A DNA stretch of 64,000 nucleotides from Bacteroidota bacterium (GCA_022711405.1 JAKLFC010000005.1:62001-126000); one strand, 5' to 3'; counted from the stretch's first letter, positions 1-64,000 are shown. The notes: generated from the sequence alone by a model not told the origin. A program made the numbers and translations.

Positions 1-373
<373 letters not shown>

Positions 374-392
374 CTGATAAAGGGTGACATGT

Positions 393-1925
393 TTAGGGGG
401 TGATCTTATCAGGAAAGAAGTCCTTATTACGGTAAATGATGATGGTCTGATTGGCATTGACAGGATTGAGCCAGTACAGGATACGATCCACCAGTCCCGG
501 ATCAATGCGTGTTTCGTATTCGATGTTCGGCAGTAGTGCTTTGATCTTCTCTACCCTCTCGTTGATCTCCTTATCCTGGAATAAAAGCACAAAACGTGGA
601 TATTTGGCTTTTCCGTATTCCTCAAGCTGGATCTGCAGGGAGTCACAGGGATGAGTGCCACTGATGGAATACACATTGAGTTTCTCACCGTAATAATAGG
701 AGGGAGGGATCAGGATCTCATGCCGGAAGGTATCATCGAACAAAACGAAGTCAATACCCGGGTAACGCGAGAGGTAGGTCATCGATTCCACGCGTGCCTT
801 CTTCGAATACATGGTGGTGACCACCGGAAGAAGGGCCAGGTTGATGATCCAGAAGAATATCCAGCAGGCACGGACCAGCTGCCGGTGCTTCTGCAGAAAA
901 CCTGATGTTCCGGTCAGGGCATGCCATCCTGTCACCCCCGCTATCAGCAGGAATGGCACCAGGGGAAGGATAAACCGTTCCTGCTTATTTGGAAAAACCG
1001 AATGGAAGATCAGGAATAGGAGCACAGGGAGTACTAGGATCATCTGCTTCTTCCAGTTCCTGAAGAAACCTGTGAATATAAAGATGCTGACGGGGGGTAT
1101 CAGGAATACCAGGAGAAAAACCAGGTAATTATACCAGGGACCTACGATGTACTCATAGCGGTGATGGATATTGTAAAGGACATACTGTTTGAGTTCAGCA
1201 AATGGTGTTTTCCAGATCAGCAGATCGATCAGCCCCTGGGTCAAAGCAATGGATAGGATCAGGCCGAGAGCAAACTGGAGATTTTCTTTCCACTTTTTTT
1301 CCAGTAAGAGCACCAGCCATACGCCTCCGATATAGACCATCAACTGGTACCTGACGGCGAATGCCAGCCCGAACATGAATCCCGCCGCCAGTGCCCTCCA
1401 TTTCCAGCCCGGTGAGCCGCTGACAAGGAACCAGGTTCCCAGTACCATGAACGGGATGCATACCACTTCGACGAGATTACGTACACTCAGCCATGGCATG
1501 AACCAGTATGCCGCCAGCAGGAGCCCGGTTAGGCGCGCAGCTTTCAGATCAGACAGCTTCAGCGCAATGCGGTAACCCAGGTATACGGTGATCAGGGAGA
1601 ATGCACCGTGAATCAGGCGTACAATGAGCATCTGGATTTGCGGGGAGTGGATGGAAAGTTGTTCCAGAAGATGGAATACCAGGTACATGAAACCGATATA
1701 GAAAAAACTGTGACCTGACGGCCCTTTATTTTCTGCACTCCAGGGAAGCCAGTTGTCGTAATCCTGTCCAATGGCCCATGAATGTGCCGGTTCAACGATG
1801 ATGAAATGATCGTCATGCATGCCGAATCCTCTGGCAAATACAGTGGCGGCAAGCCTCAGCAGGATCGCTGCCAGCATGATGACCGCCAGGGGTTTTTCCT
1901 TCCAGTATTTAGAAAGCAGTTGCAT
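393..1925 (-). CDS. GT-C fold integral membrane glycosyltransferase (GT22/GT39-like)
   Basis: A 510-residue polytopic membrane protein with roughly ten hydrophobic segments. It has the usual GT-C layout: an acidic motif in the first outer loop (GMHDDHF, about residues 35-41, corresponding to the catalytic Asp/Glu region of PMT and ALG9 families), then alternating helices, and a late PNKQERFILPLVPF motif typical of ALG9/PIG-B-like mannosyltransferases. It probably transfers a sugar from a polyprenyl-phosphate donor to a glycan or lipid at the periplasmic face. Donor and acceptor cannot be read from the sequence. No other glycan genes sit beside it; ligA follows 63 bases downstream. It could equally be filed as an ArnT/PMT-type protein. 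Confidence 0.75.
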   Translation of the reverse strand: MQLLSKYWKEKPLAVIMLAAILLRLAATVFARGFGMHDDHFIIVEPAHSWAIGQDYDNWLPWSAENKGPSGHSFFYIGFMYLVFHLLEQLSIHSPQIQMLIVRLIHGAFSLITVYLGYRIALKLSDLKAARLTGLLLAAYWFMPWLSVRNLVEVVCIPFMVLGTWFLVSGSPGWKWRALAAGFMFGLAFAVRYQLMVYIGGVWLVLLLEKKWKENLQFALGLILSIALTQGLIDLLIWKTPFAELKQYVLYNIHHRYEYIVGPWYNYLVFLLVFLIPPVSIFIFTGFFRNWKKQMILVLPVLLFLIFHSVFPNKQERFILPLVPFLLIAGVTGWHALTGTSGFLQKHRQLVRACWIFFWIINLALLPVVTTMYSKKARVESMTYLSRYPGIDFVLFDDTFRHEILIPPSYYYGEKLNVYSISGTHPCDSLQIQLEEYGKAKYPRFVLLFQDKEINERVEKIKALLPNIEYETRIDPGLVDRILYWLNPVNANQTIIIYRNKDFFPDKITP

Positions 1926-1995
1926 GATCTCTCACGGAATCCCTGGAAACTGGTGTTTTGTGTTCTTTTGTCCGGCTCCTGACACGGGAAATCCT

Positions 1996-2583
1996 TCACA
2001 CCTGGATCAGTTCACTGATCTCGGCCAGGTGGACATTTTTTTTCTCCTGCCGCAAAGTGATCGCTGAATGCGTGTAATAGCTGTGATGGGTCAGAAAATC
2101 AAGCTGTAGCCTGTACCATTCGCTCAGCGTGGTGGTATGCACATTCATTTGTTTCCACTCAAACTGTAACCGGTGTGCAATCATATAAAAATCATCCCTG
2201 CCCAGGTAATCCAGGTCAGCATCGCATAGGATCTTTTCCAGGTTTGTGCTGGCACTCTGGGGCAGTTTTGTGGACAGGATCATTTTATTGATCACGTCAA
2301 TGTCCTGATCGGAAAAGCCAAATTCAGGCAGGTACTGCCGGGTGAGAAGCGTTGAGGCCTCCTCATGGTCCGTGTAACGGATCAGCATGCCTGAATCATG
2401 ATACAGGGCCGCCGTCTTAAGCAGCAGCAGATTATATCCGTTCTCGTTTTCCAGTCCTGCCAGCCGGACGGCAGATTCCAGGACATCGAGGGTATGCCCG
2501 ATGTCATGATATTGCAGCTCCGGTCGCAGCTCACTTTTAAGTTTTTCCAGTATGAAGTTGCTGGCACCCTCGAAGTCGATCAT
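1996..2583 (-). CDS. HD-domain metal-dependent phosphohydrolase
   Basis: A 195-residue soluble protein with a complete HD-domain motif set: H30 in YHDIGHTLDV, the H62-D63 pair in ALYHDSG, and D121/D123 in CDADLDYLGR. Families with this pattern hydrolyse phosphomonoesters, nucleotides or cyclic dinucleotides using one or two metal ions. The substrate is not apparent. The YHxxxHTxDV start resembles HD proteins predicted to act on nucleotides. It stands alone between the glycosyltransferase gene and the ABC operon. A TACATTTG element at 2586-2593 touches the start codon, so the transcript could be almost leaderless, but no matching -33 element is seen. Confidence 0.8.
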   Translation of the reverse strand: MIDFEGASNFILEKLKSELRPELQYHDIGHTLDVLESAVRLAGLENENGYNLLLLKTAALYHDSGMLIRYTDHEEASTLLTRQYLPEFGFSDQDIDVINKMILSTKLPQSASTNLEKILCDADLDYLGRDDFYMIAHRLQFEWKQMNVHTTTLSEWYRLQLDFLTHHSYYTHSAITLRQEKKNVHLAEISELIQV

Positions 2584-2685
2584 CTCAAATGTAAAAAATG
2601 AGTTGTAAAGATAGGAAATTATTTTATTTGAAGAAAATGCCAGTAAATTTTGGGATGTTACAACTTTTTGAGGGGATTGGCCGGA

Positions 2686-3516
2686 TCACACATAATTCTG
2701 ACGCAGCATCTCGGCCATGGCAGGGTCGATGAGGTCTTTTCTCCTGACCTCATCAAAAAATTCCATCAGATCCTTGACCTTCAGGTTCTTTTTCTCATCA
2801 GCGGAGATATCTTTGACAATCCTGCCCTGGTGAAGCATCAGGATCCTGTCGCCAAGATGGATCGCCTGCTGCATGGAGTGAGTCACCATAAGCGTTGTCA
2901 GCTGATCTTTCTCAACGATCTCGCGTGTGAGCTGGACAACTTTCGCTGCGGTTTTGGGATCCAGTGCGGCGGTATGTTCATCGAGCAGCAGGATTTCAGG
3001 TTTGACCCAGGATGCCATCAACAGGGTGAGTGCCTGTCTCTGACCGCCAGACAGCTTCCCGATCGGAGTGTCAAGCCGGTCCTCGATGCCCATGTTCAGG
3101 GTGCTGATCTTATTCCTGAAAGCCTCCTTGTTCCTGGCAGTCAAGGCCAGTCCAAAACCCCTGAAGGACCCTTTTTTTGCTGCCAGGGCAATATTCTCAG
3201 CGATGGTCATATCGGGAGCTGTTCCGCTGAATGGATTTTGAAAGACTCTCCCGAAACGGATGGCTCTTTCATGTTCTTTCCTCCTTGTGATGTCGACATT
3301 GTTCAGCAATATTCTGCCGGTATCCGGCACAAAGGTTCCTGCCACGGCATTCAGCAATGTTGATTTGCCGGATCCGTTGGTCCCGACCAGGATCACGAAG
3401 CTTCCGCACCGGATCTCACAACTGACGCCCTGCAGGGCCCTGACCTCATTGGGTGTTCCCGGATGAAAGGTCTTATGGAGATCTATGATCCTAAGGATTG
3501 GATTACCTGTTGTCAT
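2686..3516 (-). CDS. ABC transporter ATP-binding protein (partner of PF04392 importer)
   Basis: A 276-residue ABC ATPase. Walker A is GTNGSGKS at 45-52, the signature is LSGGQRQAL (about 154-162), and Walker B is ILLLDEHTAALD (about 174-185), followed by the switch His in MVTHSM. It energises the permease encoded immediately upstream, whose 3' end it overlaps by 14 bases. It is the last gene of a five-gene operon. The closest family pattern is the TrpXYZ/YtlC-like importers, which take up amino acids or related small molecules, but the substrate is not determined here. Downstream of the stop there is no strong terminator. Confidence 0.9.
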   Translation of the reverse strand: MTTGNPILRIIDLHKTFHPGTPNEVRALQGVSCEIRCGSFVILVGTNGSGKSTLLNAVAGTFVPDTGRILLNNVDITRRKEHERAIRFGRVFQNPFSGTAPDMTIAENIALAAKKGSFRGFGLALTARNKEAFRNKISTLNMGIEDRLDTPIGKLSGGQRQALTLLMASWVKPEILLLDEHTAALDPKTAAKVVQLTREIVEKDQLTTLMVTHSMQQAIHLGDRILMLHQGRIVKDISADEKKNLKVKDLMEFFDEVRRKDLIDPAMAEMLRQNYV

Positions 3517-4441
3517 TCACCAAAGGTTTAATTTTGAATTTCTTCACCACCGTCGGAAGTACAAGGGCGATCAGGACGAACAGGGCAGTGATCAGTTTCA
3601 GGTCGTTGGGATTCATTCCCAGCCGTAGGGCAATGGCGACCAGTATCCGGAAAAAGACCGATCCCATGATGGCCCCGGTGATCAACATGCCGACACTTCT
3701 GGAATTGATGAGCGCTTCACCGATGATGACGCTGGCCAGGCCCCATACGAGCATGCCGATGCCCATTTGTGCATCAGCAAAGCCTTGATACTGAGCCAGC
3801 AGGGACCCCGATAATCCGATCATTCCATTTGCCAGCCCCAGGCCCAGAATGATCATCCAGTCAGTGTTGACCCCGAGTGCACGGATCATGTTCTGGTTAT
3901 TGCCCGTTGCACGCATGGCAGTACCGAAGTGGCTCCGGAAGAACCATCGCAAAAGGCTACCTGCCAGCATGATCGCGATCAGCAGTACGACCAGCACCAT
4001 CAGATCCCTGATCTGAACATTCCAGCCTGCCACGCTGACCGATGCCGGGTCAGGAAAGCACCACAGGGTGAGTTTTTCCACATAGGTGAAGAGGGTAGTG
4101 CGGGTGAGCAGAGGGATATTGCTTTTTCCCATCACGTGCAGGTTGACCGAATAAAGGGCTGTCATTACCAGGATTCCCGCCAGGAGCGAATTGATCTTGA
4201 ATTTGGCATGCAGTATCCCGGTCGTCATACCGGCGAGGAAGCCTCCCAGGAAACCCAGAAGAGTCGCTGTCAGCGGATGGATGTCCAGCTGAATGATCGC
4301 AGCCGTTATCGCGGCTCCAAAGGTGATGGAGCCCTCCACAGTGATATCCGGGAAGTTGAAGATGCGGAAACTGATAAAGACCCCCATGGCCAGAAGGGAG
4401 AGGATCAGCCCGATGATCACGGAGCCTGCCAGTAAACTCAT
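3503..4441 (-). CDS. ABC transporter permease, branched-chain/TrpY-like
   Basis: A 312-residue membrane protein with about eight or nine transmembrane segments of the BPD_transp_2 family. The run FPDITVEGSITFGAAITAAI and the following LLAGILVMTALYSVNLHVMG are hallmarks of permeases that pair with PF04392 substrate-binding proteins. It forms the inner-membrane channel, presumably as a homodimer because only one permease gene is present. It starts 12 bases after the STAS-fusion gene ends and overlaps the ATPase gene. Confidence 0.88.
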   Translation of the reverse strand: MSLLAGSVIIGLILSLLAMGVFISFRIFNFPDITVEGSITFGAAITAAIIQLDIHPLTATLLGFLGGFLAGMTTGILHAKFKINSLLAGILVMTALYSVNLHVMGKSNIPLLTRTTLFTYVEKLTLWCFPDPASVSVAGWNVQIRDLMVLVVLLIAIMLAGSLLRWFFRSHFGTAMRATGNNQNMIRALGVNTDWMIILGLGLANGMIGLSGSLLAQYQGFADAQMGIGMLVWGLASVIIGEALINSRSVGMLITGAIMGSVFFRILVAIALRLGMNPNDLKLITALFVLIALVLPTVVKKFKIKPLVNDNR

Positions 4442-4453
4442 TTTTCAGAAATA

Positions 4454-5701
4454 TCAGGTTACGTTCAATGTGTCAATTTTACCGAACCAGCACGTGCCCG
4501 CGCGGAATTCGCTTTCTCCGATACCCATGTGCGACCGCTGGTCATTCAGCAGGTGAAGAATGCTTTCAAACTGATGCTCTTCCACCAGTGTACTGATGAC
4601 TTCACGGGGATCTTTCCAGTGTTTTTTCAGGGGATGATATGAAAAGACGGCGGCATGGAAATGACCCATGAGCGATGAGGTGAGTGCAAGTGGCCTGAAG
4701 TGGCCGTTCGTTCTATCCTCATCCACGGTCGAAACGATCCCTGTGACTAGTGCCAGCATACCACTGAATCCGGGTTCGGTGGTCACCGTCACCTGCTGCT
4801 TGATCTCAGGAAACGAAAACAGCGGATGACCGGATCCCACATCCATCGGATCCACTGCCAGGGAAACTCCCACCAGGCCGGAAGACTCTGCCACCATCAC
4901 CATGCCTGCCCTTTCAAAAGGCATCAGCTGAGAAAGATGATCCATCAGCCGACTGAGAAAAACTTTACTGTCCCTTTCCATCGCTTCAAAACGGATCATG
5001 TGCGAAAAGCGTCCCTCGAACAATGATCCGTAAAGGAGATTGACCTTTGGTACCATCTGACCAGCTCTGATCAGGTAATCCGGCTTCTTCATCTCATCAG
5101 TGGGCAACCAGGCAATCACATCCCCCAGACCTATAAATTCCCCCATCCTGTGCAACATGTCTTCCTGATGATTTCCAAACGCTCCAATCCCGATCCCGTA
5201 CCGCTGGGAATGAAAGGCAATGGTCTGGATACCGGCGGGATCTGGCCTGGTGTCAAAAAGGCTGCCGGGCGAACCAATGAGCATTCCCTTCAGGCTTTCA
5301 TTTATGCCGAGGGTTTCAATGGTGTACCTGATCCCGTCAAGGCAGGCTTCACTGACTGGATAAGGACCTTCCTCCTTCTTCCGGCTCTCCTTTCCCTTCA
5401 TCAGCATCTTCATCCCTGCCATCTCCAGCACCGACTTCACAGGTTCAGATGGATTGACGACCACCAGTGAACCCTGGATCTCCTTCAATTTTCTGAAGTA
5501 CTGAAACAGGATCCGTATACCTGCCGAACTCATGTACGTAATGCCATTTGCGTCCAGCATAAGATCATAGAAACCTTCGTGGAGGCAGGCTTCCATTTTT
5601 TCGCCAAGGATGGCCGACCAGTAGGCATCCAGCCTGCCGCTGAGCACCAGCAGCAAATGGTCTTCTTTTTTTTCTTCCCTGACCGTTAATTGCTCATTCA
5701 T
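4454..5701 (-). CDS. STAS-domain protein with an unrecognised ~300-residue C-terminal domain
   Basis: A 415-residue cytoplasmic protein. Residues about 1-105 form a STAS (anti-sigma-factor antagonist) domain: LVLSGRLDAYWS, then ITYMSSAGIRILFQYF with the serine pair where RsbV/SpoIIAA proteins are phosphorylated, then a typical MAGMKML end. A lysine/glutamate-rich linker (about 104-113) leads into some 300 residues I cannot assign. The sequence has alternating hydrophobic strands and includes IGIGAFGNHQEDML and FRAGTCWFGKID, with no signal peptide or membrane segment. It lies 3 bases after the substrate-binding protein and before the permease, so it is co-translated with an ABC importer. The adjoining PP2C phosphatase is the expected partner that would dephosphorylate the serine. 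A matching kinase is not in this operon. Confidence 0.8.
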   Translation of the reverse strand: MNEQLTVREEKKEDHLLLVLSGRLDAYWSAILGEKMEACLHEGFYDLMLDANGITYMSSAGIRILFQYFRKLKEIQGSLVVVNPSEPVKSVLEMAGMKMLMKGKESRKKEEGPYPVSEACLDGIRYTIETLGINESLKGMLIGSPGSLFDTRPDPAGIQTIAFHSQRYGIGIGAFGNHQEDMLHRMGEFIGLGDVIAWLPTDEMKKPDYLIRAGQMVPKVNLLYGSLFEGRFSHMIRFEAMERDSKVFLSRLMDHLSQLMPFERAGMVMVAESSGLVGVSLAVDPMDVGSGHPLFSFPEIKQQVTVTTEPGFSGMLALVTGIVSTVDEDRTNGHFRPLALTSSLMGHFHAAVFSYHPLKKHWKDPREVISTLVEEHQFESILHLLNDQRSHMGIGESEFRAGTCWFGKIDTLNVT

Positions 5702-5704
5702 GTT

Positions 5705-6817
5705 TCATTTACCGGTGATAAAGGACCTGTATTCCTCAGGAATGGTGATGCCGCATTTAATGGCTGCTTTTTCATTGATCAGAATATCCGTCTTGCTTAC
5801 ATACTGAAATGGGATCCGTGCGGGATCTTCACCGGCGATGACCCTGGCCAGCATGTAAACGCCTTCAATGCCTGCCTGGTAGTAATCTCTGGCCACGGCT
5901 GCCGTGGCGCCGTTTTGAATCTGGGGTGAATCAAAAGTGAAGCAGGGCAGGCGGTGGTCCTCGCAAATGCGGATGATCTGGGGGAATGCCGAGCCGGTAG
6001 TGTTGTCCACGACCTGGCAGATCGCCCTGATCTGCATCGCAATCAGCGATTCGAGTGCATTGCCGATCTCCGATGTGGAATTAACCGGGACCGACACCAG
6101 GGTGATACCATTGGCAGCAAGGAGTCGGTCGAACGATTCCTTGTTGACCACTGCATTCACTTCGGATGGGTTGTAGAGGGTTCCGACTTTATCTGCTCCC
6201 GGGATCAGTGCTTTCACCAGCCGCATCATTCCTTCAAAGTCCGACAGGGTTGAGATCCCGGTCATGTTGGGCCTGTGATCCGTGAAATCCTTTCCGGCCC
6301 CGGCCACCACAGGATCGGCTACCGTGGTGAAGATCACGGTTTTGTGGGTTAACTTCCGGCAGGCTGCCTGAAGGGTAGGGGTGGAGGTGGTCATCACATA
6401 GTCGAAGGGTTTGGTGGCCACCACATCCATGATACTGTTGAGCATGGTGATGTCGCCCTGTGCATTCATGACTTCCAGGAGAAAATCCTTATCCTGCACA
6501 AGACCAATCTCTTTCAGGCCGTCCCTGATCCCTTCCTCGGTATATTCAGTGAAGGGAGTATCAGAATACTCGATCAGGGCAAGTCTCATCTTCTGGTCAG
6601 GCCATCCCCTTCTTAATCCATCCTTTACGTTGGTCTTGAACTGAGGATTGATCGCACCGCCGGTAAGGACGGGTACGATCTCACCCTGGTAGATCTCTTT
6701 ACTTACTTCCGTTTGAGGATTCCGGTTCTGACGGTCAGTGTACAGCAGGATCAGTGCCACCAGGATGATCGACACCAGTCCCTTTGCCACCGGCGATATT
6801 TTCTTGAAAGAGAACAA
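5705..6817 (-). CDS. ABC-transporter substrate-binding protein (PF04392-type), membrane-anchored
   Basis: A 370-residue protein with one hydrophobic segment near the N-terminus (about residues 11-26) and no lipobox cysteine. It is therefore probably tethered by an uncleaved signal anchor rather than by lipid. The body is the two-lobed PF04392 fold: IEYSDTPFTEYTEEGIRDGL, FDYVMTTSTPTLQAA, TTVADPVVAG and VGTLYNPSE are typical family stretches, ending with the ITIPEEY motif. In TrpX and relatives this family binds tryptophan or other small hydrophobic ligands. The ligand here is unknown. It is the second gene of the operon, 13 bases after the response-regulator/phosphatase gene. Confidence 0.85.
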   Translation of the reverse strand: MFSFKKISPVAKGLVSIILVALILLYTDRQNRNPQTEVSKEIYQGEIVPVLTGGAINPQFKTNVKDGLRRGWPDQKMRLALIEYSDTPFTEYTEEGIRDGLKEIGLVQDKDFLLEVMNAQGDITMLNSIMDVVATKPFDYVMTTSTPTLQAACRKLTHKTVIFTTVADPVVAGAGKDFTDHRPNMTGISTLSDFEGMMRLVKALIPGADKVGTLYNPSEVNAVVNKESFDRLLAANGITLVSVPVNSTSEIGNALESLIAMQIRAICQVVDNTTGSAFPQIIRICEDHRLPCFTFDSPQIQNGATAAVARDYYQAGIEGVYMLARVIAGEDPARIPFQYVSKTDILINEKAAIKCGITIPEEYRSFITGK

Positions 6818-6830
6818 GGTACGTTTAAAT

Positions 6831-8009
6831 TTATTTCGGATGATACCGCACCATCATCATGGTAATGTCATCAGATTGCTGGGCACCTGCCGTAAATAGG
6901 CCCAGGGATGAATAGACTGACTGGATGACCTCTTCCGGTACCTGGTTGCTGGTTTCCCTGAGCACGGATTCGAGTCTTGCTTCTGAGAAGAGCTCATAAC
7001 TGGTATTCATTGCTTCGGTCACGCCGTCGGTATAAAGGAACAACGAATCATTGGGCTGCAGCTGAATGCTTTTCTGATGGAAGGATATGTCATCCATCAC
7101 CCCGAGCACGATATCCCGCGTGGTGGCAAGCCCTGTGACTGTCCCCGATGCAGCGACGATAAAAGGTGGATTGTGCCCTCCATTGGTATACTCAAATTCA
7201 CCTGTCCTTGTATTGAGGATCCCGTAGAAGACCGTGACGAACATCTGGTTCACGCTTTCTTTGCAGAGCAGCTGGTTGGAGTAATCCATGCATTCTCTCG
7301 GGGAAAATCCCTTGAGAGCGGCTGCCCGGATGATGGTACGGCTTACGGCCATATAGATGGCTGCAGGGATACCCTTATCGGAGACATCGGCGATCACCAT
7401 CCCCAGATGGTCTTCATCAATGAGGAAAAAGTCGTAAAAATCTCCTCCCACCGATTTGGCTGCCACCATATAGGCATGGATGTCGAAGTCGGAACGGTCG
7501 GGAAAAGGCGGAAATATCTTGGGAAGGATCGAATGCTGGATCTCCGCTGCAATGTTCAGGTCATGCTGAAGGGCCAGCAGTTCCTCATGTTCTTCATTGG
7601 CCCTCTTTAACACCCGTATCTGGTCGATGGTTTTACGGATGGTGATCTCAAGGTCTTCAAAGTTGATGGGTTTGGTGATAAAGTCAAAAGCGCCACGGTT
7701 CATAGCCGTCCGTATATTGTCCATGTCGCCGTAGGCCGAAACGATCACTGTCTTGAGTGCAGGATTTTTCAGCTCATTCAGCCTGGCCAGCAGCGTCAGC
7801 CCATCCATCTCCGGCATATTGATATCCGAAAGGATGATGGCAGTGTCGGGATGGTTCACCAGCATCTCCAGGGCGTGAAGACCGTTGGTGGCAAATTCAA
7901 AATTCCATTCATTTTCCTTGAGTTGCTTGCGGAATTTTTGGCGAAACAGGATTTCCAGATCCAGCTCGTCGTCTACGATCATGATCTTAATGGGATCATT
8001 TTTTGCCAT
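6831..8009 (-). CDS. Response regulator with SpoIIE/RsbU-type PP2C phosphatase output
   Basis: A 392-residue protein. A receiver domain spans about 1-130 (acidic DDE at 13-15, phosphoacceptor D62 in SDINMPEMDG, Lys in FITKPI). A short coiled linker follows, then a SpoIIE-like PP2C domain (about 160-392). Metal-binding motifs are visible: GGDFYDF, ADVSDKGIPAAIYM, NGGHNPPF and LYTDGVTEAMN, ending with QSDDITMMMVRY. It should dephosphorylate a STAS protein in response to a histidine-kinase signal. The first gene of the operon, it starts about 35 bases from a good promoter (8050-8081). The natural target is the STAS-fusion protein three genes down. The partner kinase is not adjacent; the orphan sensor at 8740-12516 is a candidate by proximity only. 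Confidence 0.9.
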   Translation of the reverse strand: MAKNDPIKIMIVDDELDLEILFRQKFRKQLKENEWNFEFATNGLHALEMLVNHPDTAIILSDINMPEMDGLTLLARLNELKNPALKTVIVSAYGDMDNIRTAMNRGAFDFITKPINFEDLEITIRKTIDQIRVLKRANEEHEELLALQHDLNIAAEIQHSILPKIFPPFPDRSDFDIHAYMVAAKSVGGDFYDFFLIDEDHLGMVIADVSDKGIPAAIYMAVSRTIIRAAALKGFSPRECMDYSNQLLCKESVNQMFVTVFYGILNTRTGEFEYTNGGHNPPFIVAASGTVTGLATTRDIVLGVMDDISFHQKSIQLQPNDSLFLYTDGVTEAMNTSYELFSEARLESVLRETSNQVPEEVIQSVYSSLGLFTAGAQQSDDITMMMVRYHPK

Positions 8010-8049
8010 TGGAATCGTTTGGTTAATAGGTTTGGTGTCAATGAAACTT

Positions 8050-8081
8050 CAAAAATAACGAATTGGTCGTACACTCACAAA
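8050..8081 (-). promoter_or_regulatory. Bacteroidota-type promoter for the RR/PP2C-ABC operon
   Basis: On the minus strand TTTG (8081-8078), 20 bases, then TATTTTTG (8057-8050) matches TTTG-N19/20-TAnnTTTG. Transcription would begin near 8043, giving a leader of about 34 bases before the ATG at 8009. Confidence 0.7.
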
Positions 8082-8100
8082 AAACTTCGTATCCATCGCA

Positions 8101-8727
8101 TTAATCTGCCCAGGCTGCCTGGTTCCCTTTCCCTCCAAAGATAGTGTACAATCCGAACATGGCTGCATACTTATCATAGGTAAAATCGTAATAGGGAGCC
8201 GCCCAGATGTGGACCGAGGGCTGCTTGACCAGCGTATAGTCAAACCGTGGGCCCAGTGCCCAGATGGTAAACTCCTTGATCCCTTCCACTCCCACCTTGA
8301 AGGATGGAAAATTATAGAAAAGCTGCAGGGCAAAGCGGTCGGATTCCGTTCCAAAGCCATGCCCGAAAAGGCCCAGCAGCGACCAGTGACCTGTCATCAG
8401 AAAGAAATTGGGCATGATGCGCATAAAGTGTTCTCCTTCCTTCTGTATTCCCACCATGCACCCCACATAAGCCCAGTCGGTCACCTGGTATCCCAGCCCA
8501 ACATCACCCTCACCCCAGTTGGGCGTGGCATAAAAATAACTGTTAAACGCCAGCCGGCCCGTGAACCAATGGTCGGCCTTGAGCGACAACCTGGGCTTGA
8601 ACTCACCCCGGTAGATCAGGTTGAATTCATGGATCATGCATGAGGTCTGACATGCAGCCCTGCCTGTCACAAGGATAAGCGGCAGCAAAAAGTAATAAAC
8701 TGGTTTTCTGATCAGCGCAGTCCTCAT
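8101..8727 (-). CDS. Predicted secreted outer-membrane beta-barrel-like protein
   Basis: A 208-residue protein with a signal peptide (hydrophobic core YYFLLPLILVTGRAAC, likely cleavage before about residue 27). The body is rich in aromatic and glycine residues in alternating strands (for example LSLKADHWFTGRLAFNSYFY and VGLGYQVTDWAYVGCMVGI). This suggests an eight- to ten-stranded barrel. It lies 12 bases after the large sensor kinase gene and probably shares its transcript. I do not recognise a family, so no function is assigned. Confidence 0.65.
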   Translation of the reverse strand: MRTALIRKPVYYFLLPLILVTGRAACQTSCMIHEFNLIYRGEFKPRLSLKADHWFTGRLAFNSYFYATPNWGEGDVGLGYQVTDWAYVGCMVGIQKEGEHFMRIMPNFFLMTGHWSLLGLFGHGFGTESDRFALQLFYNFPSFKVGVEGIKEFTIWALGPRFDYTLVKQPSVHIWAAPYYDFTYDKYAAMFGLYTIFGGKGNQAAWAD

Positions 8728-8739
8728 TTTAGCACTCCC

Positions 8740-11700
8740 TTATTTCACGTCCGGTAGGGTAATGATGAATTCAGTAGACTCTCCTTCAGTGGAAATTACT
8801 TCCAGCGTGCCGTTATGGATATTCTTGATGATATCATAGCTCATGGAAAGGCCGAGGCCGGTGCCTTTACCGGTTGGTTTGGTCGTAAAAAAGGGATTGA
8901 ATATCTTATCAATAATGGATTGTGGGATCCCCGTGCCGTTATCTTTTATGCTTATCCTGATCTGTTGATCTGTTTTTTTTGTGATAATGGTGATGGTAGG
9001 GGAGTAGCCTTCCGGTTTTTTCTGTCGCCTTTCAAAAACCGCATAGCAGGCATTGTTCATGATGTTCAGTATTACCCTGCTGAAGTCCTGAGGAACGATC
9101 TTTACTTTCCCGATGCTGGGATCCAGTTCTTTCACAAAGGTGGCATTGAACTCCTTATTTTCAGCCCTGACACCGTGATAGGAAAGATTAACGTATTCCT
9201 CCACCAGAGCGTTCAGGTCGGTGGCCAGAAATTCTCCTGATTTTCCGCGCGAATGCTGAAGCATTCCTTTTACGATCCGTTCTGCCCTGTTGCCATGTTC
9301 ATTGATCTTTTTCACATTTGATTCCAGCATCCCGATCACCTCTTCGATATTCTCGACTGCTTCCTGTGACAGGCTCGATTTTTCCTTTTCGATATATTCC
9401 CTGAGTTCCCCGGTCAGATCCATCGATAATGAAGAGAAGTTATTGACGAAGTTAAGCGGATTCTGTATCTCATGAGCGATCCCTGCAGTGAGCTGTCCGA
9501 GCGATGCCAGCTTTTCAGACTGGATCAGCTGTTTCTGGGTTTCTTTCAGGTTTTCGAGTGTATGCTGGAGATCTTCCAGGATGCGTGTCTTAATGAAGGC
9601 CGAGATGATATGCTCCTTGGAGTTCCTGACGAACTCCAGGTCGCGCATGTTAAAGGCGTTTTCCCTGGTCATGCTGATCAGCAGCAGGATCCCTTCCACT
9701 TTCTCTTCCACCTTGATTACCATGATGACCATGGATTTCGGAGATCCCAGTTTTTTGAATTCAGACGCCTCAGCGAGATCTTTCAAATCCGACTTGATGA
9801 AAATATCTTCATGAATTTCCAGCGTATTTGTCAGGTAACGGTTTTCCGCCTCTTCAAGTTCATACTGGATGCCTTCCAGATCGCTGACATTACACTGGTA
9901 TCCGGCCTTGAACCGGTAGACCTGTGATGACTGGTCACGTACAAGCGCCAGAGCCTTATCCACACCCTGGACAACGCTCATTTTTTCCAGTACTGTCTCT
10001 GTCAGGTGAGCGACATGGATCTCCTCATTGATCGATTTTACGGCTTTAGTGATCCTCTCAAGCTCGTAATTCTTATCCGTAAGCTCCTGGGATTGCTGTT
10101 CAAGCTCTTCTTTTTGCCTTACCACCTCCTGTGTACGCTCCTGAATGACCTCCTCCAGAGCCTGTTTTTCTTTCATCAGTTTCCTGGACCGCATCCGCAC
10201 GATGAAGTAGATGGCGGCGGCAATGATCAGGGCATAGAGAAGATATGCCCACCAGAGCAGGTACCATGGGGTAAGGATACGGAATGCATAGGTGGCATCC
10301 TTGCTGATATTCCCGTAAATGTTTTTCGACTTCACGTGAAATACATACTCTCCTTTTGGCAGGTTTGTATATTCCTTCGTGTTTTCATTCCTCCATTCCG
10401 ACCAAAGCTTGTCGAACCCATCCAGGAAATATTGATATTCATTTTTTCCCATGGCTTTCAGGCTGACGGATGCAAATTCAAATAAAACGGAATTCCGTGA
10501 ATGATCAATTGAAACGGATGCATGTTCAATTGGCTGGTAAGCGATGATACCATCCCTTCCGGAGAAAGTTCCCCGGAAGATCGTGGAGTCGCCCTTGATG
10601 GTCACCTTTCTGATCAGGGTGTTAAAATCCTCCTGGTGATAATCCCTGACCGCCGGGTCATAACGAACCAGTCCTTCAGGCCCGCCAAACCAGATAATTC
10701 CCTGTTTCTCAGGGTAAATGATCCATACGACAAAGTCACTGAGAGGAAGAAATGGTGCAGTGATCTGTTCCGTCTCATTTTTATTTTTCCGATAAAAGGA
10801 GATCCCCTTCTCATCGCCATTGGTCGTCCAGAGATTTCCCTGATAATCCTCATTGGTCAACCTGAGCCAGATGTTCCTGTCAGTACTGTCATCGCTGAAC
10901 AGAGAGAAGATTTCGAATGTGTTGGTGGATTTATCATAATGATATAATCCCTGCCTGGTATTCAGATGGATTCCTGTGGACAGCCGGCTTAGATGATTTC
11001 CAGTCATGAAGGGAAGCCCGTTGGCCGTGTCATACTTATTGATGTTCACCTGTCCGCCGGGCTGGTACCGGAACAAACCGCTGATGGGAGTGTTCATCCA
11101 CACGGATCCCTGCTCGTCTTCCTGGATTTCCATGACCTCGCCGCTTATACCAGTGATGACCTCCATCGTTTCCCACTGGCCCCCTTTCTCCCGGAGTATC
11201 AGCATGCCATCCGTTTGTCCTGCATAAACGATGGAAGGATCGATCCGGGATCTGCACAATGAATAGCACGTCCCACCTCTCAGCAAGGAAGGATTGACTC
11301 CTTTTACCAGGTATATCCCCTTGCTTGTGGCTGCCAGAAGGTCATTATCATACGGGACGATGGTCCAGCAGCCGGTGGTGATGCCGTTGACTGCTTTGAA
11401 CCGGTTTCCGGGTGGATCATAACAGAACAGGCCCTGGAAGGTGGATACAAAAAGAATGGAATTGACTCTTGCCATTCCGGTCACCCCACCGCTGATCCCG
11501 TTGCGCTCGACAAAACCGGAAATCGGTGAGGGTATTTCAATAAGGGCCAGGCCGTTGTTGGAGGCAGCCCACAAATTGCCTTCCCGGCTTACGTAAAGAT
11601 ACGTGACATTATCATTCTTAAGACCTGTCATTTTATCGATCACCTGCCGCAGTTTCCCGTCCGTTTCAATGACAATGATTCCATTGCGCTCAGTTCCAAA

Positions 11701-12516
11701 AGCGTAGGAGTCGTCCGGCAGTCTGGTACCGCAGGTGATCTGGACCCTGGCGATCATATCACTGGCATCTGAAGTGATCTTTTCGGTGCGGTTACCTGTC
11801 AACCGAAAAAGTCCCTGACTTTCGGATCCAATGATGATGGAACTGTCATTCTCGGGTATCATGGCCCTGACTTCCAGTATGCCTGATTCGATGCCTTGTT
11901 GTATGACAAACTCCTGTTTGCTGTCATCTACTGCCAGAAGACCCCGGTCCTTGATCCAGAGATAAAGTTTGTTGTTGACATAAAAGGAGCTCACTATCAC
12001 TCCCTCTACCTCGGTTATTTTGATATTGTCGTAGTTGTAGGAAATGATGGATTTTTCGGTAATAAAATAGACCTCTGCCGGAGTTGCAAAGGTGCCGACG
12101 ATGTCCAGAAAGTCACGGTGCTGGTCAGGAATGAGATTGTTCAGAGAGATAAATGAAAGATTTCCCGTACGATCAGGTGATAAATAACCAATTTCGCCCC
12201 TGGCGCCGGCATAAATGGCCCCTCCCGGCGCAGAGGAAAGGGATGACACCCTGGAAACATTTGCCGTGGGGATAAGCCGCCATTGTTCTCCGTCAAATTC
12301 AAGGATCCCTGAAAAATTGCCAAAATACATCACCCCCCGTTGATCCTGTGCGATGGAGAAATTCTGGGAATGTGCATTATAGATTTCAGCACCCAGATTT
12401 TTTATGAAAGGATTGCCAATTTCCTGTCCTGCACACCGATGAGCTGAATGGAATCCCCAGGATGCGGACAGGAAGAGGAAAGTGATTATCACCTTCTGCA
12501 TCAGCCTGATATTCAT
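8740..12516 (-). CDS. Propeller-type sensor histidine kinase (reg_prop, Y_Y_Y, GAF-like, HisKA, HATPase)
   Basis: About 1,258 residues from the chosen start at 12516, which gives a normal signal peptide; an upstream ATG at 12555 would overlap the preceding gene. Order: signal peptide; two seven-bladed periplasmic propellers made of two-component-regulator-propeller repeats (about 40-690); a Y_Y_Y domain ending [13 protein letters not shown]; one transmembrane helix; a charged coiled coil; a GAF-like region; HisKA with the phosphoacceptor His in [18 protein letters not shown]; and HATPase_c with N box (NNACYAVFE), DNGTGIP and [14 protein letters not shown]. Unlike Bacteroides hybrid two-component systems it has no receiver or AraC domain, so it must phosphorylate a separate regulator. 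The PP2C response regulator nearby is a possible partner. Confidence 0.9.
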
Positions 12517-12533
12517 ATGATTATATTTAATGT

Positions 12534-15500
12534 TCAAAGTAGTGACGAGTACCATTCCAGGAATCTCCTGGTAAAGCCGGGATATTCCCTCATCAGGTCA
12601 ATGACGCGATCCATATTGATCGCTAACAGTAAACTATCCTCACTGGCCCGGTAGGTTAGATCCTCACCCGAAGGTCTGTTGCTTTCCATCAGAAAAACGG
12701 TATCTCTGTAGATATCGGACCGTCGTTTATTCCTCAGCCTGTCAATCTGGCCTGAGAGAACCAGGCAGATATGACTGATGTTTTGCGCTGGATCTGGCAC
12801 TGACTGATCCTTTGCCAGGGTCATATCCAGAGCCGACAAGGCCATTTCAGCCAGCACGGGATCAGGGACGCCTGTGAAGAGACCTGAATTCTTCAGAGCT
12901 TCTGTTTTCTCAGTGATCAGCAGCTTTTGCCGGAAAACTGTCGCCAGCCCGATCTTTTTCGTTACATTCTCCAACCGTTGCTTGTTCCGTGGATGTTGCG
13001 CCGAAAGGGTGTCAAAGAACCTATCCGGATCCAGAGCATGGAGGATCCATGCTGCAGTTTCACTGATCATGGGAGAAGGATTGACGATATTGGCACACAG
13101 TATCTCAGCGACGTCCTGTCTGTCAAAGTGGATCAGCAGTTCCACGGCACATGTCTTTGTCCAGTTCCTGATGACATTATAATCCTTATTAATAATGTCA
13201 CAAGCACGTGCAAGGCTGCTCAGCTTTTCCTGGGGGAACCGGTATTTGAACAGGGAAAGTCTTTCCTGCACAGAAATATCATCGAACAAAGGCAGTAAAA
13301 TATCCTTTATCTCTGCTGAAACGATCATATCGCTTATTTCCAGTGCAAATGCCTTTGACTGGCTGTTTCCGCTTTCGATATGGGTGCGGATGAGACGTAT
13401 GGTCTGGGCATCGTAGATCAGGCTTAGCAGCAGATAGATATGTTCTTTTTTCTCGGCAAGCTCTGCCTGAAGGGCCTCCAGCAGATGTCTGGCCCTGATC
13501 TCCTGTTCCAGGTCCTGGATGCCTGCCATGATCCAGACCATCGTTTCCACATTGCTTTCAATGGTTTGCCGGATCATGGTCTGTTCAGGGTGGCTTGCCT
13601 TGTAATTAAGCTTGCTCAGCGCCAGCATTACCTGCATGCGTATTTCGAAGTCAGGAAAATTGATCCTGGAACGAAGATGACGGATCGCCCTGATCCCTCC
13701 AATGCTTCGGTAGAGCTTGATGATCAGTATTTGCGTTGCCCTGTTCGTGCCGGTTCTGTTAAATAGCTCCTCCAGCCGGTCAATGACTGGTTCACCGATA
13801 TTCCTCAGTGCGGCAAAAGCAGTCGATAAGTAATCAGGATGATTCAGATTTTCGATGATCCCCTGCCAGAGTTCTACCCGTTTGATCTTACCGGCAGCCA
13901 CCAGTGCAGCTATCCTGACCGAAGGATTGGGGTCATGCAACAATTCGGACAAGATCCTGATCGTTCTGTACTGCGGGCTGCCAGCGAGTAACCTGGCGGC
14001 TACTTCCCTTTCTTCCGGATCCTTCGAATGTGCCAGGTTGGATAACAGATCCACCGGATAGCTTTCAGCAAGGCTCAGCTCCGATAATGCACTTTCAACC
14101 GCGGGAGGCAGGTTCTTGTCGCCAGACGAAAGACGTATCGCGGTCAGGGCTTTCCGTGCTGAAATGACCTGCTTTTGCTCGATGAATTGAACGATCTCAG
14201 TCCTTAATGATCCCGTGGACTTGATCAATAAGTCATTAATAGCCGGATCGGCCTCCAGCGGATCAATTTTTTCAATCAACCGGAAAAATTTCCGGAAGTG
14301 GGCTGTCTTTTGCCCCAGGATGAAACCGGTGACGTCGGAAATGCATGATGATGTGTGTAAAAGTGTCCTGTCAGATGCAGCGGATTTCTCTTCACTGAGC
14401 AATCCCCTGATCCGGCTGCGGTATGATTTGAACATCCTGAATGCAAAATAGATCCAAACCGCAAGGACGGCCAGAAAGAAAACATTGTAATGGACCAGGT
14501 TCATGAACGCAATACTGGAGAAGATCCACAGGACAGCACCGGTAAGAATGGTACCCAGCGCTTTTGGGATACCTTCGATCTGGCTCTGAAATGCCAGCCG
14601 CTGTTCGGAAGGGACAGGCTGATAAAGCAGTTGAAAGGCCGGTTCATAGATGGCTACCCGCACTGATCTTTCAATAAGCCTGGAGAAAACGATGAATGTA
14701 AAAAATATTCCGGCTGGCCCGTAGATGGTCCCGAATAAAACAGCCATCGTGGTGCTGATCAGCAGAGCAAACGGAAGGGATAATAAACTGGGCTTGAGTC
14801 CATACTTATTCAGCAAACGGCCTGAAACGAACAATTTAAAGATAAGCTCCACCACGGCCACAAATCCGAGGACGTACCCAAAGAACCTGGCAATCGTTTC
14901 CCTGTCATTATGAAATTCGTATTTTACCTGATGAAGGAACATGTAATCGACATACAGGTATCCGAAGATCGGTAGAAGAGCAAGCAGGGAGATAAGGAGG
15001 AAATAAGGCTTCCTTATCAGTGACGTATACTTCCATTGTTTTTTATCCTCCTTTTGAGTCTCCACTGAGGGAACCTCTGTATATTCCAGCTGCTCCCTGA
15101 ATACGCGGGTAATGATCAATACGATCAGAAAGCACAACAGGAAAGCAAAGGAGGAGAAGAACAGCAGGAAGGGAGTTTTGACGAAATGAAGCATGACCGG
15201 GATCGAAAAGTATCCAAGGATGACGGATATCGCTTCGCCCGTACCAATCAACCCAAAAATTCTTTTACCCTGTCGCAGGTTAAATAATTTTCCCGCCAGC
15301 CCCCAGAACGTTACCAGGCTGATATAGACAAGCACCCTCACAAAAGTGAACAGGATAAACGCCATCAGGCCTGTATCATACAGCCAGGTACCGATACTGA
15401 TCGCCACTACCGACACCAGTACAAGAATGTACTTTACAATAATCCGACTGACGACGGGAAGTCTTTTGTCAATCAGTGTCAGCAAAAGCCAGGTCAGGTA

Positions 15501-15734
15501 AACGGCGACTCCGGAGACCATGTAGGACAAAGAGATCATCCTGGGTTCAAAATGCTTTATAAAGATGGCATTTGAGGCCGTGAAATAATAGGAAAGAGCC
15601 ATTCCCATGAAAAAGGAGAAAAGGATCAGCAAAAGAACAGGCTTCCCTTCACCGGAGCGGAGGTTCACCATGCTGGAAATCCTATGACCGGATTTTGCAG
15701 AAGCGCGTAAATGGCTTATCTTTTCTCTTATCAT
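12534..15734 (-). CDS. ATP/ADP-translocase-like membrane protein with HEAT repeats and a cyclic-nucleotide-binding-like domain
   Basis: A 1,066-residue protein in three parts. Residues about 30-430 hold some eleven or twelve transmembrane helices resembling MFS/Npt-type nucleotide transporters (early ALSYYFTASNAIF and FWGLAGKLFNLRQGKRIFGL). Residues about 510-880 are HEAT-like helical repeats (SKDPEEREVAARLL, LLHDPNPSVRIAALVAAG). Residues about 925-1060 look like a degenerate cyclic-nucleotide-binding domain (FTGVPDPVLAEMA, ICLVLSGQIDRLRNKRRSD), with no clear phosphate-binding cassette. The family is known in Bacteroidota but its transport substrate is unsettled. Its start overlaps the stop of the formyltransferase gene by 4 bases, and the sensor kinase follows 17 bases downstream. 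Confidence 0.8.
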   Translation of the reverse strand: MIREKISHLRASAKSGHRISSMVNLRSGEGKPVLLLILFSFFMGMALSYYFTASNAIFIKHFEPRMISLSYMVSGVAVYLTWLLLTLIDKRLPVVSRIIVKYILVLVSVVAISIGTWLYDTGLMAFILFTFVRVLVYISLVTFWGLAGKLFNLRQGKRIFGLIGTGEAISVILGYFSIPVMLHFVKTPFLLFFSSFAFLLCFLIVLIITRVFREQLEYTEVPSVETQKEDKKQWKYTSLIRKPYFLLISLLALLPIFGYLYVDYMFLHQVKYEFHNDRETIARFFGYVLGFVAVVELIFKLFVSGRLLNKYGLKPSLLSLPFALLISTTMAVLFGTIYGPAGIFFTFIVFSRLIERSVRVAIYEPAFQLLYQPVPSEQRLAFQSQIEGIPKALGTILTGAVLWIFSSIAFMNLVHYNVFFLAVLAVWIYFAFRMFKSYRSRIRGLLSEEKSAASDRTLLHTSSCISDVTGFILGQKTAHFRKFFRLIEKIDPLEADPAINDLLIKSTGSLRTEIVQFIEQKQVISARKALTAIRLSSGDKNLPPAVESALSELSLAESYPVDLLSNLAHSKDPEEREVAARLLAGSPQYRTIRILSELLHDPNPSVRIAALVAAGKIKRVELWQGIIENLNHPDYLSTAFAALRNIGEPVIDRLEELFNRTGTNRATQILIIKLYRSIGGIRAIRHLRSRINFPDFEIRMQVMLALSKLNYKASHPEQTMIRQTIESNVETMVWIMAGIQDLEQEIRARHLLEALQAELAEKKEHIYLLLSLIYDAQTIRLIRTHIESGNSQSKAFALEISDMIVSAEIKDILLPLFDDISVQERLSLFKYRFPQEKLSSLARACDIINKDYNVIRNWTKTCAVELLIHFDRQDVAEILCANIVNPSPMISETAAWILHALDPDRFFDTLSAQHPRNKQRLENVTKKIGLATVFRQKLLITEKTEALKNSGLFTGVPDPVLAEMALSALDMTLAKDQSVPDPAQNISHICLVLSGQIDRLRNKRRSDIYRDTVFLMESNRPSGEDLTYRASEDSLLLAINMDRVIDLMREYPGFTRRFLEWYSSLL

Positions 15735-16648
15735 CGGATTAAAATTTCATCTTTAAATCCATCCTCAAGAGATAAAGAATATTCGGGAGGCGGTAGCCTT
15801 CTGACTTGAGCAGGATCATTTTCAGCAGGAACCATGAGCACCTCTTTTACTTTTTGCGGGATGATCCTGTCGAAATCGATGGTCTTCACCGGATGTATGA
15901 GACCCTGCTCTTTCGACTCAAGAAGGGCATTCAGCAATCCATAGGTCATCCAACCGCAGACGGAGGGGATTTTCTCCTGTAGTACCAGGAAATTACCCGG
16001 ATATGTCCCGTCGCTGGTAACGATACTGACCGGTGGGGAAATACCTACAATGGGTCCGCCATCGATGGTTTCCGTAACCATATGCAGGATCATCTTCGAG
16101 ATGGTCCTGCCTTCCAGGACAGTAGACTCAAAGGGTTTTGCCCCTGCTCCGATATTGGAAGCCAGGTCTGATGGATGAAAATTATACATCCCGCAGGAGG
16201 GATAATGATAAATGAAACTGTCAATTTTCTGACCAAAACAGCACATGATGATCAGTTCAGGATCCCACTGCTGCAGCAATCGCTTAAAATAGTCATTCTT
16301 GACACTGCCTGTATAACATGGGATTCCGGCTGTACAGGCTTCCTGGATCATAAGGTCCATGAGCTTTCGTTGCTGGAGGGCTGAATAATATTTCCAAACA
16401 CGTTTCTTGATGCCGATCCTTGCCTTGGGATCACAGGGATTATCGGTAGCCACGGCAGAAAGATCGATTTTGCCGGGATGATTCCGGTTAAATTGTAGCA
16501 GCGTTTCCAGGACCAGGTGGCCGGCGGTAGTGCTTCCAAACAGAACCACTCGCAATCCACCGGCCCGTGGTTTTTCTTCAGGGGGTAGAATCAGCTCACC
16601 CCACTCAAAAGCCTGTTCCTTTATGACCGTATATTGTTGATTTACCAC
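15731..16648 (-). CDS. Formyltransferase-family protein
   Basis: A 305-residue soluble protein with a formyl_trans_N Rossmann core. The start is VVLFGSTTAGHLVLETLL. The catalytic Asn-His-Asp set is visible as N-x-H in MYNFHPSDL and D in VTETIDGGPIVG. Relatives transfer a one-carbon group from 10-formyl-tetrahydrofolate to an amine (methionyl-tRNA, glycinamide ribotide, amino sugars). The usual HPSLLP loop is altered to HPSDLASNIGAGAKP, which points to a sugar- or metabolite-specific member rather than tRNA formyltransferase. It is translationally coupled (4-base overlap) to the translocase-like gene. Confidence 0.75.
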   Translation of the reverse strand: MVNQQYTVIKEQAFEWGELILPPEEKPRAGGLRVVLFGSTTAGHLVLETLLQFNRNHPGKIDLSAVATDNPCDPKARIGIKKRVWKYYSALQQRKLMDLMIQEACTAGIPCYTGSVKNDYFKRLLQQWDPELIIMCCFGQKIDSFIYHYPSCGMYNFHPSDLASNIGAGAKPFESTVLEGRTISKMILHMVTETIDGGPIVGISPPVSIVTSDGTYPGNFLVLQEKIPSVCGWMTYGLLNALLESKEQGLIHPVKTIDFDRIIPQKVKEVLMVPAENDPAQVRRLPPPEYSLSLEDGFKDEILIR

Positions 16649-16654
16649 TTACTA

Positions 16655-16690
16655 ACAACAATAGAACAATTTAACAATAGAACATTTTAA
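16655..16690. repeat. CAATTTAACAATAGAAC intergenic repeat
   Basis: A short array of ACAATAGAAC and AATTTAACAA units fills most of the gap between the TonB-receptor and formyltransferase genes. Same family as 334-373, 52211-52270 and 54665-54706. Confidence 0.75.
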
Positions 16691-16702
16691 TAATTTATTT
16701 CT

Positions 16703-19276
16703 TTACCATTCATAGAACAGCCTGATCATAAAATGCCTTTCCCGCTGCAGGATACTGGTCGGGCTTAGCACGCCATCTGCCGCCTTGGTACCCGGATGGT
16801 AATAGGTCTCATTGAGTATGTTGTTGCAGACAACCTGCAGTCGCAAACCTGGCAGCAGATCCCGGTAACTGATGGCTCCATTCAGAAGGACCACTCCCGG
16901 GAAAGTATCCCAATTCAGAGGCACCGTAGTACCTTCTCCTGTCTCCCGCTCACTGGTATAATTCAACCTCAGGTTCACATCGAGCTTCTTAAAAAAGATT
17001 TTATTTACGCCTGTATTGAATTTATGACGGGAGATGTCACCAATCAAGTTGTCAACTTTTCCACTTTCACTGTAGGTCTGTCTGGGATCCGTATAGGAAT
17101 AATTTGCATATGCAGACCATGTCCCGGCTTTATACGTAAGAGTGGACTGGATGCCGCTGATCTTGAAAATCCCTATATTGGCATTCTGGGTTTTCCCTGG
17201 CTGGTCAGGGACTGAAACCGTTCCCACCACATCTTCGATGAGGGAATGGAAAAATGCAACATCGAAAATCAGATCCTTCCGGATCATCCAGGTCCCGGTC
17301 AGCTCATAGTTCCGGATGCTTTCCGTTCCCAGGGTAGGGTTGGGGATCCTGTTACCTGCCGTGGAATATTTCGTCCAGTTGGAAACATTCATAATACCTC
17401 TGGAATAGATGGCTTTGAATACAAAAGGACCGGGAGTGTAAACGATGACGAACCGGGGGCTGACTTCCGAGCCGAAGCCACCGCTGGAACGGATCTTATT
17501 ATAATCGTATCGTGCACCCACGGTTATTTTAAGCTGTTTTATCAAGGAATAGGTTCCCTGTGCGTAAATACCCACATCCCAGGTATTGTATGTATTTCCC
17601 CCTTTTGGCTGGGGTTCAAGAATAGCGGAATCCTGTGGATGAGGATAATAGCTGTAGAGGTAACTGCCCTGCAACGAACTGTTTCTCACTTCGATCCCTG
17701 AAACCACATTGAGCTTCTGGAAAGGATCATAGATCACCTTGAATTCTGTCCGGAGCTGTTTGGAACTTTCATATGCATAAAGCGTGCTCCATTGAGGAGC
17801 GGTCCCATGCACCAGATCAGCAAGATCATAATTGCCCAGTGAATAATTACTGACAGAAACAAATTTTGAATCTTCTGCCAGTGAATGGATCCGGAAGTTA
17901 GTTAAACTATAGATATAAAGACGCTTACTGACTTGTTCCTCATATTTGGTGTAGATGAACGAAAGTTGCGGAACCCGTTGAAATCCGTTGTCCGAGCCAG
18001 GTACGAGCAGGTCCGTGTACTGGGTAGTGGATCCTTCGCTTTTTTCCCATGACTGGAATCCAAGGGTGAAGTTTCCGAACTGCAGCTTCCCGCTCAGAAA
18101 TCCACAGAGTGTTTTATTGGTAAAACCGATTGGGTGCCCGTTCACGATCTGGGCATAGCCGGATTTATCCAGCACCCGGGCTTCCTGATCACCTTCCGTG
18201 GTGAGGGTGATCGACGAGGAATCAGAGCTGACCAGATAGTAAGGGTGATCAGCAGGTAATTCATTTTCAATTAAATATTCTTTTGCCTGATCCGTGATGC
18301 TGAGAAGAGGAACATAGTCAACGGTGTCATATACCACCGGGTCATAATCAAAATAGGGTTGACTCGATAGATCCATTTCATCCGTCCGGTATACCCTGCC
18401 AGTGAAAGAGCAATTGAAGTTTTTTTTGCGGGCGGAGAGGGAAAGATCCAGGTAGGCCGTACGATAGGTTCCGTATCCCGCACTTGCCTTGATGCCCGCT
18501 TTGTGATCTTCCCTGATAAAGGTAGCGGCATCCTGCGTGATGATATTGATCACACCGGCAAAGGCATTGGGCCCATACATGGTGGATGCCGGTCCGTAGA
18601 TGATCTCAACCCGGTCGATGTCCGACAGGGGATATTGCCTCGAAATATCGGCCCAGTTGGTCCAGAGATCGTTATCCTCAATACCGTCAATGAGCATCAG
18701 TGTTTTTTCCGTGTTATTCTGCCTGAATCCACGTTGATAGATATTGGCATACTGGGATCCATAAAACATGGTCAGATCAAAACCCGGAACATCGCGCAGC
18801 ATCTCCACCAGATCCCCGTATCCTCTCTGCTCAATTTCTTCCCTGGTAACCACCAGAATATTGGCGGGGGCCTCATAAATGCTTTCCGCTCGCTTGGAAA
18901 CAGACGTAACCTGCTGGATACGTGTACTTTGTCCAAGCTGATCAATGAGTTTGATAAAACGGGGCAGGTCAAAAAGGTCAGGTTTGAAGTCGGGATAAAC
19001 ATTTAGCAGCTGAGTAGCATAGAACGTGGCGCTTGTCAGGGAGTCCATGGCTATATAGGTAAGGGAGAGCAGCCGGTAAGCTTCCGCTTTTTGAAGGTTG
19101 TCGGTCATCTGATCGGCACATTCCGCCAGCATGGTAATCACCTGTTCAAAATTACCGGATTCATATTTTTTCCGGGCCTCTGTCAGTGTTCCTTCGCCGC
19201 ACCCTGCCTGCGGAAAAACGGGAGAAAGGCAGGTCAGGAGCCAGAACAGGAGGAGGGTAGGTTTGATCAGATTCAT
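16703..19276 (-). CDS. TonB-dependent outer-membrane receptor with N-terminal TPR-like region
   Basis: About 857 residues from ATG 19276. This start gives a clean signal peptide (LLLFWLLTCLSPVFPQAGC); an ATG at 19315 would start 39 bases earlier. After the signal comes a helical TPR-like stretch (about 20-115, EARKKYESGNFEQVI...AYRLLSLTYIAM) in place of the usual carboxypeptidase-like domain. The plug follows (ILVVTREEIEQRGYGDLVEML, IEIIYGPASTMYGPNAFAGVIN), then a 22-strand barrel ending FMIRLFYEW with the terminal aromatic residue. It should import a siderophore, vitamin or other large ligand using TonB energy. No SusD partner is adjacent, so it is not a SusCD pair. The STAND/WD40 gene lies 40 bases upstream. 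Confidence 0.9.
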   Translation of the reverse strand: MNLIKPTLLLFWLLTCLSPVFPQAGCGEGTLTEARKKYESGNFEQVITMLAECADQMTDNLQKAEAYRLLSLTYIAMDSLTSATFYATQLLNVYPDFKPDLFDLPRFIKLIDQLGQSTRIQQVTSVSKRAESIYEAPANILVVTREEIEQRGYGDLVEMLRDVPGFDLTMFYGSQYANIYQRGFRQNNTEKTLMLIDGIEDNDLWTNWADISRQYPLSDIDRVEIIYGPASTMYGPNAFAGVINIITQDAATFIREDHKAGIKASAGYGTYRTAYLDLSLSARKKNFNCSFTGRVYRTDEMDLSSQPYFDYDPVVYDTVDYVPLLSITDQAKEYLIENELPADHPYYLVSSDSSSITLTTEGDQEARVLDKSGYAQIVNGHPIGFTNKTLCGFLSGKLQFGNFTLGFQSWEKSEGSTTQYTDLLVPGSDNGFQRVPQLSFIYTKYEEQVSKRLYIYSLTNFRIHSLAEDSKFVSVSNYSLGNYDLADLVHGTAPQWSTLYAYESSKQLRTEFKVIYDPFQKLNVVSGIEVRNSSLQGSYLYSYYPHPQDSAILEPQPKGGNTYNTWDVGIYAQGTYSLIKQLKITVGARYDYNKIRSSGGFGSEVSPRFVIVYTPGPFVFKAIYSRGIMNVSNWTKYSTAGNRIPNPTLGTESIRNYELTGTWMIRKDLIFDVAFFHSLIEDVVGTVSVPDQPGKTQNANIGIFKISGIQSTLTYKAGTWSAYANYSYTDPRQTYSESGKVDNLIGDISRHKFNTGVNKIFFKKLDVNLRLNYTSERETGEGTTVPLNWDTFPGVVLLNGAISYRDLLPGLRLQVVCNNILNETYYHPGTKAADGVLSPTSILQRERHFMIRLFYEW

Positions 19277-19316
19277 TATGAAAATGTTTCTTGTGATCCT
19301 GATTAAATTCGTCAAT

Positions 19317-22300
19317 TCAGGGAAGGTTTATACATGTCCTGGAATACTCAATATCGGATCCCACATAGAGGATCCACTCCTCCCTCGTCATATTGCGTGT
19401 AATATCTGTACAGAGCCTGCCTGCGAGCGTTTCCATATCAATTAGCCGTATCCGGATGGTCTTATCGGCGCTCCCTGAGACAAGACTTTTACCGTCAGGC
19501 GAGAAGGCCATGCAGGTGATCCAGAAATCATAATCGTCCATAACGATGGGAGGCTCTTCCGGCGACCGGAAATTCCACAGCCGGATGGTCCCGTCGTAGC
19601 TGCTGCTTCCGAGGATCTGTCCATCAGGGCTGAAAACCAGATCGCTGATCCGGGAAAGATGCCCGATCAGGGAGACGGTGGAATGATAGGAGCGGTCGGC
19701 TTCCCATAACCGGATCGTGCCGCTGGCATCGCCCGAGACAAGAATATTTCCGTCTTCACTGAAAGCAAGAGCATATACTGCCATACCCGACGCCTGTATC
19801 ACGAAGGGAGACACCATCATGCTTTTCAGGTTCATGGCTTTGATCTCTCCTTTTTCGTTCGCCCAGGAAAGCACATTGCCATCCGGCGAGAAACAGGTAA
19901 CGGTCATCCGGTGTATGTTTTTGTCGATGATGGTACCCGGATCATTTTCTTTGGCTGGATTCCATAGCCTGACGGACCCGTCGGCGCTGGAGGAGGCAAG
20001 TTCACCCGTGACGGGATTAAAGCAAAGGTGCGTTACAAGGAAGGTGTGACCATGGTGGATGACTGGCTGGGGATCACGGGTATTGAGATCCCACAGGAGA
20101 ATGTCCCCGTTATTGGTGCCGGCGGCAAGGTAGCGTTCATCATGGCTCAGCGCCAGTGAAAAGTACTCTTCCTGCCCCTGGTTTGCATCTTTCATTACCC
20201 TGACCGAATGGTCAGGATTTTTATAATCGGTGATCCGGACCGTACCATCCAGGCTGCATGAGTAAAGCGATCCGGTTTTCTTTCCGACCGCCACGCTGCG
20301 AACCTCATTCTGGTGGATCCACAGGAGGATGTCGCCTTTATTGACCCCGGAAAGGGCTTTGAAGATATCCGGATCCTGCTTCGGTCCCTCATTCTGCTGG
20401 TTCATATGATAGGCTTCAAGGGCAAGAAGCGCCGGCAGATCACCTTCGACACTTTCCTGTATTTCGACGGATTTGACTGCCATCGCATTGGCAACGGCAA
20501 GGAGCCTAAGCCTTCTCGCATTCTTTTCGGATGCTTCGGCCTTTGCTCTTTCGGCCTCAGCAATTCCCTTTTGCTCCAGTGCAATCTTACCCTGCTCCTG
20601 TGCATAGTCGCGGGCCTGCACGGCTTCATTCTTGGATTCTTCGGCGAGCTGCCTCTGGAAAATGGCCTCTTTTCGTTCATTGAAGGCTATCTGCTGCTGC
20701 TGGATGGCAAATTCTTTCTGCTCTTCGGTGATGATCTTCTGCTGTTCGGCAATCTGTTGCTGCTGCTCGGATATCCTTCGCTGGATAATGGCTTCTTTCC
20801 GTTGTTCGGCTGCTTTCAGGGTTTCCAGCTTAGCCAGGTTCTCTTTTTCCAGTGATTTTTTCTCGCTGGCTTCCGCCTTGAATGTCAGGTTGATGGATAT
20901 GATCAGAAAGAAGATGGAAATGGCAGAGGCCACCCCCAGGATGATGGCGAAGCGCCTGGCCCTGACAAGTTCTCTTTTTTGGTGCTCTTCTTTGCGTGAT
21001 AGCGCCAGATCGGCTTCTTTCCGGCTGTAATCCAGGAAGTTGACAGCCCTGTCGAAGGCAGGATCGTACCGGTTGGCCCACGCCTGGTTGGGATGAGTGT
21101 TTTCTTTCCATTTTGTGGCCAGGTGGAGCTCAGGGTCCACCCACAGGCCTGTCTTGCCTTCCTGGTATAGTTCCGCAGATTTGGAAAGACGCAGGTAAAG
21201 CTGTGCGGAATTGGTTTCTTCCTCCACCCAGGTCCGAAGCCTCTTCCAGATACGCATCAGGCTCTCGTGGGTCATGTCGATGATCGAATCCTCATTCAGT
21301 GCCACGTTCGTTGGCGGCATTAAAAAGGATCTGCCCTGGCTGCGGAAGCAGTCCACCACCTCGATCACCTCCTGGGGCTTGGCTTTGGCTATATCGCAGA
21401 TCTCACCCAGCTGGGTCGGGCGGCGGATCCCTTTGCTGTCCTGACCTACCACTACCAGCGCCTTGAATAGTTTCTCGGCAATGGTTTGCTGCCGCTGATC
21501 ACCCAGTGACGCAAAGATCTCCTCCGCATGAAGGGAAAGAGCCTGTTGCATCGTCCCAATTGACTCATAATGCTGCTCGTCAATCTGAGGATCGCTTGTG
21601 CGGGTCTGGCTCCATTTTTCCCAGGTTCTCATCAGGGCATGCTGCAGAATGGGCAGGTGATCGGGATCCGTACTTACCTCATCCAGCAACCGGTTCACGA
21701 GCCTTTCAGCGATCTGCGCTCCTCCTACTTCCACAGGGCCCGCAATGGCTTCCCGGATATCCTGACGGGTCATCCGGGGAACCAGGTAGTACCCCTGGTT
21801 GATTTTTTCAGTAAGACCCTGATAGTCAGTACATTGGTCGATAAAGTCTGAACGCATCGAGAGAAGAATGTACACCGGGAGCGTATCCTGACCGAGCGCC
21901 CGGAGAAGCAGCTCAACCAGCTGATCCGCATCTTTCTGGGCAAAGGTGGTCGTTGAACTTCCTTTGTACCGGAAAAGCTCCTCAAACTGGTCAATGATGA
22001 GCAGTAGTTTCCGGTTCTCCAGGGAGAAGGGAACCATTTGAAAAAGCCGTAGGATGCCTTCCCTGTCCGAGCGAAGGATCTTTTCCACTTCATGCGATGT
22101 CTTCAAGGGATTCTGTTCCCCTGCCACAGTGCGGATCATCTGGTATAAAGCTTCTGCCATCTGTCCAATGGGATCATCGCCGGGCCTGAAAATCGCATAT
22201 TCCCATCCTTTGCCGGTATCTTTTCCCTTTTGTCTGATGAGGGCCGGGATAAGTCCCGCTTTTATCAACGAAGACTTTCCACACCCTGAAGCACCGGTAA

Positions 22301-22439
22301 GCGCGACAAAATGTGTGGTTGTCATCAGCGTGACAAGCTCCCGGATCACCCGGTCCCTTCCAAAAAAAAGAGATTCCTCCTCGATCTCGTAACTCCTGAT
22401 ACCAGGAAAGGGATTGATTGGTGTTCTGCTCTCATTCAT
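19317..22439 (-). CDS. STAND-type NTPase with transmembrane segment, coiled coil and C-terminal WD40 propeller
   Basis: A 1,040-residue protein. It begins with the family opening NPFPGIRSYEIEEESLFFGRD. Walker A is GASGCGKS (49-56) and Walker B is LLLIIDQFEELF (about 145-157), followed by the helical arm of the nSTAND1 class (about 250-480). One transmembrane segment lies near 500-520 (FAIILGVASAISIFFLIISI). Next comes a long glutamine/glutamate/alanine-rich coiled coil (about 525-690) and seven WD40 repeats (about 710-1000), for example FSPDGQILGSSSYDGTIRLW. STAND proteins are ATP-driven switches that assemble when a sensor domain meets a ligand or partner; some are anti-phage or cell-death proteins, others regulators. 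No effector (nuclease, TIR, protease) is visible here. The neighbouring genes give no defence context. Confidence 0.88.
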   Translation of the reverse strand: MNESRTPINPFPGIRSYEIEEESLFFGRDRVIRELVTLMTTTHFVALTGASGCGKSSLIKAGLIPALIRQKGKDTGKGWEYAIFRPGDDPIGQMAEALYQMIRTVAGEQNPLKTSHEVEKILRSDREGILRLFQMVPFSLENRKLLLIIDQFEELFRYKGSSTTTFAQKDADQLVELLLRALGQDTLPVYILLSMRSDFIDQCTDYQGLTEKINQGYYLVPRMTRQDIREAIAGPVEVGGAQIAERLVNRLLDEVSTDPDHLPILQHALMRTWEKWSQTRTSDPQIDEQHYESIGTMQQALSLHAEEIFASLGDQRQQTIAEKLFKALVVVGQDSKGIRRPTQLGEICDIAKAKPQEVIEVVDCFRSQGRSFLMPPTNVALNEDSIIDMTHESLMRIWKRLRTWVEEETNSAQLYLRLSKSAELYQEGKTGLWVDPELHLATKWKENTHPNQAWANRYDPAFDRAVNFLDYSRKEADLALSRKEEHQKRELVRARRFAIILGVASAISIFFLIISINLTFKAEASEKKSLEKENLAKLETLKAAEQRKEAIIQRRISEQQQQIAEQQKIITEEQKEFAIQQQQIAFNERKEAIFQRQLAEESKNEAVQARDYAQEQGKIALEQKGIAEAERAKAEASEKNARRLRLLAVANAMAVKSVEIQESVEGDLPALLALEAYHMNQQNEGPKQDPDIFKALSGVNKGDILLWIHQNEVRSVAVGKKTGSLYSCSLDGTVRITDYKNPDHSVRVMKDANQGQEEYFSLALSHDERYLAAGTNNGDILLWDLNTRDPQPVIHHGHTFLVTHLCFNPVTGELASSSADGSVRLWNPAKENDPGTIIDKNIHRMTVTCFSPDGNVLSWANEKGEIKAMNLKSMMVSPFVIQASGMAVYALAFSEDGNILVSGDASGTIRLWEADRSYHSTVSLIGHLSRISDLVFSPDGQILGSSSYDGTIRLWNFRSPEEPPIVMDDYDFWITCMAFSPDGKSLVSGSADKTIRIRLIDMETLAGRLCTDITRNMTREEWILYVGSDIEYSRTCINLP

Positions 22440-22596
22440 GGGTAAACCGTATTTAACGAATAAAATACAACGCCAATAAACAGTGTTTAATAGCAGGTTC
22501 CCGCTTCAGCAAATCCATAACCTGTAAAATCCTTCTAAATTATTTACTTTAGCTCTAAAATCAAAGATACCTTGAAAAACTTATTAACTTTACAGG

Positions 22597-22638
22597 ATGA
22601 ATAACGTATACATGCCAGGTAACAACCCCTCTGCATGA
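22597..22638 (+). CDS. Possible 13-residue upstream leader peptide (uORF)
   Basis: ATG at 22597 opens MNNVYMPGNNPSA and stops at TGA 22636-22638, overlapping the ATG of the next gene as ATGA. This could couple translation to the anti-sigma gene. It may instead be chance: a -7-like TTAACTTTA at 22584-22592 would place the transcription start near the uORF start. Confidence 0.25.
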   Translation: MNNVYMPGNNPSA

Positions 22639-23051
22639 CGACCGCTCGCATCATCATTCGTAACGATATTCAGGAATTGGATAGGATTCGTGAATTTATT
22701 GAAAGACATGGAGATGAGTGGGGCTTTTCGACCAAAAATGTCTTCTCCATCAACCTCGTACTGGAAGAACTCATCACGAATATCATCTTTTATGGATTTG
22801 ATAATGACCAGGTACATGATATTTTAATCGATATGCAGCTACGGGATGATCAGCTGCAACTGCTGATCGAAGATGATGGCAAACCCTTTGATCCATTTAG
22901 CGTGGATACGCCTGAGGATCTGGATAAGTCATTGGAAGAGCGTAGGATAGGAGGACTGGGAATTCATTTTGTCAGAGAGATCATGGATACCTGTTCCTAT
23001 GAACGTACTGGAAATAAGAACCGTTTACTTTTGTCTAAACACGTTAAATAA
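22635..23051 (+). CDS. RsbW-like serine kinase / anti-sigma regulatory factor
   Basis: A 138-residue GHKL-fold protein. The N box is LVLEELITNIIFYGF (about 42-56), G1 is EDDGKPFDP (about 80-88) and G2 is RIGGLGIHFVREI (about 110-122). Relatives bind ATP, phosphorylate a serine of a STAS antagonist and in many bacteria hold a sigma factor or other target. It is the first gene of a three-gene plus-strand operon with the STAS gene 7 bases downstream, so the kinase-antagonist pair is complete. No sigma factor is adjacent; the target may be the downstream cyclase-like protein or something elsewhere. Divergent from the STAND gene. Confidence 0.9.
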   Translation: MTTARIIIRNDIQELDRIREFIERHGDEWGFSTKNVFSINLVLEELITNIIFYGFDNDQVHDILIDMQLRDDQLQLLIEDDGKPFDPFSVDTPEDLDKSLEERRIGGLGIHFVREIMDTCSYERTGNKNRLLLSKHVK

Positions 23052-23058
23052 TATCCCA

Positions 23059-23391
23059 ATGGAAATAGTCGACATTTTACAGGATGGTGTGGTCATCCTG
23101 GAATTAAAAGGAAGGCTGGACACAACCAATTATAGTTTTCTCGAGGAGAAGATCATGAAACTGATTGATGATAACCAGACCCTTATTCTGGTGGATTGCA
23201 GCGATCTGTCCTATATCAGCAGCTCCGGGCTGCGTATCATGCTGATGGGTTTAAAGAAGATCAATTCGGTGAAGGGTAAGTTCATCCTGTGCTGCCTGCA
23301 GGATAACATACGGGAGATATTTGAGATTTCAGGATTTACCAGCATCTTCTCCATTTTCCCCACCCGGCAGGATGCCCTGAAACAATTCTGA
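23059..23391 (+). CDS. STAS-domain anti-sigma-factor antagonist
   Basis: A 110-residue single STAS domain. Strand start DGVVILELKGRLDTTNYSFL, then VDCSDLSYISSSGLRIMLMGLK with the target serines, then EISGFTSIFSIFP. The chosen start (ATG 23059, MEIVDILQDG) removes an out-of-family N-terminal extension that would overlap the kinase gene. It is the expected phosphorylation substrate of the kinase encoded 7 bases upstream. The cyclase-like gene follows after 4 bases. Confidence 0.9.
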   Translation: MEIVDILQDGVVILELKGRLDTTNYSFLEEKIMKLIDDNQTLILVDCSDLSYISSSGLRIMLMGLKKINSVKGKFILCCLQDNIREIFEISGFTSIFSIFPTRQDALKQF

Positions 23392-23395
23392 GGCA

Positions 23396-24043
23396 ATGGC
23401 TCAGTGGATTCATGATAAGGATCCCCGGTCTCCGGAAATCACACGTTTGCTCCAGGGTGTACCCAAATGCCCGGGAGTGTGTCTTTTCATCGACATTACC
23501 GATTCCACCTGGATCAAATACCATGAACCCTTTACCAGGTGGGGGCAGAAACTGAACAATACCTTTAACTTCATTTCCCTTCTCAACGATTTTCCTGATA
23601 ATATCGTCAAGGGTATTGGCGATGAGATCATGCTGTACATACCCGAGGGCGAACTGCACCGTAAAACTACATTCCGGACCTGTTTTGCACTGCTGGAGGA
23701 GATCTACGCGACGCTTGACAATATCAAGAATTTCCCTGTGGATGGCCTTTTTCTCCCCTGCAAGGTAGCTATCCATTACTGCACCGAGGTTTATAACATC
23801 ACATTCCTGGAAGGGTATAACGATTATTACGGCAAGGACGTTGACCTGTCGGCCAGGTTGATGTCGAAAGCCAAACCCTACCGGATCGTGCTGAGCGAGA
23901 AGTTCTTTCAGAAAGTTCAGGAAGATATTGCTGCTGAAAAGATTTCCCCCGAACACGGATGCCTGAAATTCGTTACAGAGAAATACATTGAAGATTTCAA
24001 AGGAGTTCCGCGACCTGTGGAGTACAGGATCATTCAGGTTTGA
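23396..24043 (+). CDS. Class III nucleotide-cyclase-like protein
   Basis: A 215-residue protein with a cyclase-homology fold. The first metal Asp lies in LFIDITDST, and the second in IVKGIGDEIMLY, which also keeps a lysine at the substrate-specifying position. YYGKDVDLSARLMSKAKP corresponds to the transition-state motif, with the usual Asn changed to Asp and the Arg kept. It could therefore be an active adenylate/guanylate cyclase, a weak one, or a regulatory pseudo-cyclase. Third gene of the kinase/STAS operon. Its last 10 bases overlap the end of the convergent permease gene. Confidence 0.72.
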   Translation: MAQWIHDKDPRSPEITRLLQGVPKCPGVCLFIDITDSTWIKYHEPFTRWGQKLNNTFNFISLLNDFPDNIVKGIGDEIMLYIPEGELHRKTTFRTCFALLEEIYATLDNIKNFPVDGLFLPCKVAIHYCTEVYNITFLEGYNDYYGKDVDLSARLMSKAKPYRIVLSEKFFQKVQEDIAAEKISPEHGCLKFVTEKYIEDFKGVPRPVEYRIIQV

Positions 24044-24858
24044 AGCAATTTCCAGCTACGTATCGTCCGAACCGCCAGAAACAACATCACCAGGCAGAGA
24101 ATGATCGTCGCCCCCGAAGGGATGTTCAGGTAATAGGATAGAATGAGTCCACCGATATTACCGGCAAGGCCGATAAGGATGGAGAATAGGGCGATACGGT
24201 CGAAACGCCGGGTCAGCAGGTTGGCTGTCGTTTGAGGTATGGTCAGCAATGAAATGATGAGAATGATGCCTGCCACCCGTATGCTGAAGACGATCGTAAG
24301 TGCAATCATGCTGATCATCAGGTATTTGATCAGTTGGACCGGGATCAGTCGCGTCCGGGCAAATTCCTCATCAAACGCAACGTAAAGGATAGGCCTGTAG
24401 AAAAGCTTGAATGCCGCTGCGATGATCACCGTAAGGCAAGCCAGCGCCAGTAATTCAACCAACGAGATCGTCAGAATATTCCCGAAAAGATAGCTCATCA
24501 GGTTGGGAGCATATCCGGGAGTCAGAAAAATGAACAGGATCCCCAGCGCCATGCCCAGCGCCCAGAAAATGGCGATCATGGAATCGTTGCGGATATCGCC
24601 CTTCCGGGAAAAATATTCGATACCCAGAGCGGACAGCACGCTGAAAACAGCAGCCCCGATCATAGGCGGCATTCCCAGGTAATACCCGATCCCGATGCCT
24701 CCGAAGGAGGTGTGCGTGATACCGCCGCTGATGAACACCATCCGCCGCGAAACGATGTACGTTCCTACGATGCCGCACAGAACGCTCGTCAGAACGGCCG
24801 CAGCCAGCGCGTGCTGAAAGAACCGGTAGGAGAGTATTTCCAGGAAGATCAATGTCAT
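24034..24858 (-). CDS. znuB: Zinc/manganese ABC importer permease
   Basis: A 274-residue ABC-3 family permease with about eight transmembrane helices. Family stretches include CGIVGTYIVSRRMVFISGGITHTSFGGIGIGYYLG and VAGIILIISLLTIPQTTA. It forms the channel for Zn2+ or Mn2+ delivered by the substrate-binding protein. It overlaps the ATPase gene by 4 bases and closes the operon. Gene symbol by family resemblance; metal specificity is not proven. Confidence 0.88.
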   Translation of the reverse strand: MTLIFLEILSYRFFQHALAAAVLTSVLCGIVGTYIVSRRMVFISGGITHTSFGGIGIGYYLGMPPMIGAAVFSVLSALGIEYFSRKGDIRNDSMIAIFWALGMALGILFIFLTPGYAPNLMSYLFGNILTISLVELLALACLTVIIAAAFKLFYRPILYVAFDEEFARTRLIPVQLIKYLMISMIALTIVFSIRVAGIILIISLLTIPQTTANLLTRRFDRIALFSILIGLAGNIGGLILSYYLNIPSGATIILCLVMLFLAVRTIRSWKLLQT

Positions 24859-25607
24859 GGCTCATGTTGTTGCAGGACCGTATGCGGAACGTTCCCATGG
24901 GTGATCAGTTGTATCGGGCAGTCGTATGCAGCCAGCTGCTGTTCGGTGATGATGTTCGACCGGTGATAGTGCAGGTTCCGGTTCACGCACGCGATCGTCT
25001 TGACATTGGCTGAGATCGTTCCGATGTCGTGCGATACCATGATCACAGCCATGCGTTCATTCAGTTCCCTGAGGATCGCATAGAGATCATGCTCAAACCT
25101 GTTGTCGACAAATGTATCCGGCTCATCCAGGATCAACAGCCGCGGATTGGAAATGATGGACCGGCACAGAAACAACCGCTGCCGTTCTCCCCCCGATAAT
25201 TCCCCGATGGCCTTGTCGCGAAGGTGGAATACTCCCATCTGCTCCAGCAGCTGTAACGCCTGCATCTTTTCTTTCCCGGTCACCCTCCTGATCAGGCGGT
25301 TGCCCGCCATGATACCCGACAGGACAACCTCCATTGCCGTGATCGGGAACTTGGGATCAAAATGCATCAGCTGAGGAAGATAACCAATGAAATTATAGCG
25401 GTCTTTCCCCTCGGCAAAATAACGTACCGACCCTGAAAGAGGCTTCAGCAGACCGATGATCACCCTGAGAAGGGTGGTCTTTCCACCTCCGTTGGGACCA
25501 ATGACTCCGAGGAAGTCACGCTCATGGATGGTAAGGCTGACTTCCGTAAGTACAACCTGGTTCCCGTAACCGGCAGTGATCTTTTCCAGCTCAACGAGTT
25601 TGGTCAT
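24855..25607 (-). CDS. znuC: Zinc/manganese ABC importer ATP-binding protein
   Basis: A 250-residue ABC ATPase: Walker A GPNGGGKT (about 37-44), signature LSGGERQRLFLCRSI (about 137-151), Walker B LLILDEPDTFVD, switch His in MVSHDIG. Compared with most family members the D-loop reads PDTFVDN rather than PxxGVD. It lies 6 bases after the substrate-binding gene. Confidence 0.92.
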   Translation of the reverse strand: MTKLVELEKITAGYGNQVVLTEVSLTIHERDFLGVIGPNGGGKTTLLRVIIGLLKPLSGSVRYFAEGKDRYNFIGYLPQLMHFDPKFPITAMEVVLSGIMAGNRLIRRVTGKEKMQALQLLEQMGVFHLRDKAIGELSGGERQRLFLCRSIISNPRLLILDEPDTFVDNRFEHDLYAILRELNERMAVIMVSHDIGTISANVKTIACVNRNLHYHRSNIITEQQLAAYDCPIQLITHGNVPHTVLQQHEP

Positions 25608-25613
25608 GGTCTT

Positions 25614-26510
25614 TCAGGATTGATGAATATGGTTCAGTATCCGAGCGATCTCCCGCAAATTATCCATCCAGGAGTAGGCCAGGGGATCGATGACCACAAC
25701 CTGACCGTCAATCTCAGATGCCACCCCCATGGCCATCTCCCAGTCGATCTGGCGCTGGATAAGGATCGTTGTGATATTCTCCTGCCTGGCCAGATCAACA
25801 ATTTCTTTCATATGCCAGGCAGATGGACTTTTGCCTTCCTCCTCAATGGACACCTGCCGGAAACCGTAATCCCTTGCAAGATAAGCCAGTGCAGGATGAT
25901 AAATGATCACGGCTCTGCCCCTCAACGGAGATAGCTGCTGCGACAGAAATACATCGAGCGTGTCCATCTGCTGCAGGAACCTGTCGTAGTTCTGCCGGTA
26001 AACATCCGAGTGTGCCGGATCTATCTGAATGATCGCCTGCAGCATAGACACCGCCAGCTTTCTGACTTCATGGCATGATAACCAGTAGTGAGGATCCGTT
26101 CCACCATGGCCGTGATCATCCCGGATCAGGGTCAGATCGGCGGGTGGCTCCACCAGTACCATCCGAGGATTGGCCGCCTGAAATTTATCAAGGTAAATCT
26201 TTTCGAAATCGAGATACCCAAGACTGAAATATAGCAATGACGACGATATGTCCTTCATGTCCTTTGGAGAAGGTTCATAGGTATGGTAATCAATTCCTGG
26301 TGGCACCATCACCTGAATTTCAAACCGATCACCCGCAATCTGCTCCACCCAGTACTTCTGCGGTAAAATGCTGACTGTAACGACGGGTTTGATCACTAGT
26401 TCCTGATTCCCGCATCCATTCATGGTAAAAAAGATTACCACCCCGATCATTATCATAACCCACCCCCTATCTCTCCTCTCTCCTCTCTCCTTTCTCCTCT
26501 CCCCTCTCAT
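25614..26510 (-). CDS. znuA: Metal-binding lipoprotein of the Zn/Mn importer
   Basis: A cluster A-I substrate-binding protein. Metal ligands are visible: His in IDYHTYEPSP, His in GTDPHYWLS, His in IIYHPALAYLARDYG, Asp in VVIDPLAYSW. A short DDHGHGG acidic-histidine loop is typical of zinc binders. The lipobox is TMNGC, so the mature protein should be lipid-anchored. The start is uncertain. ATG 26510 overlaps the preceding stop as ATGA but makes the first 18 residues (RGERRKERGERR...) from a simple CTCCTCTCTCC repeat. ATG 26456 (MIMIGVVIFF) gives a normal lipoprotein signal. Confidence 0.88.
   Translation of the reverse strand: MRGERRKERGERRDRGWVMIMIGVVIFFTMNGCGNQELVIKPVVTVSILPQKYWVEQIAGDRFEIQVMVPPGIDYHTYEPSPKDMKDISSSLLYFSLGYLDFEKIYLDKFQAANPRMVLVEPPADLTLIRDDHGHGGTDPHYWLSCHEVRKLAVSMLQAIIQIDPAHSDVYRQNYDRFLQQMDTLDVFLSQQLSPLRGRAVIIYHPALAYLARDYGFRQVSIEEEGKSPSAWHMKEIVDLARQENITTILIQRQIDWEMAMGVASEIDGQVVVIDPLAYSWMDNLREIARILNHIHQS
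26470..26509. repeat. CTCCTCTCTCCTTTCTCC simple repeat, partly coding
   Basis: A polypyrimidine (plus-strand) repeat of CTCCTCTCTC and CTCCTTTCTC units. It lies across the 5' end of the metal-binding lipoprotein gene. The same family forms the inverted repeat at 52809-52887. Confidence 0.75.
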
Positions 26511-27442
26511 ATCCCCGCCGTATTAAGATTCCCCAGGCTGGCCGTTATGGTCCGCATCTGCGTCCGGTCGTCATCATTGTACAGGTTCAGGGTGACCTGC
26601 AAATGCAGGTTGTAAATGTTCATCTCAGCCTCCTTCGACTTGATCTTCCCGATCTCCAGCACATCTGAATTGATGATGCCATATTTACGGGAAGGTTCAT
26701 TTTCAAAGATCTCATCCTGACGTACCAGCAGGAATTCCCTGTCGTAATATTTGTTGAATTCGAAAATGTTGGCAATATCCTGAATGGTAAGGATCTGCAG
26801 GTTCTCGAGCCCGTCGATGTTCAGGGTGAACCAGCGGAATACATTTTCATCAATGAGGCAGCGGTTTAAGTTGTCTTTCTGCAGGATGCGGGCATTGTTG
26901 ATCACGGCACGACCGTAATAGTTATCCTCGAAAGTATAGATCTTATCATAGGTGATCGCATAGCGGAAATTGATCGCCCCGACGATCCTCCTCAATTTGG
27001 GGTAATAATGGAATGAGTTGTAAATGCGCAAGATGACTGCCAGGTTGCAGGCAAATACAAGGGAATGAAAGGGGGTGTCGAAGATGAGAAATCCACCGTC
27101 ACCCGTACTGATGAAACTCTTTTCGATATCCTCCCTGGTATATTTCTGGAAGATATAGGGATGATTTTCCAGGCACAGCTGTATCGTGCTTTTAAAGATC
27201 GTTTTGAAGACAAAGGGGAGCAATGCCTGCTCAAACTCACCGAAACCGCTGTACTGGAAAATGTCGATCCCCAGTACCGATTTGAATCCGATCCGGTCGT
27301 ATTTGACATAGGTCCTGAGCCGGTCGTACAGATCGAAGGATTCGGGAATGATGTTGGTTTTCTCAAACACCACCCGCTTATCCATTTCCGACAGTATGTT
27401 CTGGATCTCGCTGTCCTCAAGGATTTTTATTGTTTTCAACAT
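26507..27442 (-). CDS. Class III cyclase-homology-domain protein, divergent
   Basis: A 311-residue soluble protein. Candidate catalytic features: Asp in VLGIDIFQYSGF, GDGGF (residues near 140) where class III cyclases have GDG, and YYGRAVINNARIL with Asn and Arg at the transition-state positions. The substrate-specifying lysine before GDG is replaced (SFISTGDGG), so activity is uncertain. The C-terminal quarter is a separate, unassigned region. It sits between uvrA (13 bases upstream) and the metal-importer genes (ATGA overlap) and is probably co-transcribed with both. Function unknown. Confidence 0.6.
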   Translation of the reverse strand: MLKTIKILEDSEIQNILSEMDKRVVFEKTNIIPESFDLYDRLRTYVKYDRIGFKSVLGIDIFQYSGFGEFEQALLPFVFKTIFKSTIQLCLENHPYIFQKYTREDIEKSFISTGDGGFLIFDTPFHSLVFACNLAVILRIYNSFHYYPKLRRIVGAINFRYAITYDKIYTFEDNYYGRAVINNARILQKDNLNRCLIDENVFRWFTLNIDGLENLQILTIQDIANIFEFNKYYDREFLLVRQDEIFENEPSRKYGIINSDVLEIGKIKSKEAEMNIYNLHLQVTLNLYNDDDRTQMRTITASLGNLNTAGI

Positions 27443-27455
27443 AGTTTGATAAGGA

Positions 27456-30305
27456 TTAATGAGTTGGTTCCATGGAAAGTTTCTGTTTCAGATAATGACC
27501 CGTATAGGATCCGTTGGTCGAGGTCATTTCCTCAGGTGTGCCGGCAAAAACGACATACCCTCCTGCTTCTCCTCCTTCCGGTCCCAGGTCGATGATCCAG
27601 TCGGCACATTTAATGACTTCCAGGTTATGTTCGATCACCAGGATGGAATGTCCCCGTTCTATGAGTGCGTGAAAGGCATCCAGGAGCTTGTGGATGTCAT
27701 GAAAGTGAAGACCTGTGGTGGGTTCATCAAAGATGAACAGGGTGGGAACTTCGGTGGCTCCCCTGGCAAGGAAATAGGCCAGCTTGGTGCGTTGCGCTTC
27801 GCCGCCGCTGAGCGTGCTGGATGATTGTCCCAGCTTCAGATATCCCAGCCCCACGTCTTCCAGTGGCTGTAGTTTACTGACGATCCTGCTTTCAACCGAA
27901 TTCTTTTTCCTGTTTCCCTCAAAAAGCTGAATACCCTGTGACACAGTGAGATCAAGGATATCGCTGATGGTCTTTCCTTTGTATATGACATCCAGTACCT
28001 CTTCCTTAAATCGCCTGCCATCACAGCTTTCACACTTGAGATAGATGTCGGCCATGAACTGCATCTCGATCTTTACCGTTCCTTCTCCTTCGCATTCTTC
28101 ACATCTGCCTCCGGGAACATTGAAGGAGAAAAAACCAGGCTTGTATCCCCTGATCTGAGCCAGTTGCTGGTCGGCAAACAATTGCCTGATATCATCATAA
28201 GCCTTCACATAGGTAGCAGGGTTGGAACGTGTCGACCTACCGATCGGATTCTGATCCACCATCTCAACATTGCCAATACGCTGGTAATCTCCGTTGAGTT
28301 TATCGAATTTACCTGTTTTTTCGGGGTATCCGCCATGGATCTTTTTTAGGGCGGCATAGAGGATCTTTTTCACCAGGGTTGTCTTTCCCGAACCGCTCAC
28401 GCCTGTGACACAGGTAAATACATTCAGCGGGAACTTTACCGTGATCCCTTTCAGGTTATTCTCCCTGGCGCCGATGATCTCAATATAGTCTTTCCATGTT
28501 CTTCGCAGGGAAGGCAAAGGGATATGCCGCTGAAAGGAGAGGTACTGTCCTGTCAGACTTACCTTATCCCGCAGAAGCTCACTGTAGTTGCCCTGAAAGA
28601 TCAGCTCACCGCCATGGCTGCCGGCCATGGGACCGATATCAACGACCTGATCTGCAGCTTTGATGATGTCTTCATCGTGCTCCACCACAATCACCGTATT
28701 TCCAAGGTCTCTGAGCTGTTTCAGCACGCGGATCAGCCGGTTTGTATCACGCGGATGCAATCCGATGCTGGGCTCATCCAGGATGTACATGGAACCGACC
28801 AGGCTACTGCCAAGTGAAGTTGCCAGGTTGATGCGCTGCGACTCTCCCCCGGATAGGCTGGACGACAAACGGTTCAGGGTGAGATAACCCAGTCCGACAT
28901 CCTCAAGAAACTGCAACCGGTTTGTGATCTCCTTCAATAACCTGCCAGCAATCAACCTGTCGGCCTCCGGGAGCTCCATGGCATGAAAAAACGTAAGTGA
29001 CTGACTGACAGGCATCAGTACCACTTCTGAGATGGATTTACCGCTTACTTTCACATAATTGGCATCTTTTCGCAGCCGGGTACCCCTGCAATCCGGGCAG
29101 ACGGTTTTTCCGCGGTACCGGCTTAGCATGACACGGTACTGGATCTTGTAGGTCTGCTCTTCCACATACCTGAAAAAATCATTCAGCCCGCTGAAATGCT
29201 CATTCCCGGTCCATAAAAGCTGCCTCTGTTCCTCCGTCAGCTCGTAGTAGGGTTTGTAGATCGGAAACCCGAACCGGTAAGCATTCATGACCAGCACATC
29301 CTTCCATTCGCTCATTTTTTCCCCTTTCCAGCAGGCAATCGCATCCTCGTAGATCGACAGGCTTTTATTGGGGATGACCAGATCTTCATCAATGCCGATG
29401 ATGCTTCCAAATCCTTCACAGGTCCTGCAGGCACCGTATGGATTATTGAAGCTGAACAGGTTCGTGCTGGGCTCTTCGAATGTGATGCCGTCCAGTTCAT
29501 AACGACTGGTAAAGACCTCCTGTTTTGCCGGTTCCCCATCGAAGGATTCCACGATGCAAACCCCGTCGCCTTCATAATATGCAAGTTCTGCAGAGTCGGC
29601 AATACGAGCCAGCAGATCCTCATCCTGAGCCTGATACACCATTCGGTCAATGACAAGATACAGGGGCTCATCTTCCTTTACGGAGGTCGATTCTTTAATG
29701 AAATCTTCCAGGCGGATGATCTCACCGCCCCGGTAAAGCCTGTTGAATCCCTGTTGTAGCAGCACCGTCAGCTGTTCGTGGAGCTTCCTTCTGGCTTTGA
29801 TGATCAGGGGACAGGTGATGACAAAGCGGGTCCCGGGTTTGAATTGTTCAATATATTCTACTACATCCGTTACGGTATGCCGTTTTACCAGATGACCCGA
29901 TACGGGGGAAATGGTTTTGCCTACGCGGGCAAACAATAGCTTCAGGTATTCGTAGATCTCCGTGGAGGTACCCACAGTGGACCTGGGATTGCGGGTGTTG
30001 ACTTTCTGCTCGATGGCAATGGCAGGTGCTATACCCTTGATATAATCCACTTCTGGTTTGCTCATCCTTCCCAGGAACTGACGCGCATAGGAACTGAGAC
30101 TCTCCACATAACGCCTCTGCCCATCAGCATATAGGGTATCAAAAGCAAGTGACGATTTACCCGAACCCGATAACCCGGTGATCACGATCAGCTGATTCCG
30201 GGGCAGGGCGACGGAAAGATTTTTAAGATTGTGAACCCGTGCTCCTTTTATAAGGATAAAATCATGCGGATCAAGATGTTCCAGCGAGTCAAACAACATT
30301 TTCAA
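27456..30305 (-). CDS. uvrA: Excinuclease ABC subunit A
   Basis: A 949-residue DNA-damage recognition ATPase of nucleotide excision repair. Two ABC modules: first Walker A GLSGSGKSSL (about 43-52), second GVSGSGKTTL (about 635-644). There are two LSGGE signatures (SSSLSGGESQRINLA and SSTLSGGEAQRTKLA) and DEPSIGLHPRD / DEPTTGLHFHD Walker B regions. The zinc finger near the second module is intact (GGRCEECEGEGT...LKCESCDGRRF). The position of the first zinc finger reads ISPVSGHLVKRH without cysteines, which I recall as usual for Bacteroidota UvrA. It is the first gene of a probable operon running into the cyclase-like and metal-importer genes. Confidence 0.97.
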   Translation of the reverse strand: MKMLFDSLEHLDPHDFILIKGARVHNLKNLSVALPRNQLIVITGLSGSGKSSLAFDTLYADGQRRYVESLSSYARQFLGRMSKPEVDYIKGIAPAIAIEQKVNTRNPRSTVGTSTEIYEYLKLLFARVGKTISPVSGHLVKRHTVTDVVEYIEQFKPGTRFVITCPLIIKARRKLHEQLTVLLQQGFNRLYRGGEIIRLEDFIKESTSVKEDEPLYLVIDRMVYQAQDEDLLARIADSAELAYYEGDGVCIVESFDGEPAKQEVFTSRYELDGITFEEPSTNLFSFNNPYGACRTCEGFGSIIGIDEDLVIPNKSLSIYEDAIACWKGEKMSEWKDVLVMNAYRFGFPIYKPYYELTEEQRQLLWTGNEHFSGLNDFFRYVEEQTYKIQYRVMLSRYRGKTVCPDCRGTRLRKDANYVKVSGKSISEVVLMPVSQSLTFFHAMELPEADRLIAGRLLKEITNRLQFLEDVGLGYLTLNRLSSSLSGGESQRINLATSLGSSLVGSMYILDEPSIGLHPRDTNRLIRVLKQLRDLGNTVIVVEHDEDIIKAADQVVDIGPMAGSHGGELIFQGNYSELLRDKVSLTGQYLSFQRHIPLPSLRRTWKDYIEIIGARENNLKGITVKFPLNVFTCVTGVSGSGKTTLVKKILYAALKKIHGGYPEKTGKFDKLNGDYQRIGNVEMVDQNPIGRSTRSNPATYVKAYDDIRQLFADQQLAQIRGYKPGFFSFNVPGGRCEECEGEGTVKIEMQFMADIYLKCESCDGRRFKEEVLDVIYKGKTISDILDLTVSQGIQLFEGNRKKNSVESRIVSKLQPLEDVGLGYLKLGQSSSTLSGGEAQRTKLAYFLARGATEVPTLFIFDEPTTGLHFHDIHKLLDAFHALIERGHSILVIEHNLEVIKCADWIIDLGPEGGEAGGYVVFAGTPEEMTSTNGSYTGHYLKQKLSMEPTH

Positions 30306-30333
30306 AAAATAATTTGCAAAATTACAAAATCTA

Positions 30334-30365
30334 TTTGCAATTTTGTCAGGCGAAAACTATATTTG
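30334..30365 (+). promoter_or_regulatory. Bacteroidota-type promoter for the sigma factor/exosortase operon
   Basis: TTTG (30334-30337), 20 bases, TATATTTG (30358-30365): a full consensus match. The transcription start would be near 30372, leaving a leader of about 120 bases before the ATG at 30491. Confidence 0.75.
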
Positions 30366-30403
30366 CACAACCATTCCTGTGGTAACTTTCATTGTCAAAT
30401 CCC

Positions 30404-30430
30404 GTACAACTCCCTTGACGGAAGTTGTAC
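30404..30430 (+). promoter_or_regulatory. Hairpin in the leader of the sigma-factor gene
   Basis: An 8-bp perfect stem (GTACAACT / AGTTGTAC) with an 11-base loop, inside the predicted mRNA leader and about 60 bases before the start codon. There is no following T-run, so it is not a simple terminator. It may be an operator or an RNA control element. Confidence 0.45.
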
Positions 30431-30490
30431 ACAAAAATAGGAGGAACATTATCGGATAAAATCTACCCTTAACCATAAAAAAGGGTGCTC

Positions 30491-31072
30491 ATGCAAACCA
30501 ACAGAATTAGCGATCAGGAGCTAATCGGCGCATATTTATCCGGTAACCAGACCAGCCTCGAAATCCTCATTCATCGTCATAAGAAGCGTGTTTACGCTTA
30601 TATTTTAATGGTTGTCAAGGATTCCGAACTTGCCGATGATATTTTCCAGGATACCTTCATCAAGGTGATCAACACGCTCAGGACCGGAACCTATAAGGAA
30701 GAAGGTAAATTCATCCAGTGGGTGATGCGGATCGCACATAACCTGGTGATCGACCACTTCAGGAAATCCAGGCGTCTCCCGGTGGTGGATAACAGCCACG
30801 ATGATTTTGACATCTTCGACACGCTGCACTATACCGATGCTTCCATTGAAGAGAGGCTCATTACAGAACAGGTACACAACGACCTCAGGAAGCTCGTGGA
30901 TTACCTGCCCAAGGAGCAAAGAGAGGTCCTGATCATGCGTCATTATGCCGATATGAGTTTCAAGGACATCGCCGAACAGACCGACGTCAGTATCAATACC
31001 GCCCTGGGCAGGATGAGGTATGCACTGATCAATCTGAGGAAAATGATAAAGGAAAAGGATTTGATCAGCTAA
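30491..31072 (+). CDS. ECF-family RNA polymerase sigma factor
   Basis: A 193-residue sigma-70 factor from ATG 30491 (a GTG at 30485 is less likely). Region 2 is visible as HKKRVYAYILMVVKDSELADDIFQDTFIKV and IQWVMRIAHNLVIDHFRK. Region 4 is YLPKEQREVLIMRHYADMSFKDIAEQTDVSINTALGRMRYALINLRK, the helix-turn-helix that reads the -35 element. No anti-sigma gene follows. The next genes are the exosortase and its membrane partner, which suggests that this factor drives the sorting locus or is regulated with it. Confidence 0.92.
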   Translation: MQTNRISDQELIGAYLSGNQTSLEILIHRHKKRVYAYILMVVKDSELADDIFQDTFIKVINTLRTGTYKEEGKFIQWVMRIAHNLVIDHFRKSRRLPVVDNSHDDFDIFDTLHYTDASIEERLITEQVHNDLRKLVDYLPKEQREVLIMRHYADMSFKDIAEQTDVSINTALGRMRYALINLRKMIKEKDLIS

Positions 31073-31169
31073 ATTATTCCCCTGATACATCATTGCAGGC
31101 TGGATTTTCTTATTTTAGCATCGTAAATACCCCTCCCTTTGTGATAAAGTATTTAATTCTGTAGATCCT

Positions 31170-31781
31170 ATGACCTCTCAGAAATCAAGGAAGGAAGAAA
31201 AGTCAAGAATAAAGGAGAAAATGACCCAAAAAGAGGTCCGCAAACAGATGCTCCGGCATTTCAGACCTCTTCTCTATGCCATCATCGCCTGGGGTATCGT
31301 CATGCTCGTCCTGCATCTGCCAGCCATCCAGCTTAAGATCGTGGCGTTTTTCGTCCAGTTCACCATACAAAGCGCCCTCATATTTGGTAAGATCTTTTTC
31401 ATACCTATCAGCAGCCCCGAATTCCCTTTGTTACGTGTGGACGGATACCAGATGGCCATCATTATGGAATGCACGGCTTATAATTTCTATATTTTCACCC
31501 TGTTTCTCAGCCTTTTTTCTCCTGTCAGCTGGAAACAGCGGTTGATCACCCTGGCCATCTTTCTGCCCTCGATCTTTGTGATCAACAACCTGAGGTTTGT
31601 GACCATGGGATACATTGGTAAATATTACCCTGCTCAGTTTGATCAGGTTCATGATTATATCTGGAATATTCTGTTTGGTTTCCTGGTCTTTCTGATCTGG
31701 TTATGGAGATATCAGAAGTATCTGCCGGGAGGTACGAAGGCATCCCGGAAAACGACAGAGGAGCCAACAGCAGATCATTGA
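31170..31781 (+). CDS. Exosortase/archaeosortase-family protein
   Basis: A 203-residue membrane protein with a basic N-terminus (KSRKEEKSRIKEK) and about five or six transmembrane helices. The exosortase catalytic triad is in place and in order: Cys in IIMECTAYNFYIF (about residue 95), Arg in VINNLRFVTM (about 142), His in FDQVHDYIWN (about 158). These enzymes recognise a C-terminal signal of motif, transmembrane helix and basic cluster, cleave it and probably transfer the protein to another anchor. At about 200 residues it is a minimal version, without the extra domain of long exosortases. It lies between the sigma-factor gene (97-base gap) and a small membrane protein gene (46-base gap), and opposite three proteins carrying a matching tail. 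Assignment to a numbered Xrt subclass is not possible by eye. Confidence 0.88.
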   Translation: MTSQKSRKEEKSRIKEKMTQKEVRKQMLRHFRPLLYAIIAWGIVMLVLHLPAIQLKIVAFFVQFTIQSALIFGKIFFIPISSPEFPLLRVDGYQMAIIMECTAYNFYIFTLFLSLFSPVSWKQRLITLAIFLPSIFVINNLRFVTMGYIGKYYPAQFDQVHDYIWNILFGFLVFLIWLWRYQKYLPGGTKASRKTTEEPTADH

Positions 31782-31827
31782 AAGGTACGTCAGCTAATCA
31801 TCCAACCGATGTTAATCACTGAATGAT

Positions 31828-32355
31828 ATGACCAGACTGGAATCGAAACGGAGCAAGATCATCCTTCTGCTGGTCATAACGATCCTGGTCTTTGCCGTGT
31901 GGCAGATTGGGTATGAGCCAGTGCATGCCCGCATTCTGGCCGGGGGAACCAACGGCTGGCTGAAGATGGTTGGAAGTGACAAGAGCATCAAGTATGAAGT
32001 AAAGGACAACAAGTCCCTATTCAGGGTTCATATTACCATGGAGGGCAAGGAGTACACGTTTCCCCAGGAGATTGGCCCACTGCTGCAGCCAACGGTGATC
32101 ATAGTGTCGTGGCAGATATTCCTTTTCTTTATCCTGGGCTGGCGTAAGGGACTGCGACTGATGCTGATCAACCTCACCATCTTCGTCGGGTTACAGGTGT
32201 TTTTCCTGGTTCAGCTCACAGGATTCCATACATCAGGTTTCCAGAAATTCCTCTATGGACTGATGGTCGACAGCTTCTATATCATTGCTCTGATCCTGGT
32301 GATCAAGGATACGATTTTTCAGGCAGTGTTCCGTAAAAAGTCAGCTGAGGGATGA
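31828..32355 (+). CDS. Exosortase-associated small membrane protein
   Basis: A 175-residue protein with an N-terminal transmembrane helix (IILLLVITILVFAVW), an extracytoplasmic region of about 60 residues (GYEPVHARILAGGTNGWLKM...YTFPQEIGP), and three more hydrophobic helices before a basic C-terminus (RKKSAEG). I know no enzymatic motif in it. Position directly after the exosortase and similar size suggest the role of a companion, as seen for the membrane partner genes beside some exosortases (for example XrtH-type loci). It might present substrates or form part of the active complex. Confidence 0.7.
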   Translation: MTRLESKRSKIILLLVITILVFAVWQIGYEPVHARILAGGTNGWLKMVGSDKSIKYEVKDNKSLFRVHITMEGKEYTFPQEIGPLLQPTVIIVSWQIFLFFILGWRKGLRLMLINLTIFVGLQVFFLVQLTGFHTSGFQKFLYGLMVDSFYIIALILVIKDTIFQAVFRKKSAEG

Positions 32356-32378
32356 TCGTTTCAAGGAGCGGAAGGGAA

Positions 32379-32428
32379 TTACCCCTCCCCAACCCCTCCC
32401 CTTCAGGGGAGGGGCCAGGGGTGGGGTG
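32379..32428. repeat. GC-rich inverted repeat CCCCTCCCC...GGGGAGGGG
   Basis: Perfect arms at 32393-32401 and 32406-32414 with a 4-base loop, flanked by a further ACCCCTCCCC and GGGGTGGGG pair. Lies just after the end of the membrane-partner gene. Same family at 51439 and 54714. Confidence 0.8.
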
Positions 32429-32439
32429 CTGGGTTACCT

Positions 32440-32590
32440 GGTTACACAACTTGAACCGCTACGCGGTATTCATAGCCAAAATCCATTCCTGATAACTCCA
32501 TTGCCTTTAGTTGTAAAGTATTGGAATTTGAATCCTGGAATTTGTTTGGGATTTGGATCATGGAATTTGGGATTTTCTACCCGTAACCTT
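32440..32590. repeat. 3'-flank block shared with 34885-35036
   Basis: A stretch with GAACCGCTACGCGGTATTCA, then TATTGGAATTTGAATCCTGG, AATTTGTTTGGGA, TGGAATTTGGGATTTT and CCCGTAACCT in the same order as in the block at 34885-35036. It contains a GGAATTTG-type simple repeat. Confidence 0.7.
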
Positions 32591-32594
32591 CAAT

Positions 32595-32631
32595 AAAAAA
32601 GCCACTTCTGATGAACGGAAGTGGCTTTTTT
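32595..32631. terminator. Bidirectional intrinsic terminator
   Basis: AAAAAAGCCACTTC (32595-32608) pairs with GAAGTGGCTTTTTT (32618-32631). The stem has A- and T-runs on both sides, so it can stop the plus-strand exosortase transcript and the minus-strand substrate transcript. Confidence 0.85.
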
Positions 32632-32650
32632 ATTAAGAGGTTAAGTAATG

Positions 32651-34597
32651 TTACAGGATCCTTCGGAAACGGATCATCGTGAATGCAACGATCAGTCCGA
32701 TGCCCAGGTAGATTGCCCAGTTAGCCACAGGCACGTTATCCAGCTCAATGGGTTCAATGACGACTGTACTGGAGTTATTCGTCAGCACTGGATCACCCTG
32801 GTCTTCCTCTGAGATTTCAGCCGTATTTGCCCATTCTCCTCCATTATTCAGGATGGTAACCGTAAGGGTAGCGGTGGCAGTTGCTCCGCTGGCCAGTGGC
32901 CCCGGGAACCAGTGACCTGTTGTGGGCCAGTTGCATATCCCTTGTGTGACAGTATGCGAAACATACTGGAAACCCAGTCCCTGAAAATCACTGATGGTAA
33001 TGCCGGTTGCATTGCTGGGCCCATGGTTGGTCAGAACGATCGTGAAAGTGATGTTGCTGCCAAAATAATAGGGTGGAGCAGCCGGAGAAGTCACCGTTTT
33101 AAGAATACTTAGATCTGCCTGGGGGCCGGGAGCCTGGTCATAGTAGATCACCAACCTGCCGTTGGCTCCTCTGCCGCCATTCCCGTTTCTTCCTCCTCCT
33201 CCGCCACCTCCTGGTGCTATTCCGGGAGAGCCGTTTCCGTTACCAATCCACGACCAGTTGCTACCGTTCCCGCCATTGCCGCCACCCGTCGGTGCGGTGG
33301 CTCCGATTCGGTTCACTGCATTGTTCCCTACGGCTGCGGTTCCGGCCGAAGATCCGCCGCCGCCGCCATAACCACCGAAGGCATACCAAACCCCATCATC
33401 GCCATTACCCCCGCTGAATGTAACATCACCGATACTGGAACCTGCTGATCCCCCTGTACCTCCAGTGCCCTGACCCATATAGGGACCGGTAAATCCAGGA
33501 CCGCCTCCCTTTGCCATGGCGGTTGTGAGTGTACGGAACCAGGAATCTTCTCCGGGCTGATCGGATGCAGGCGCACTCCCTGCTCCTATATGGTAATTAT
33601 AGGTCTGACCCGGGGTTACCGACAGCGAGCTTCTGGAAAAAGCACCACCACCACCTCCTCCGTTCGTATAGAACCAGGTGCCTGCATCACCGCATCCGCC
33701 GCCACCCCAGAGTTCCACCACGATGGTGGAAATGCCCGCAGGAGCCGTCCAAGTACCATCACCCGACGCCGTAAAAACTTCCGAAGCCTGAGCCGATCCC
33801 GTGCCACTGATGAGAAATGGAAAACCCTGCTGCGCACCTGATCCTGTATCAAGGGCACCACCCCATGTCCCCGCAAGGTTTTGCTTGCCATTTCCAGTTG
33901 TAGACTGCCCTGTAATCGTGATTGGTTCAGCCCATGGGCCGGATGACAGGGAGCCTGTTGCTGAATATTCAACCCAGTAAATTCCCGCAGTCAGAGTAAG
34001 ACCTGGTGTTGAACAAACGAGACGCATGATTGGACGATTAGTCATTGTCAAATTATCTTCCAGTACACGGTAGATATTGGTCCAGCTAGTGGAGGTTAAC
34101 CGATTTGTCGTCAGGTCACCCCAGATGACAGAACCACCACCACTTGGATCACCGTTCCAGATTTGCAAATATCCTCCTGTGAATGAAGAAGTTGTGGTTG
34201 AGCCCGTTTGATGCCCAAAGAAATCAAACGATTCAATACTCCATGTTTCCCCAGCAGGAACAACAAAATCATCCGCAATACTATAGGTCAGGTTCTGCTG
34301 GTATCCAAATCCATAAGTATTCATTGATAAGGTTACATTCTGCAGAATACTTGCATCTGCACCTCCGGCACCCTGCCCGGGGCCGTTCACCAGCGGACCA
34401 TTGTCATAGAGAATATTGGCCCTGCTGCCTGCCAGGGATGGGATGGGCAGGTTGTCGGGATTGATCACAATGGGTGAGGATGAGAACTCAGAGGGTTGCG
34501 CAATATCTGCCCGTAAATTCTGAGTGGTTCGTGCTTCCTGTGCAAGGACAAAGCTTGTCACAGCTGCAAACATCATGAGGATCAGTAATTTTTTCAT
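32651..34597 (-). CDS. Secreted glycine-rich/DUF11 protein with VPxxNWA exosortase-type tail
   Basis: A 648-residue secreted protein. Order: signal peptide (LLILMMFAAVTSFVLAQ); an unassigned beta-rich region (about 30-270); a glycine-rich domain (about 272-490) with long Gly/Ser/Asn runs such as GGGGGGAFSR, like bacterial glycine-rich ligand-type domains; one DUF11 repeat (about 497-615, TITISDFQGLGFQYVSH). The tail is VPVANWAIYLGIGLI, VAFTMIRFRRIL: a short motif, a hydrophobic helix and an arginine cluster. That is the tripartite form recognised by exosortases. No T9SS tail is present. It has its own promoter (34654-34684) and terminator and lies convergent to the exosortase operon. Confidence 0.85.
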   Translation of the reverse strand: MKKLLILMMFAAVTSFVLAQEARTTQNLRADIAQPSEFSSSPIVINPDNLPIPSLAGSRANILYDNGPLVNGPGQGAGGADASILQNVTLSMNTYGFGYQQNLTYSIADDFVVPAGETWSIESFDFFGHQTGSTTTSSFTGGYLQIWNGDPSGGGSVIWGDLTTNRLTSTSWTNIYRVLEDNLTMTNRPIMRLVCSTPGLTLTAGIYWVEYSATGSLSSGPWAEPITITGQSTTGNGKQNLAGTWGGALDTGSGAQQGFPFLISGTGSAQASEVFTASGDGTWTAPAGISTIVVELWGGGGCGDAGTWFYTNGGGGGGAFSRSSLSVTPGQTYNYHIGAGSAPASDQPGEDSWFRTLTTAMAKGGGPGFTGPYMGQGTGGTGGSAGSSIGDVTFSGGNGDDGVWYAFGGYGGGGGSSAGTAAVGNNAVNRIGATAPTGGGNGGNGSNWSWIGNGNGSPGIAPGGGGGGGRNGNGGRGANGRLVIYYDQAPGPQADLSILKTVTSPAAPPYYFGSNITFTIVLTNHGPSNATGITISDFQGLGFQYVSHTVTQGICNWPTTGHWFPGPLASGATATATLTVTILNNGGEWANTAEISEEDQGDPVLTNNSSTVVIEPIELDNVPVANWAIYLGIGLIVAFTMIRFRRIL

Positions 34598-34653
34598 GAT
34601 AAGGAGATTTAAAAGATGTGATATTTATACGTTATGGAAATGTAAAAGTTAAG

Positions 34654-34684
34654 CAAATATATGAAATTAAAATCCATATTTCAA
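34654..34684 (-). promoter_or_regulatory. Promoter of the glycine-rich/DUF11 substrate gene
   Basis: Minus strand TTG (34684-34682), 20 bases, TATATTTG (34661-34654). The leader before the ATG at 34597 would be about 50 bases. Confidence 0.7.
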
Positions 34685-34814
34685 GAGATCCCATAATTCA
34701 GGCAGCTATTACAACCGAATAATAGGGTGGTTTCCGGAACACTAAATTGATTTTGATATATAAAATATTGTAAATCAATATTATAAAAATTCATGTATTT
34801 CAGAGAAAAATATA

Positions 34815-34834
34815 TCCGGATAAATTTATCCGGA
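34815..34834. repeat. Perfect 20-bp palindrome TCCGGATAAATTTATCCGGA
   Basis: A perfectly self-complementary 20-mer in an otherwise AT-rich gap. It could be a dimeric-regulator operator or a relic of a mobile-element end. It lies too far (about 220 bases) upstream of the nearest start to be an obvious operator. Confidence 0.6.
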
Positions 34835-34884
34835 CAAAGTTTCTGTTTTCACTGGGAACAGGTTGCAGATCGTCGATGTCACCG

Positions 34885-35036
34885 GGTTACAAGACAGAAC
34901 CGCTACGCGGTATTCACAGGCAAGATCCATTGCTGATTACACCACTACCTATTCGTCGCAATGTATTGGAATTTGAATCCTGGAATTTGTTTGGGAGGTG
35001 GACCCTGGAATTTGGGATTTTATTCCCGTAACCTCA
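34885..35036. repeat. 3'-flank block shared with 32440-32590
   Basis: Same ordered elements as the block downstream of the neighbouring substrate gene: GAACCGCTACGCGGTATTCA, TATTGGAATTTGAATCCTGG, AATTTGTTTGGGAGG, TGGAATTTGGGATTTT, CCCGTAACCT. Suggests that the 3' part of the gene was duplicated with its flank. Confidence 0.7.
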
Positions 35037-35038
35037 AC

Positions 35039-35069
35039 AAAAAAGCCACTTCCGGTCAGAAGTGGCTTT
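35039..35069. terminator. Intrinsic terminator
   Basis: AAAAAAGCCACTTC (35039-35052) pairs with GAAGTGGCTTTC (35059-35070). On the minus strand the A-run becomes the T-run that ends the DUF11 substrate transcript. Nearly the same stem as 32595-32631. Confidence 0.8.
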
Positions 35070-35090
35070 CTGTTAAGAGGTTAAGGAATG

Positions 35091-36677
35091 TTACAGGATC
35101 CTGCGGAAGCGGATTACGGTGAAGGCAACAATCAGCCCGATGCCAAGGTAAAGTGCCCAGTTGGAAACAGGCACCATAGGTGAAATGGTTGGTGAGATAC
35201 TAAGGGTATTTTCATTGTTAAAAGGATTTGGATCCGGTTGATCAGCATCGGTAATTGATACTGTGTTTCCCCAAGGGCCGCTATTATTTACAATAGTGGC
35301 TGTAATGGTAACAGTAACTGTAGCTCCGTTGGCCAGATTCCCGACAGTCCAGACTCCATTAACCGGATTATAGGTTCCCTGGGAAGCTAAGTGTGAAACA
35401 TAGGAGAAACCAGCCTGTAACTGATCCAGAACATAAATACCGGTTGCATCATTCGGTCCATAATTGTGCAGGGTGATCGTGAAGGTGACATTATTACCAA
35501 AATAATAGGGTCCCGCACTTACTGTTTTTAACACACCTAAATCGGCTAAAGGTGCTGGAGGTGTTTCCGGAGTAATGCTAACGCAATCTTCGTTATTGGC
35601 AGTAACTGGATCTGGCTGATCTGAATCGGTTATCTCAGCACAATTTTCATAATCTCCCGAGACGTCAATGGTGGCAGTAATGGTTAATGTCGCCGTTGCT
35701 TCATAGTCCAGTGTCCCAATGTTCCATATTCCTGAACCGCTATCATATAATCCGGCTGAAACAATATGCGAAACGTAAGTAAAACCGGAAGGTAAAAGAT
35801 CACTTACTTCCACACCGGTGGCATTATCAGGCCCGAGGTTCTCAACAGTGATGGTGAAGGTGACAAGTGCCCCGAAATAGTGCGGTCCTGGACTCACTGT
35901 TTTGGAGATCTGCAAATCGGTTTCATCAACTAAACCATTAATGATGAACATCAATGCGCCTGCTCTGTTATAAGATCCGCCACCGCCCGTCCAGGAGTAT
36001 TGCTTGTCTCCGGTCGATGTCACATTGGTGAAAGATTGAACATCCGCTTCAATACTGGCATAGGTGGATGTATTCTCATATACCTCTGTCATACCAGATG
36101 GACCGGTGATGCCGTCAATATTATTATGATGAGAAAATCCAGCAACAAGTAAAAAATTATTCGGGGTTGTAAGCCCTCCGATGGAAGGGATGGCAAGAGG
36201 GCTGCCATTACTGTCATATACATTGCTGCTGCTCCCTATAGACGTCCAGCTCGTTACCCGTCCTGCCAAAGCTTTGACATATTGGGAATTATCATTATCC
36301 GGGGTCCCTGTCAGAGTGAATGTATATCCAGAAGGTTCAGAAACTGTCGCAACTTTCCAAAACCCTGCCACACCTGAACAATGTCCATCATCCTCTACGC
36401 ACGTTGTTGATCCGATATATGTCATAGCTGCATCATCACATGTAATCGTCCCGGGGCTGTCATGTGTGAAAATCATGACGATGATCAGATCGCCTGAAAC
36501 AAGATTATCAGGATGGTTGACCGTGATGGAAGTGGGAGGATTGTCATTGTTGACAATCGAGACTTCCTGATCAGCCGAATGCCACACAGGTGCCTGCGCA
36601 ACTACAGAAAAGGTAAAAGCTGAAATCATCACCAATAAAAAAGTGATGGCAATAATGGAGAGTCTTGGTTTCTTCAT
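35091..36677 (-). CDS. Secreted protein with two DUF11 repeats and VPxxNWA exosortase-type tail
   Basis: A 528-residue secreted protein. After the signal peptide (IIAITFLLVMISAFTFSVVAQ) comes a beta-rich region (about 30-245) with HPDNLVSGDLIIVMIF and WTGGGGSYNRAGALMFIING, a pattern seen in many secreted multi-domain proteins but without a name I can give. Two DUF11 repeats follow (about 255-375 and 382-495), each with FGxxVTFTITxxNxGPxxATG and an E/D-rich end. The tail is VPVSNWALYLGIGLI, VAFTVIRFRRIL. Own promoter (36742-36772) and terminator. Likely substrate of the exosortase encoded at 31170-31781. Confidence 0.85.
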   Translation of the reverse strand: MKKPRLSIIAITFLLVMISAFTFSVVAQAPVWHSADQEVSIVNNDNPPTSITVNHPDNLVSGDLIIVMIFTHDSPGTITCDDAAMTYIGSTTCVEDDGHCSGVAGFWKVATVSEPSGYTFTLTGTPDNDNSQYVKALAGRVTSWTSIGSSSNVYDSNGSPLAIPSIGGLTTPNNFLLVAGFSHHNNIDGITGPSGMTEVYENTSTYASIEADVQSFTNVTSTGDKQYSWTGGGGSYNRAGALMFIINGLVDETDLQISKTVSPGPHYFGALVTFTITVENLGPDNATGVEVSDLLPSGFTYVSHIVSAGLYDSGSGIWNIGTLDYEATATLTITATIDVSGDYENCAEITDSDQPDPVTANNEDCVSITPETPPAPLADLGVLKTVSAGPYYFGNNVTFTITLHNYGPNDATGIYVLDQLQAGFSYVSHLASQGTYNPVNGVWTVGNLANGATVTVTITATIVNNSGPWGNTVSITDADQPDPNPFNNENTLSISPTISPMVPVSNWALYLGIGLIVAFTVIRFRRIL

Positions 36678-36741
36678 TTTGGGTAAATTTTTGTGGGATA
36701 CTGATAGTAATTCTCTGAATAAATTTAAGATTTGGGTATTG

Positions 36742-36772
36742 CAAATGTATAAATTATAAATAAAAAAACAAA
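36742..36772 (-). promoter_or_regulatory. Promoter of the two-repeat DUF11 substrate gene
   Basis: Minus strand TTTG (36772-36769), 19 bases, TACATTTG (36749-36742). Leader about 60 bases to the ATG at 36677. Confidence 0.7.
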
Positions 36773-36794
36773 ATGACGAATTGGATTTAAATAA

Positions 36795-36825
36795 AGAAGC
36801 TGCCTCGAATAATGAGACAGCTTCT
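36795..36825. terminator. Terminator hairpin after the choice-of-anchor L gene
   Basis: AGAAGCTG (36795-36802) pairs with CAGCTTCT (36818-36825), with an extra CTC/GAG pair inside. On the minus strand a T-rich run (TTTATTTAAA) follows. Confidence 0.75.
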
Positions 36826-36854
36826 CTTTCGTTAAAAGGTGACGAACCGACGCG

Positions 36855-38147
36855 CTACAGAATCCTGCGGAAGCGGATTACCGTGAAGGCAACGATCAGC
36901 CCGATGCCAAGGTAAAGTGCCCAGTTGCCGATGGGCACCTCGGGTGATGTCTCCGGTTCGATGATGGCGGGGCTTTGGTTGTTGGTATTGGTTGGGTCAT
37001 CCTCATTGGATTCCACTTGTGCGAGGTTATCCCATGGCCCACCATTGTCCAGAATTTTTGCAACAAGAGTACCCGTTGCCGTGGCGCCGTTAGCCAGGTT
37101 GCCAACCGTCCAGTCAGGAGGAGTGGGGAAACTGTTCGTACCCTGGGTTGCAGTGAAGGAAACAAATTGTAATCCGGCTGACAGTAAATCAGTCACCAGA
37201 ACACCAGTGGCCGCATCAGGTCCATAGTTGTGAACAGTAATGGTGTATGTAACATTATCGCCAAAATACCAGGGCTCAGGGCTGGCAGTCTTCATAATCC
37301 CAAGGTCGGCATGATCTTCTTCAATCGGAGTGAAACCCTGCGTTTTGATGAACACCCAGGCATCATAGATTTCATCAGAAGCATCGGCGATGGCAAATTT
37401 AATATGATTATCCACATTCGGATTGATTGCGCCTGTGGCGGTTAACACTACCGTGAATCCATCCATTTCTGTACAGTAGGGTGCGTCAGGCTGCCACCAC
37501 CAATCAGGAGGATCATTATCAATATAATAGGATGAATTCGTAAGATGATTGATGGTATTGACAGATACGGGTGTGGTTGTGGAAGGTATTAAAGCTATGT
37601 TGGTGCCATTCAGGTAGAATGCAAAAACATCATTATATTCGGAGTTGACATATTCAGTGTACTCATCTGAACCAAAGACAAACTGAATGAAGATGGCGGT
37701 GTTTGCACCCGGATTGAAATCAAACTCCAGTACACTGGCATCGTAGGTCGGTTCACCCGCCAGTGCAGTCAGATCGGCATCACCTGGCTCATTGTTATCG
37801 CGGCTAATATTTTCCTCTTCATTGGGTCCGATGGCGTTGTTCAAACTCCCGGAACTCATGACAACACCGCTTTCCATGCTGATCCCGGCAGCAATACCGC
37901 CTGTAAATTTGCCAGCTGCAACATCATTCCCCGTATAAGAAACACCGGAGTAAGTCATTCCGGGACCCAGGATCTCCTGTACAAGATCATCCTCGTCGAG
38001 TGAAGGGCTTGCAAGACTGGTCATCACAAAGCCAACACAGTCCCTACTGCCACCGGATTGATCAGTTTTGTCAGGTCCTGCTGCTCTTTCCTGTGCAAAA
38101 GCAAAAAGTATGGACATGCTGAAAAACAGGGTGAGTAACTTTTTCAT
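36855..38147 (-). CDS. Secreted choice-of-anchor L/DUF11 protein with VPxxNWA exosortase-type tail
   Basis: A 430-residue secreted protein: signal peptide (LLTLFFSMSILFAFAQ); a choice-of-anchor L domain (about 40-270; note LVQEILGPGMTYSG, GIAAGISMESGVVMSSG, FVFGSDEYTEYVNSEYNDVFAFYLNG); one DUF11 repeat (about 283-400). The tail is VPIGNWALYLGIGLI, VAFTVIRFRRIL. The N-terminal domain is known for occurring with different C-terminal anchors (PEP-CTERM, T9SS and others), which supports reading the tail as an anchoring signal. Own promoter (38208-38237) and terminator. Confidence 0.87.
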   Translation of the reverse strand: MKKLLTLFFSMSILFAFAQERAAGPDKTDQSGGSRDCVGFVMTSLASPSLDEDDLVQEILGPGMTYSGVSYTGNDVAAGKFTGGIAAGISMESGVVMSSGSLNNAIGPNEEENISRDNNEPGDADLTALAGEPTYDASVLEFDFNPGANTAIFIQFVFGSDEYTEYVNSEYNDVFAFYLNGTNIALIPSTTTPVSVNTINHLTNSSYYIDNDPPDWWWQPDAPYCTEMDGFTVVLTATGAINPNVDNHIKFAIADASDEIYDAWVFIKTQGFTPIEEDHADLGIMKTASPEPWYFGDNVTYTITVHNYGPDAATGVLVTDLLSAGLQFVSFTATQGTNSFPTPPDWTVGNLANGATATGTLVAKILDNGGPWDNLAQVESNEDDPTNTNNQSPAIIEPETSPEVPIGNWALYLGIGLIVAFTVIRFRRIL

Positions 38148-38207
38148 AATACTAAGATTTTAAGTTGATTGTATTTAATAATTTCAAATTTCTACTGTTT
38201 CGAATGG

Positions 38208-38237
38208 CAAATATATGAACAGTTGTCAATAAAACAA
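38208..38237 (-). promoter_or_regulatory. Promoter of the choice-of-anchor L substrate gene
   Basis: Minus strand TTG (38237-38235), 19 bases, TATATTTG (38215-38208). Leader about 55 bases to the ATG at 38147. Confidence 0.7.
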
Positions 38238-38335
38238 TAGGTTTGTTGTAAAAAAATAATCAGAATGCGGAAATATTCTGTTTTATTTTTTTAATACACT
38301 GATAATATGATAGTTGTGTATTGACTTAAACGAAT

Positions 38336-38367
38336 CGAGGCTGCCCCGAAGGTACGGAACAGCCTCG
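38336..38367. terminator. Hairpin after the large T9SS gene
   Basis: CGAGGCTG (38336-38343) pairs perfectly with CAGCCTCG (38360-38367), with an inner CCG/CGG pair. The minus-strand T-run is weak (ATTCGTTT), so termination efficiency is uncertain. Confidence 0.6.
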
Positions 38368-38386
38368 GCCGGGGCGTGGTAACCCA

Positions 38387-41300
38387 TCATTTTATAATGA
38401 ATATTTTGTACATTTTACTGACAGATCCCTGATGCGTATCCCCGGATTTGATCGTCATGGTAAGAAAATAAATCCCGCTCTTCAGATCCATGCCCTCTGA
38501 GTGATCCATCCGGTACATGCCAGCTGAATATTGAACCGGCAACCCTCTGTCCAGCTTCCTTCCCGTCAAATCCGCCAACGACCATTCCACAGCTGCTTCC
38601 TGAGACAGGCTCATTTCGACTGTAAAACGTCCGCTGCTGGGATTTGGGAATATCCTGACGGTATTCAGCGCATCCAATTCAGGAATTGCAAGTACTTCAA
38701 GGTGTTTGATCACTTCCACGGATTCAGCCTGTACATTGCCAGCCAGGATCTCGCCCCAGCCAGGATTTGGGATCCCTTGCGGAAAACGTACTAATTCGAT
38801 TCTTCCTGCAGGGAGTGACCTGTTGTCGTAACTGAAGATCAAAAGACGCAGCTTGCTGTCCACCCGGCGCTGTACCATTTCAAAGCCGGGGATCATCAGT
38901 TCCGGCAGGAGCGAATCCGGTCTCATCCAGTCAATGTCCAGTTGCAATCCGGCAAGCGTTCCGTCACTCTGCAGCTCGATATGATCCGGAGTCAGGTAAA
39001 CGTGTGCGGGTTGGGAAGGTCCTTCCAGCAAAGCCGACTTTTTCCCTCCCAGGATCATGTTGACCATACGCACCACATCCAGTACGTTGATAGATCCATC
39101 GCCGTTGGCATCGGCATTTTCGGGGCAGAAAGGCACAGGCTCCTGACCCAGAATTGCATTTACCACCGTCACGATATCCAGCACATTGACAAAACCATCA
39201 CAGTTGGCATCTCCTGTCACGATATCGCTTAAGGTAGCGAAGGTATATCCCTCCGACCAGCTGCTCATGGATTCATCTCCACAGATCGCCCTGACATAAT
39301 AATCATATTCGGTCGCCGGATCCAATCCCGTCAGGGTGTAAGGATTGGAAGAGATACCAGCCAATAGGGTCCCTTCGGAAGCTACATCGAAACCATGCAG
39401 GCCGTACAGAATATCCCACTCCGTTTCTGTGGTTCCATGGGTCCAGACCAGAACCGCCGAGGTGGTGGTCTGGTCCGAAGCCGTAAGGCCCGTGGGCTGA
39501 TCACAGGTCACGATGAAATCCGTCAGTGCCGACAGGCCACCGGCGGCAAAAAGTCCGTCGTGGCTGGGGAACGAAGGATCGTAGAGTACATCAACGGGTA
39601 TGGCGGTGCCTTTCCTCTTGGAGCACAGGATCCATTTGATGGGCTGCCCTATCACAAAGCCTTCAGTGATGTCAGGCGTGGCCGGATCATCGCCATAAGC
39701 CATCATCACCCTATCCTCCGTTCCATCCCATTCAACAAGTCCTGCATTGACCAGTTCACCCGAGTCATCTTCATAGAACACTCCGATGGCATCACCGGGA
39801 TAGAGATTATTGAGGGTATGGGGCATCTGGATGGTATGGATCACGTCGGTGGGGAAGGGATTCCAGTAGGGGCAGAGGTGTACCCGGTAATCCTCCACTT
39901 CTCCGTCGAAGGCCAGTCCGGAATAGGTAAGGCCTCCTGTTGTATTGAACCGGAACCTTGTATAGGTGTTCCCTTTAAGAGCGGTGGCAGGGATCGTGAA
40001 CGACAGCGGATTTGAACCTGCCACCAGGGGCTGATTGATGAAGATGTGCTCAGGAGTCGCCACCCAGTCGCCATTCTTATTGTAGTCGATCCATGCATTC
40101 AGAAATCCCGGAACAGAGGCCGTCACAGTGACACTGGCCGTTTTCCCGACATACATCGTACCGATGAAGGCCACCCCGTCCTCATCATCTCCCAGAGAGG
40201 GATAAAATATATCGTTATCATCCCCGCTTGCCGGAACATTGGGCTGCCCATCTGTTTCTGCATCCACCTTGCTTCCGATAAAGACACCTGACGATATAAG
40301 ATGCCGTGCTCCATTGTTGAAAAGGAACGTGGGATAATTGAAGGTAAGTTCGGCATTGTCAGGATCGTCTCCAAAATCCAGAGCGCCCTGTGGATCAACG
40401 TCTTCGATGAATACGGCATAGTCCTCTACTTCGCCTTCTGATACCAGTCCGTCATAATTGATCACAGCCTTGAATGTTCTGAACCTGTACCGGACATAGG
40501 TATTGCCGGGATTGGCGTTTGCCGGCACGGTGAATGTCAGGGTGTTGGGGCCTGCATTGACAGGCTGGATAGTGAAGATATGTTCTCCGGCATCTGCCCA
40601 GCTGCCGTTGATGTTGAAGTCAAACCACCCGTCAAGGTATCCGAATACGGATGCGGTGACATTAATGGTCACCGTGGCACCCGGACTTACACCTGCCGGC
40701 ATGGTCACCCCATCCTCGTCGTCACCCAGCGATGGGTACACAAGATCAATATCGTCGCCGGTGGAGGGAATGTTGGGCTGACCATCGGGTTCTGCGTCAA
40801 TGTTGCTTCCGATATAAATGGAGGGAATGATGATATGCCGCGCTCCATTGTTGGCCAGCAGGGTTGGATAGATGTAGTTTCCGTCCCCCAGATCAGGTGC
40901 GTCGCCAAAATCAAGCAGGGGCTCAGGCAGGCACTCCCCTACCGTCAGGCAGAAAACACCTGCTGTGTCAACACATCCGTGGCTGTTGGTCACCACCACC
41001 GAGATCTGATGGCTGCCGGGGACATTCGTGATGAACGCCAGGTTCTTCCCGGATCCGATGGGCGATCCGTAATTTCCGTTGTCGTACCAGTCAATGCTGG
41101 TATAGGCGTTCGCATACGTGTTATTTGGAAATACGGCATGTAACGGCAACGGCATGTACAGGTGCAATGTGTCCGCAACGCAGATGCTGTCGCATCCCAG
41201 CGGGAAAAGGCTCAGATCGGGCTTTGCGTAAATGGAGCCTGCATTGACCGTAGTCGAACATCCGTTGTCCTTATCGGTGACCGTCAGGCTGTAAAATCCG

Positions 41301-44300
41301 GGAATGGAGGCGACGATCACGGGCGTGGTGGCGCCGTTGTTCCACTGATAGCTGAAATTGGCGGTATCAACGGGCGTCGGCGTGAGCGTCACAGGTGTTC
41401 CTTCGCACAGATTAAGGGAGTTGATGAATACCACGGGTGACTGGTAAAAAATGATGCATAGCGTGTCACTTGCCGTACATCCTGTGGTTACATCGGTCAC
41501 ATCCACAATGAATTGCTGCGTGGAAGGTAGCGTCCCGGGAAGTGTCAGACTGACCCAGGTCACGTTGCTGTTCGGCGGGGAGAAAGATGCGCCGGCGGGA
41601 TTGCTGCTCCAATTATACGAGTAATTCGGATCAAAGTAGGCACTCAGGCTGAATGCCACCATACCTCCTGCCGTACCGCATACATGGGCATCTCCGGTCA
41701 CTTCTGCTCTGGGAGTCCCCAGCATATAGATGAAGATCTTGTTCGATTTACTGGTGCAACCGAAACTGTTGGTGACTTCAACCCAATAGGTGCCTGTCTG
41801 GCTGGCGATGAAGGTCTGGCTGCTGGCACCGCCAATGGCATTGCCGTTCTTATACCACTGGTAGGAAGACATCCCCGTGCAGGCGGAAAAGGTCACGGAA
41901 CTGCCGGGACAGAAGGTGGTGTCGGAAACCGTTATGGTACATGCGGGTGCCGGATTGACCGTGATGGTATTGGTGGCAGTCGCCACACATCCCATCTCAT
42001 CGGTGATGGTAAGTGACACCTGGTATGTATTGGCACTGGTGTAGGAATGCTGGGTGAGTGGCACGTAGGACGTGGATCCGTCACCAAACGTCCACGAATA
42101 GCTGTAATTGGGATTGCTGGGCAGTGCTGCAAATACGGCCGGTGTGTTTTCGCATACAGGATTGGTAAAGGTAAAGCTTGCTGCCGGGAGAAGAATAGTA
42201 ACGTTCTGCTGTGCTGTGGACAGGCAACCCGATGAAGAAATGATGGTGAGCGTGACCGTGTAGGTCCCCGAATTGGAAACGGTCAGCACGGGACTTGGAA
42301 CATTGGCATTTGGGAAAAAGGTGCCTGTTCCCGGCCCTGTCACGGTCCATTGGTAATTTGTGATGGTGGATGGCGGGATAACAATGGATTGGTCGATCAG
42401 TGAGACCTGGCTGCATACAACGTAGGTGCTGAATTGCGCCAGCACATCACATCCGGGGCCGGGCCCACCTCCTCCGGTGCAGTTTTCAATCTTGATGTTG
42501 ACAATATTCGATCGTGCACTGCAGCCATTCTGGGTCACAATGACATAATACGGATAGATCCCCGGAGCAGGAAAGGTGGCGAGGTTATTCGTCAGCACCA
42601 GGGTGGCACTGGTGCCTCCTGAAACTGGATTTCCGTTCACATACCACTGATAGGAGTACCCTGTTCCGGTGGGAGTGGAAAGTGTGACCACCTGGTTGTC
42701 GTTCAGGCAGAAGACAGGCAGGGTGCTATAGGATGCCACGGCCACCGGAGGATCGTTGATGGTGACCGAGAGGGTGGCCGTGCCGGCGCAGTTTGTCACC
42801 GACAGGATGGCTGTGGTGGCTGGTCCATGCCAGAGAACGCTGATGGTGTTGGTGCCCTGCCCCGCCTGGATGGTGCCCCGGTAAGACGGAGAAATGGTCC
42901 ATTGTACATCTCCGGGTGGATTGGAACCCACTGCATTGTAAGTCACTATGTCATCCACACATACCACCTGGGTACCGGTGATGACCGGTGGAGGATACGC
43001 GCTGACCGACACCGATTGCGTCAAGGAGGAACAAAAGTTCCCCGGGCTGATCTCTATCTGCTGGTACACACTGACGGTCCAGGGACCGTTGCCCGTGAAT
43101 CCTACAAGGACTGAATCCTTATCGGCACCCATCTGTGAGATGAGATTCCCGCTGCTGACTGACCAGATAAAGGGGCTGCCGCTGAGGTTGGAGGAGATGC
43201 TGTAAACGAATTTCTCACCCGGACATACGGTCAAAGGGCCGGTGATGCTTCCAAGTACCGGCTTTGCTACCACTTCAACATTCTTTACCGCGCTGGCATT
43301 GCACCAGGCAGCTGTGTTGAGGGGAACCGCCGTTATGGTATAGGTACCCGGTGTCCAGAGCACATTGATCGAAGGGGTTCCGTTCCCCGACTGGATCACT
43401 GGCCCGGAAGGATTGATCGTCCAGTTGGCAGGACCGCTGGCAACATATGTAGTAATATTACCTTCACAGACGGTTTCGTCACCTGAAAATGAAAAGACAG
43501 GTAAGACATTCACCTGCACCGAGTCAACGCCATTGCATCCGGCTAACGGATTATCATACTGGCATTTCACCCAGTATGTCCCTGCCGTATTGAACGTAAT
43601 GTTGACACTTGGAGTATTTCTGTTCAGCTGGTTGAATGTATGGAGTCCCCCCGTAACGGTCCATAAATAATAAGTTCCTGGCAACCAGGGTAATGAGTAG
43701 CTCCCGGAAGCACCGGCGCACAACGTCACCGGCCCGCTGACAGGAAGGTTGGGGTACAGAACAGGAACATGGATGGTTGTCGATCCCTGGCACGATGAAG
43801 AAGGACAGCTTTGCAGCGTCACGGTCGTAGGAACAGTATAGGTGCCGTTCCATTTGACCTTTATGCAGCTGGTCCCTGCCCCGGAAATGATGGTTCCTCC
43901 CGTGACACTCCATGCATAGGTATTACAGACCATGGACGTACAAAATGAGGAGGTGTCCCCTGGACATACGGTCCCGAAGCAGCAGTCCAGATCAATGACC
44001 GGACCTTCACCCGGAAGCACGACGATGACCATGGATGCGGTATCGGAACATCCGCAGGGCACTTTCGTCTCACCCTGTGCTCCACCCACATAATGACCCG
44101 CTCCCATGTCAGTGGCAGTGAGGATCACTGTATAGGTTCCCGGAGTGGAATACGCATGATCGGGCGGATTGGCAAGGCTGGATGTCGTCCCGTCACCAAA
44201 ATCCCAGTGGTAAACACTTCCGCCAAGGGAGGCGTTGGTGAAATGGACTGGCGTATTCTCGCAAACTGTGTCGCTTGAAACCTGAAAAGCGGCCTGGGGC

Positions 44301-44707
44301 CCGTCGATCAGGCAGATTTCCTGCATGATCGAATCCACGCAGGATCCCCCGCTGTTCAGGTCACTGATCACTACCTTGATGAACCCTGAGCTTCCTGAGC
44401 CCCACACGACGGTAAGGGGATTTCCGTTATAGCTCGCCGGCGTTCCGCCGGTGACAGTCCATATATAGGTAAAATTCGGATCCCTGGGGTAAACGGTATA
44501 CACATGCGGGGAGTTCTTGCAGGCTGCCAGCGTGAGTTTCAGGGTACCTCCCGGAGTCCCCTGGTTGCGGGCACAGGCTCCTTCCGCGGGACAAATGTCC
44601 ACTGCATCCTGCAGTATGAATTCCGGACAACAGACAGATTGTGCGGGTACGTGATAGTGAAGGACGATGAACAGGGTAGCAATTAGTAAATTTCGTAGTG
44701 TTTTCAT
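38387..44707 (-). CDS. Giant PKD/GEVED/dockerin surface protein with T9SS type A sorting domain
   Basis: 2,106 residues. Order: signal peptide (LLIATLFIVLHYHVPAQS); a long chain of PKD-like and other Ig-like repeats (about 60-1230; WDFGDGTTSS and WTFGDGSTSYV are clear PKD motifs); two GEVED domains (about 1270-1590, each LDFGDxPD...GEVEDY); a fibronectin III-like domain (about 1690-1770); a dockerin-like pair of calcium loops (GDANCDGFVNVLDIVTVVN and NADANGDGSINVLDVVRMVN, about 1775-1830); and a T9SS type A tail (VRIFPNPSSGRFTV ... GIYFLTMTIKSG...KMYKIFIIK). It is exported by the Sec system and then through the outer membrane by T9SS. It is a different export route from that of the three neighbouring VPxxNWA proteins. 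Probably an adhesin or structural surface protein. Confidence 0.9.
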   Translation of the reverse strand: MKTLRNLLIATLFIVLHYHVPAQSVCCPEFILQDAVDICPAEGACARNQGTPGGTLKLTLAACKNSPHVYTVYPRDPNFTYIWTVTGGTPASYNGNPLTVVWGSGSSGFIKVVISDLNSGGSCVDSIMQEICLIDGPQAAFQVSSDTVCENTPVHFTNASLGGSVYHWDFGDGTTSSLANPPDHAYSTPGTYTVILTATDMGAGHYVGGAQGETKVPCGCSDTASMVIVVLPGEGPVIDLDCCFGTVCPGDTSSFCTSMVCNTYAWSVTGGTIISGAGTSCIKVKWNGTYTVPTTVTLQSCPSSSCQGSTTIHVPVLYPNLPVSGPVTLCAGASGSYSLPWLPGTYYLWTVTGGLHTFNQLNRNTPSVNITFNTAGTYWVKCQYDNPLAGCNGVDSVQVNVLPVFSFSGDETVCEGNITTYVASGPANWTINPSGPVIQSGNGTPSINVLWTPGTYTITAVPLNTAAWCNASAVKNVEVVAKPVLGSITGPLTVCPGEKFVYSISSNLSGSPFIWSVSSGNLISQMGADKDSVLVGFTGNGPWTVSVYQQIEISPGNFCSSLTQSVSVSAYPPPVITGTQVVCVDDIVTYNAVGSNPPGDVQWTISPSYRGTIQAGQGTNTISVLWHGPATTAILSVTNCAGTATLSVTINDPPVAVASYSTLPVFCLNDNQVVTLSTPTGTGYSYQWYVNGNPVSGGTSATLVLTNNLATFPAPGIYPYYVIVTQNGCSARSNIVNIKIENCTGGGGPGPGCDVLAQFSTYVVCSQVSLIDQSIVIPPSTITNYQWTVTGPGTGTFFPNANVPSPVLTVSNSGTYTVTLTIISSSGCLSTAQQNVTILLPAASFTFTNPVCENTPAVFAALPSNPNYSYSWTFGDGSTSYVPLTQHSYTSANTYQVSLTITDEMGCVATATNTITVNPAPACTITVSDTTFCPGSSVTFSACTGMSSYQWYKNGNAIGGASSQTFIASQTGTYWVEVTNSFGCTSKSNKIFIYMLGTPRAEVTGDAHVCGTAGGMVAFSLSAYFDPNYSYNWSSNPAGASFSPPNSNVTWVSLTLPGTLPSTQQFIVDVTDVTTGCTASDTLCIIFYQSPVVFINSLNLCEGTPVTLTPTPVDTANFSYQWNNGATTPVIVASIPGFYSLTVTDKDNGCSTTVNAGSIYAKPDLSLFPLGCDSICVADTLHLYMPLPLHAVFPNNTYANAYTSIDWYDNGNYGSPIGSGKNLAFITNVPGSHQISVVVTNSHGCVDTAGVFCLTVGECLPEPLLDFGDAPDLGDGNYIYPTLLANNGARHIIIPSIYIGSNIDAEPDGQPNIPSTGDDIDLVYPSLGDDEDGVTMPAGVSPGATVTINVTASVFGYLDGWFDFNINGSWADAGEHIFTIQPVNAGPNTLTFTVPANANPGNTYVRYRFRTFKAVINYDGLVSEGEVEDYAVFIEDVDPQGALDFGDDPDNAELTFNYPTFLFNNGARHLISSGVFIGSKVDAETDGQPNVPASGDDNDIFYPSLGDDEDGVAFIGTMYVGKTASVTVTASVPGFLNAWIDYNKNGDWVATPEHIFINQPLVAGSNPLSFTIPATALKGNTYTRFRFNTTGGLTYSGLAFDGEVEDYRVHLCPYWNPFPTDVIHTIQMPHTLNNLYPGDAIGVFYEDDSGELVNAGLVEWDGTEDRVMMAYGDDPATPDITEGFVIGQPIKWILCSKRKGTAIPVDVLYDPSFPSHDGLFAAGGLSALTDFIVTCDQPTGLTASDQTTTSAVLVWTHGTTETEWDILYGLHGFDVASEGTLLAGISSNPYTLTGLDPATEYDYYVRAICGDESMSSWSEGYTFATLSDIVTGDANCDGFVNVLDIVTVVNAILGQEPVPFCPENADANGDGSINVLDVVRMVNMILGGKKSALLEGPSQPAHVYLTPDHIELQSDGTLAGLQLDIDWMRPDSLLPELMIPGFEMVQRRVDSKLRLLIFSYDNRSLPAGRIELVRFPQGIPNPGWGEILAGNVQAESVEVIKHLEVLAIPELDALNTVRIFPNPSSGRFTVEMSLSQEAAVEWSLADLTGRKLDRGLPVQYSAGMYRMDHSEGMDLKSGIYFLTMTIKSGDTHQGSVSKMYKIFIIK

Positions 44708-44770
44708 ATGTCAACATTTAAACATGAATGGATTGCGGTAACTGGATATATACATTGCTTATAAAATAGG

Positions 44771-44784
44771 GCGTAAAAGTACTA
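44771..44784 (-). promoter_or_regulatory. Candidate -7 region of the giant T9SS gene
   Basis: Minus strand TAGTACTTTTACGC, about 65 bases before the ATG at 44707. TACTTTTA differs from TAnnTTTG only in the last base. The same core occurs at 56046-56059 and, with two changes, at 56228-56241. Confidence 0.4.
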
Positions 44785-44848
44785 TCCTTAATGTTAAATA
44801 ATTGTTAATCAATGTGTTAAAAATCTGTTAAGAAATATAATAAAAAAC

Positions 44849-44856
44849 TATCTTTG
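44849..44856 (+). promoter_or_regulatory. -7 element (TATCTTTG) of the AraC-type regulator gene
   Basis: A perfect TAnnTTTG on the plus strand 63 bases before the ATG at 44920. No clear TTTG is found at the -33 distance. Confidence 0.5.
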
Positions 44857-44919
44857 TCAGGGATTTACGAGGAGTAGATCCTTGGATAGGAAGAGTACCC
44901 GGTATATACAGAGTGCGTT

Positions 44920-46131
44920 ATGCTGACTCAGGAGAATCTGATCGTATTTCTATATGCCCTGCCTGTTTATCAGTTGTTGTTTTACACGGTGCAGCTGATC
45001 ACGTTCAGGAAAGCATATCCGTCGCGCAAGAGCCTCGGTTTATTGCTGCTGCTGATGACTATGGTTCTGATCATGAATGCCATTCATCACTTTGGGTATG
45101 ACCGGTTGATGGCTGTGCTCTTCATTTTTTTTACTCCACTGCTGCTTTGTCTGCTGCCCGTCTTTCATCGTTACCTATCCACCCTGACCGGCGCAAACCG
45201 CCAGAACGGAAGTTTATCAAGGCTGGGTCATTACATCATACCGATCATTGGCTTCGGGATGTCACTGTTTACTTTTGGCATGCTGACGCTGAATGAACGG
45301 CTGATGATCATCACCGGTATCAATCCACCCGACGGTGGATCAGGTGCATTTGCATTTGCTGCATGGGATTTTAAATGGATCCTTCCGATTCTTCTCATTG
45401 TCCAGCTGATCGTATCGTTCGTTAAGGCCAGCCGTCTTCTTCATCAGGAGCGGTTAGCCACACGTCAGGATCCGGGTCGTTTTGCATATCTTCAGGTGCG
45501 CTGGATTTTAATCATTGCCAGCAGCCTGATCCTTTTTATCATGGCCATCGTGCTGCCTTTTCTTTTTCCTGCACAGAGTCCGGTTTCCGGAGCGCTGCTG
45601 GCAAATGTGATCCTGCTTCTGACAGGGGGGATCATAGGTTATTACGGGATGAAACAGGACGCATTGCTGGTACAGGTATCCTCTCTTGGAAGGGAACAAC
45701 AAGCCAGTCCGGAAGCCTCGGGACCGCCCATCCAGCATGTGGAGCAGAAGGCAGCACCCTCCGCCTCCAGTGCTGCCCCCCTGGTTGCAGATGAAGAAGC
45801 CCGCAGGATCATCAGCCAGCTCCATTCCATGATGCAGGCAAAAAAACCCTATACAGATGCCCGTTACTCGCTGGGCGAGCTTTGCGGGCAAATGGAAATC
45901 CCACGGCGGATCATGACGTACGTGCTGAATGACGTGATGGGGAAAAATTTCTACGGCGTAGTGAATGAATACCGGCTCAGGGAAGCCATCCAGATCATGG
46001 AGACCAGCGGCAGGAAATATACCATTGAGGCAATAGCGGAAATGGTGGGCTTTAACTCCAAATCATCCTTCTATGCCTGCTTCAAAAAATTCACAGGCAT
46101 GTCTCCCAAGGAATATCTCGAAAAGAAATGA
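44920..46131 (+). CDS. Membrane-bound AraC-family transcriptional regulator
   Basis: A 403-residue protein: six or seven hydrophobic helices (about 5-245), a charged Ala/Ser/Pro-rich linker (about 250-290), then an AraC-type DNA-binding domain (about 295-402) with two helix-turn-helix units. The second holds YTIEAIAEMVGFNSKSSFYACFKKFTGMSPKEYL, the family signature. It probably senses a membrane or extracytoplasmic signal. It starts 212 bases after the divergent giant T9SS gene, which it could control. No target site identified. Confidence 0.88.
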   Translation: MLTQENLIVFLYALPVYQLLFYTVQLITFRKAYPSRKSLGLLLLLMTMVLIMNAIHHFGYDRLMAVLFIFFTPLLLCLLPVFHRYLSTLTGANRQNGSLSRLGHYIIPIIGFGMSLFTFGMLTLNERLMIITGINPPDGGSGAFAFAAWDFKWILPILLIVQLIVSFVKASRLLHQERLATRQDPGRFAYLQVRWILIIASSLILFIMAIVLPFLFPAQSPVSGALLANVILLLTGGIIGYYGMKQDALLVQVSSLGREQQASPEASGPPIQHVEQKAAPSASSAAPLVADEEARRIISQLHSMMQAKKPYTDARYSLGELCGQMEIPRRIMTYVLNDVMGKNFYGVVNEYRLREAIQIMETSGRKYTIEAIAEMVGFNSKSSFYACFKKFTGMSPKEYLEKK

Positions 46132-46243
46132 CCGGCAGAAGTGATCCTTCCCCCCTTGAAAATTTTCTGATTTTTTTATAATAATCTCCTCCTGCTCTGC
46201 GTTAAAGGTGTAATTAAATCATGTCCCATCAATCAGTTTGCGT

Positions 46244-46444
46244 ATGATGAAAGCCTTTACGTTTGAAGATCTTTTTTCCCACACCTTTGATGAGCTGAAA
46301 GCTGACGGTCTGATCGACCATGAAATGGATGGCAATGCCCCACAGCCAAAAGCAGGAGTGATCCGCATGATCATGGATTACTCCCGTGCACTTTCCGTTC
46401 ATAAGTCCGGAACAATTGGTAACATCAGCCTTCTGCTGAACTGA
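46244..46444 (+). CDS. Conserved small protein of unknown function
   Basis: About 66 residues from ATG 46244 (ATG 46247, MKAFTFEDLF, equally good). No membrane segment or signal. The C-terminal MDYSRALSVHKSGTIGNISLLLN resembles a small family I recall from Bacteroidota, without known function. It lies 10 bases upstream of the endonuclease III gene and is probably co-transcribed. Confidence 0.65.
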   Translation: MMKAFTFEDLFSHTFDELKADGLIDHEMDGNAPQPKAGVIRMIMDYSRALSVHKSGTIGNISLLLN

Positions 46445-46454
46445 CCATACCCGG

Positions 46455-47099
46455 ATGACCAGGAAGGAACGATTTGAAGGAGTGATACGGTATTTCACCC
46501 TTCATCAGCCTATTGCTGAAACCGAGCTGAGCTACGGCAGCCCCTATGAGCTGATGGTGGCAGTTATCCTTTCGGCACAGTGTACCGATAAGAGGGTGAA
46601 CCTGATCACTCCTTCATTTTTTGGGCGGTATCCCACCATTGAATCCCTTGCAGCAGCTGAGGTGAACGATGTTTTTGAGATGATCAGGAGCTGTTCCTAC
46701 CCTAACAACAAAGCCCGGCATCTGGTGGGCATGGCTAGGAAACTGCGCGAAGAGTATGGCTCCATCGTCCCGTCAGAACCGGATGAGCTTCAGAAACTCC
46801 CGGGCATTGGAAGAAAAAGTGCCAACGTCATTGCATCCGTCATCTTTCACAAGCCGGCCCTCGCCGTTGATACCCATGTGTTCAGGGTTTCTGCCCGTCT
46901 TGGCCTCACCTGGCGTGCAAAGAATCCCTTCGAAGCAGAGAAACAGCTGGTGCAGTACATCCCGCAGGAACTCATCCCGATCGCTCACCACTGGCTGATC
47001 CTGCATGGAAGATATGTCTGTCAGGCACGAAGGCCACGGTGCGAAGAGTGTGGACTGACGGAGTGGTGCCGGTATTACATGAGGTCTCTGAATCGATAG
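46455..47099 (+). CDS. nth: Endonuclease III (DNA glycosylase/AP lyase)
   Basis: A 214-residue base-excision repair enzyme. The helix-hairpin-helix LPGIGRKSANVI carries the catalytic lysine, the catalytic Asp lies in AVDTHVFRVSARLG, and the 4Fe-4S cluster ligands are the cysteines of CQARRPRCEECGLTEWC. Length is normal. It removes oxidised pyrimidines and cuts abasic sites. Confidence 0.95.
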   Translation: MTRKERFEGVIRYFTLHQPIAETELSYGSPYELMVAVILSAQCTDKRVNLITPSFFGRYPTIESLAAAEVNDVFEMIRSCSYPNNKARHLVGMARKLREEYGSIVPSEPDELQKLPGIGRKSANVIASVIFHKPALAVDTHVFRVSARLGLTWRAKNPFEAEKQLVQYIPQELIPIAHHWLILHGRYVCQARRPRCEECGLTEWCRYYMRSLNR

Positions 47100-47191
47100 T
47101 GATGAAGATCCTGGCGTAAGCCGGGACCGGGACCTCATACTAATCAAGAATAGTGATTAATGTTCTAATAACTATAGGACACTCATAAATA

Positions 47192-47216
47192 TTTTTGATC
47201 TTTGCTCTTTGATCTT
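47192..47216. repeat. TTTGATCTTTGCTCTTTGATC simple repeat
   Basis: Short repeat of TTTGATC/TTTGCTC units just before the peroxiredoxin gene. Same family as 47692-47720 and 47836-47882. Confidence 0.65.
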
Positions 47217-47230
47217 AAAATGACAGAACA

Positions 47231-47689
47231 ATGACAACCCTGAAACAAGGTGACACGGCACCCTTATTCACCGCTACTGACCAGCATGGAAACCAGGTGA
47301 CACTGGAGAACTACAGGGGGAAGAAAGTGGTCCTTTATTTCTATCCCAAGGACGACACCCCGGGATGCACTGCCGAAGCATGCAACCTGCGCGACAATTA
47401 CCATCAATTGCTCTCCCTGGGATACCAGGTGATCGGTGTCAGCACTGATCCCATTAAATCACACCTGAAATTCAGCGCGAAATTCAACCTTCCCTTCCCG
47501 TTGATCCCTGACACGGACCGAACCATCGTCAATGCCTATGGCGTCTGGGGTCCAAAGAAATTCATGGGAAGAGCGTATGAGGGCATCCACCGGGTTACCT
47601 TCGTGATCGATGAGGAAGGCACCATCGAACGAGTTATCACCAGGGTTGAAACGGGGGATCATACAAGGCAGATCCTGGCCCCGGAATAA
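47231..47689 (+). CDS. bcp: Thiol peroxidase of the Bcp/PrxQ type
   Basis: A 152-residue peroxiredoxin. VVLYFYPKDDTPGCTAEACNLRD contains the peroxidatic Cys of the PGCT motif and the resolving Cys five positions later, typical of alpha-type Bcp/PrxQ. It reduces hydrogen and organic peroxides using thioredoxin. Ends EXVITRVETGDHTRQIL-like in family form. Confidence 0.95.
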   Translation: MTTLKQGDTAPLFTATDQHGNQVTLENYRGKKVVLYFYPKDDTPGCTAEACNLRDNYHQLLSLGYQVIGVSTDPIKSHLKFSAKFNLPFPLIPDTDRTIVNAYGVWGPKKFMGRAYEGIHRVTFVIDEEGTIERVITRVETGDHTRQILAPE

Positions 47690-47691
47690 AT

Positions 47692-47882
47692 TCAAAGAGC
47701 AAAGAGCAAAAAGCAAATTTCAAAAGTGGCTTTATAAAAGCTACAAGCTTCAAGCTACAAGCTACAAGTGAAGGTTATAATGAAGTATTACAAATTGCAT
47801 CCGGCAAAATATAGGTCGATGAAAATTTACTTTTACTTTTTGCTCTTTGCTTTTTGATCTTTGGTTTTTGCTCTTTGATTTT
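47692..47882. repeat. Inverted and tandem repeats between the peroxiredoxin and recA genes
   Basis: TTCAAAGAGCAAAGAGCAAA (to 47720) is the reverse complement of the TTTTTGCTCTTTGCTTTTTG stretch at 47836-47882, so the gap can form a long imperfect hairpin. Between them lies a GCTACAAGCTTCAAGCTACA tandem array (47740-47769). The 295-base gap (47690-47984) holds no gene. Confidence 0.75.
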
Positions 47883-47984
47883 GCGTATTTTTATGGAGAT
47901 TTTTAAATTTACCGGGTAACATTTTCATACGTTTCCGGATTAACAGAAAAGATACAGTCGGTTCCAAATTAAATATCATTCGGT

Positions 47985-48998
47985 ATGGCACCAGAGGAAA
48001 ACACCAACAACAGGGAAAAGATGAAGGCGCTGCAGCTGGTCATCGATAAGATGGAAAAAGAATATGGCAAGGGCACGATTATGAAGCTGGGTGATAATGC
48101 AGTGGTCGAAGTGGGCACGATCTCTACCGGCTCCATTGCCCTCGACTCCGCGCTGGGCATTGGCGGACTGCCGCGCGGAAGGGTCATTGAGATCTATGGA
48201 CCTGAATCTTCCGGCAAGACGACGCTGGCCCTGCATGCCATCGCCGAAGCTCAGAAAGCAGGAGGCATAGCTGCTTTTATTGATGCGGAGCATGCATTTG
48301 ACCGGTTCTATGCCAAAAAACTGGGAGTGGACATCGAAAACCTCCTGATCTCGCAGCCCGATAACGGAGAACAGGCCCTTGAGATCACAGAAAATCTCAT
48401 CAGAAGCGGCGCCATCGACATCATTGTCATCGACTCGGTGGCCGCCCTGACCCCAAAAAGCGAGATCGAAGGAGAAATGGGTGATTCCAAACTGGGCCTC
48501 CAGGCACGCCTGATGTCACAGGCCCTCCGCAAACTCACCGCCACCATTAGCAAGACCCATACAAGCTGTATCTTTATCAACCAATTGCGCGAAAAGATAG
48601 GCGTGATGTTCGGAAATCCCGAAACGACCACAGGAGGCAATGCCCTGAAATTCTATGCATCGGTCCGCCTGGATATCCGAAAGACCAACCAGATAAAGGA
48701 AGGGGAGAATATTACGGGCAACCGGGCCAAAGTGAAAGTGGTCAAGAACAAGCTGGCCCCTCCCTTCCGTATCGCTGAATTTGACATCATCTACGGCGAA
48801 GGCATCTCCAAAACAGGTGAGATCATCGACCTGGGCATCGACCATAATATCATCAAAAAGAGCGGCTCGTGGTTCAGCTATGGAGAAACAAAGCTCGGAC
48901 AGGGCAGGGATGGCGTAAAAAAACTGCTCATCGATAATCCCGACCTGGCCGCTGAACTGGAAAAAAAGGTCAGGGAAGCGCTGGCTGCCGCATCCTGA
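47985..48998 (+). CDS. recA: RecA recombinase
   Basis: A 337-residue RecA. Walker A is [15 protein letters not shown] (about 69-83), Walker B is [10 protein letters not shown], and the loop L2 region is [16 protein letters not shown]. It drives strand exchange in homologous repair and SOS induction. The repeat-filled gap lies upstream. The next ATG overlaps the stop codon. Confidence 0.98.
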
Positions 48999-49024
48999 TG
49001 ATGACCGTTCCACATCCTGTGGGA

Positions 49025-49996
49025 ATGAAAGTCTGTACCCCATTTGCCGTATGTATCCTGATGGCTGTGCTGTCAGCCTGCACTGACCGGACATCACCGG
49101 GAAATCCCTCCGGCGGGAGAGATACATCACCTGCAGGGCAAGCCTCGGTGTATGACGACAGCGCACAGTTCCTGCTGAAATCGGGCAGGATCAATGAAGC
49201 CCTCGGCTATGTCAATAAAGCCCTGACCCTGGAACCAGCCAATCCGGAGTTCTTTGTGACCCTGTCGGACATCTACCTTGGCATGAACAACCCGGAAAAA
49301 GCAAAGGATGCCCTGAATAAGGCCTCCGACCTGGCTCCCCTTGATGCTGTCCCCAATTTCAAGAAAGGTTACCTGCACCTGGTACTGAAAGATTACACCC
49401 TGGCCAGGGAGTATTTTAAAAAAGCGATCGGGCTTCAGCCGGTATATCCCCAATCCTATTTTCATCTTGGGATCACCTACCTGGAAACCGGCGATACCGC
49501 CCGGGCGATTCAGGATCTGCAAACTGCCGCGCAGCAGGATGAAGCGTACCTGGACGCTCTGATCCTTCTGGGTTCGCTTTTCGAGCAGCGGGATCCTGGT
49601 GTTGCCGCGGCCTATTACCGCAATGCCATCCGGATCGATTCGGCCAATATCCAGCTCCGGTACAACCTGGGCATGCTTCTGCAGCAAACAGGCAACGATT
49701 CACTGGCTATGGATCAGTATCTCAGGATCCTGGCTATCGACTCGAGCTATTTTCCCGCCTCCTATAACCTGGGATATCTCTGCCTGGTAAACCGCGGGGA
49801 TTATGCTCGGGCCATCCGCTATTTCGACCACTCCCTCCGGATGAATCCTTCCTATGTGGATGCCCTGTATAACCGCGGATTGTGCTTCGAGATCCTCGGT
49901 GATAAAGAGAGGGCAAGGAGCGACTACCGGGAAGCGCTTCGTATCCTGCCTAACTTCGAACGAGCCGTGGAAGGGATGAACCGGCTGGACGAGTGA
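49025..49996 (+). CDS. TPR-repeat lipoprotein
   Basis: About 323 residues from ATG 49025, which gives a short basic start and lipobox LSAC. ATG 48998 overlaps recA and adds nine residues without signal-peptide character. The body is about eight tetratricopeptide repeats (AKDALNKASDLAPLDAVPNFKKGYLHLV is one), a scaffold for protein binding. Role unknown. It ends 2 bases from the convergent FeoB-like gene. Confidence 0.82.
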   Translation: MKVCTPFAVCILMAVLSACTDRTSPGNPSGGRDTSPAGQASVYDDSAQFLLKSGRINEALGYVNKALTLEPANPEFFVTLSDIYLGMNNPEKAKDALNKASDLAPLDAVPNFKKGYLHLVLKDYTLAREYFKKAIGLQPVYPQSYFHLGITYLETGDTARAIQDLQTAAQQDEAYLDALILLGSLFEQRDPGVAAAYYRNAIRIDSANIQLRYNLGMLLQQTGNDSLAMDQYLRILAIDSSYFPASYNLGYLCLVNRGDYARAIRYFDHSLRMNPSYVDALYNRGLCFEILGDKERARSDYREALRILPNFERAVEGMNRLDE

Positions 49997-49998
49997 TG

Positions 49999-51414
49999 CT
50001 ACACCAGGAGCGATCCCACCTGGTAGATCAGCAATGCCATCACCCACGCCAGGAATGTGGAGTAAAATACCGTAAATGCCCCCCATCTCCAGGAACCCGA
50101 CACCTTTGAGATCGTGGCGATGGTCCCGATGCACGGAAAATAAATGAGAATGAAGACCATGAAAGCGAAGGCCACCAGCGGCGTGAATACCTTCTCACCG
50201 GCCCGTGGCCCGGTGGTATACACCTGCGAATGAAGCCTGTCGATCAGTGTGGAAGAGGATGGCCCTTTCGGATCAGCATCTGCCTGGTAGAGGACGCCCA
50301 TCGTACTTACGACGATCTCCTTCGCGGAGATCCCTGTCAGAAGACTGATCCCCATTTTCCAGTCAAATCCCAGCGGCCTGAGCGCAGGCTCGATCCATTT
50401 GCCGATGCGGCCTATGTACGACTTTTCATGCATTTCCGCATTTCTCTGCAGGGTCAGCTGACGGATGCTCCGGTCGTATTCTTCGCTGAGCGAACGGATG
50501 GCTCCATCATCAGACGCATCCGCCTGAGCCAGGGCGACCTCATGCGCTTTTTTCAGACCTGCTATCTTACCGTCATAATCAACAGAGTAGCTTATGTTGC
50601 GCGGAAAGTAGCCCAGCGCCCATATCACGATGGTGGCCACGAGGATCACTCCGCTGATCTTTTTCAGGTACGACACTCCGTTGGCCCACATGCTGCGCAG
50701 TGTCTTCCGGACGGTGGGGATGCGGTAGGGGGGAAGGTATTTTTCATAGGGAGTATGTTCGGCCCTGAACAAGGTGCGCTTCAGCACCAGCGCTGTGATC
50801 ACTCCCAGCGCGACACCGATGAGGTAGATCAGGAACAGCATCGTCCCGGAGTGCCCGGGAAAGAATGCACTGATCAGCAATACGTACACCGGCAGACGGG
50901 CACTGCACGAAAAGAAAGGATTGATCAGGATAGTGATCAGACGGCTGTCGCGGTTTTCGATCGAACGGGTGGCCAGGATCGCCGGCACATTGCATCCGAA
51001 TCCCATGATCATGGGAATGAACGACCGGCCATGCAGCCCTATGCGGTGCATGACCTTGTCCATGAGGTAAACGGCCCTCGCCATGTACCCGGTGTCTTCC
51101 ATTACCGATATGAAAAAGAACAGCAGCAGGATGTTGGGAAGGAATACGATCACTCCCCCGATGCCGCTGATGATCCCGCCAATGAGCAGATCCTTCAGGA
51201 TACTGTCAGGCATCGCAGCAGAGAGAACGTCCGACAGGAAACTTACCCCGGTTTCCAGCCAGTGCATGGGATAGGCCCCCAGACGGAAGGTCCCTGCAAA
51301 CATGATCCAGAGAAATGCAAAAAAAACGGGAAATCCCCAGATCCTATGTGTAAAAATGCGATCCAGCGCTTCCGAAAATTGCTTGCTGCCTGACTTGGTT
51401 TCCGACCCTGCCAT
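49999..51414 (-). CDS. FeoB channel part lacking the GTPase (G) domain
   Basis: A 471-residue membrane protein that begins where the FeoB membrane part usually begins (ALDRIFTHRIWGFPVFFAF). It holds both Gate (nucleoside-recognition-like) regions: MIMGFGCNVPAILATRSIENRDSRLITILINPFFSCSARLPVY and LTGISAKEIVVSTMGVLY. FeoB is the ferrous-iron importer; its N-terminal GTPase and spacer (about 270 residues) are absent. An in-frame TAG lies 12 bases upstream of the start, and no G1-G4 motifs are visible in the preceding 200 bases. The G domain may be encoded elsewhere or lost. A GC-rich repeat sits 25-90 bases upstream of the start. Confidence 0.85.
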   Translation of the reverse strand: MAGSETKSGSKQFSEALDRIFTHRIWGFPVFFAFLWIMFAGTFRLGAYPMHWLETGVSFLSDVLSAAMPDSILKDLLIGGIISGIGGVIVFLPNILLLFFFISVMEDTGYMARAVYLMDKVMHRIGLHGRSFIPMIMGFGCNVPAILATRSIENRDSRLITILINPFFSCSARLPVYVLLISAFFPGHSGTMLFLIYLIGVALGVITALVLKRTLFRAEHTPYEKYLPPYRIPTVRKTLRSMWANGVSYLKKISGVILVATIVIWALGYFPRNISYSVDYDGKIAGLKKAHEVALAQADASDDGAIRSLSEEYDRSIRQLTLQRNAEMHEKSYIGRIGKWIEPALRPLGFDWKMGISLLTGISAKEIVVSTMGVLYQADADPKGPSSSTLIDRLHSQVYTTGPRAGEKVFTPLVAFAFMVFILIYFPCIGTIATISKVSGSWRWGAFTVFYSTFLAWVMALLIYQVGSLLV

Positions 51415-51438
51415 ACCAGGTGACTATTTGTTAAATTT

Positions 51439-51505
51439 AATGTACCCTACCCCTGCACCCCTCCCCTGCTAGCAGGGGAGGGGACGGGGGAGGGGTATTA
51501 AGGAT
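51439..51505. repeat. 67-base GC-rich palindromic repeat, copy 1
   Basis: The core at 51458-51483 is a perfect 26-base palindrome (CCCCTCCCCTGCT and its complement), flanked by AATGTACCCTACCCCTGC and ACGGGGGAGGGGTATTAAGG. One base differs from the copy at 54714-54780. Confidence 0.85.
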
Positions 51506-51619
51506 CCATTTCCCAGGGCTTGCCCTGGTGACCATCCTGATTTAATTTAGATTAAATAAACGAATGCAAAATTAGTCATTCTTTGAAATAAAGCAGGCAG
51601 GGAAATAATTTTCTTTACA

Positions 51620-52183
51620 TCAAATACCGGAAAGGATCTCATTCAGGTCTTCATTGCCTTCTTGCGGTTCCCCGTGGATCAGCGTATGCACATGCCGCTG
51701 GAACTGGGCGATCCGTGTGCCCCAGTGGGATGCAAACAGCCTCCTGGCCTCGCTGGCTGCATTTTCCCCCGAGGCCTGCAGGTTCTTCTGGTAGAGTACG
51801 ACGAAGTCTTTCATGTCCTGGTAGATATCCGACAGGTGTTCGGCCAGGCTCGCCTTGATAAGGGCGTACTGCCCGTCGCTTTCAGGGATGGCAATCCAGA
51901 AAATGTCATCTTTCCCGAAGATCCGGTGCAGCGTAAGGAACATATCTTCCCATTGCTCCTGGGTGACAAAGCGCTCATTGGCTCCGGGATCGGACACCAA
52001 CACTGTAGGAAGCAACGCCCCCTTGAGGTAAAGAAGAGGTGATATCTTGCTGATGAAGTCCAGCAGGATCTCCCTGTCATAATCCTCTGCTTTCTCAAGG
52101 AAAAGGCAGTATTCATTGGCAACGGTCAGGAACTCGATGACCTGACGTGAGCGGTAGGATTCTTCAGTATTGCCGGGATCCAT
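51620..52183 (-). CDS. DUF5063-like protein
   Basis: A 187-residue soluble helical protein with the opening VIEFLTVANEYCLFLEKAEDYDREILLDFISKI, which I associate with the Bacteroidota family DUF5063. Function unknown. Not in an obvious operon; the FeoB-like gene lies 205 bases downstream beyond the GC-rich repeat. Confidence 0.75.
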   Translation of the reverse strand: MDPGNTEESYRSRQVIEFLTVANEYCLFLEKAEDYDREILLDFISKISPLLYLKGALLPTVLVSDPGANERFVTQEQWEDMFLTLHRIFGKDDIFWIAIPESDGQYALIKASLAEHLSDIYQDMKDFVVLYQKNLQASGENAASEARRLFASHWGTRIAQFQRHVHTLIHGEPQEGNEDLNEILSGI

Positions 52184-52210
52184 AGTAGTGTTTTGAATCA
52201 GTCAACAGTC

Positions 52211-52270
52211 AGCAATTTAACAATTTAACAATTTAACAATTTAGCCATTTGACCATTTGACAATAGAACA
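52211..52270. repeat. CAATTTAACAATTTAACAATTT tandem repeat
   Basis: Six or seven 9-base units (CAATTTAAC, then CCATTTGAC variants, ending CAATAGAAC) in the gap between two divergent genes. Confidence 0.8.
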
Positions 52271-52358
52271 AAATTAATCCCTTTCCCTTAAAATCCACTT
52301 TTTTCGAAATAATTTGTAAACCCAGGGCTAATTTTATATTTTAGCACAAATTTGCAGA

Positions 52359-52808
52359 ATGGACAGGCTGGATCTGAAAAGACGGTTGATCGAACAGTGC
52401 AGGAAGCTGCAGCAGGAAAGCATTGACAACACGCGTGCTGAGATGGAGGATGCCCAGGACAGCGCCTATGAACATCAGCCCCGTGACCAGTACGATTCGT
52501 ACAGGGATCAGATGATGGGAAAGCGTGATATGTTCGCCAAGCAGCTGACACAGTCGCTCGAACAGCTGAAAATGCTCGACAAGATCGATCCCCTGAAAAA
52601 GGTCAGTGCCGTTGATGTGGGAGCTGTGATCATCACCGAAGACCAGAAGATCTTTGTCAGCATCGGCCTGGGCAAGTTTGAGTTCGACAACGAGACATGG
52701 TTTGCCATCTCGCCCTTCGTACCCTTCTTTCACGCGCTCCGCGGTCATAAAAAGGGCGACACACTTCAGTTTCGGGAGAAGAAGATCGTTATACTGGACG
52801 TGTTTTAA
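52359..52808 (+). CDS. GreA/GreB-like C-terminal-domain protein
   Basis: A 149-residue protein: an N-terminal coiled coil (about 1-75, RKLQQESIDNTRAEMEDAQDSAYEH) and a beta-rich C-terminal part (about 80-148) resembling the C-terminal domain of the transcript-cleavage factor GreA. Such proteins are often mislabelled 3-oxoacyl-ACP synthase. It probably binds the RNA-polymerase secondary channel. The acidic tip residues needed for cleavage are not clear. Confidence 0.72.
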   Translation: MDRLDLKRRLIEQCRKLQQESIDNTRAEMEDAQDSAYEHQPRDQYDSYRDQMMGKRDMFAKQLTQSLEQLKMLDKIDPLKKVSAVDVGAVIITEDQKIFVSIGLGKFEFDNETWFAISPFVPFFHALRGHKKGDTLQFREKKIVILDVF

Positions 52809-52887
52809 TGAAAGGAGAGAGGAGAGATGAGAAAGGAGAGATGAGAAATATATATCTCAATTCTCCTCTCTCCTTTCTCCTCTCTCA
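52809..52887. repeat. Inverted repeat GAAAGGAGAGAGGAGAG ... CTCTCCTTTCTCC
   Basis: Two arms of purine- and pyrimidine-rich simple repeat, separated by a short AT-rich centre, fill the gap between two convergent genes. The arms can pair into one long hairpin and may stop both transcripts. Same repeat family as 26470-26509. Confidence 0.75.
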
Positions 52888-52889
52888 TT

Positions 52890-54632
52890 TCAAGAAAGCC
52901 CTAACGAACGTGATATGGCTTCTATTCGCATTTCAAGTTTCCTGTCGGTCGTCTCAAGTTCGTTCGCACTCGCCAGGGTGGCCTTGATCCCAAAGTAGAA
53001 CTTGATCTTGGGCTCGGTGCCGGAGGGGCGGACGGTGATCTTGCTGCCGTCCTCCAGGAAGAACTGCAGCACGTTGGATCTGGGCTGAGCGATGGGCTTT
53101 TTTTCGCCCGTCAGCCGGTCGTATTCGGTTTGTGCAAGATAGTCCTTTATCCGCACCACCCTTGAGCCATCCATGCGTTCGGGCGGTGCGCCCCTGAATT
53201 GATCCATCATCCGCTGGATCTCCTCGGCGCCTTCTTTTCCCTTCCTGACCACCGAGATCTGTTTTTCCTTATAGAAACCGAACCGCACATAGATTTCGGT
53301 CAGCAGTCCCAGCAGGGTCTTTCCCTGGCTGGCGGCCCATGCGGCGGTTTCCGCGATCATGCAGCAGGAGGTCACCGCATCCTTGTCCCTGACAAAATCG
53401 CCGATCATGTAACCATAACTTTCCTCTCCTCCTCCAATGTAGGTCCGCTGGCCTTCCAGCTTCCGGATCAGTTCAGCGATGTACTTAAATCCCGTGAGTA
53501 CGTCGAAGGTCTCCACCCCGAAATGGCCGGCGATGTCCTTCAGCAGCTCGGTCGTGACGATGGTCTTGGCAATGTATTCCTTTCCTGTGAGCCTCTTTTT
53601 CTCCGACCATTTGCCGAGCATGTAATAGATGACCAGTGAGGCGGTCTGGTTGCCGTTCAGGAGGACGAACTCATTCTTTTCGTTCCTCACCGCCACTCCC
53701 ACACGGTCGGCATCCGGATCGGTGCCCATGACCAGATCGGCCCCGGTTTCTATGGCCCTTTGGATGGCCATTCCCAGTGCAGCCCCTTCCTCGGGATTGG
53801 GGGAGTGTACCGTGGGAAAATCCCCGCTGACCACCTGCTGTTCCTTCACAAGGTTCACATGGGTGAATCCATAGGCTTTCAGTGCCCGGGGAACCAGGTG
53901 CACACCCGTACCGTGGATCGGCGTATAGACAATTCCCAGGTCGTGATGCCGCCGGATGATGTCAGGTGACAGCGACTGCTGGCAGCTTCTCTCCAGGAAG
54001 GCACGGTCGATCTCCTCGCCGATGGTATGGATCAGAGATGGATTCCCTTCAAATGCAACAGCCTCGATGGACCGGATGCGCAGAACTTCATCAATCACAT
54101 TTTTGTCGTGGGGTGTGATCAGCTGGCCGCCATCGTTCCAGTACACCTTGTACCCATTGTATTCCTTCGGATTGTGCGAGGCGGTGATGACGATACCGGT
54201 ATGGCATTTCAGGTGACGGACGGCGAATGACAATTCAGGGGTAGGGCGCAGGTCATCGAATAAAAAGACCGTTATTCCATTGGCCGACAACACGTTGGCT
54301 GTAATGCGGGCGAACATGGTGTTGTTGTTCCTGCAATCAAAGGCGATCGCGGCCTGGATCTGTTCCTTGTCGCCATACACCTTTTTCAGGTAATTGGCCA
54401 GTCCCTGGGTGGCCATACCCACCGTGTACTGGTTCATCCGGTTGGTACCGGCGCCCATGATCCCGCGCAGTCCTCCCGTGCCAAATTCCAGATCCCGGTA
54501 GAATGCGTCAGTCAGGCCGGCCGGATCGTTCTGCATCAGGTACCTGACCTGCCTTTTGGTTTCTTCATCATAATTTCCAGTCAGCCAGATGTTGGCCCGG
54601 TCAAGAATGGTTTGGTCAATGCTGGTGTTCAT
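52890..54632 (-). CDS. Phospho-sugar mutase (phosphoglucomutase/phosphomannomutase)
   Basis: About 580 residues from ATG 54632. A longer frame starting at 54692 would add residues encoded by the AATTTGACAA repeat (LNCQIVKL...), which is unlikely. Motifs: catalytic Ser in VITASHNPKEYNGYKVYW, metal loop GTDPDADRVGV, sugar loop GGGEESYGYMIGDF, phosphate loop RPSGTEPKIKFYF. It interconverts hexose-1- and hexose-6-phosphates for glycan synthesis. Length fits the PgcA/PGM2 group. Confidence 0.93.
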   Translation of the reverse strand: MNTSIDQTILDRANIWLTGNYDEETKRQVRYLMQNDPAGLTDAFYRDLEFGTGGLRGIMGAGTNRMNQYTVGMATQGLANYLKKVYGDKEQIQAAIAFDCRNNNTMFARITANVLSANGITVFLFDDLRPTPELSFAVRHLKCHTGIVITASHNPKEYNGYKVYWNDGGQLITPHDKNVIDEVLRIRSIEAVAFEGNPSLIHTIGEEIDRAFLERSCQQSLSPDIIRRHHDLGIVYTPIHGTGVHLVPRALKAYGFTHVNLVKEQQVVSGDFPTVHSPNPEEGAALGMAIQRAIETGADLVMGTDPDADRVGVAVRNEKNEFVLLNGNQTASLVIYYMLGKWSEKKRLTGKEYIAKTIVTTELLKDIAGHFGVETFDVLTGFKYIAELIRKLEGQRTYIGGGEESYGYMIGDFVRDKDAVTSCCMIAETAAWAASQGKTLLGLLTEIYVRFGFYKEKQISVVRKGKEGAEEIQRMMDQFRGAPPERMDGSRVVRIKDYLAQTEYDRLTGEKKPIAQPRSNVLQFFLEDGSKITVRPSGTEPKIKFYFGIKATLASANELETTDRKLEMRIEAISRSLGLS

Positions 54633-54664
54633 AGGTTTTAGATATTTAGAGCTACAAGGTATAA

Positions 54665-54706
54665 GCAATTTAACAATTTGACAATTTAACAATAGAACAA
54701 TAGAAT
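54665..54706. repeat. CAATTTAACAATTTGACAATT repeat
   Basis: Four or five CAATTTAAC/CAATTTGAC/CAATAGAAC units directly upstream of the phospho-sugar mutase start. Directly followed by the GC-rich palindromic repeat. Confidence 0.8.
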
Positions 54707-54713
54707 ATCATTA

Positions 54714-54780
54714 AATGTACCCCACCCCTGCACCCCTCCCCTGCTAGCAGGGGAGGGGACGGGGGAGGGGTATTAAGGAT
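54714..54780. repeat. 67-base GC-rich palindromic repeat, copy 2
   Basis: A near-identical copy of 51439-51505, with the perfect 26-base palindrome at 54733-54758. Its end carries the stop codon of the reductase gene (54773-54775). Confidence 0.85.
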
Positions 54781-55693
54781 GAATTCCCCGATGCTTGCTA
54801 TGGGTCTGGAGTCTGGTGCTTGCGCTGGGATTATTATTGTTTATCTCCTCCAGACACTTCTTCAAACTCTCCTTCCAGTATGGAATCTCCATACCGAAAT
54901 CCCGTTTGATCTTGCCTTTATCCAGAACGCTGTAGAAGGGACGGCTTGCGGGAGTTGGCCATTCCGCGGTTGGCACCGGCACGACCCGGCAGCTCAGCCC
55001 TGCCATGTCAACGATTTCTTTTGCAAAGTCGTACCACGAGCAGATCCCTTCACTGGAATAGTTGTAGATCCTTTTTTCCTGTACCTGATACTGCGGAAGT
55101 ATGTGCAGGATGGCGCCGGCCAGGTCGGCAGCGCAGGTGGGTGTGCCGGTCTGGTCGCAAACCACCCTCAGTTCTTCCTGCTGGCGGCCTTTTTCAAGGA
55201 TGGTCCTCAAAAAATTCTTACCGAACGGGGAATACAACCATGAGGTCCTGATGATCAACGCTTTGCCGGCATGCATCAGCACCTGGCGTTCTCCTTCCAG
55301 TTTGGTGATGCCATACCAGGAAAGTGGTTTTTCACGGTCTGTTTCACGATAGGGCCGGTACGAATGCCCGTCGAAAACATAATCCGTTGAGATGTGCACC
55401 AGCATGGCATTTTGCCGGCTGGCAGCGTGGGCAAGGTTCCTGACGGCAAGGGCATTCACCTGCATTGCTTTGTCCCTGTCGGATTCCGCCTGGTCGACGG
55501 CTGTGTACCCCGCGCAGTTGATGATCACGTCGAACGAACTGCCCTGCATGAATTCTGTAACCGCATCGCTATCCACAATATTCAGCTCGCCGACATCGGT
55601 AAAGGTAAGGCGGTAGTCATCCAATCCAGGGGCGATCTTCCGGAATTCACTTCCAAGCTGGCCGTTTGCTCCAGTGATCAATATTCTATACAT
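54773..55693 (-). CDS. rfbD: dTDP-4-dehydrorhamnose reductase (RmlD)
   Basis: A 306-residue short-chain-dehydrogenase-fold enzyme: NAD(P)-binding ITGANGQLGSEF, STDYVFDG, catalytic YGITKLEGE. It performs the last step of dTDP-L-rhamnose synthesis. Neighbours rmlA/B/C are not in the window. The C-terminal tail (EINNNNPSASTRLQTHSKHRG) is longer than the family usually has, and the last residues and stop codon come from the repeat. This suggests that the end was changed by repeat insertion. Confidence 0.92.
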   Translation of the reverse strand: MYRILITGANGQLGSEFRKIAPGLDDYRLTFTDVGELNIVDSDAVTEFMQGSSFDVIINCAGYTAVDQAESDRDKAMQVNALAVRNLAHAASRQNAMLVHISTDYVFDGHSYRPYRETDREKPLSWYGITKLEGERQVLMHAGKALIIRTSWLYSPFGKNFLRTILEKGRQQEELRVVCDQTGTPTCAADLAGAILHILPQYQVQEKRIYNYSSEGICSWYDFAKEIVDMAGLSCRVVPVPTAEWPTPASRPFYSVLDKGKIKRDFGMEIPYWKESLKKCLEEINNNNPSASTRLQTHSKHRGIHP

Positions 55694-55728
55694 TATTATC
55701 TAATATCGTTACATCCTCTGATAAAATA

Positions 55729-55810
55729 CCAAATTCCAAGATCCAAAATCCAAGTAAATCCCAACATCCAACATCCAAATTCCAGGCAAATTCAAAATTC
55801 CAACATCCGA
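55729..55810. repeat. AAATTCCAAGATCCAAAATCC simple repeat
   Basis: Irregular array of AAATTCCA and CATCCAA units. The reverse-complement form (GGAATTTGG) occurs in the blocks at 32440-32590 and 34885-35036. Confidence 0.7.
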
Positions 55811-55846
55811 TCACTTCTCCTTGCGGGGCTATGCTAAAATCCAGTC

Positions 55847-55946
55847 TAACCACGGAGTGCACGGAGGATTCACTGAGAACACGGAGTTTAATTACTCGTT
55901 ATCAATCCTCTGTGTACTCTGTACTTCTCTGTGATCTCCGTGGTTA
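55847..55946. repeat. Inverted repeat TAACCACGGAG ... CTCCGTGGTTA
   Basis: A 100-base element whose first 11 bases (55847-55857) are the exact reverse complement of its last 11, with CACGGAG and CTCTGTG units between. Confidence 0.75.
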
Positions 55947-56039
55947 AGTAAAAAATGGCCTTTTTAACACACCCTCCCTGGAAAAGGGTGGAAGGGGCAG
56001 ATCCAAAACATTTTTTTACAAAGATAGCATTTTGATGTC

Positions 56040-56241
56040 AAAGATTAGTACTTTTACAGTCTCTTGCTATGAAACAGCAGCGTAGTTCACCCCTTGTTCT
56101 GAATGGAAAGCCACATGAAAGGGCGTTCCCTGTGGGCCTGGTAAAAGTTATCAACATGATGAAAACGTAAATGCCTGAAAAAACAGGTATTAACAATTCC
56201 GGATTTCAGGAGTAATTATTTGAAGATCAGTATTTTTACAG
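56040..56241 (+). promoter_or_regulatory. Direct repeat AAGAT(T/C)AGTA(C/T)TTTTACAG, possible promoters
   Basis: Copies at about 56041-56059 and 56223-56241 agree at 17 of 19 bases. Each contains a TAnnTTTA-like -7 core. They may be promoters of the giant gene, with leaders of about 700-880 bases, or repeats without function. Confidence 0.35.
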
Positions 56242-56930
56242 AAATGAAACCTTGATGGGGAGATTTACGTTAAAAATTCAGGATGATTTTCGTTGCAGCA
56301 GGCGGATTTCGGTGAGGTTATTAACAAAAATTTTGTGAAAAAAGAATAGTTTTATTTGCAAAATCGTTTGATTAATGCTTACTTTGCATACGTAAGACAT
56401 AAAAATTCTTCTTTTAACCAAGCATATAGACAACAGAAATATTCAGTCCATTTTAAAGGAATAGAAAGTAATAAGCCTTTTGTGAAACTTTTTTTTGAAA
56501 AAAAGGTTTAAAAAGAGAATAAATTAATTTGTGAATTAGTTAATTTTGTTTTTATTTTGCCCTATGATTCTAAAACCAAACATTGATATCCGGCTGGAGA
56601 TCGCCAGATTCTCGCGCCAGAGTTTCATCAATTATAAATAGAGCGGAAAACTTTATACATTATATATATATAGCACCAAAAATTAAACAAATCAAAAACA
56701 AAAAACAGGTAAAACTTTTTCGAAACAAAAAATTAATGATTAGGGAAAAATGAAATTGGAGTTTGCAGGAGTTACAGGTGATAAGGGTCGAATGATATCA
56801 GGCGATACGTATTTTTTACGCAGGTGTCTTATATCCTGTACCGGGAGCTCCTTATCTCCGGATTCCGGTTTCATCCTCTCGATATTGTAATTTTTTACGA
56901 AACAATTATTCATTAAACAACTTAATTTTT

Positions 56931-59900
56931 ATGGAAACAATTTACAAAGCAAGAAGATTAAGACGTGCCGGAATGGTTTTGGCAGCGTTGTTTGCAATGA
57001 TGCTGCTTCTCCCGACCTACACTGCTTTCGGGCAGCCGGGCACCAACAAACTTAATCTGACTATCGAATGTTACGGGATAGTCAAGGTTAAGGTTGCCGG
57101 TAACCTGGAAGCGGTGGCCGTCGTCGAGGGGCCGGAGGACCTTTCGGTCATCTATCCTCCCGCCGGATTTCCTGCGAGCGGAGTGTACTACCTGAAGGTC
57201 ATTCCTTTCCCGGGATATCAGTTCACTGGATGGGCAGGTATGGATGGACCGGATGTGTTCTCGATAGTTCCCACACCGCCTGTTCCATTACCCACTGAAA
57301 CCCAGGGGTACCAGTATGGTATTACCATGGACACGGAAAAGGATCTGACCGCATTGTTCGACATGATCCCGCTGGCTCCACCAGCTGTCATGCCCGCGAA
57401 CTATACGGTGAAAACAATCCCTGGCACCAGTGTTAGTGCCAGCGGAACTCCATTTTATACGCCTGTCTCCATTACCTATCCTGTGATCCTCGCAGGAAGC
57501 TATCCTGGTGTAAAGGCTGATATGTTACTGCATACTGATCGTGACGGCGGCTTCGGAGGTCTGAGGTTGCTTGAACTGACTCCGAATCCATGCTCACCTA
57601 CACCCTGCAACCTGACATCAATTTCGCTGGGAGATGTCCCCGGTGTGTATGGCGTAGACGGAAATGATATCCTTCTGAGCACGCTATACGACATGATTAA
57701 TGGGCCCAGTAGCTATATACCACCTACCCTCGAATCCATGAGCGGAGTGACCGTCAATTACCTGTTTATTTATGACGGCATCATGAATGGAAGTGATTAC
57801 GATTTTAATATTGAATACAATGCCATAGCTTATAAGGATGCAAGTCTTGACTATGGCGATGAACTGTGTGAAACCGAACTGGCCGATACCGAGGTTCATA
57901 TCATGGTGGCTCCGGTAACCCAGACTCTCGCTGCCGGTGCGGCCACCGGAAGCGGAACTGCTCCCATCACCATTACACAGTGCGATGGACAATTCGTTTT
58001 CAATACAACCACTACTTATCCCGCCATTCAGGCCATTGACCTGGCAGGAGAAATCAAGAACAATGGATGGTTCAAATGCGATAAGTTCATCCCGGCAGGG
58101 ACGATCATTGCCTGGAACTATAACAGTGGCGCTGCCACGGGTTCCTACACTGTACCTGCAGGTGGATGGGCTGCCAATTCAACCCATTATCTTTCCCTGT
58201 TGACAGGTGCCGGCACACCGACACCACTGGTGGGGCATAACGGTCTGACGACCAAATGGGTGTTCACCATTACTCTGCCTGCTGGCGATGCGGCTTCTTT
58301 CGGTATCTTCAACCTGCAGATGCAGTCGGTGGCGCAGCTTGGAGGCCCACCGGTGGAACCCCCTCCAGGCTTTGTCCAGGATTATGATTACGGTACCACC
58401 TTGAATGTGACTATTGTCAATACGAAAGCAGTGGCCACCGTGGTCATTCCACCTGCAGCCATTGAGAGCCCACTCGTAGGTACCCCGGTCATTATTCCTG
58501 TGACCACTACCATTACGCTAAACCCGGCCGCTCCGGATCCTGATTATACAGCTATCTTGCTGAATGGCCGCATAAGCCTAAGTAATTACACCTATGGTGC
58601 AAAAATAATCGGAGCCAGAGCCAATGGATCAACTGTGTCGTTGACAACTGCTTACCCAACTGGTGTTGCTTTAGGCGCTGCCAAGACATTTGATCAGATT
58701 TTTGCCACAGGATGGGCTAAAGATCTGGGTCTTGTAAGTGTGACCAGCCCTATCAACTGGGAATTTGACCTGGTTACCACACATACAAGTGCACATTCAT
58801 TCTCGTTAACGGTCGAGTTGTTTACATCGAATGACGGAGTTACCAACTGTGTACTGGCTTCAGATGCAGTGGCTGTTACATTCAATCCGGTCAGTCCTTA
58901 TACTTCTACGCCAGGAACGATTCAGGGTTGCCTGAATTTCCCGATCAATTTCGCGCTGGGTATGGACTTCCCGAATGTGATTGAAAATGAACCACTGAAT
59001 GCAGTTGCTCCTTTGCGTGATATTTATACCGATATCCTCTTTACGTTTGACAGGAAAATTGTACAAAATACTAAGCTGGCATGGTCATTAGGTGCCAACA
59101 ACGGTATTTATACGTTTGCTTCGGACTGGAATGTGGGTGATCCCGCACTATCCATGGTGACGATCGTAAACAATCCTGCCGTATGGCAATTGAACAAGCC
59201 ACTTGTTGAACTTAACAATGTGACCCTGAACTGGAATTTCAGCATGACCATCCCGAATGCTGACAATGCAGCCGCAATGGTCAATGGTGGAACGTATGTT
59301 ATTACCATACAGCCTCTCGTAAAGCTTGCGCCGTATAACAATATCCTTTTCCTGACCGCCAAAACCATAACGCTGAACATACCATACAATACGTTGACTA
59401 TGGCAGCTAATCCGGATTTTGCCGGAACAACGGATCCCGTGGTAGGTGACTACGAAGTTGCATGCGGTGCCATCTGGGCCATCGATGCTGAACCATCACC
59501 CCTCGGGGGCTGGGGATTTAATTTCTGGTCAGACATGGCCTGCCCGCACAGCTTCTTTGGAAATCCATGGCATGCCGGCACCACCTATATGATGCCCAAT
59601 TGCGATGCAACGGTTACTGCCAACTTCCTGCAGAAACTCTATACCCTGACGATCGGTGTGATAGGATGCAACCAGGATGTGGTCATCTGGCCGGAATATG
59701 GTTCAACAGCCATTGCCACGTTAAACGGCAACCGCGAATGCGCTATCCTGGATGAAAATGGTGGATGGGATCCCCTGATCCCAAGAACCTTCACCCATGG
59801 TGAAACAGTGATCATCGAAGTGATCCCTGAAGAAGGATGGGTGTTCGGCGAATGGCTCTACTGCAGCCCCACCGACGATGAAGATCCATTGAGCGATCCT

Positions 59901-62900
59901 GACTTCACATACATCGGCGTGAACGATGACGGACACCATATGTATGAACTGATCTTCAGAAGCGACAAGGATCTGAAGGCGAAATTCGTCAAGGTTGTTA
60001 CCGCCAATCCTGTTGTAGCAAGCAAGACTTATGATTCTTCACCGGTTGCCACCATCACTGGCGGAACCTATGATGGTTTTGTTACGAATTGCCCGACCTT
60101 CTGCACCACCTTACCATGGTACCAGGTTGGAGCAAGTGCTGCATTCGTTAATGAACATGTCGGAAACAATATTACCGTTACCGTCACCGGCCTCACCCTG
60201 ACGCCGACTGCATGGGATTGCGGTTATATCCTGGGTCCGATCACATCGTACAGCACCTCAACGGGTTATCCGATTGCCAATTCGACATTCACCACTTCTG
60301 CCAATATCACCAAGCGGTTACTGACCGTGAGTGCGGTAGCAGCAAATAAGGTGTATGACGGCAACACCACGGCGACACTGACATCAACCACCGTTGGTAA
60401 TATCGTCGCTCTCGATGACCTGACCTATGCATTCAGCAATGCCAACTTTGTCACAAAGAATGTTGGCACCAATATCACGGTGACCTATACAGTTACCCTC
60501 AGCGGTACCGATGCAGTGAACTATCAGCTGCCAAGTCCTTTGCAGACATTTGCCAACATTACCTGCAGACCGCTGGTACGTCTTGGTATCCAGGCTTGCC
60601 CGAAGGAATATGACGGCACCACGGCTGCGACCATTTGCAACTGGGGTAGCTGGCAGACGGGCGTGACCAACGAAGGTGTCGTGTCCGGCGAATGTGTTCA
60701 ACTGAATACAGCAGCTGCTGTTGCCAACTTTGAGGATATCTATGTGGACGATGTTCTCAATGTGAATGTGACTGGTCTTAGCCTGTACGGAACAGGATGC
60801 CCGACAGGTCATACTTCAGATTACACGAATTATTGCCTGAAGTATTCGACTTCTACAGGTACAGGTACCATTCAGGTTCCACCGTATGCCATGTTCGATC
60901 CGAGCTATCAGCTCATGTGTGGCACTTCATGCGAACCGGATATCGTGAACGTACCCATCGAACGTAACTTCACCGTTGCTTTCGACCGTCCGATCTTCAC
61001 CAACCAGGGTCTGCAACTGCCGACCTCAGGTGCCGGTATGGGTAACTTCATCAGGCTAGAAAAATGGGTTGGCGCCGGAACACCTCCGTGCCATGTCTAC
61101 AACTATCCGGATCCCAACTGGGTGTATGTACCATTCTGGTCCACCAGGAACGGACAGGTCATTACCGTTTTCCCGGGAACGCCTGAAACCGAAACCAGGG
61201 TTGATCTGCAGTGGAATACATTCTACAGGATCAGGTTCGGGGATATCTGGGCATACAACGACATCACTGACGTACTTGTGCCTATTGCACACCGCCTTGA
61301 CCAGAATGGACTCGGAGTGTTTGACAATACCGTAGACTGCTCCCTCGAGCAGGCACGGCAGATCATCTTCAAGACGATCCCGCAACTGATCTCCCCGGTG
61401 GTTGAACCTTCCGGATGTGTTGCCGGCATTGAAATCCCGTACAATGCACCGATCAAGATCACCTTTGTGAATCCTGTGAAGTACACCAACGGTAACATGA
61501 TCTCCGGAGAAGTGGGAGAACCCACGCATAAATTCCAGCTGCAGGCCAAGTCGAAATATGCAAGCCCACCGGATGTATGGCACGATGTCATCTTCCAGGC
61601 CACAGCCTCGCAGTTTGAAGAAGCTTTGCCACAGAATCCGGGAACCTTTGGTCCAAGGGTCATCACCCTCGTACCACTGGCCAACCTGAGCGGTGAGTAT
61701 CCGACCTACCTGGCACATCCGGGTGGAGAGATGCTGCACTGCTACGACTACCGCGTTGTATGGCGCGACGGTATGGCAGATGATGGTGCCGGCTTCATTG
61801 ATATGTGCGACTTCGGAAGAGTGGGCGCCAATGCCGACTTCCCGGCGGAAGGATCCTATCTGCCGTGGACATGGTGCACTACCTGCAAGTTTGACGTACA
61901 GATCAGCTACCAGGCCAACAGCAATCTCGGCTTCCCGAATCCGGGAACAGCGATCAAGAACAATATGTTCCTGAAGGAAGGGTCGACCACATTGAAGGAC
62001 CTCAACCTGAACGGTACTAATTATGCACTGAATGGCAAGGAACTCACTTACAAGGTGAACATGCTGACTTACCCGCATACTTACGGATTTGTATCCTTCA
62101 TTGGAAACGGTTACCATATTAATAACTGGACAAGGAATACCAGTGTCTGGTTCAACGGTAGCAGCTGGAAATATCAGGCAGCTGATCCTGGTATCGCATG
62201 GGATCTGTTCACCAACCAGAACCAGGTTCCTGCTCCTCCGGTGTATCCTGTTGCACAGCATCCGTACATCAACTGGGTGGCAGATCCTGCTGTTCCGTTC
62301 TCGATCTACAGGTTCAATGTGGTATACGATATCAACCTGTATAACATCTATGCAAAGGCCGATCCGGCACAGTCCTCCAACACCAGCGGTGTGTCATTCA
62401 CCGGTGGAACGCCATTCTACGGTACCAACAGAACGCAGCAGTTCACCCACAACGACATGGTCAATATTACGGCCCGTCCGAAGGTGACTAGCACAGAAGC
62501 ATGGTACAATACAGGATGGACCTGGAACCAGACCATAGATAGTAAATCCATACTGCCTGCAAGTATTACAGTTACGGCTACCAACTACTTGTATAATCCT
62601 GAGCTGCCTGCCAAACCAACCTTTGTGAATCCAAAGGATGGTACGATCAGCTTCAAGATGGCCGGAACAGATCTTATCCATAACAGCACCTACGGTGTAC
62701 AGGCCAACTTTGCCCCGTTCTATCCCCGTATCGACGTAACTGTTGAGCCGGCAATGCCAGGCTGCAACTACGTTACCTATACGGCGAAGTTCGTCCAGGG
62801 TGAAAACTGGGGTATCAAGTTCGCATCGAACAACTATGCCGTGTTCTTCTATGGAACTCCGATCACGCTGACACCTCACGTATGCGAATGCGGTTGGGAA

Positions 62901-64000
62901 TTCAGCCACTACCTGGTATGGGACGGTGTGAATTCTTCAAGCAGGAACTATGTACCGTTTACCCCGACCGAATGGATGCCGATCACCTCGAACCTTGACA
63001 TCAAGGCCATCTTCGTGAAGACGGCTTACCATATCAGCGCTGTGACCAATCCGAATACGAAGGGTTCTGTACTGATCGAAGGTGTGAACGCCGACGATGA
63101 ATTTGTACAGCTCATTGATGCAGCAGCTGCTGCAGGTGATGACTTCATCTTCGAAACTCCTCTCACACTGACCGTATATCCTGAACCAGGATGGGAATGC
63201 ATTGGATTCAACAATGACAATGTCGTTTTGGTGGAAGAGTACATTGACAGAAGTGTATGGAGCTACGTTGTTGGAGCAAACAGCTGCGAACAACCCTATG
63301 CATTGGTTGCCAATCTGGCACTGAGAGAATACGTTATAAAGGGTCTGCCTTACTATAACGGCACTCAGAACACCACAGGCGGCAAGGTTGTCGGTGCTCC
63401 TGCAGGAAGCGGACTGAACAAGTTCACGAACAGTACAAGTGCCGGCACTGCCATTGGTACGTTCCAGCACTTCCAGCAGCCGACCCCGTTCACGCTGACG
63501 GCAAATGCCAATCAATATTACAAACTATCCTACTGGTACGACGAAACGTACGGTAACATTGGCTCAGCTAATCCGCTGACCCTGCCGATTGTGACCGAAG
63601 CGCGCACGATCCGTGCTATATTCGATGTCGACCTGCCGACCTATCCACTCACCGTGAATCATAGCCCGGTAGTGGCTGGCGACGAATCTGTCACGCAGAA
63701 CGGTTATACAAGGTCCGAGCCGTATCAGTTCTACAAACACAACCAGGTACCCGGATTCCCGTCAGTCATTGCAGTGACGGCAGTACCGGTGATCGGTTGG
63801 GAATTCGTCAACTGGACCATTGTCAGCGGCGGTATCACCACCTATTCTGGCTATGGTGTCAACAATATCACGATCAAGTTCGACATGCCGGCCAATGCGG
63901 TTGTGCTGAGAGCTAACTACAAGAAGATCGATTATACCCTTGATCTCGTATGCCGCACCTACCTGCGTCCTGTGGATCCGTGTGACTGCAACATCGTTAA
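56931..64000 (+). CDS. Giant secreted multi-repeat surface protein, N-terminal part (runs off the window)
   Basis: An uninterrupted frame of at least 2,356 codons from ATG 56931 to the right edge; I read it through and found no stop codon. The signal peptide is METIYKARRLRR followed by a hydrophobic core and the likely cleavage site TAFGQ. The body is a chain of beta-rich modules. There are YDG-type repeats at about residues 1024-1320 (VASKTYDSSPVATITGG, NKVYDGNTTATLTS, KEYDGTTAATIC) and SbsA/Big_5-like modules (VPIERNFTVAFDRPIFT). InlB-B/Listeria-Bacteroides-like repeats include GWEFVNWTIVSGG and DMPANAVVLRANYKK near the edge. It is probably an adhesin or gliding/biofilm protein exported by T9SS, but the C-terminus is not visible. 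Confidence 0.88.
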   Translation, partial: METIYKARRLRRAGMVLAALFAMMLLLPTYTAFGQPGTNKLNLTIECYGIVKVKVAGNLEAVAVVEGPEDLSVIYPPAGFPASGVYYLKVIPFPGYQFTGWAGMDGPDVFSIVPTPPVPLPTETQGYQYGITMDTEKDLTALFDMIPLAPPAVMPANYTVKTIPGTSVSASGTPFYTPVSITYPVILAGSYPGVKADMLLHTDRDGGFGGLRLLELTPNPCSPTPCNLTSISLGDVPGVYGVDGNDILLSTLYDMINGPSSYIPPTLESMSGVTVNYLFIYDGIMNGSDYDFNIEYNAIAYKDASLDYGDELCETELADTEVHIMVAPVTQTLAAGAATGSGTAPITITQCDGQFVFNTTTTYPAIQAIDLAGEIKNNGWFKCDKFIPAGTIIAWNYNSGAATGSYTVPAGGWAANSTHYLSLLTGAGTPTPLVGHNGLTTKWVFTITLPAGDAASFGIFNLQMQSVAQLGGPPVEPPPGFVQDYDYGTTLNVTIVNTKAVATVVIPPAAIESPLVGTPVIIPVTTTITLNPAAPDPDYTAILLNGRISLSNYTYGAKIIGARANGSTVSLTTAYPTGVALGAAKTFDQIFATGWAKDLGLVSVTSPINWEFDLVTTHTSAHSFSLTVELFTSNDGVTNCVLASDAVAVTFNPVSPYTSTPGTIQGCLNFPINFALGMDFPNVIENEPLNAVAPLRDIYTDILFTFDRKIVQNTKLAWSLGANNGIYTFASDWNVGDPALSMVTIVNNPAVWQLNKPLVELNNVTLNWNFSMTIPNADNAAAMVNGGTYVITIQPLVKLAPYNNILFLTAKTITLNIPYNTLTMAANPDFAGTTDPVVGDYEVACGAIWAIDAEPSPLGGWGFNFWSDMACPHSFFGNPWHAGTTYMMPNCDATVTANFLQKLYTLTIGVIGCNQDVVIWPEYGSTAIATLNGNRECAILDENGGWDPLIPRTFTHGETVIIEVIPEEGWVFGEWLYCSPTDDEDPLSDPDFTYIGVNDDGHHMYELIFRSDKDLKAKFVKVVTANPVVASKTYDSSPVATITGGTYDGFVTNCPTFCTTLPWYQVGASAAFVNEHVGNNITVTVTGLTLTPTAWDCGYILGPITSYSTSTGYPIANSTFTTSANITKRLLTVSAVAANKVYDGNTTATLTSTTVGNIVALDDLTYAFSNANFVTKNVGTNITVTYTVTLSGTDAVNYQLPSPLQTFANITCRPLVRLGIQACPKEYDGTTAATICNWGSWQTGVTNEGVVSGECVQLNTAAAVANFEDIYVDDVLNVNVTGLSLYGTGCPTGHTSDYTNYCLKYSTSTGTGTIQVPPYAMFDPSYQLMCGTSCEPDIVNVPIERNFTVAFDRPIFTNQGLQLPTSGAGMGNFIRLEKWVGAGTPPCHVYNYPDPNWVYVPFWSTRNGQVITVFPGTPETETRVDLQWNTFYRIRFGDIWAYNDITDVLVPIAHRLDQNGLGVFDNTVDCSLEQARQIIFKTIPQLISPVVEPSGCVAGIEIPYNAPIKITFVNPVKYTNGNMISGEVGEPTHKFQLQAKSKYASPPDVWHDVIFQATASQFEEALPQNPGTFGPRVITLVPLANLSGEYPTYLAHPGGEMLHCYDYRVVWRDGMADDGAGFIDMCDFGRVGANADFPAEGSYLPWTWCTTCKFDVQISYQANSNLGFPNPGTAIKNNMFLKEGSTTLKDLNLNGTNYALNGKELTYKVNMLTYPHTYGFVSFIGNGYHINNWTRNTSVWFNGSSWKYQAADPGIAWDLFTNQNQVPAPPVYPVAQHPYINWVADPAVPFSIYRFNVVYDINLYNIYAKADPAQSSNTSGVSFTGGTPFYGTNRTQQFTHNDMVNITARPKVTSTEAWYNTGWTWNQTIDSKSILPASITVTATNYLYNPELPAKPTFVNPKDGTISFKMAGTDLIHNSTYGVQANFAPFYPRIDVTVEPAMPGCNYVTYTAKFVQGENWGIKFASNNYAVFFYGTPITLTPHVCECGWEFSHYLVWDGVNSSSRNYVPFTPTEWMPITSNLDIKAIFVKTAYHISAVTNPNTKGSVLIEGVNADDEFVQLIDAAAAAGDDFIFETPLTLTVYPEPGWECIGFNNDNVVLVEEYIDRSVWSYVVGANSCEQPYALVANLALREYVIKGLPYYNGTQNTTGGKVVGAPAGSGLNKFTNSTSAGTAIGTFQHFQQPTPFTLTANANQYYKLSYWYDETYGNIGSANPLTLPIVTEARTIRAIFDVDLPTYPLTVNHSPVVAGDESVTQNGYTRSEPYQFYKHNQVPGFPSVIAVTAVPVIGWEFVNWTIVSGGITTYSGYGVNNITIKFDMPANAVVLRANYKKIDYTLDLVCRTYLRPVDPCDCNIV

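Follow-up and report, generated by a model that had tools for sequence, protein, structure and literature searches.

The feature under study lies at positions 30334-38237 of a stretch of DNA from a Bacteroidota bacterium, 64,000 nt long and here called the window (Table 1). A gene for an ECF sigma factor is followed 97 bp further on, on the same strand, by the gene for a small exosortase and then by one for a small membrane protein, which we call the partner. Three genes facing them code for proteins that end in closely similar tails, called substrates 1 to 3. The first-pass annotation had described the locus in these terms, an ECF sigma factor, an exosortase with its Cys, Arg and His residues, a small membrane protein and three opposing proteins, and every open reading frame that it named was found in its place. 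The DUF11 domains suggest that the substrates are surface proteins, since in surface adhesins DUF11 serves as a stalk domain that forms isopeptide bonds (PMC12617251). The type of substrate 3 is the commonest substrate type beside orthologs of the exosortase, as judged by clustering of neighbours. A profile search for the C-terminal domain of the type IX secretion system (T9SS; Por_Secre_tail) did not find it in the three substrates of the window, and found it in the adjacent window protein of 2106 aa.

Table 1. Features of the exosortase locus and of the regulator gene beyond it, in window coordinates.
Feature	Position	Strand	Basis
ECF sigma factor, 195 aa, GTG start	30485..31072	+	sigma70-ECF TIGR02937, E=2.4e-27
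Exosortase, unnamed subclass, 203 aa, Cys101/Arg142/His161	31170..31781	+	TIGR04178 and PF09721 above cut-off
Partner membrane protein, 175 aa; one helix, three strands, three helices	31828..32355	+	no family; adjacency
Substrate 1, 648 aa; N-terminal signal-like stretch, Gly-rich domain, DUF11, tail	32651..34597	-	
Substrate 1 tail, VPVANWAIYLGIGLIVAFTMIRFRRIL	32654..32734	-	
Palindrome of 24 bp, TATCCGGATAAATTTATCCGGACA, putative operator, 215 bp upstream of substrate 1	34813..34836	.	
Substrate 2, 528 aa; N-terminal signal-like stretch, two DUF11 domains, tail	35091..36677	-	
Substrate 2 tail, VPVSNWALYLGIGLIVAFTVIRFRRIL	35094..35174	-	
Substrate 3, 430 aa; N-terminal signal-like stretch, choice-of-anchor L domain (NF038133, E=7.8e-73), DUF11, tail	36855..38147	-	
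Substrate 3 tail, VPIGNWALYLGIGLIVAFTVIRFRRIL	36858..36938	-	
Membrane-spanning AraC-type regulator, 403 aa	44920..46131	+	68% identical to L098 9533-10741; HTH_18/HTH_AraC in homologues; neighbour clustering

The enzyme belongs to the exosortase superfamily, with 50.7 bits to TIGR04178 (cut-off 23) and 28.6 bits to PF09721 (cut-off 25.7), and TIGR04178 matches all 15 of the 15 orthologs scanned. Its Cys101, Arg142 and His161 stand in this order within the membrane core and are invariant across 42 aligned orthologs. The AF2 model has a pLDDT of 88, and the PDB gave neither a significant structural relative nor a solved relative by sequence. The scores against the named classes are all far below the cut-offs: 33.5 bits for XrtX (NF046081; cut-off 170), 37.8 for XrtH (TIGR04177; 86), 11.6 for XrtF (TIGR04128; 90), 40.8 for archaeosortase B (150) and 45.1 for pacearchaeosortase (80), with the remaining classes lower still. 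Among 295 genomes of the order we found 15 close orthologs (41-100% identity, E<=1.6e-47), after which there is a gap to E=2e-8, and a scan of 84,980 species gave 49 ortholog loci. The record titles are those of Bacteroidota MAGs with one exception, and a Lentimicrobiaceae bacterium is among the close kin. The lone exception (L127) is titled Mollicutes; its gene lengths and scores are the same as those of L126, and it may be mislabelled. We placed the orthologs in a tree beside XrtF, XrtX, further exosortases from the order and this genome's second exosortase; 42 of 42 orthologs fell on one branch with a support of 100, and the stem of this clade measures 3.1 changes per site. The tree was built by a quick method and has long branches. 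A PF09721 search had suggested that this genome has one exosortase, which was dropped once the XrtX model revealed the second one (G000:C12:283721-284215, 94.9 bits to XrtX).

The partner gene comes directly after the exosortase gene in 46 of the 46 loci that reach far enough to be assessed, at spacings from an 85 bp overlap to a 134 bp gap. The partner matched no family in searches with family models. Its AF2 model (pLDDT 91, pTM 0.82) predicts one long helix, three strands and three helices, for which the PDB held no significant structural match, nor was there a solved relative by sequence. Homology to the partners of XrtF and XrtX was considered and is not supported, the hhalign probabilities being 2 and 2.5%, respectively; those two partners are related to each other (99.5%). 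An exosortase followed by a small membrane protein is also the layout of XrtF (PMC10936215) and XrtX, and together with the weak matches to XrtH and XrtX this could be taken to mean that the system is an already described class, be it XrtX, XrtF, XrtH or IPTL-CTERM, which the models miss because it has diverged. We regard this as very improbable, as the scores lie so far under the cut-offs, the clade stands apart from XrtF, XrtX and other exosortases, the partner has no detectable relation to theirs and the IPTL-CTERM model misses all the tails. Judged by profile scores and phylogeny, the exosortase is an undescribed subclass of a known superfamily, without a curated model but with a tail of its own and a partner from a new family, and the suspicion of the first-pass annotation in this direction has thus held up, the tail being in no catalogue searched. 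The system is not categorically new.

The last 27 residues of the three window substrates are 85-93% identical, with 23 of the 27 columns invariant, just as near to each other as had been claimed. They are not a product of chance, since a profile made from the three finds six further C-terminal tails in the same genome, with E-values down to 1.7e-15. A broader profile brings the number to at least 11, each of them the C-terminus of an open frame, and those outside the window sit on proteins of different make-up, for instance with F5/8 type C or DUF7901 domains. The locus can therefore not be called self-contained, as was first proposed, because at least 8 of the 11 tails are found elsewhere in the genome, as is the second, XrtX-like exosortase. 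When 58 tailed genes from many genomes are put together, the tails read [V/I]P[L/V/I]S[N/D]W[A/P], where P and W are partly fixed by how the tails were found, followed by a hydrophobic stretch of helix length, and all 58 proteins have at least two K or R among their last eight residues. A hydrophobic stretch is present at the N-terminus of 54 of the 58 tailed proteins, compared with 341 of 642 control ORFs (p=1.6e-10). None of seven tails matched the sorting models of Pfam and NCBIfam (PEP, PGF, VPXXXP, VPDSG etc.) at E<=10, a search whose HMMER filters can discard matches of very low score.

A helix with a basic end would be sufficient as a membrane anchor, and it might be argued that the tails are plain C-terminal anchors that have been duplicated and are never processed. 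The genes of substrates 1 and 2 do share a recently copied stretch of about 300 bp at their 3' ends, and part of the near-identity of the tails must come from this duplication, because the match of 83% runs beyond the stop codon. The codon changes among the window tails are, on the other hand, mainly synonymous (dN 0.05-0.09, dS 0.27-0.76), and a dN well under dS shows that selection acts on the protein. A mere anchor requires no P-x-x-x-W motif, so that the presence of this motif on unrelated proteins in many genomes, under purifying selection and tracking an exosortase, makes it quite improbable that the tails are anchors only.

Enzyme and tails follow each other closely from genome to genome. 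Among the 295 genomes of the order both were counted in 12, the enzyme only in three, tails only in three and neither in 277 (Fisher p=2.8e-16); the genomes in this count are not independent, and enzyme and tails occur together in at least seven of the order's families. Two genomes counted as having the enzyme only turned out on closer look to have both, G075 with the tail VPLANWPIYLAVLLMVGSVAVLVRKFR and G199 with VPLSNWALVISI followed by Ns. In G179, which is of the same genus as the window's genome, the enzyme and the partner are present with no recognisable tail. G270, one of the three counted with tails only, was rejected as a tailed genome, its match being partial, internal and due to chance. 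Among 345 genomes of the class, the enzyme or real tails were found in this genome only; two further tail matches, in G430 and G534, were an FtsW-like protein and a match on the opposite strand, both false. Tailed genes adjoin the exosortase in about 20 of the 49 ortholog loci. A dedicated pair of enzyme and tail had been proposed, with many tails to be expected in genomes that hold the enzyme and none in those that lack it, and the genome scan agrees with this apart from a few exceptions, since tails and enzyme occur together in the order and the class shows either of them in this genome alone. Tails are not widespread where the enzyme is missing. The small exceptions are G048, a MAG 97% complete that has six tails and neither ortholog nor partner, and G250, 78% complete, which has tails and no close enzyme or partner.

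These two genomes could also be held to indicate that the tails are served by an XrtX-like second exosortase, or by exosortases generally, and not by the local enzyme, and in the genome at hand the XrtX-like gene product could in principle act on them. XrtX-type matches are however found in 92 of 149 genomes of the class, against real tails in one of 345, and within the order the tails track the local clade and adjoin its exosortase in many loci. We therefore find it highly unlikely that another exosortase is responsible, and keep to the local enzyme as the one that acts on the tails.

The regulation of the tailed genes seems to be another matter than the sigma factor beside the enzyme would lead one to think. 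A close homologue of it stands beside the exosortase in 3 of 15 ortholog loci scanned, precisely those of this genus, and the wider analysis of neighbours in the ortholog loci gave no sigma factor cluster, so the sigma factor adjoins the enzyme within the genus only and is not the conserved part of the system it was first taken for. The promoters of tailed genes, read by eye, resemble the housekeeping type of Bacteroidota (TAnnTTTG near -7), and if so, the ECF sigma factor is not needed to explain them. The recurrent regulatory neighbour is instead the membrane-spanning AraC-type protein, whose homologues are encoded close to the exosortase in 13 further records (one of them from the same genome as a sister). 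In two sister genomes its gene comes directly after the partner gene; in the window it sits beyond the substrates and the T9SS-type protein of 2106 aa, which are thus flanked by two genes that stand side by side in the sisters.

Upstream of tailed genes there are palindromes resembling TGTCCGGATAAATTTATCCGGACA. In 0.5 Mb of the own genome, three of three sites within 1-2 mismatches precede tailed genes (that of Table 1 and one each on C1 and C26), and shuffled sequence held no site at <=2 mismatches. In other genomes the inner letters vary while a palindrome with TGT...ACA ends is kept, mostly 70-220 bp upstream, for instance TGTCCGGATAAAATTTATCCGGACA in G158, TGTCCTGAATTATTAATTCAGGACA in G048, TGTACGAATAAATTTATTCGTACA in G046, TGTACGCCTAAGCCTTAGACGTACA in L142 and TGTAGTCCTAAGTCTTAGGACTACA in L103. 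A TGT...ACA palindrome with at least nine paired positions lies upstream of 17 of 57 tailed genes, spread over about ten genomes, and of 6 of 264 other genes. The p-value (8e-10) is optimistic, as the sites had already been inspected when this form was picked and the sample is enriched in tailed regions; the 0.5 Mb scan is the less biased count. Of the six control palindromes, four lie in an intergenic region that a tailed gene borders as well, and one belongs to a tailed gene cut by the end of the locus. An unbiased palindrome score alone separates the tailed genes less well than the TGT...ACA form, because GC-rich intergenic repeats score too. The AraC, sigma factor and exosortase genes of the window have no such palindrome upstream. 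It is probable from the distribution of these sites that the tailed proteins form a regulon under a dimeric regulator which binds the palindrome. The leading candidate for this regulator is the membrane AraC protein, both by the position of its gene and by the arrangement in G083, where an AraC gene stands across the palindrome from a tailed gene.

By analogy with PEP-CTERM proteins and their exosortases (PMC12188702), the substrates would be exported from the cytoplasm by way of their N-terminal signal peptides (Sec). The C-terminal helix would then hold the substrate in the inner membrane, with the basic end inside and [V/I]P[L/V/I]S[N/D]WA at the outer face. There the exosortase, together with its constant neighbour protein, may cut at or near the motif by means of Cys101 with Arg142 and His161, and the new C-terminus is probably joined to a lipid or glycan, by which the protein would be released for the cell surface. 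The dimeric regulator, perhaps the membrane AraC protein, would control the supply of substrates through the palindrome. We consider it likely that the locus belongs to a sorting system, particular to certain uncultured Bacteroidales, in which the exosortase cuts VPxxNW tails and probably transfers the new C-terminus.

The residues of exosortases resemble a transpeptidase set, and the substrates of archaeosortases are reportedly lipid-anchored, and both of these speak for joining. Under a variant that overlaps with this reading, cutting of the tails by the exosortase would simply set the proteins free, with nothing attached to the new end. There is no conserved gene for acceptor synthesis or polysaccharide beside the enzyme, and release is among the options proposed for cyanobacterial PEP-CTERM proteins (PMC12188702); we still see release alone as rather unlikely, and transfer as the better reading of the two. 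A more far-reaching view would be that of a two-protein exosortase with the partner as an essential subunit, a regulon of surface proteins switched by the membrane AraC protein via a palindromic operator, and an acceptor particular to Bacteroidota, all of it working alongside the cell's T9SS sortase. We offer this tentatively, as a possibility that is doubtful in its entirety. Now that the enzyme, the partner and the tagged proteins throughout the genome have been named, cleavage, acceptor and partner function can be tested directly, and Bacteroidota gain a concrete enzyme-substrate pair on which to do so. The system would, moreover, provide another route for C-terminal sorting in cells where a cargo protein of the T9SS type is encoded in the very same window.

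Of the known systems close to this one, XrtF (Fjoh_1448/1449; TIGR04128/TIGR04127) is likewise found in Bacteroidota and consists of a small exosortase and then a small membrane protein. The two exosortases are homologous (hhalign 97%), but the system-associated protein of XrtF (TIGR04127) differs from the local partner, to which it is unrelated by sequence. The substrates of XrtF in Flavobacterium johnsoniae were left to future work and called dissimilar to PEP-CTERM (PMC10936215), whereas the substrate tails of the local system are identified. XrtX (NF046081) is alike in size, common in Bacteroidia and has mostly a small membrane protein downstream; it differs by its score, its separate clade and its unrelated partner, and the XrtX-rich genomes of the class are without VPxxNW tails. 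A search of a limited collection of papers on XrtX, on IPTL-CTERM with exosortase and on exosortases in Bacteroidota returned nothing of use.

The IPTL-CTERM tail has a short proline motif and a following Trp, then a helix and a basic end. VPxxNW had been seen as a relative of IPTLxxW that is one residue shorter, and the spacing is as described, P and W being five apart in IPTL-CTERM and four apart in the local tails, but the kinship is not supported, as the IPTL-CTERM model (PF18203, cut-off 20.8 bits) matched none of the tails of five tailed genomes, even at E<=10. PEP-CTERM with EpsH/XrtA has a different motif, and there the local enzyme differs also by having no conserved polysaccharide cluster alongside. 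The layout of signal peptide, motif, helix and basic end is nevertheless shared with PEP-CTERM, and the CrtB of Nostoc has its associated protein encoded immediately downstream (PMC12188702), just as the local exosortase has its partner.

Tailed genes are those for secreted proteins that end in a VPxxNW-helix-basic tail. In about ten genomes a TGT...ACA palindrome of 24-25 bp lies 5' of such genes, and its inner letters vary between genomes while the palindromic symmetry is kept. Substrates 1 and 2, two neighbouring tailed genes of the window, have 3' ends (window 32600-32760 and 35040-35200) that are recent copies, 83% identical across about 300 bp; the likeness runs beyond the stop codon and takes in a terminator-like hairpin.

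The AraC-type regulator neighbours the exosortase in 13 other records, and in sister genomes its gene lies directly 3' of that for the partner, the membrane protein encoded next to the exosortase. The substrates and the T9SS-type protein of the window thus sit between those two genes. Six consecutive tailed genes are found on contig C54 of genome G048 (L217), which is 97% complete and in which neither exosortase nor partner was found. The locus of L127, a record titled Mollicutes, resembles that of the Bacteroidales record L126, and L127 is possibly a mislabelled MAG.

Features of the window, its genome and other locus records (L)
Feature	Location	Strand	Remarks
Second exosortase, XrtX-like	G000:C12:283721-284215 (L198 6599-7315)	- (in L198)	94.9 bits; XrtX cut-off 170
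Membrane-spanning AraC-type regulator	window 44920-46131
TGT...ACA palindrome	window 34813-34836; L014 8679-8702; L053 8579-8603		upstream of tailed genes
TGT...ACA palindrome, further records	L217; L226; L142; L103		upstream of tailed genes
2106-aa protein	window 38387-44707		PKD, GEVED, dockerin, T9SS C-terminal domains

A GC-rich intergenic palindrome, CCCCTCCCCTGCTAGCAGGGGAGGGG, is located 5' of window 49999-51414 and also 5' of the exosortase gene of L046; it seems to be a dispersed repeat within the genus. The second exosortase was not picked up by a PF09721 search of the genome; it resembles XrtX, a named class common in Bacteroidia. The T9SS-type protein adjoins the exosortase substrates, which places two sorting systems side by side in the window.
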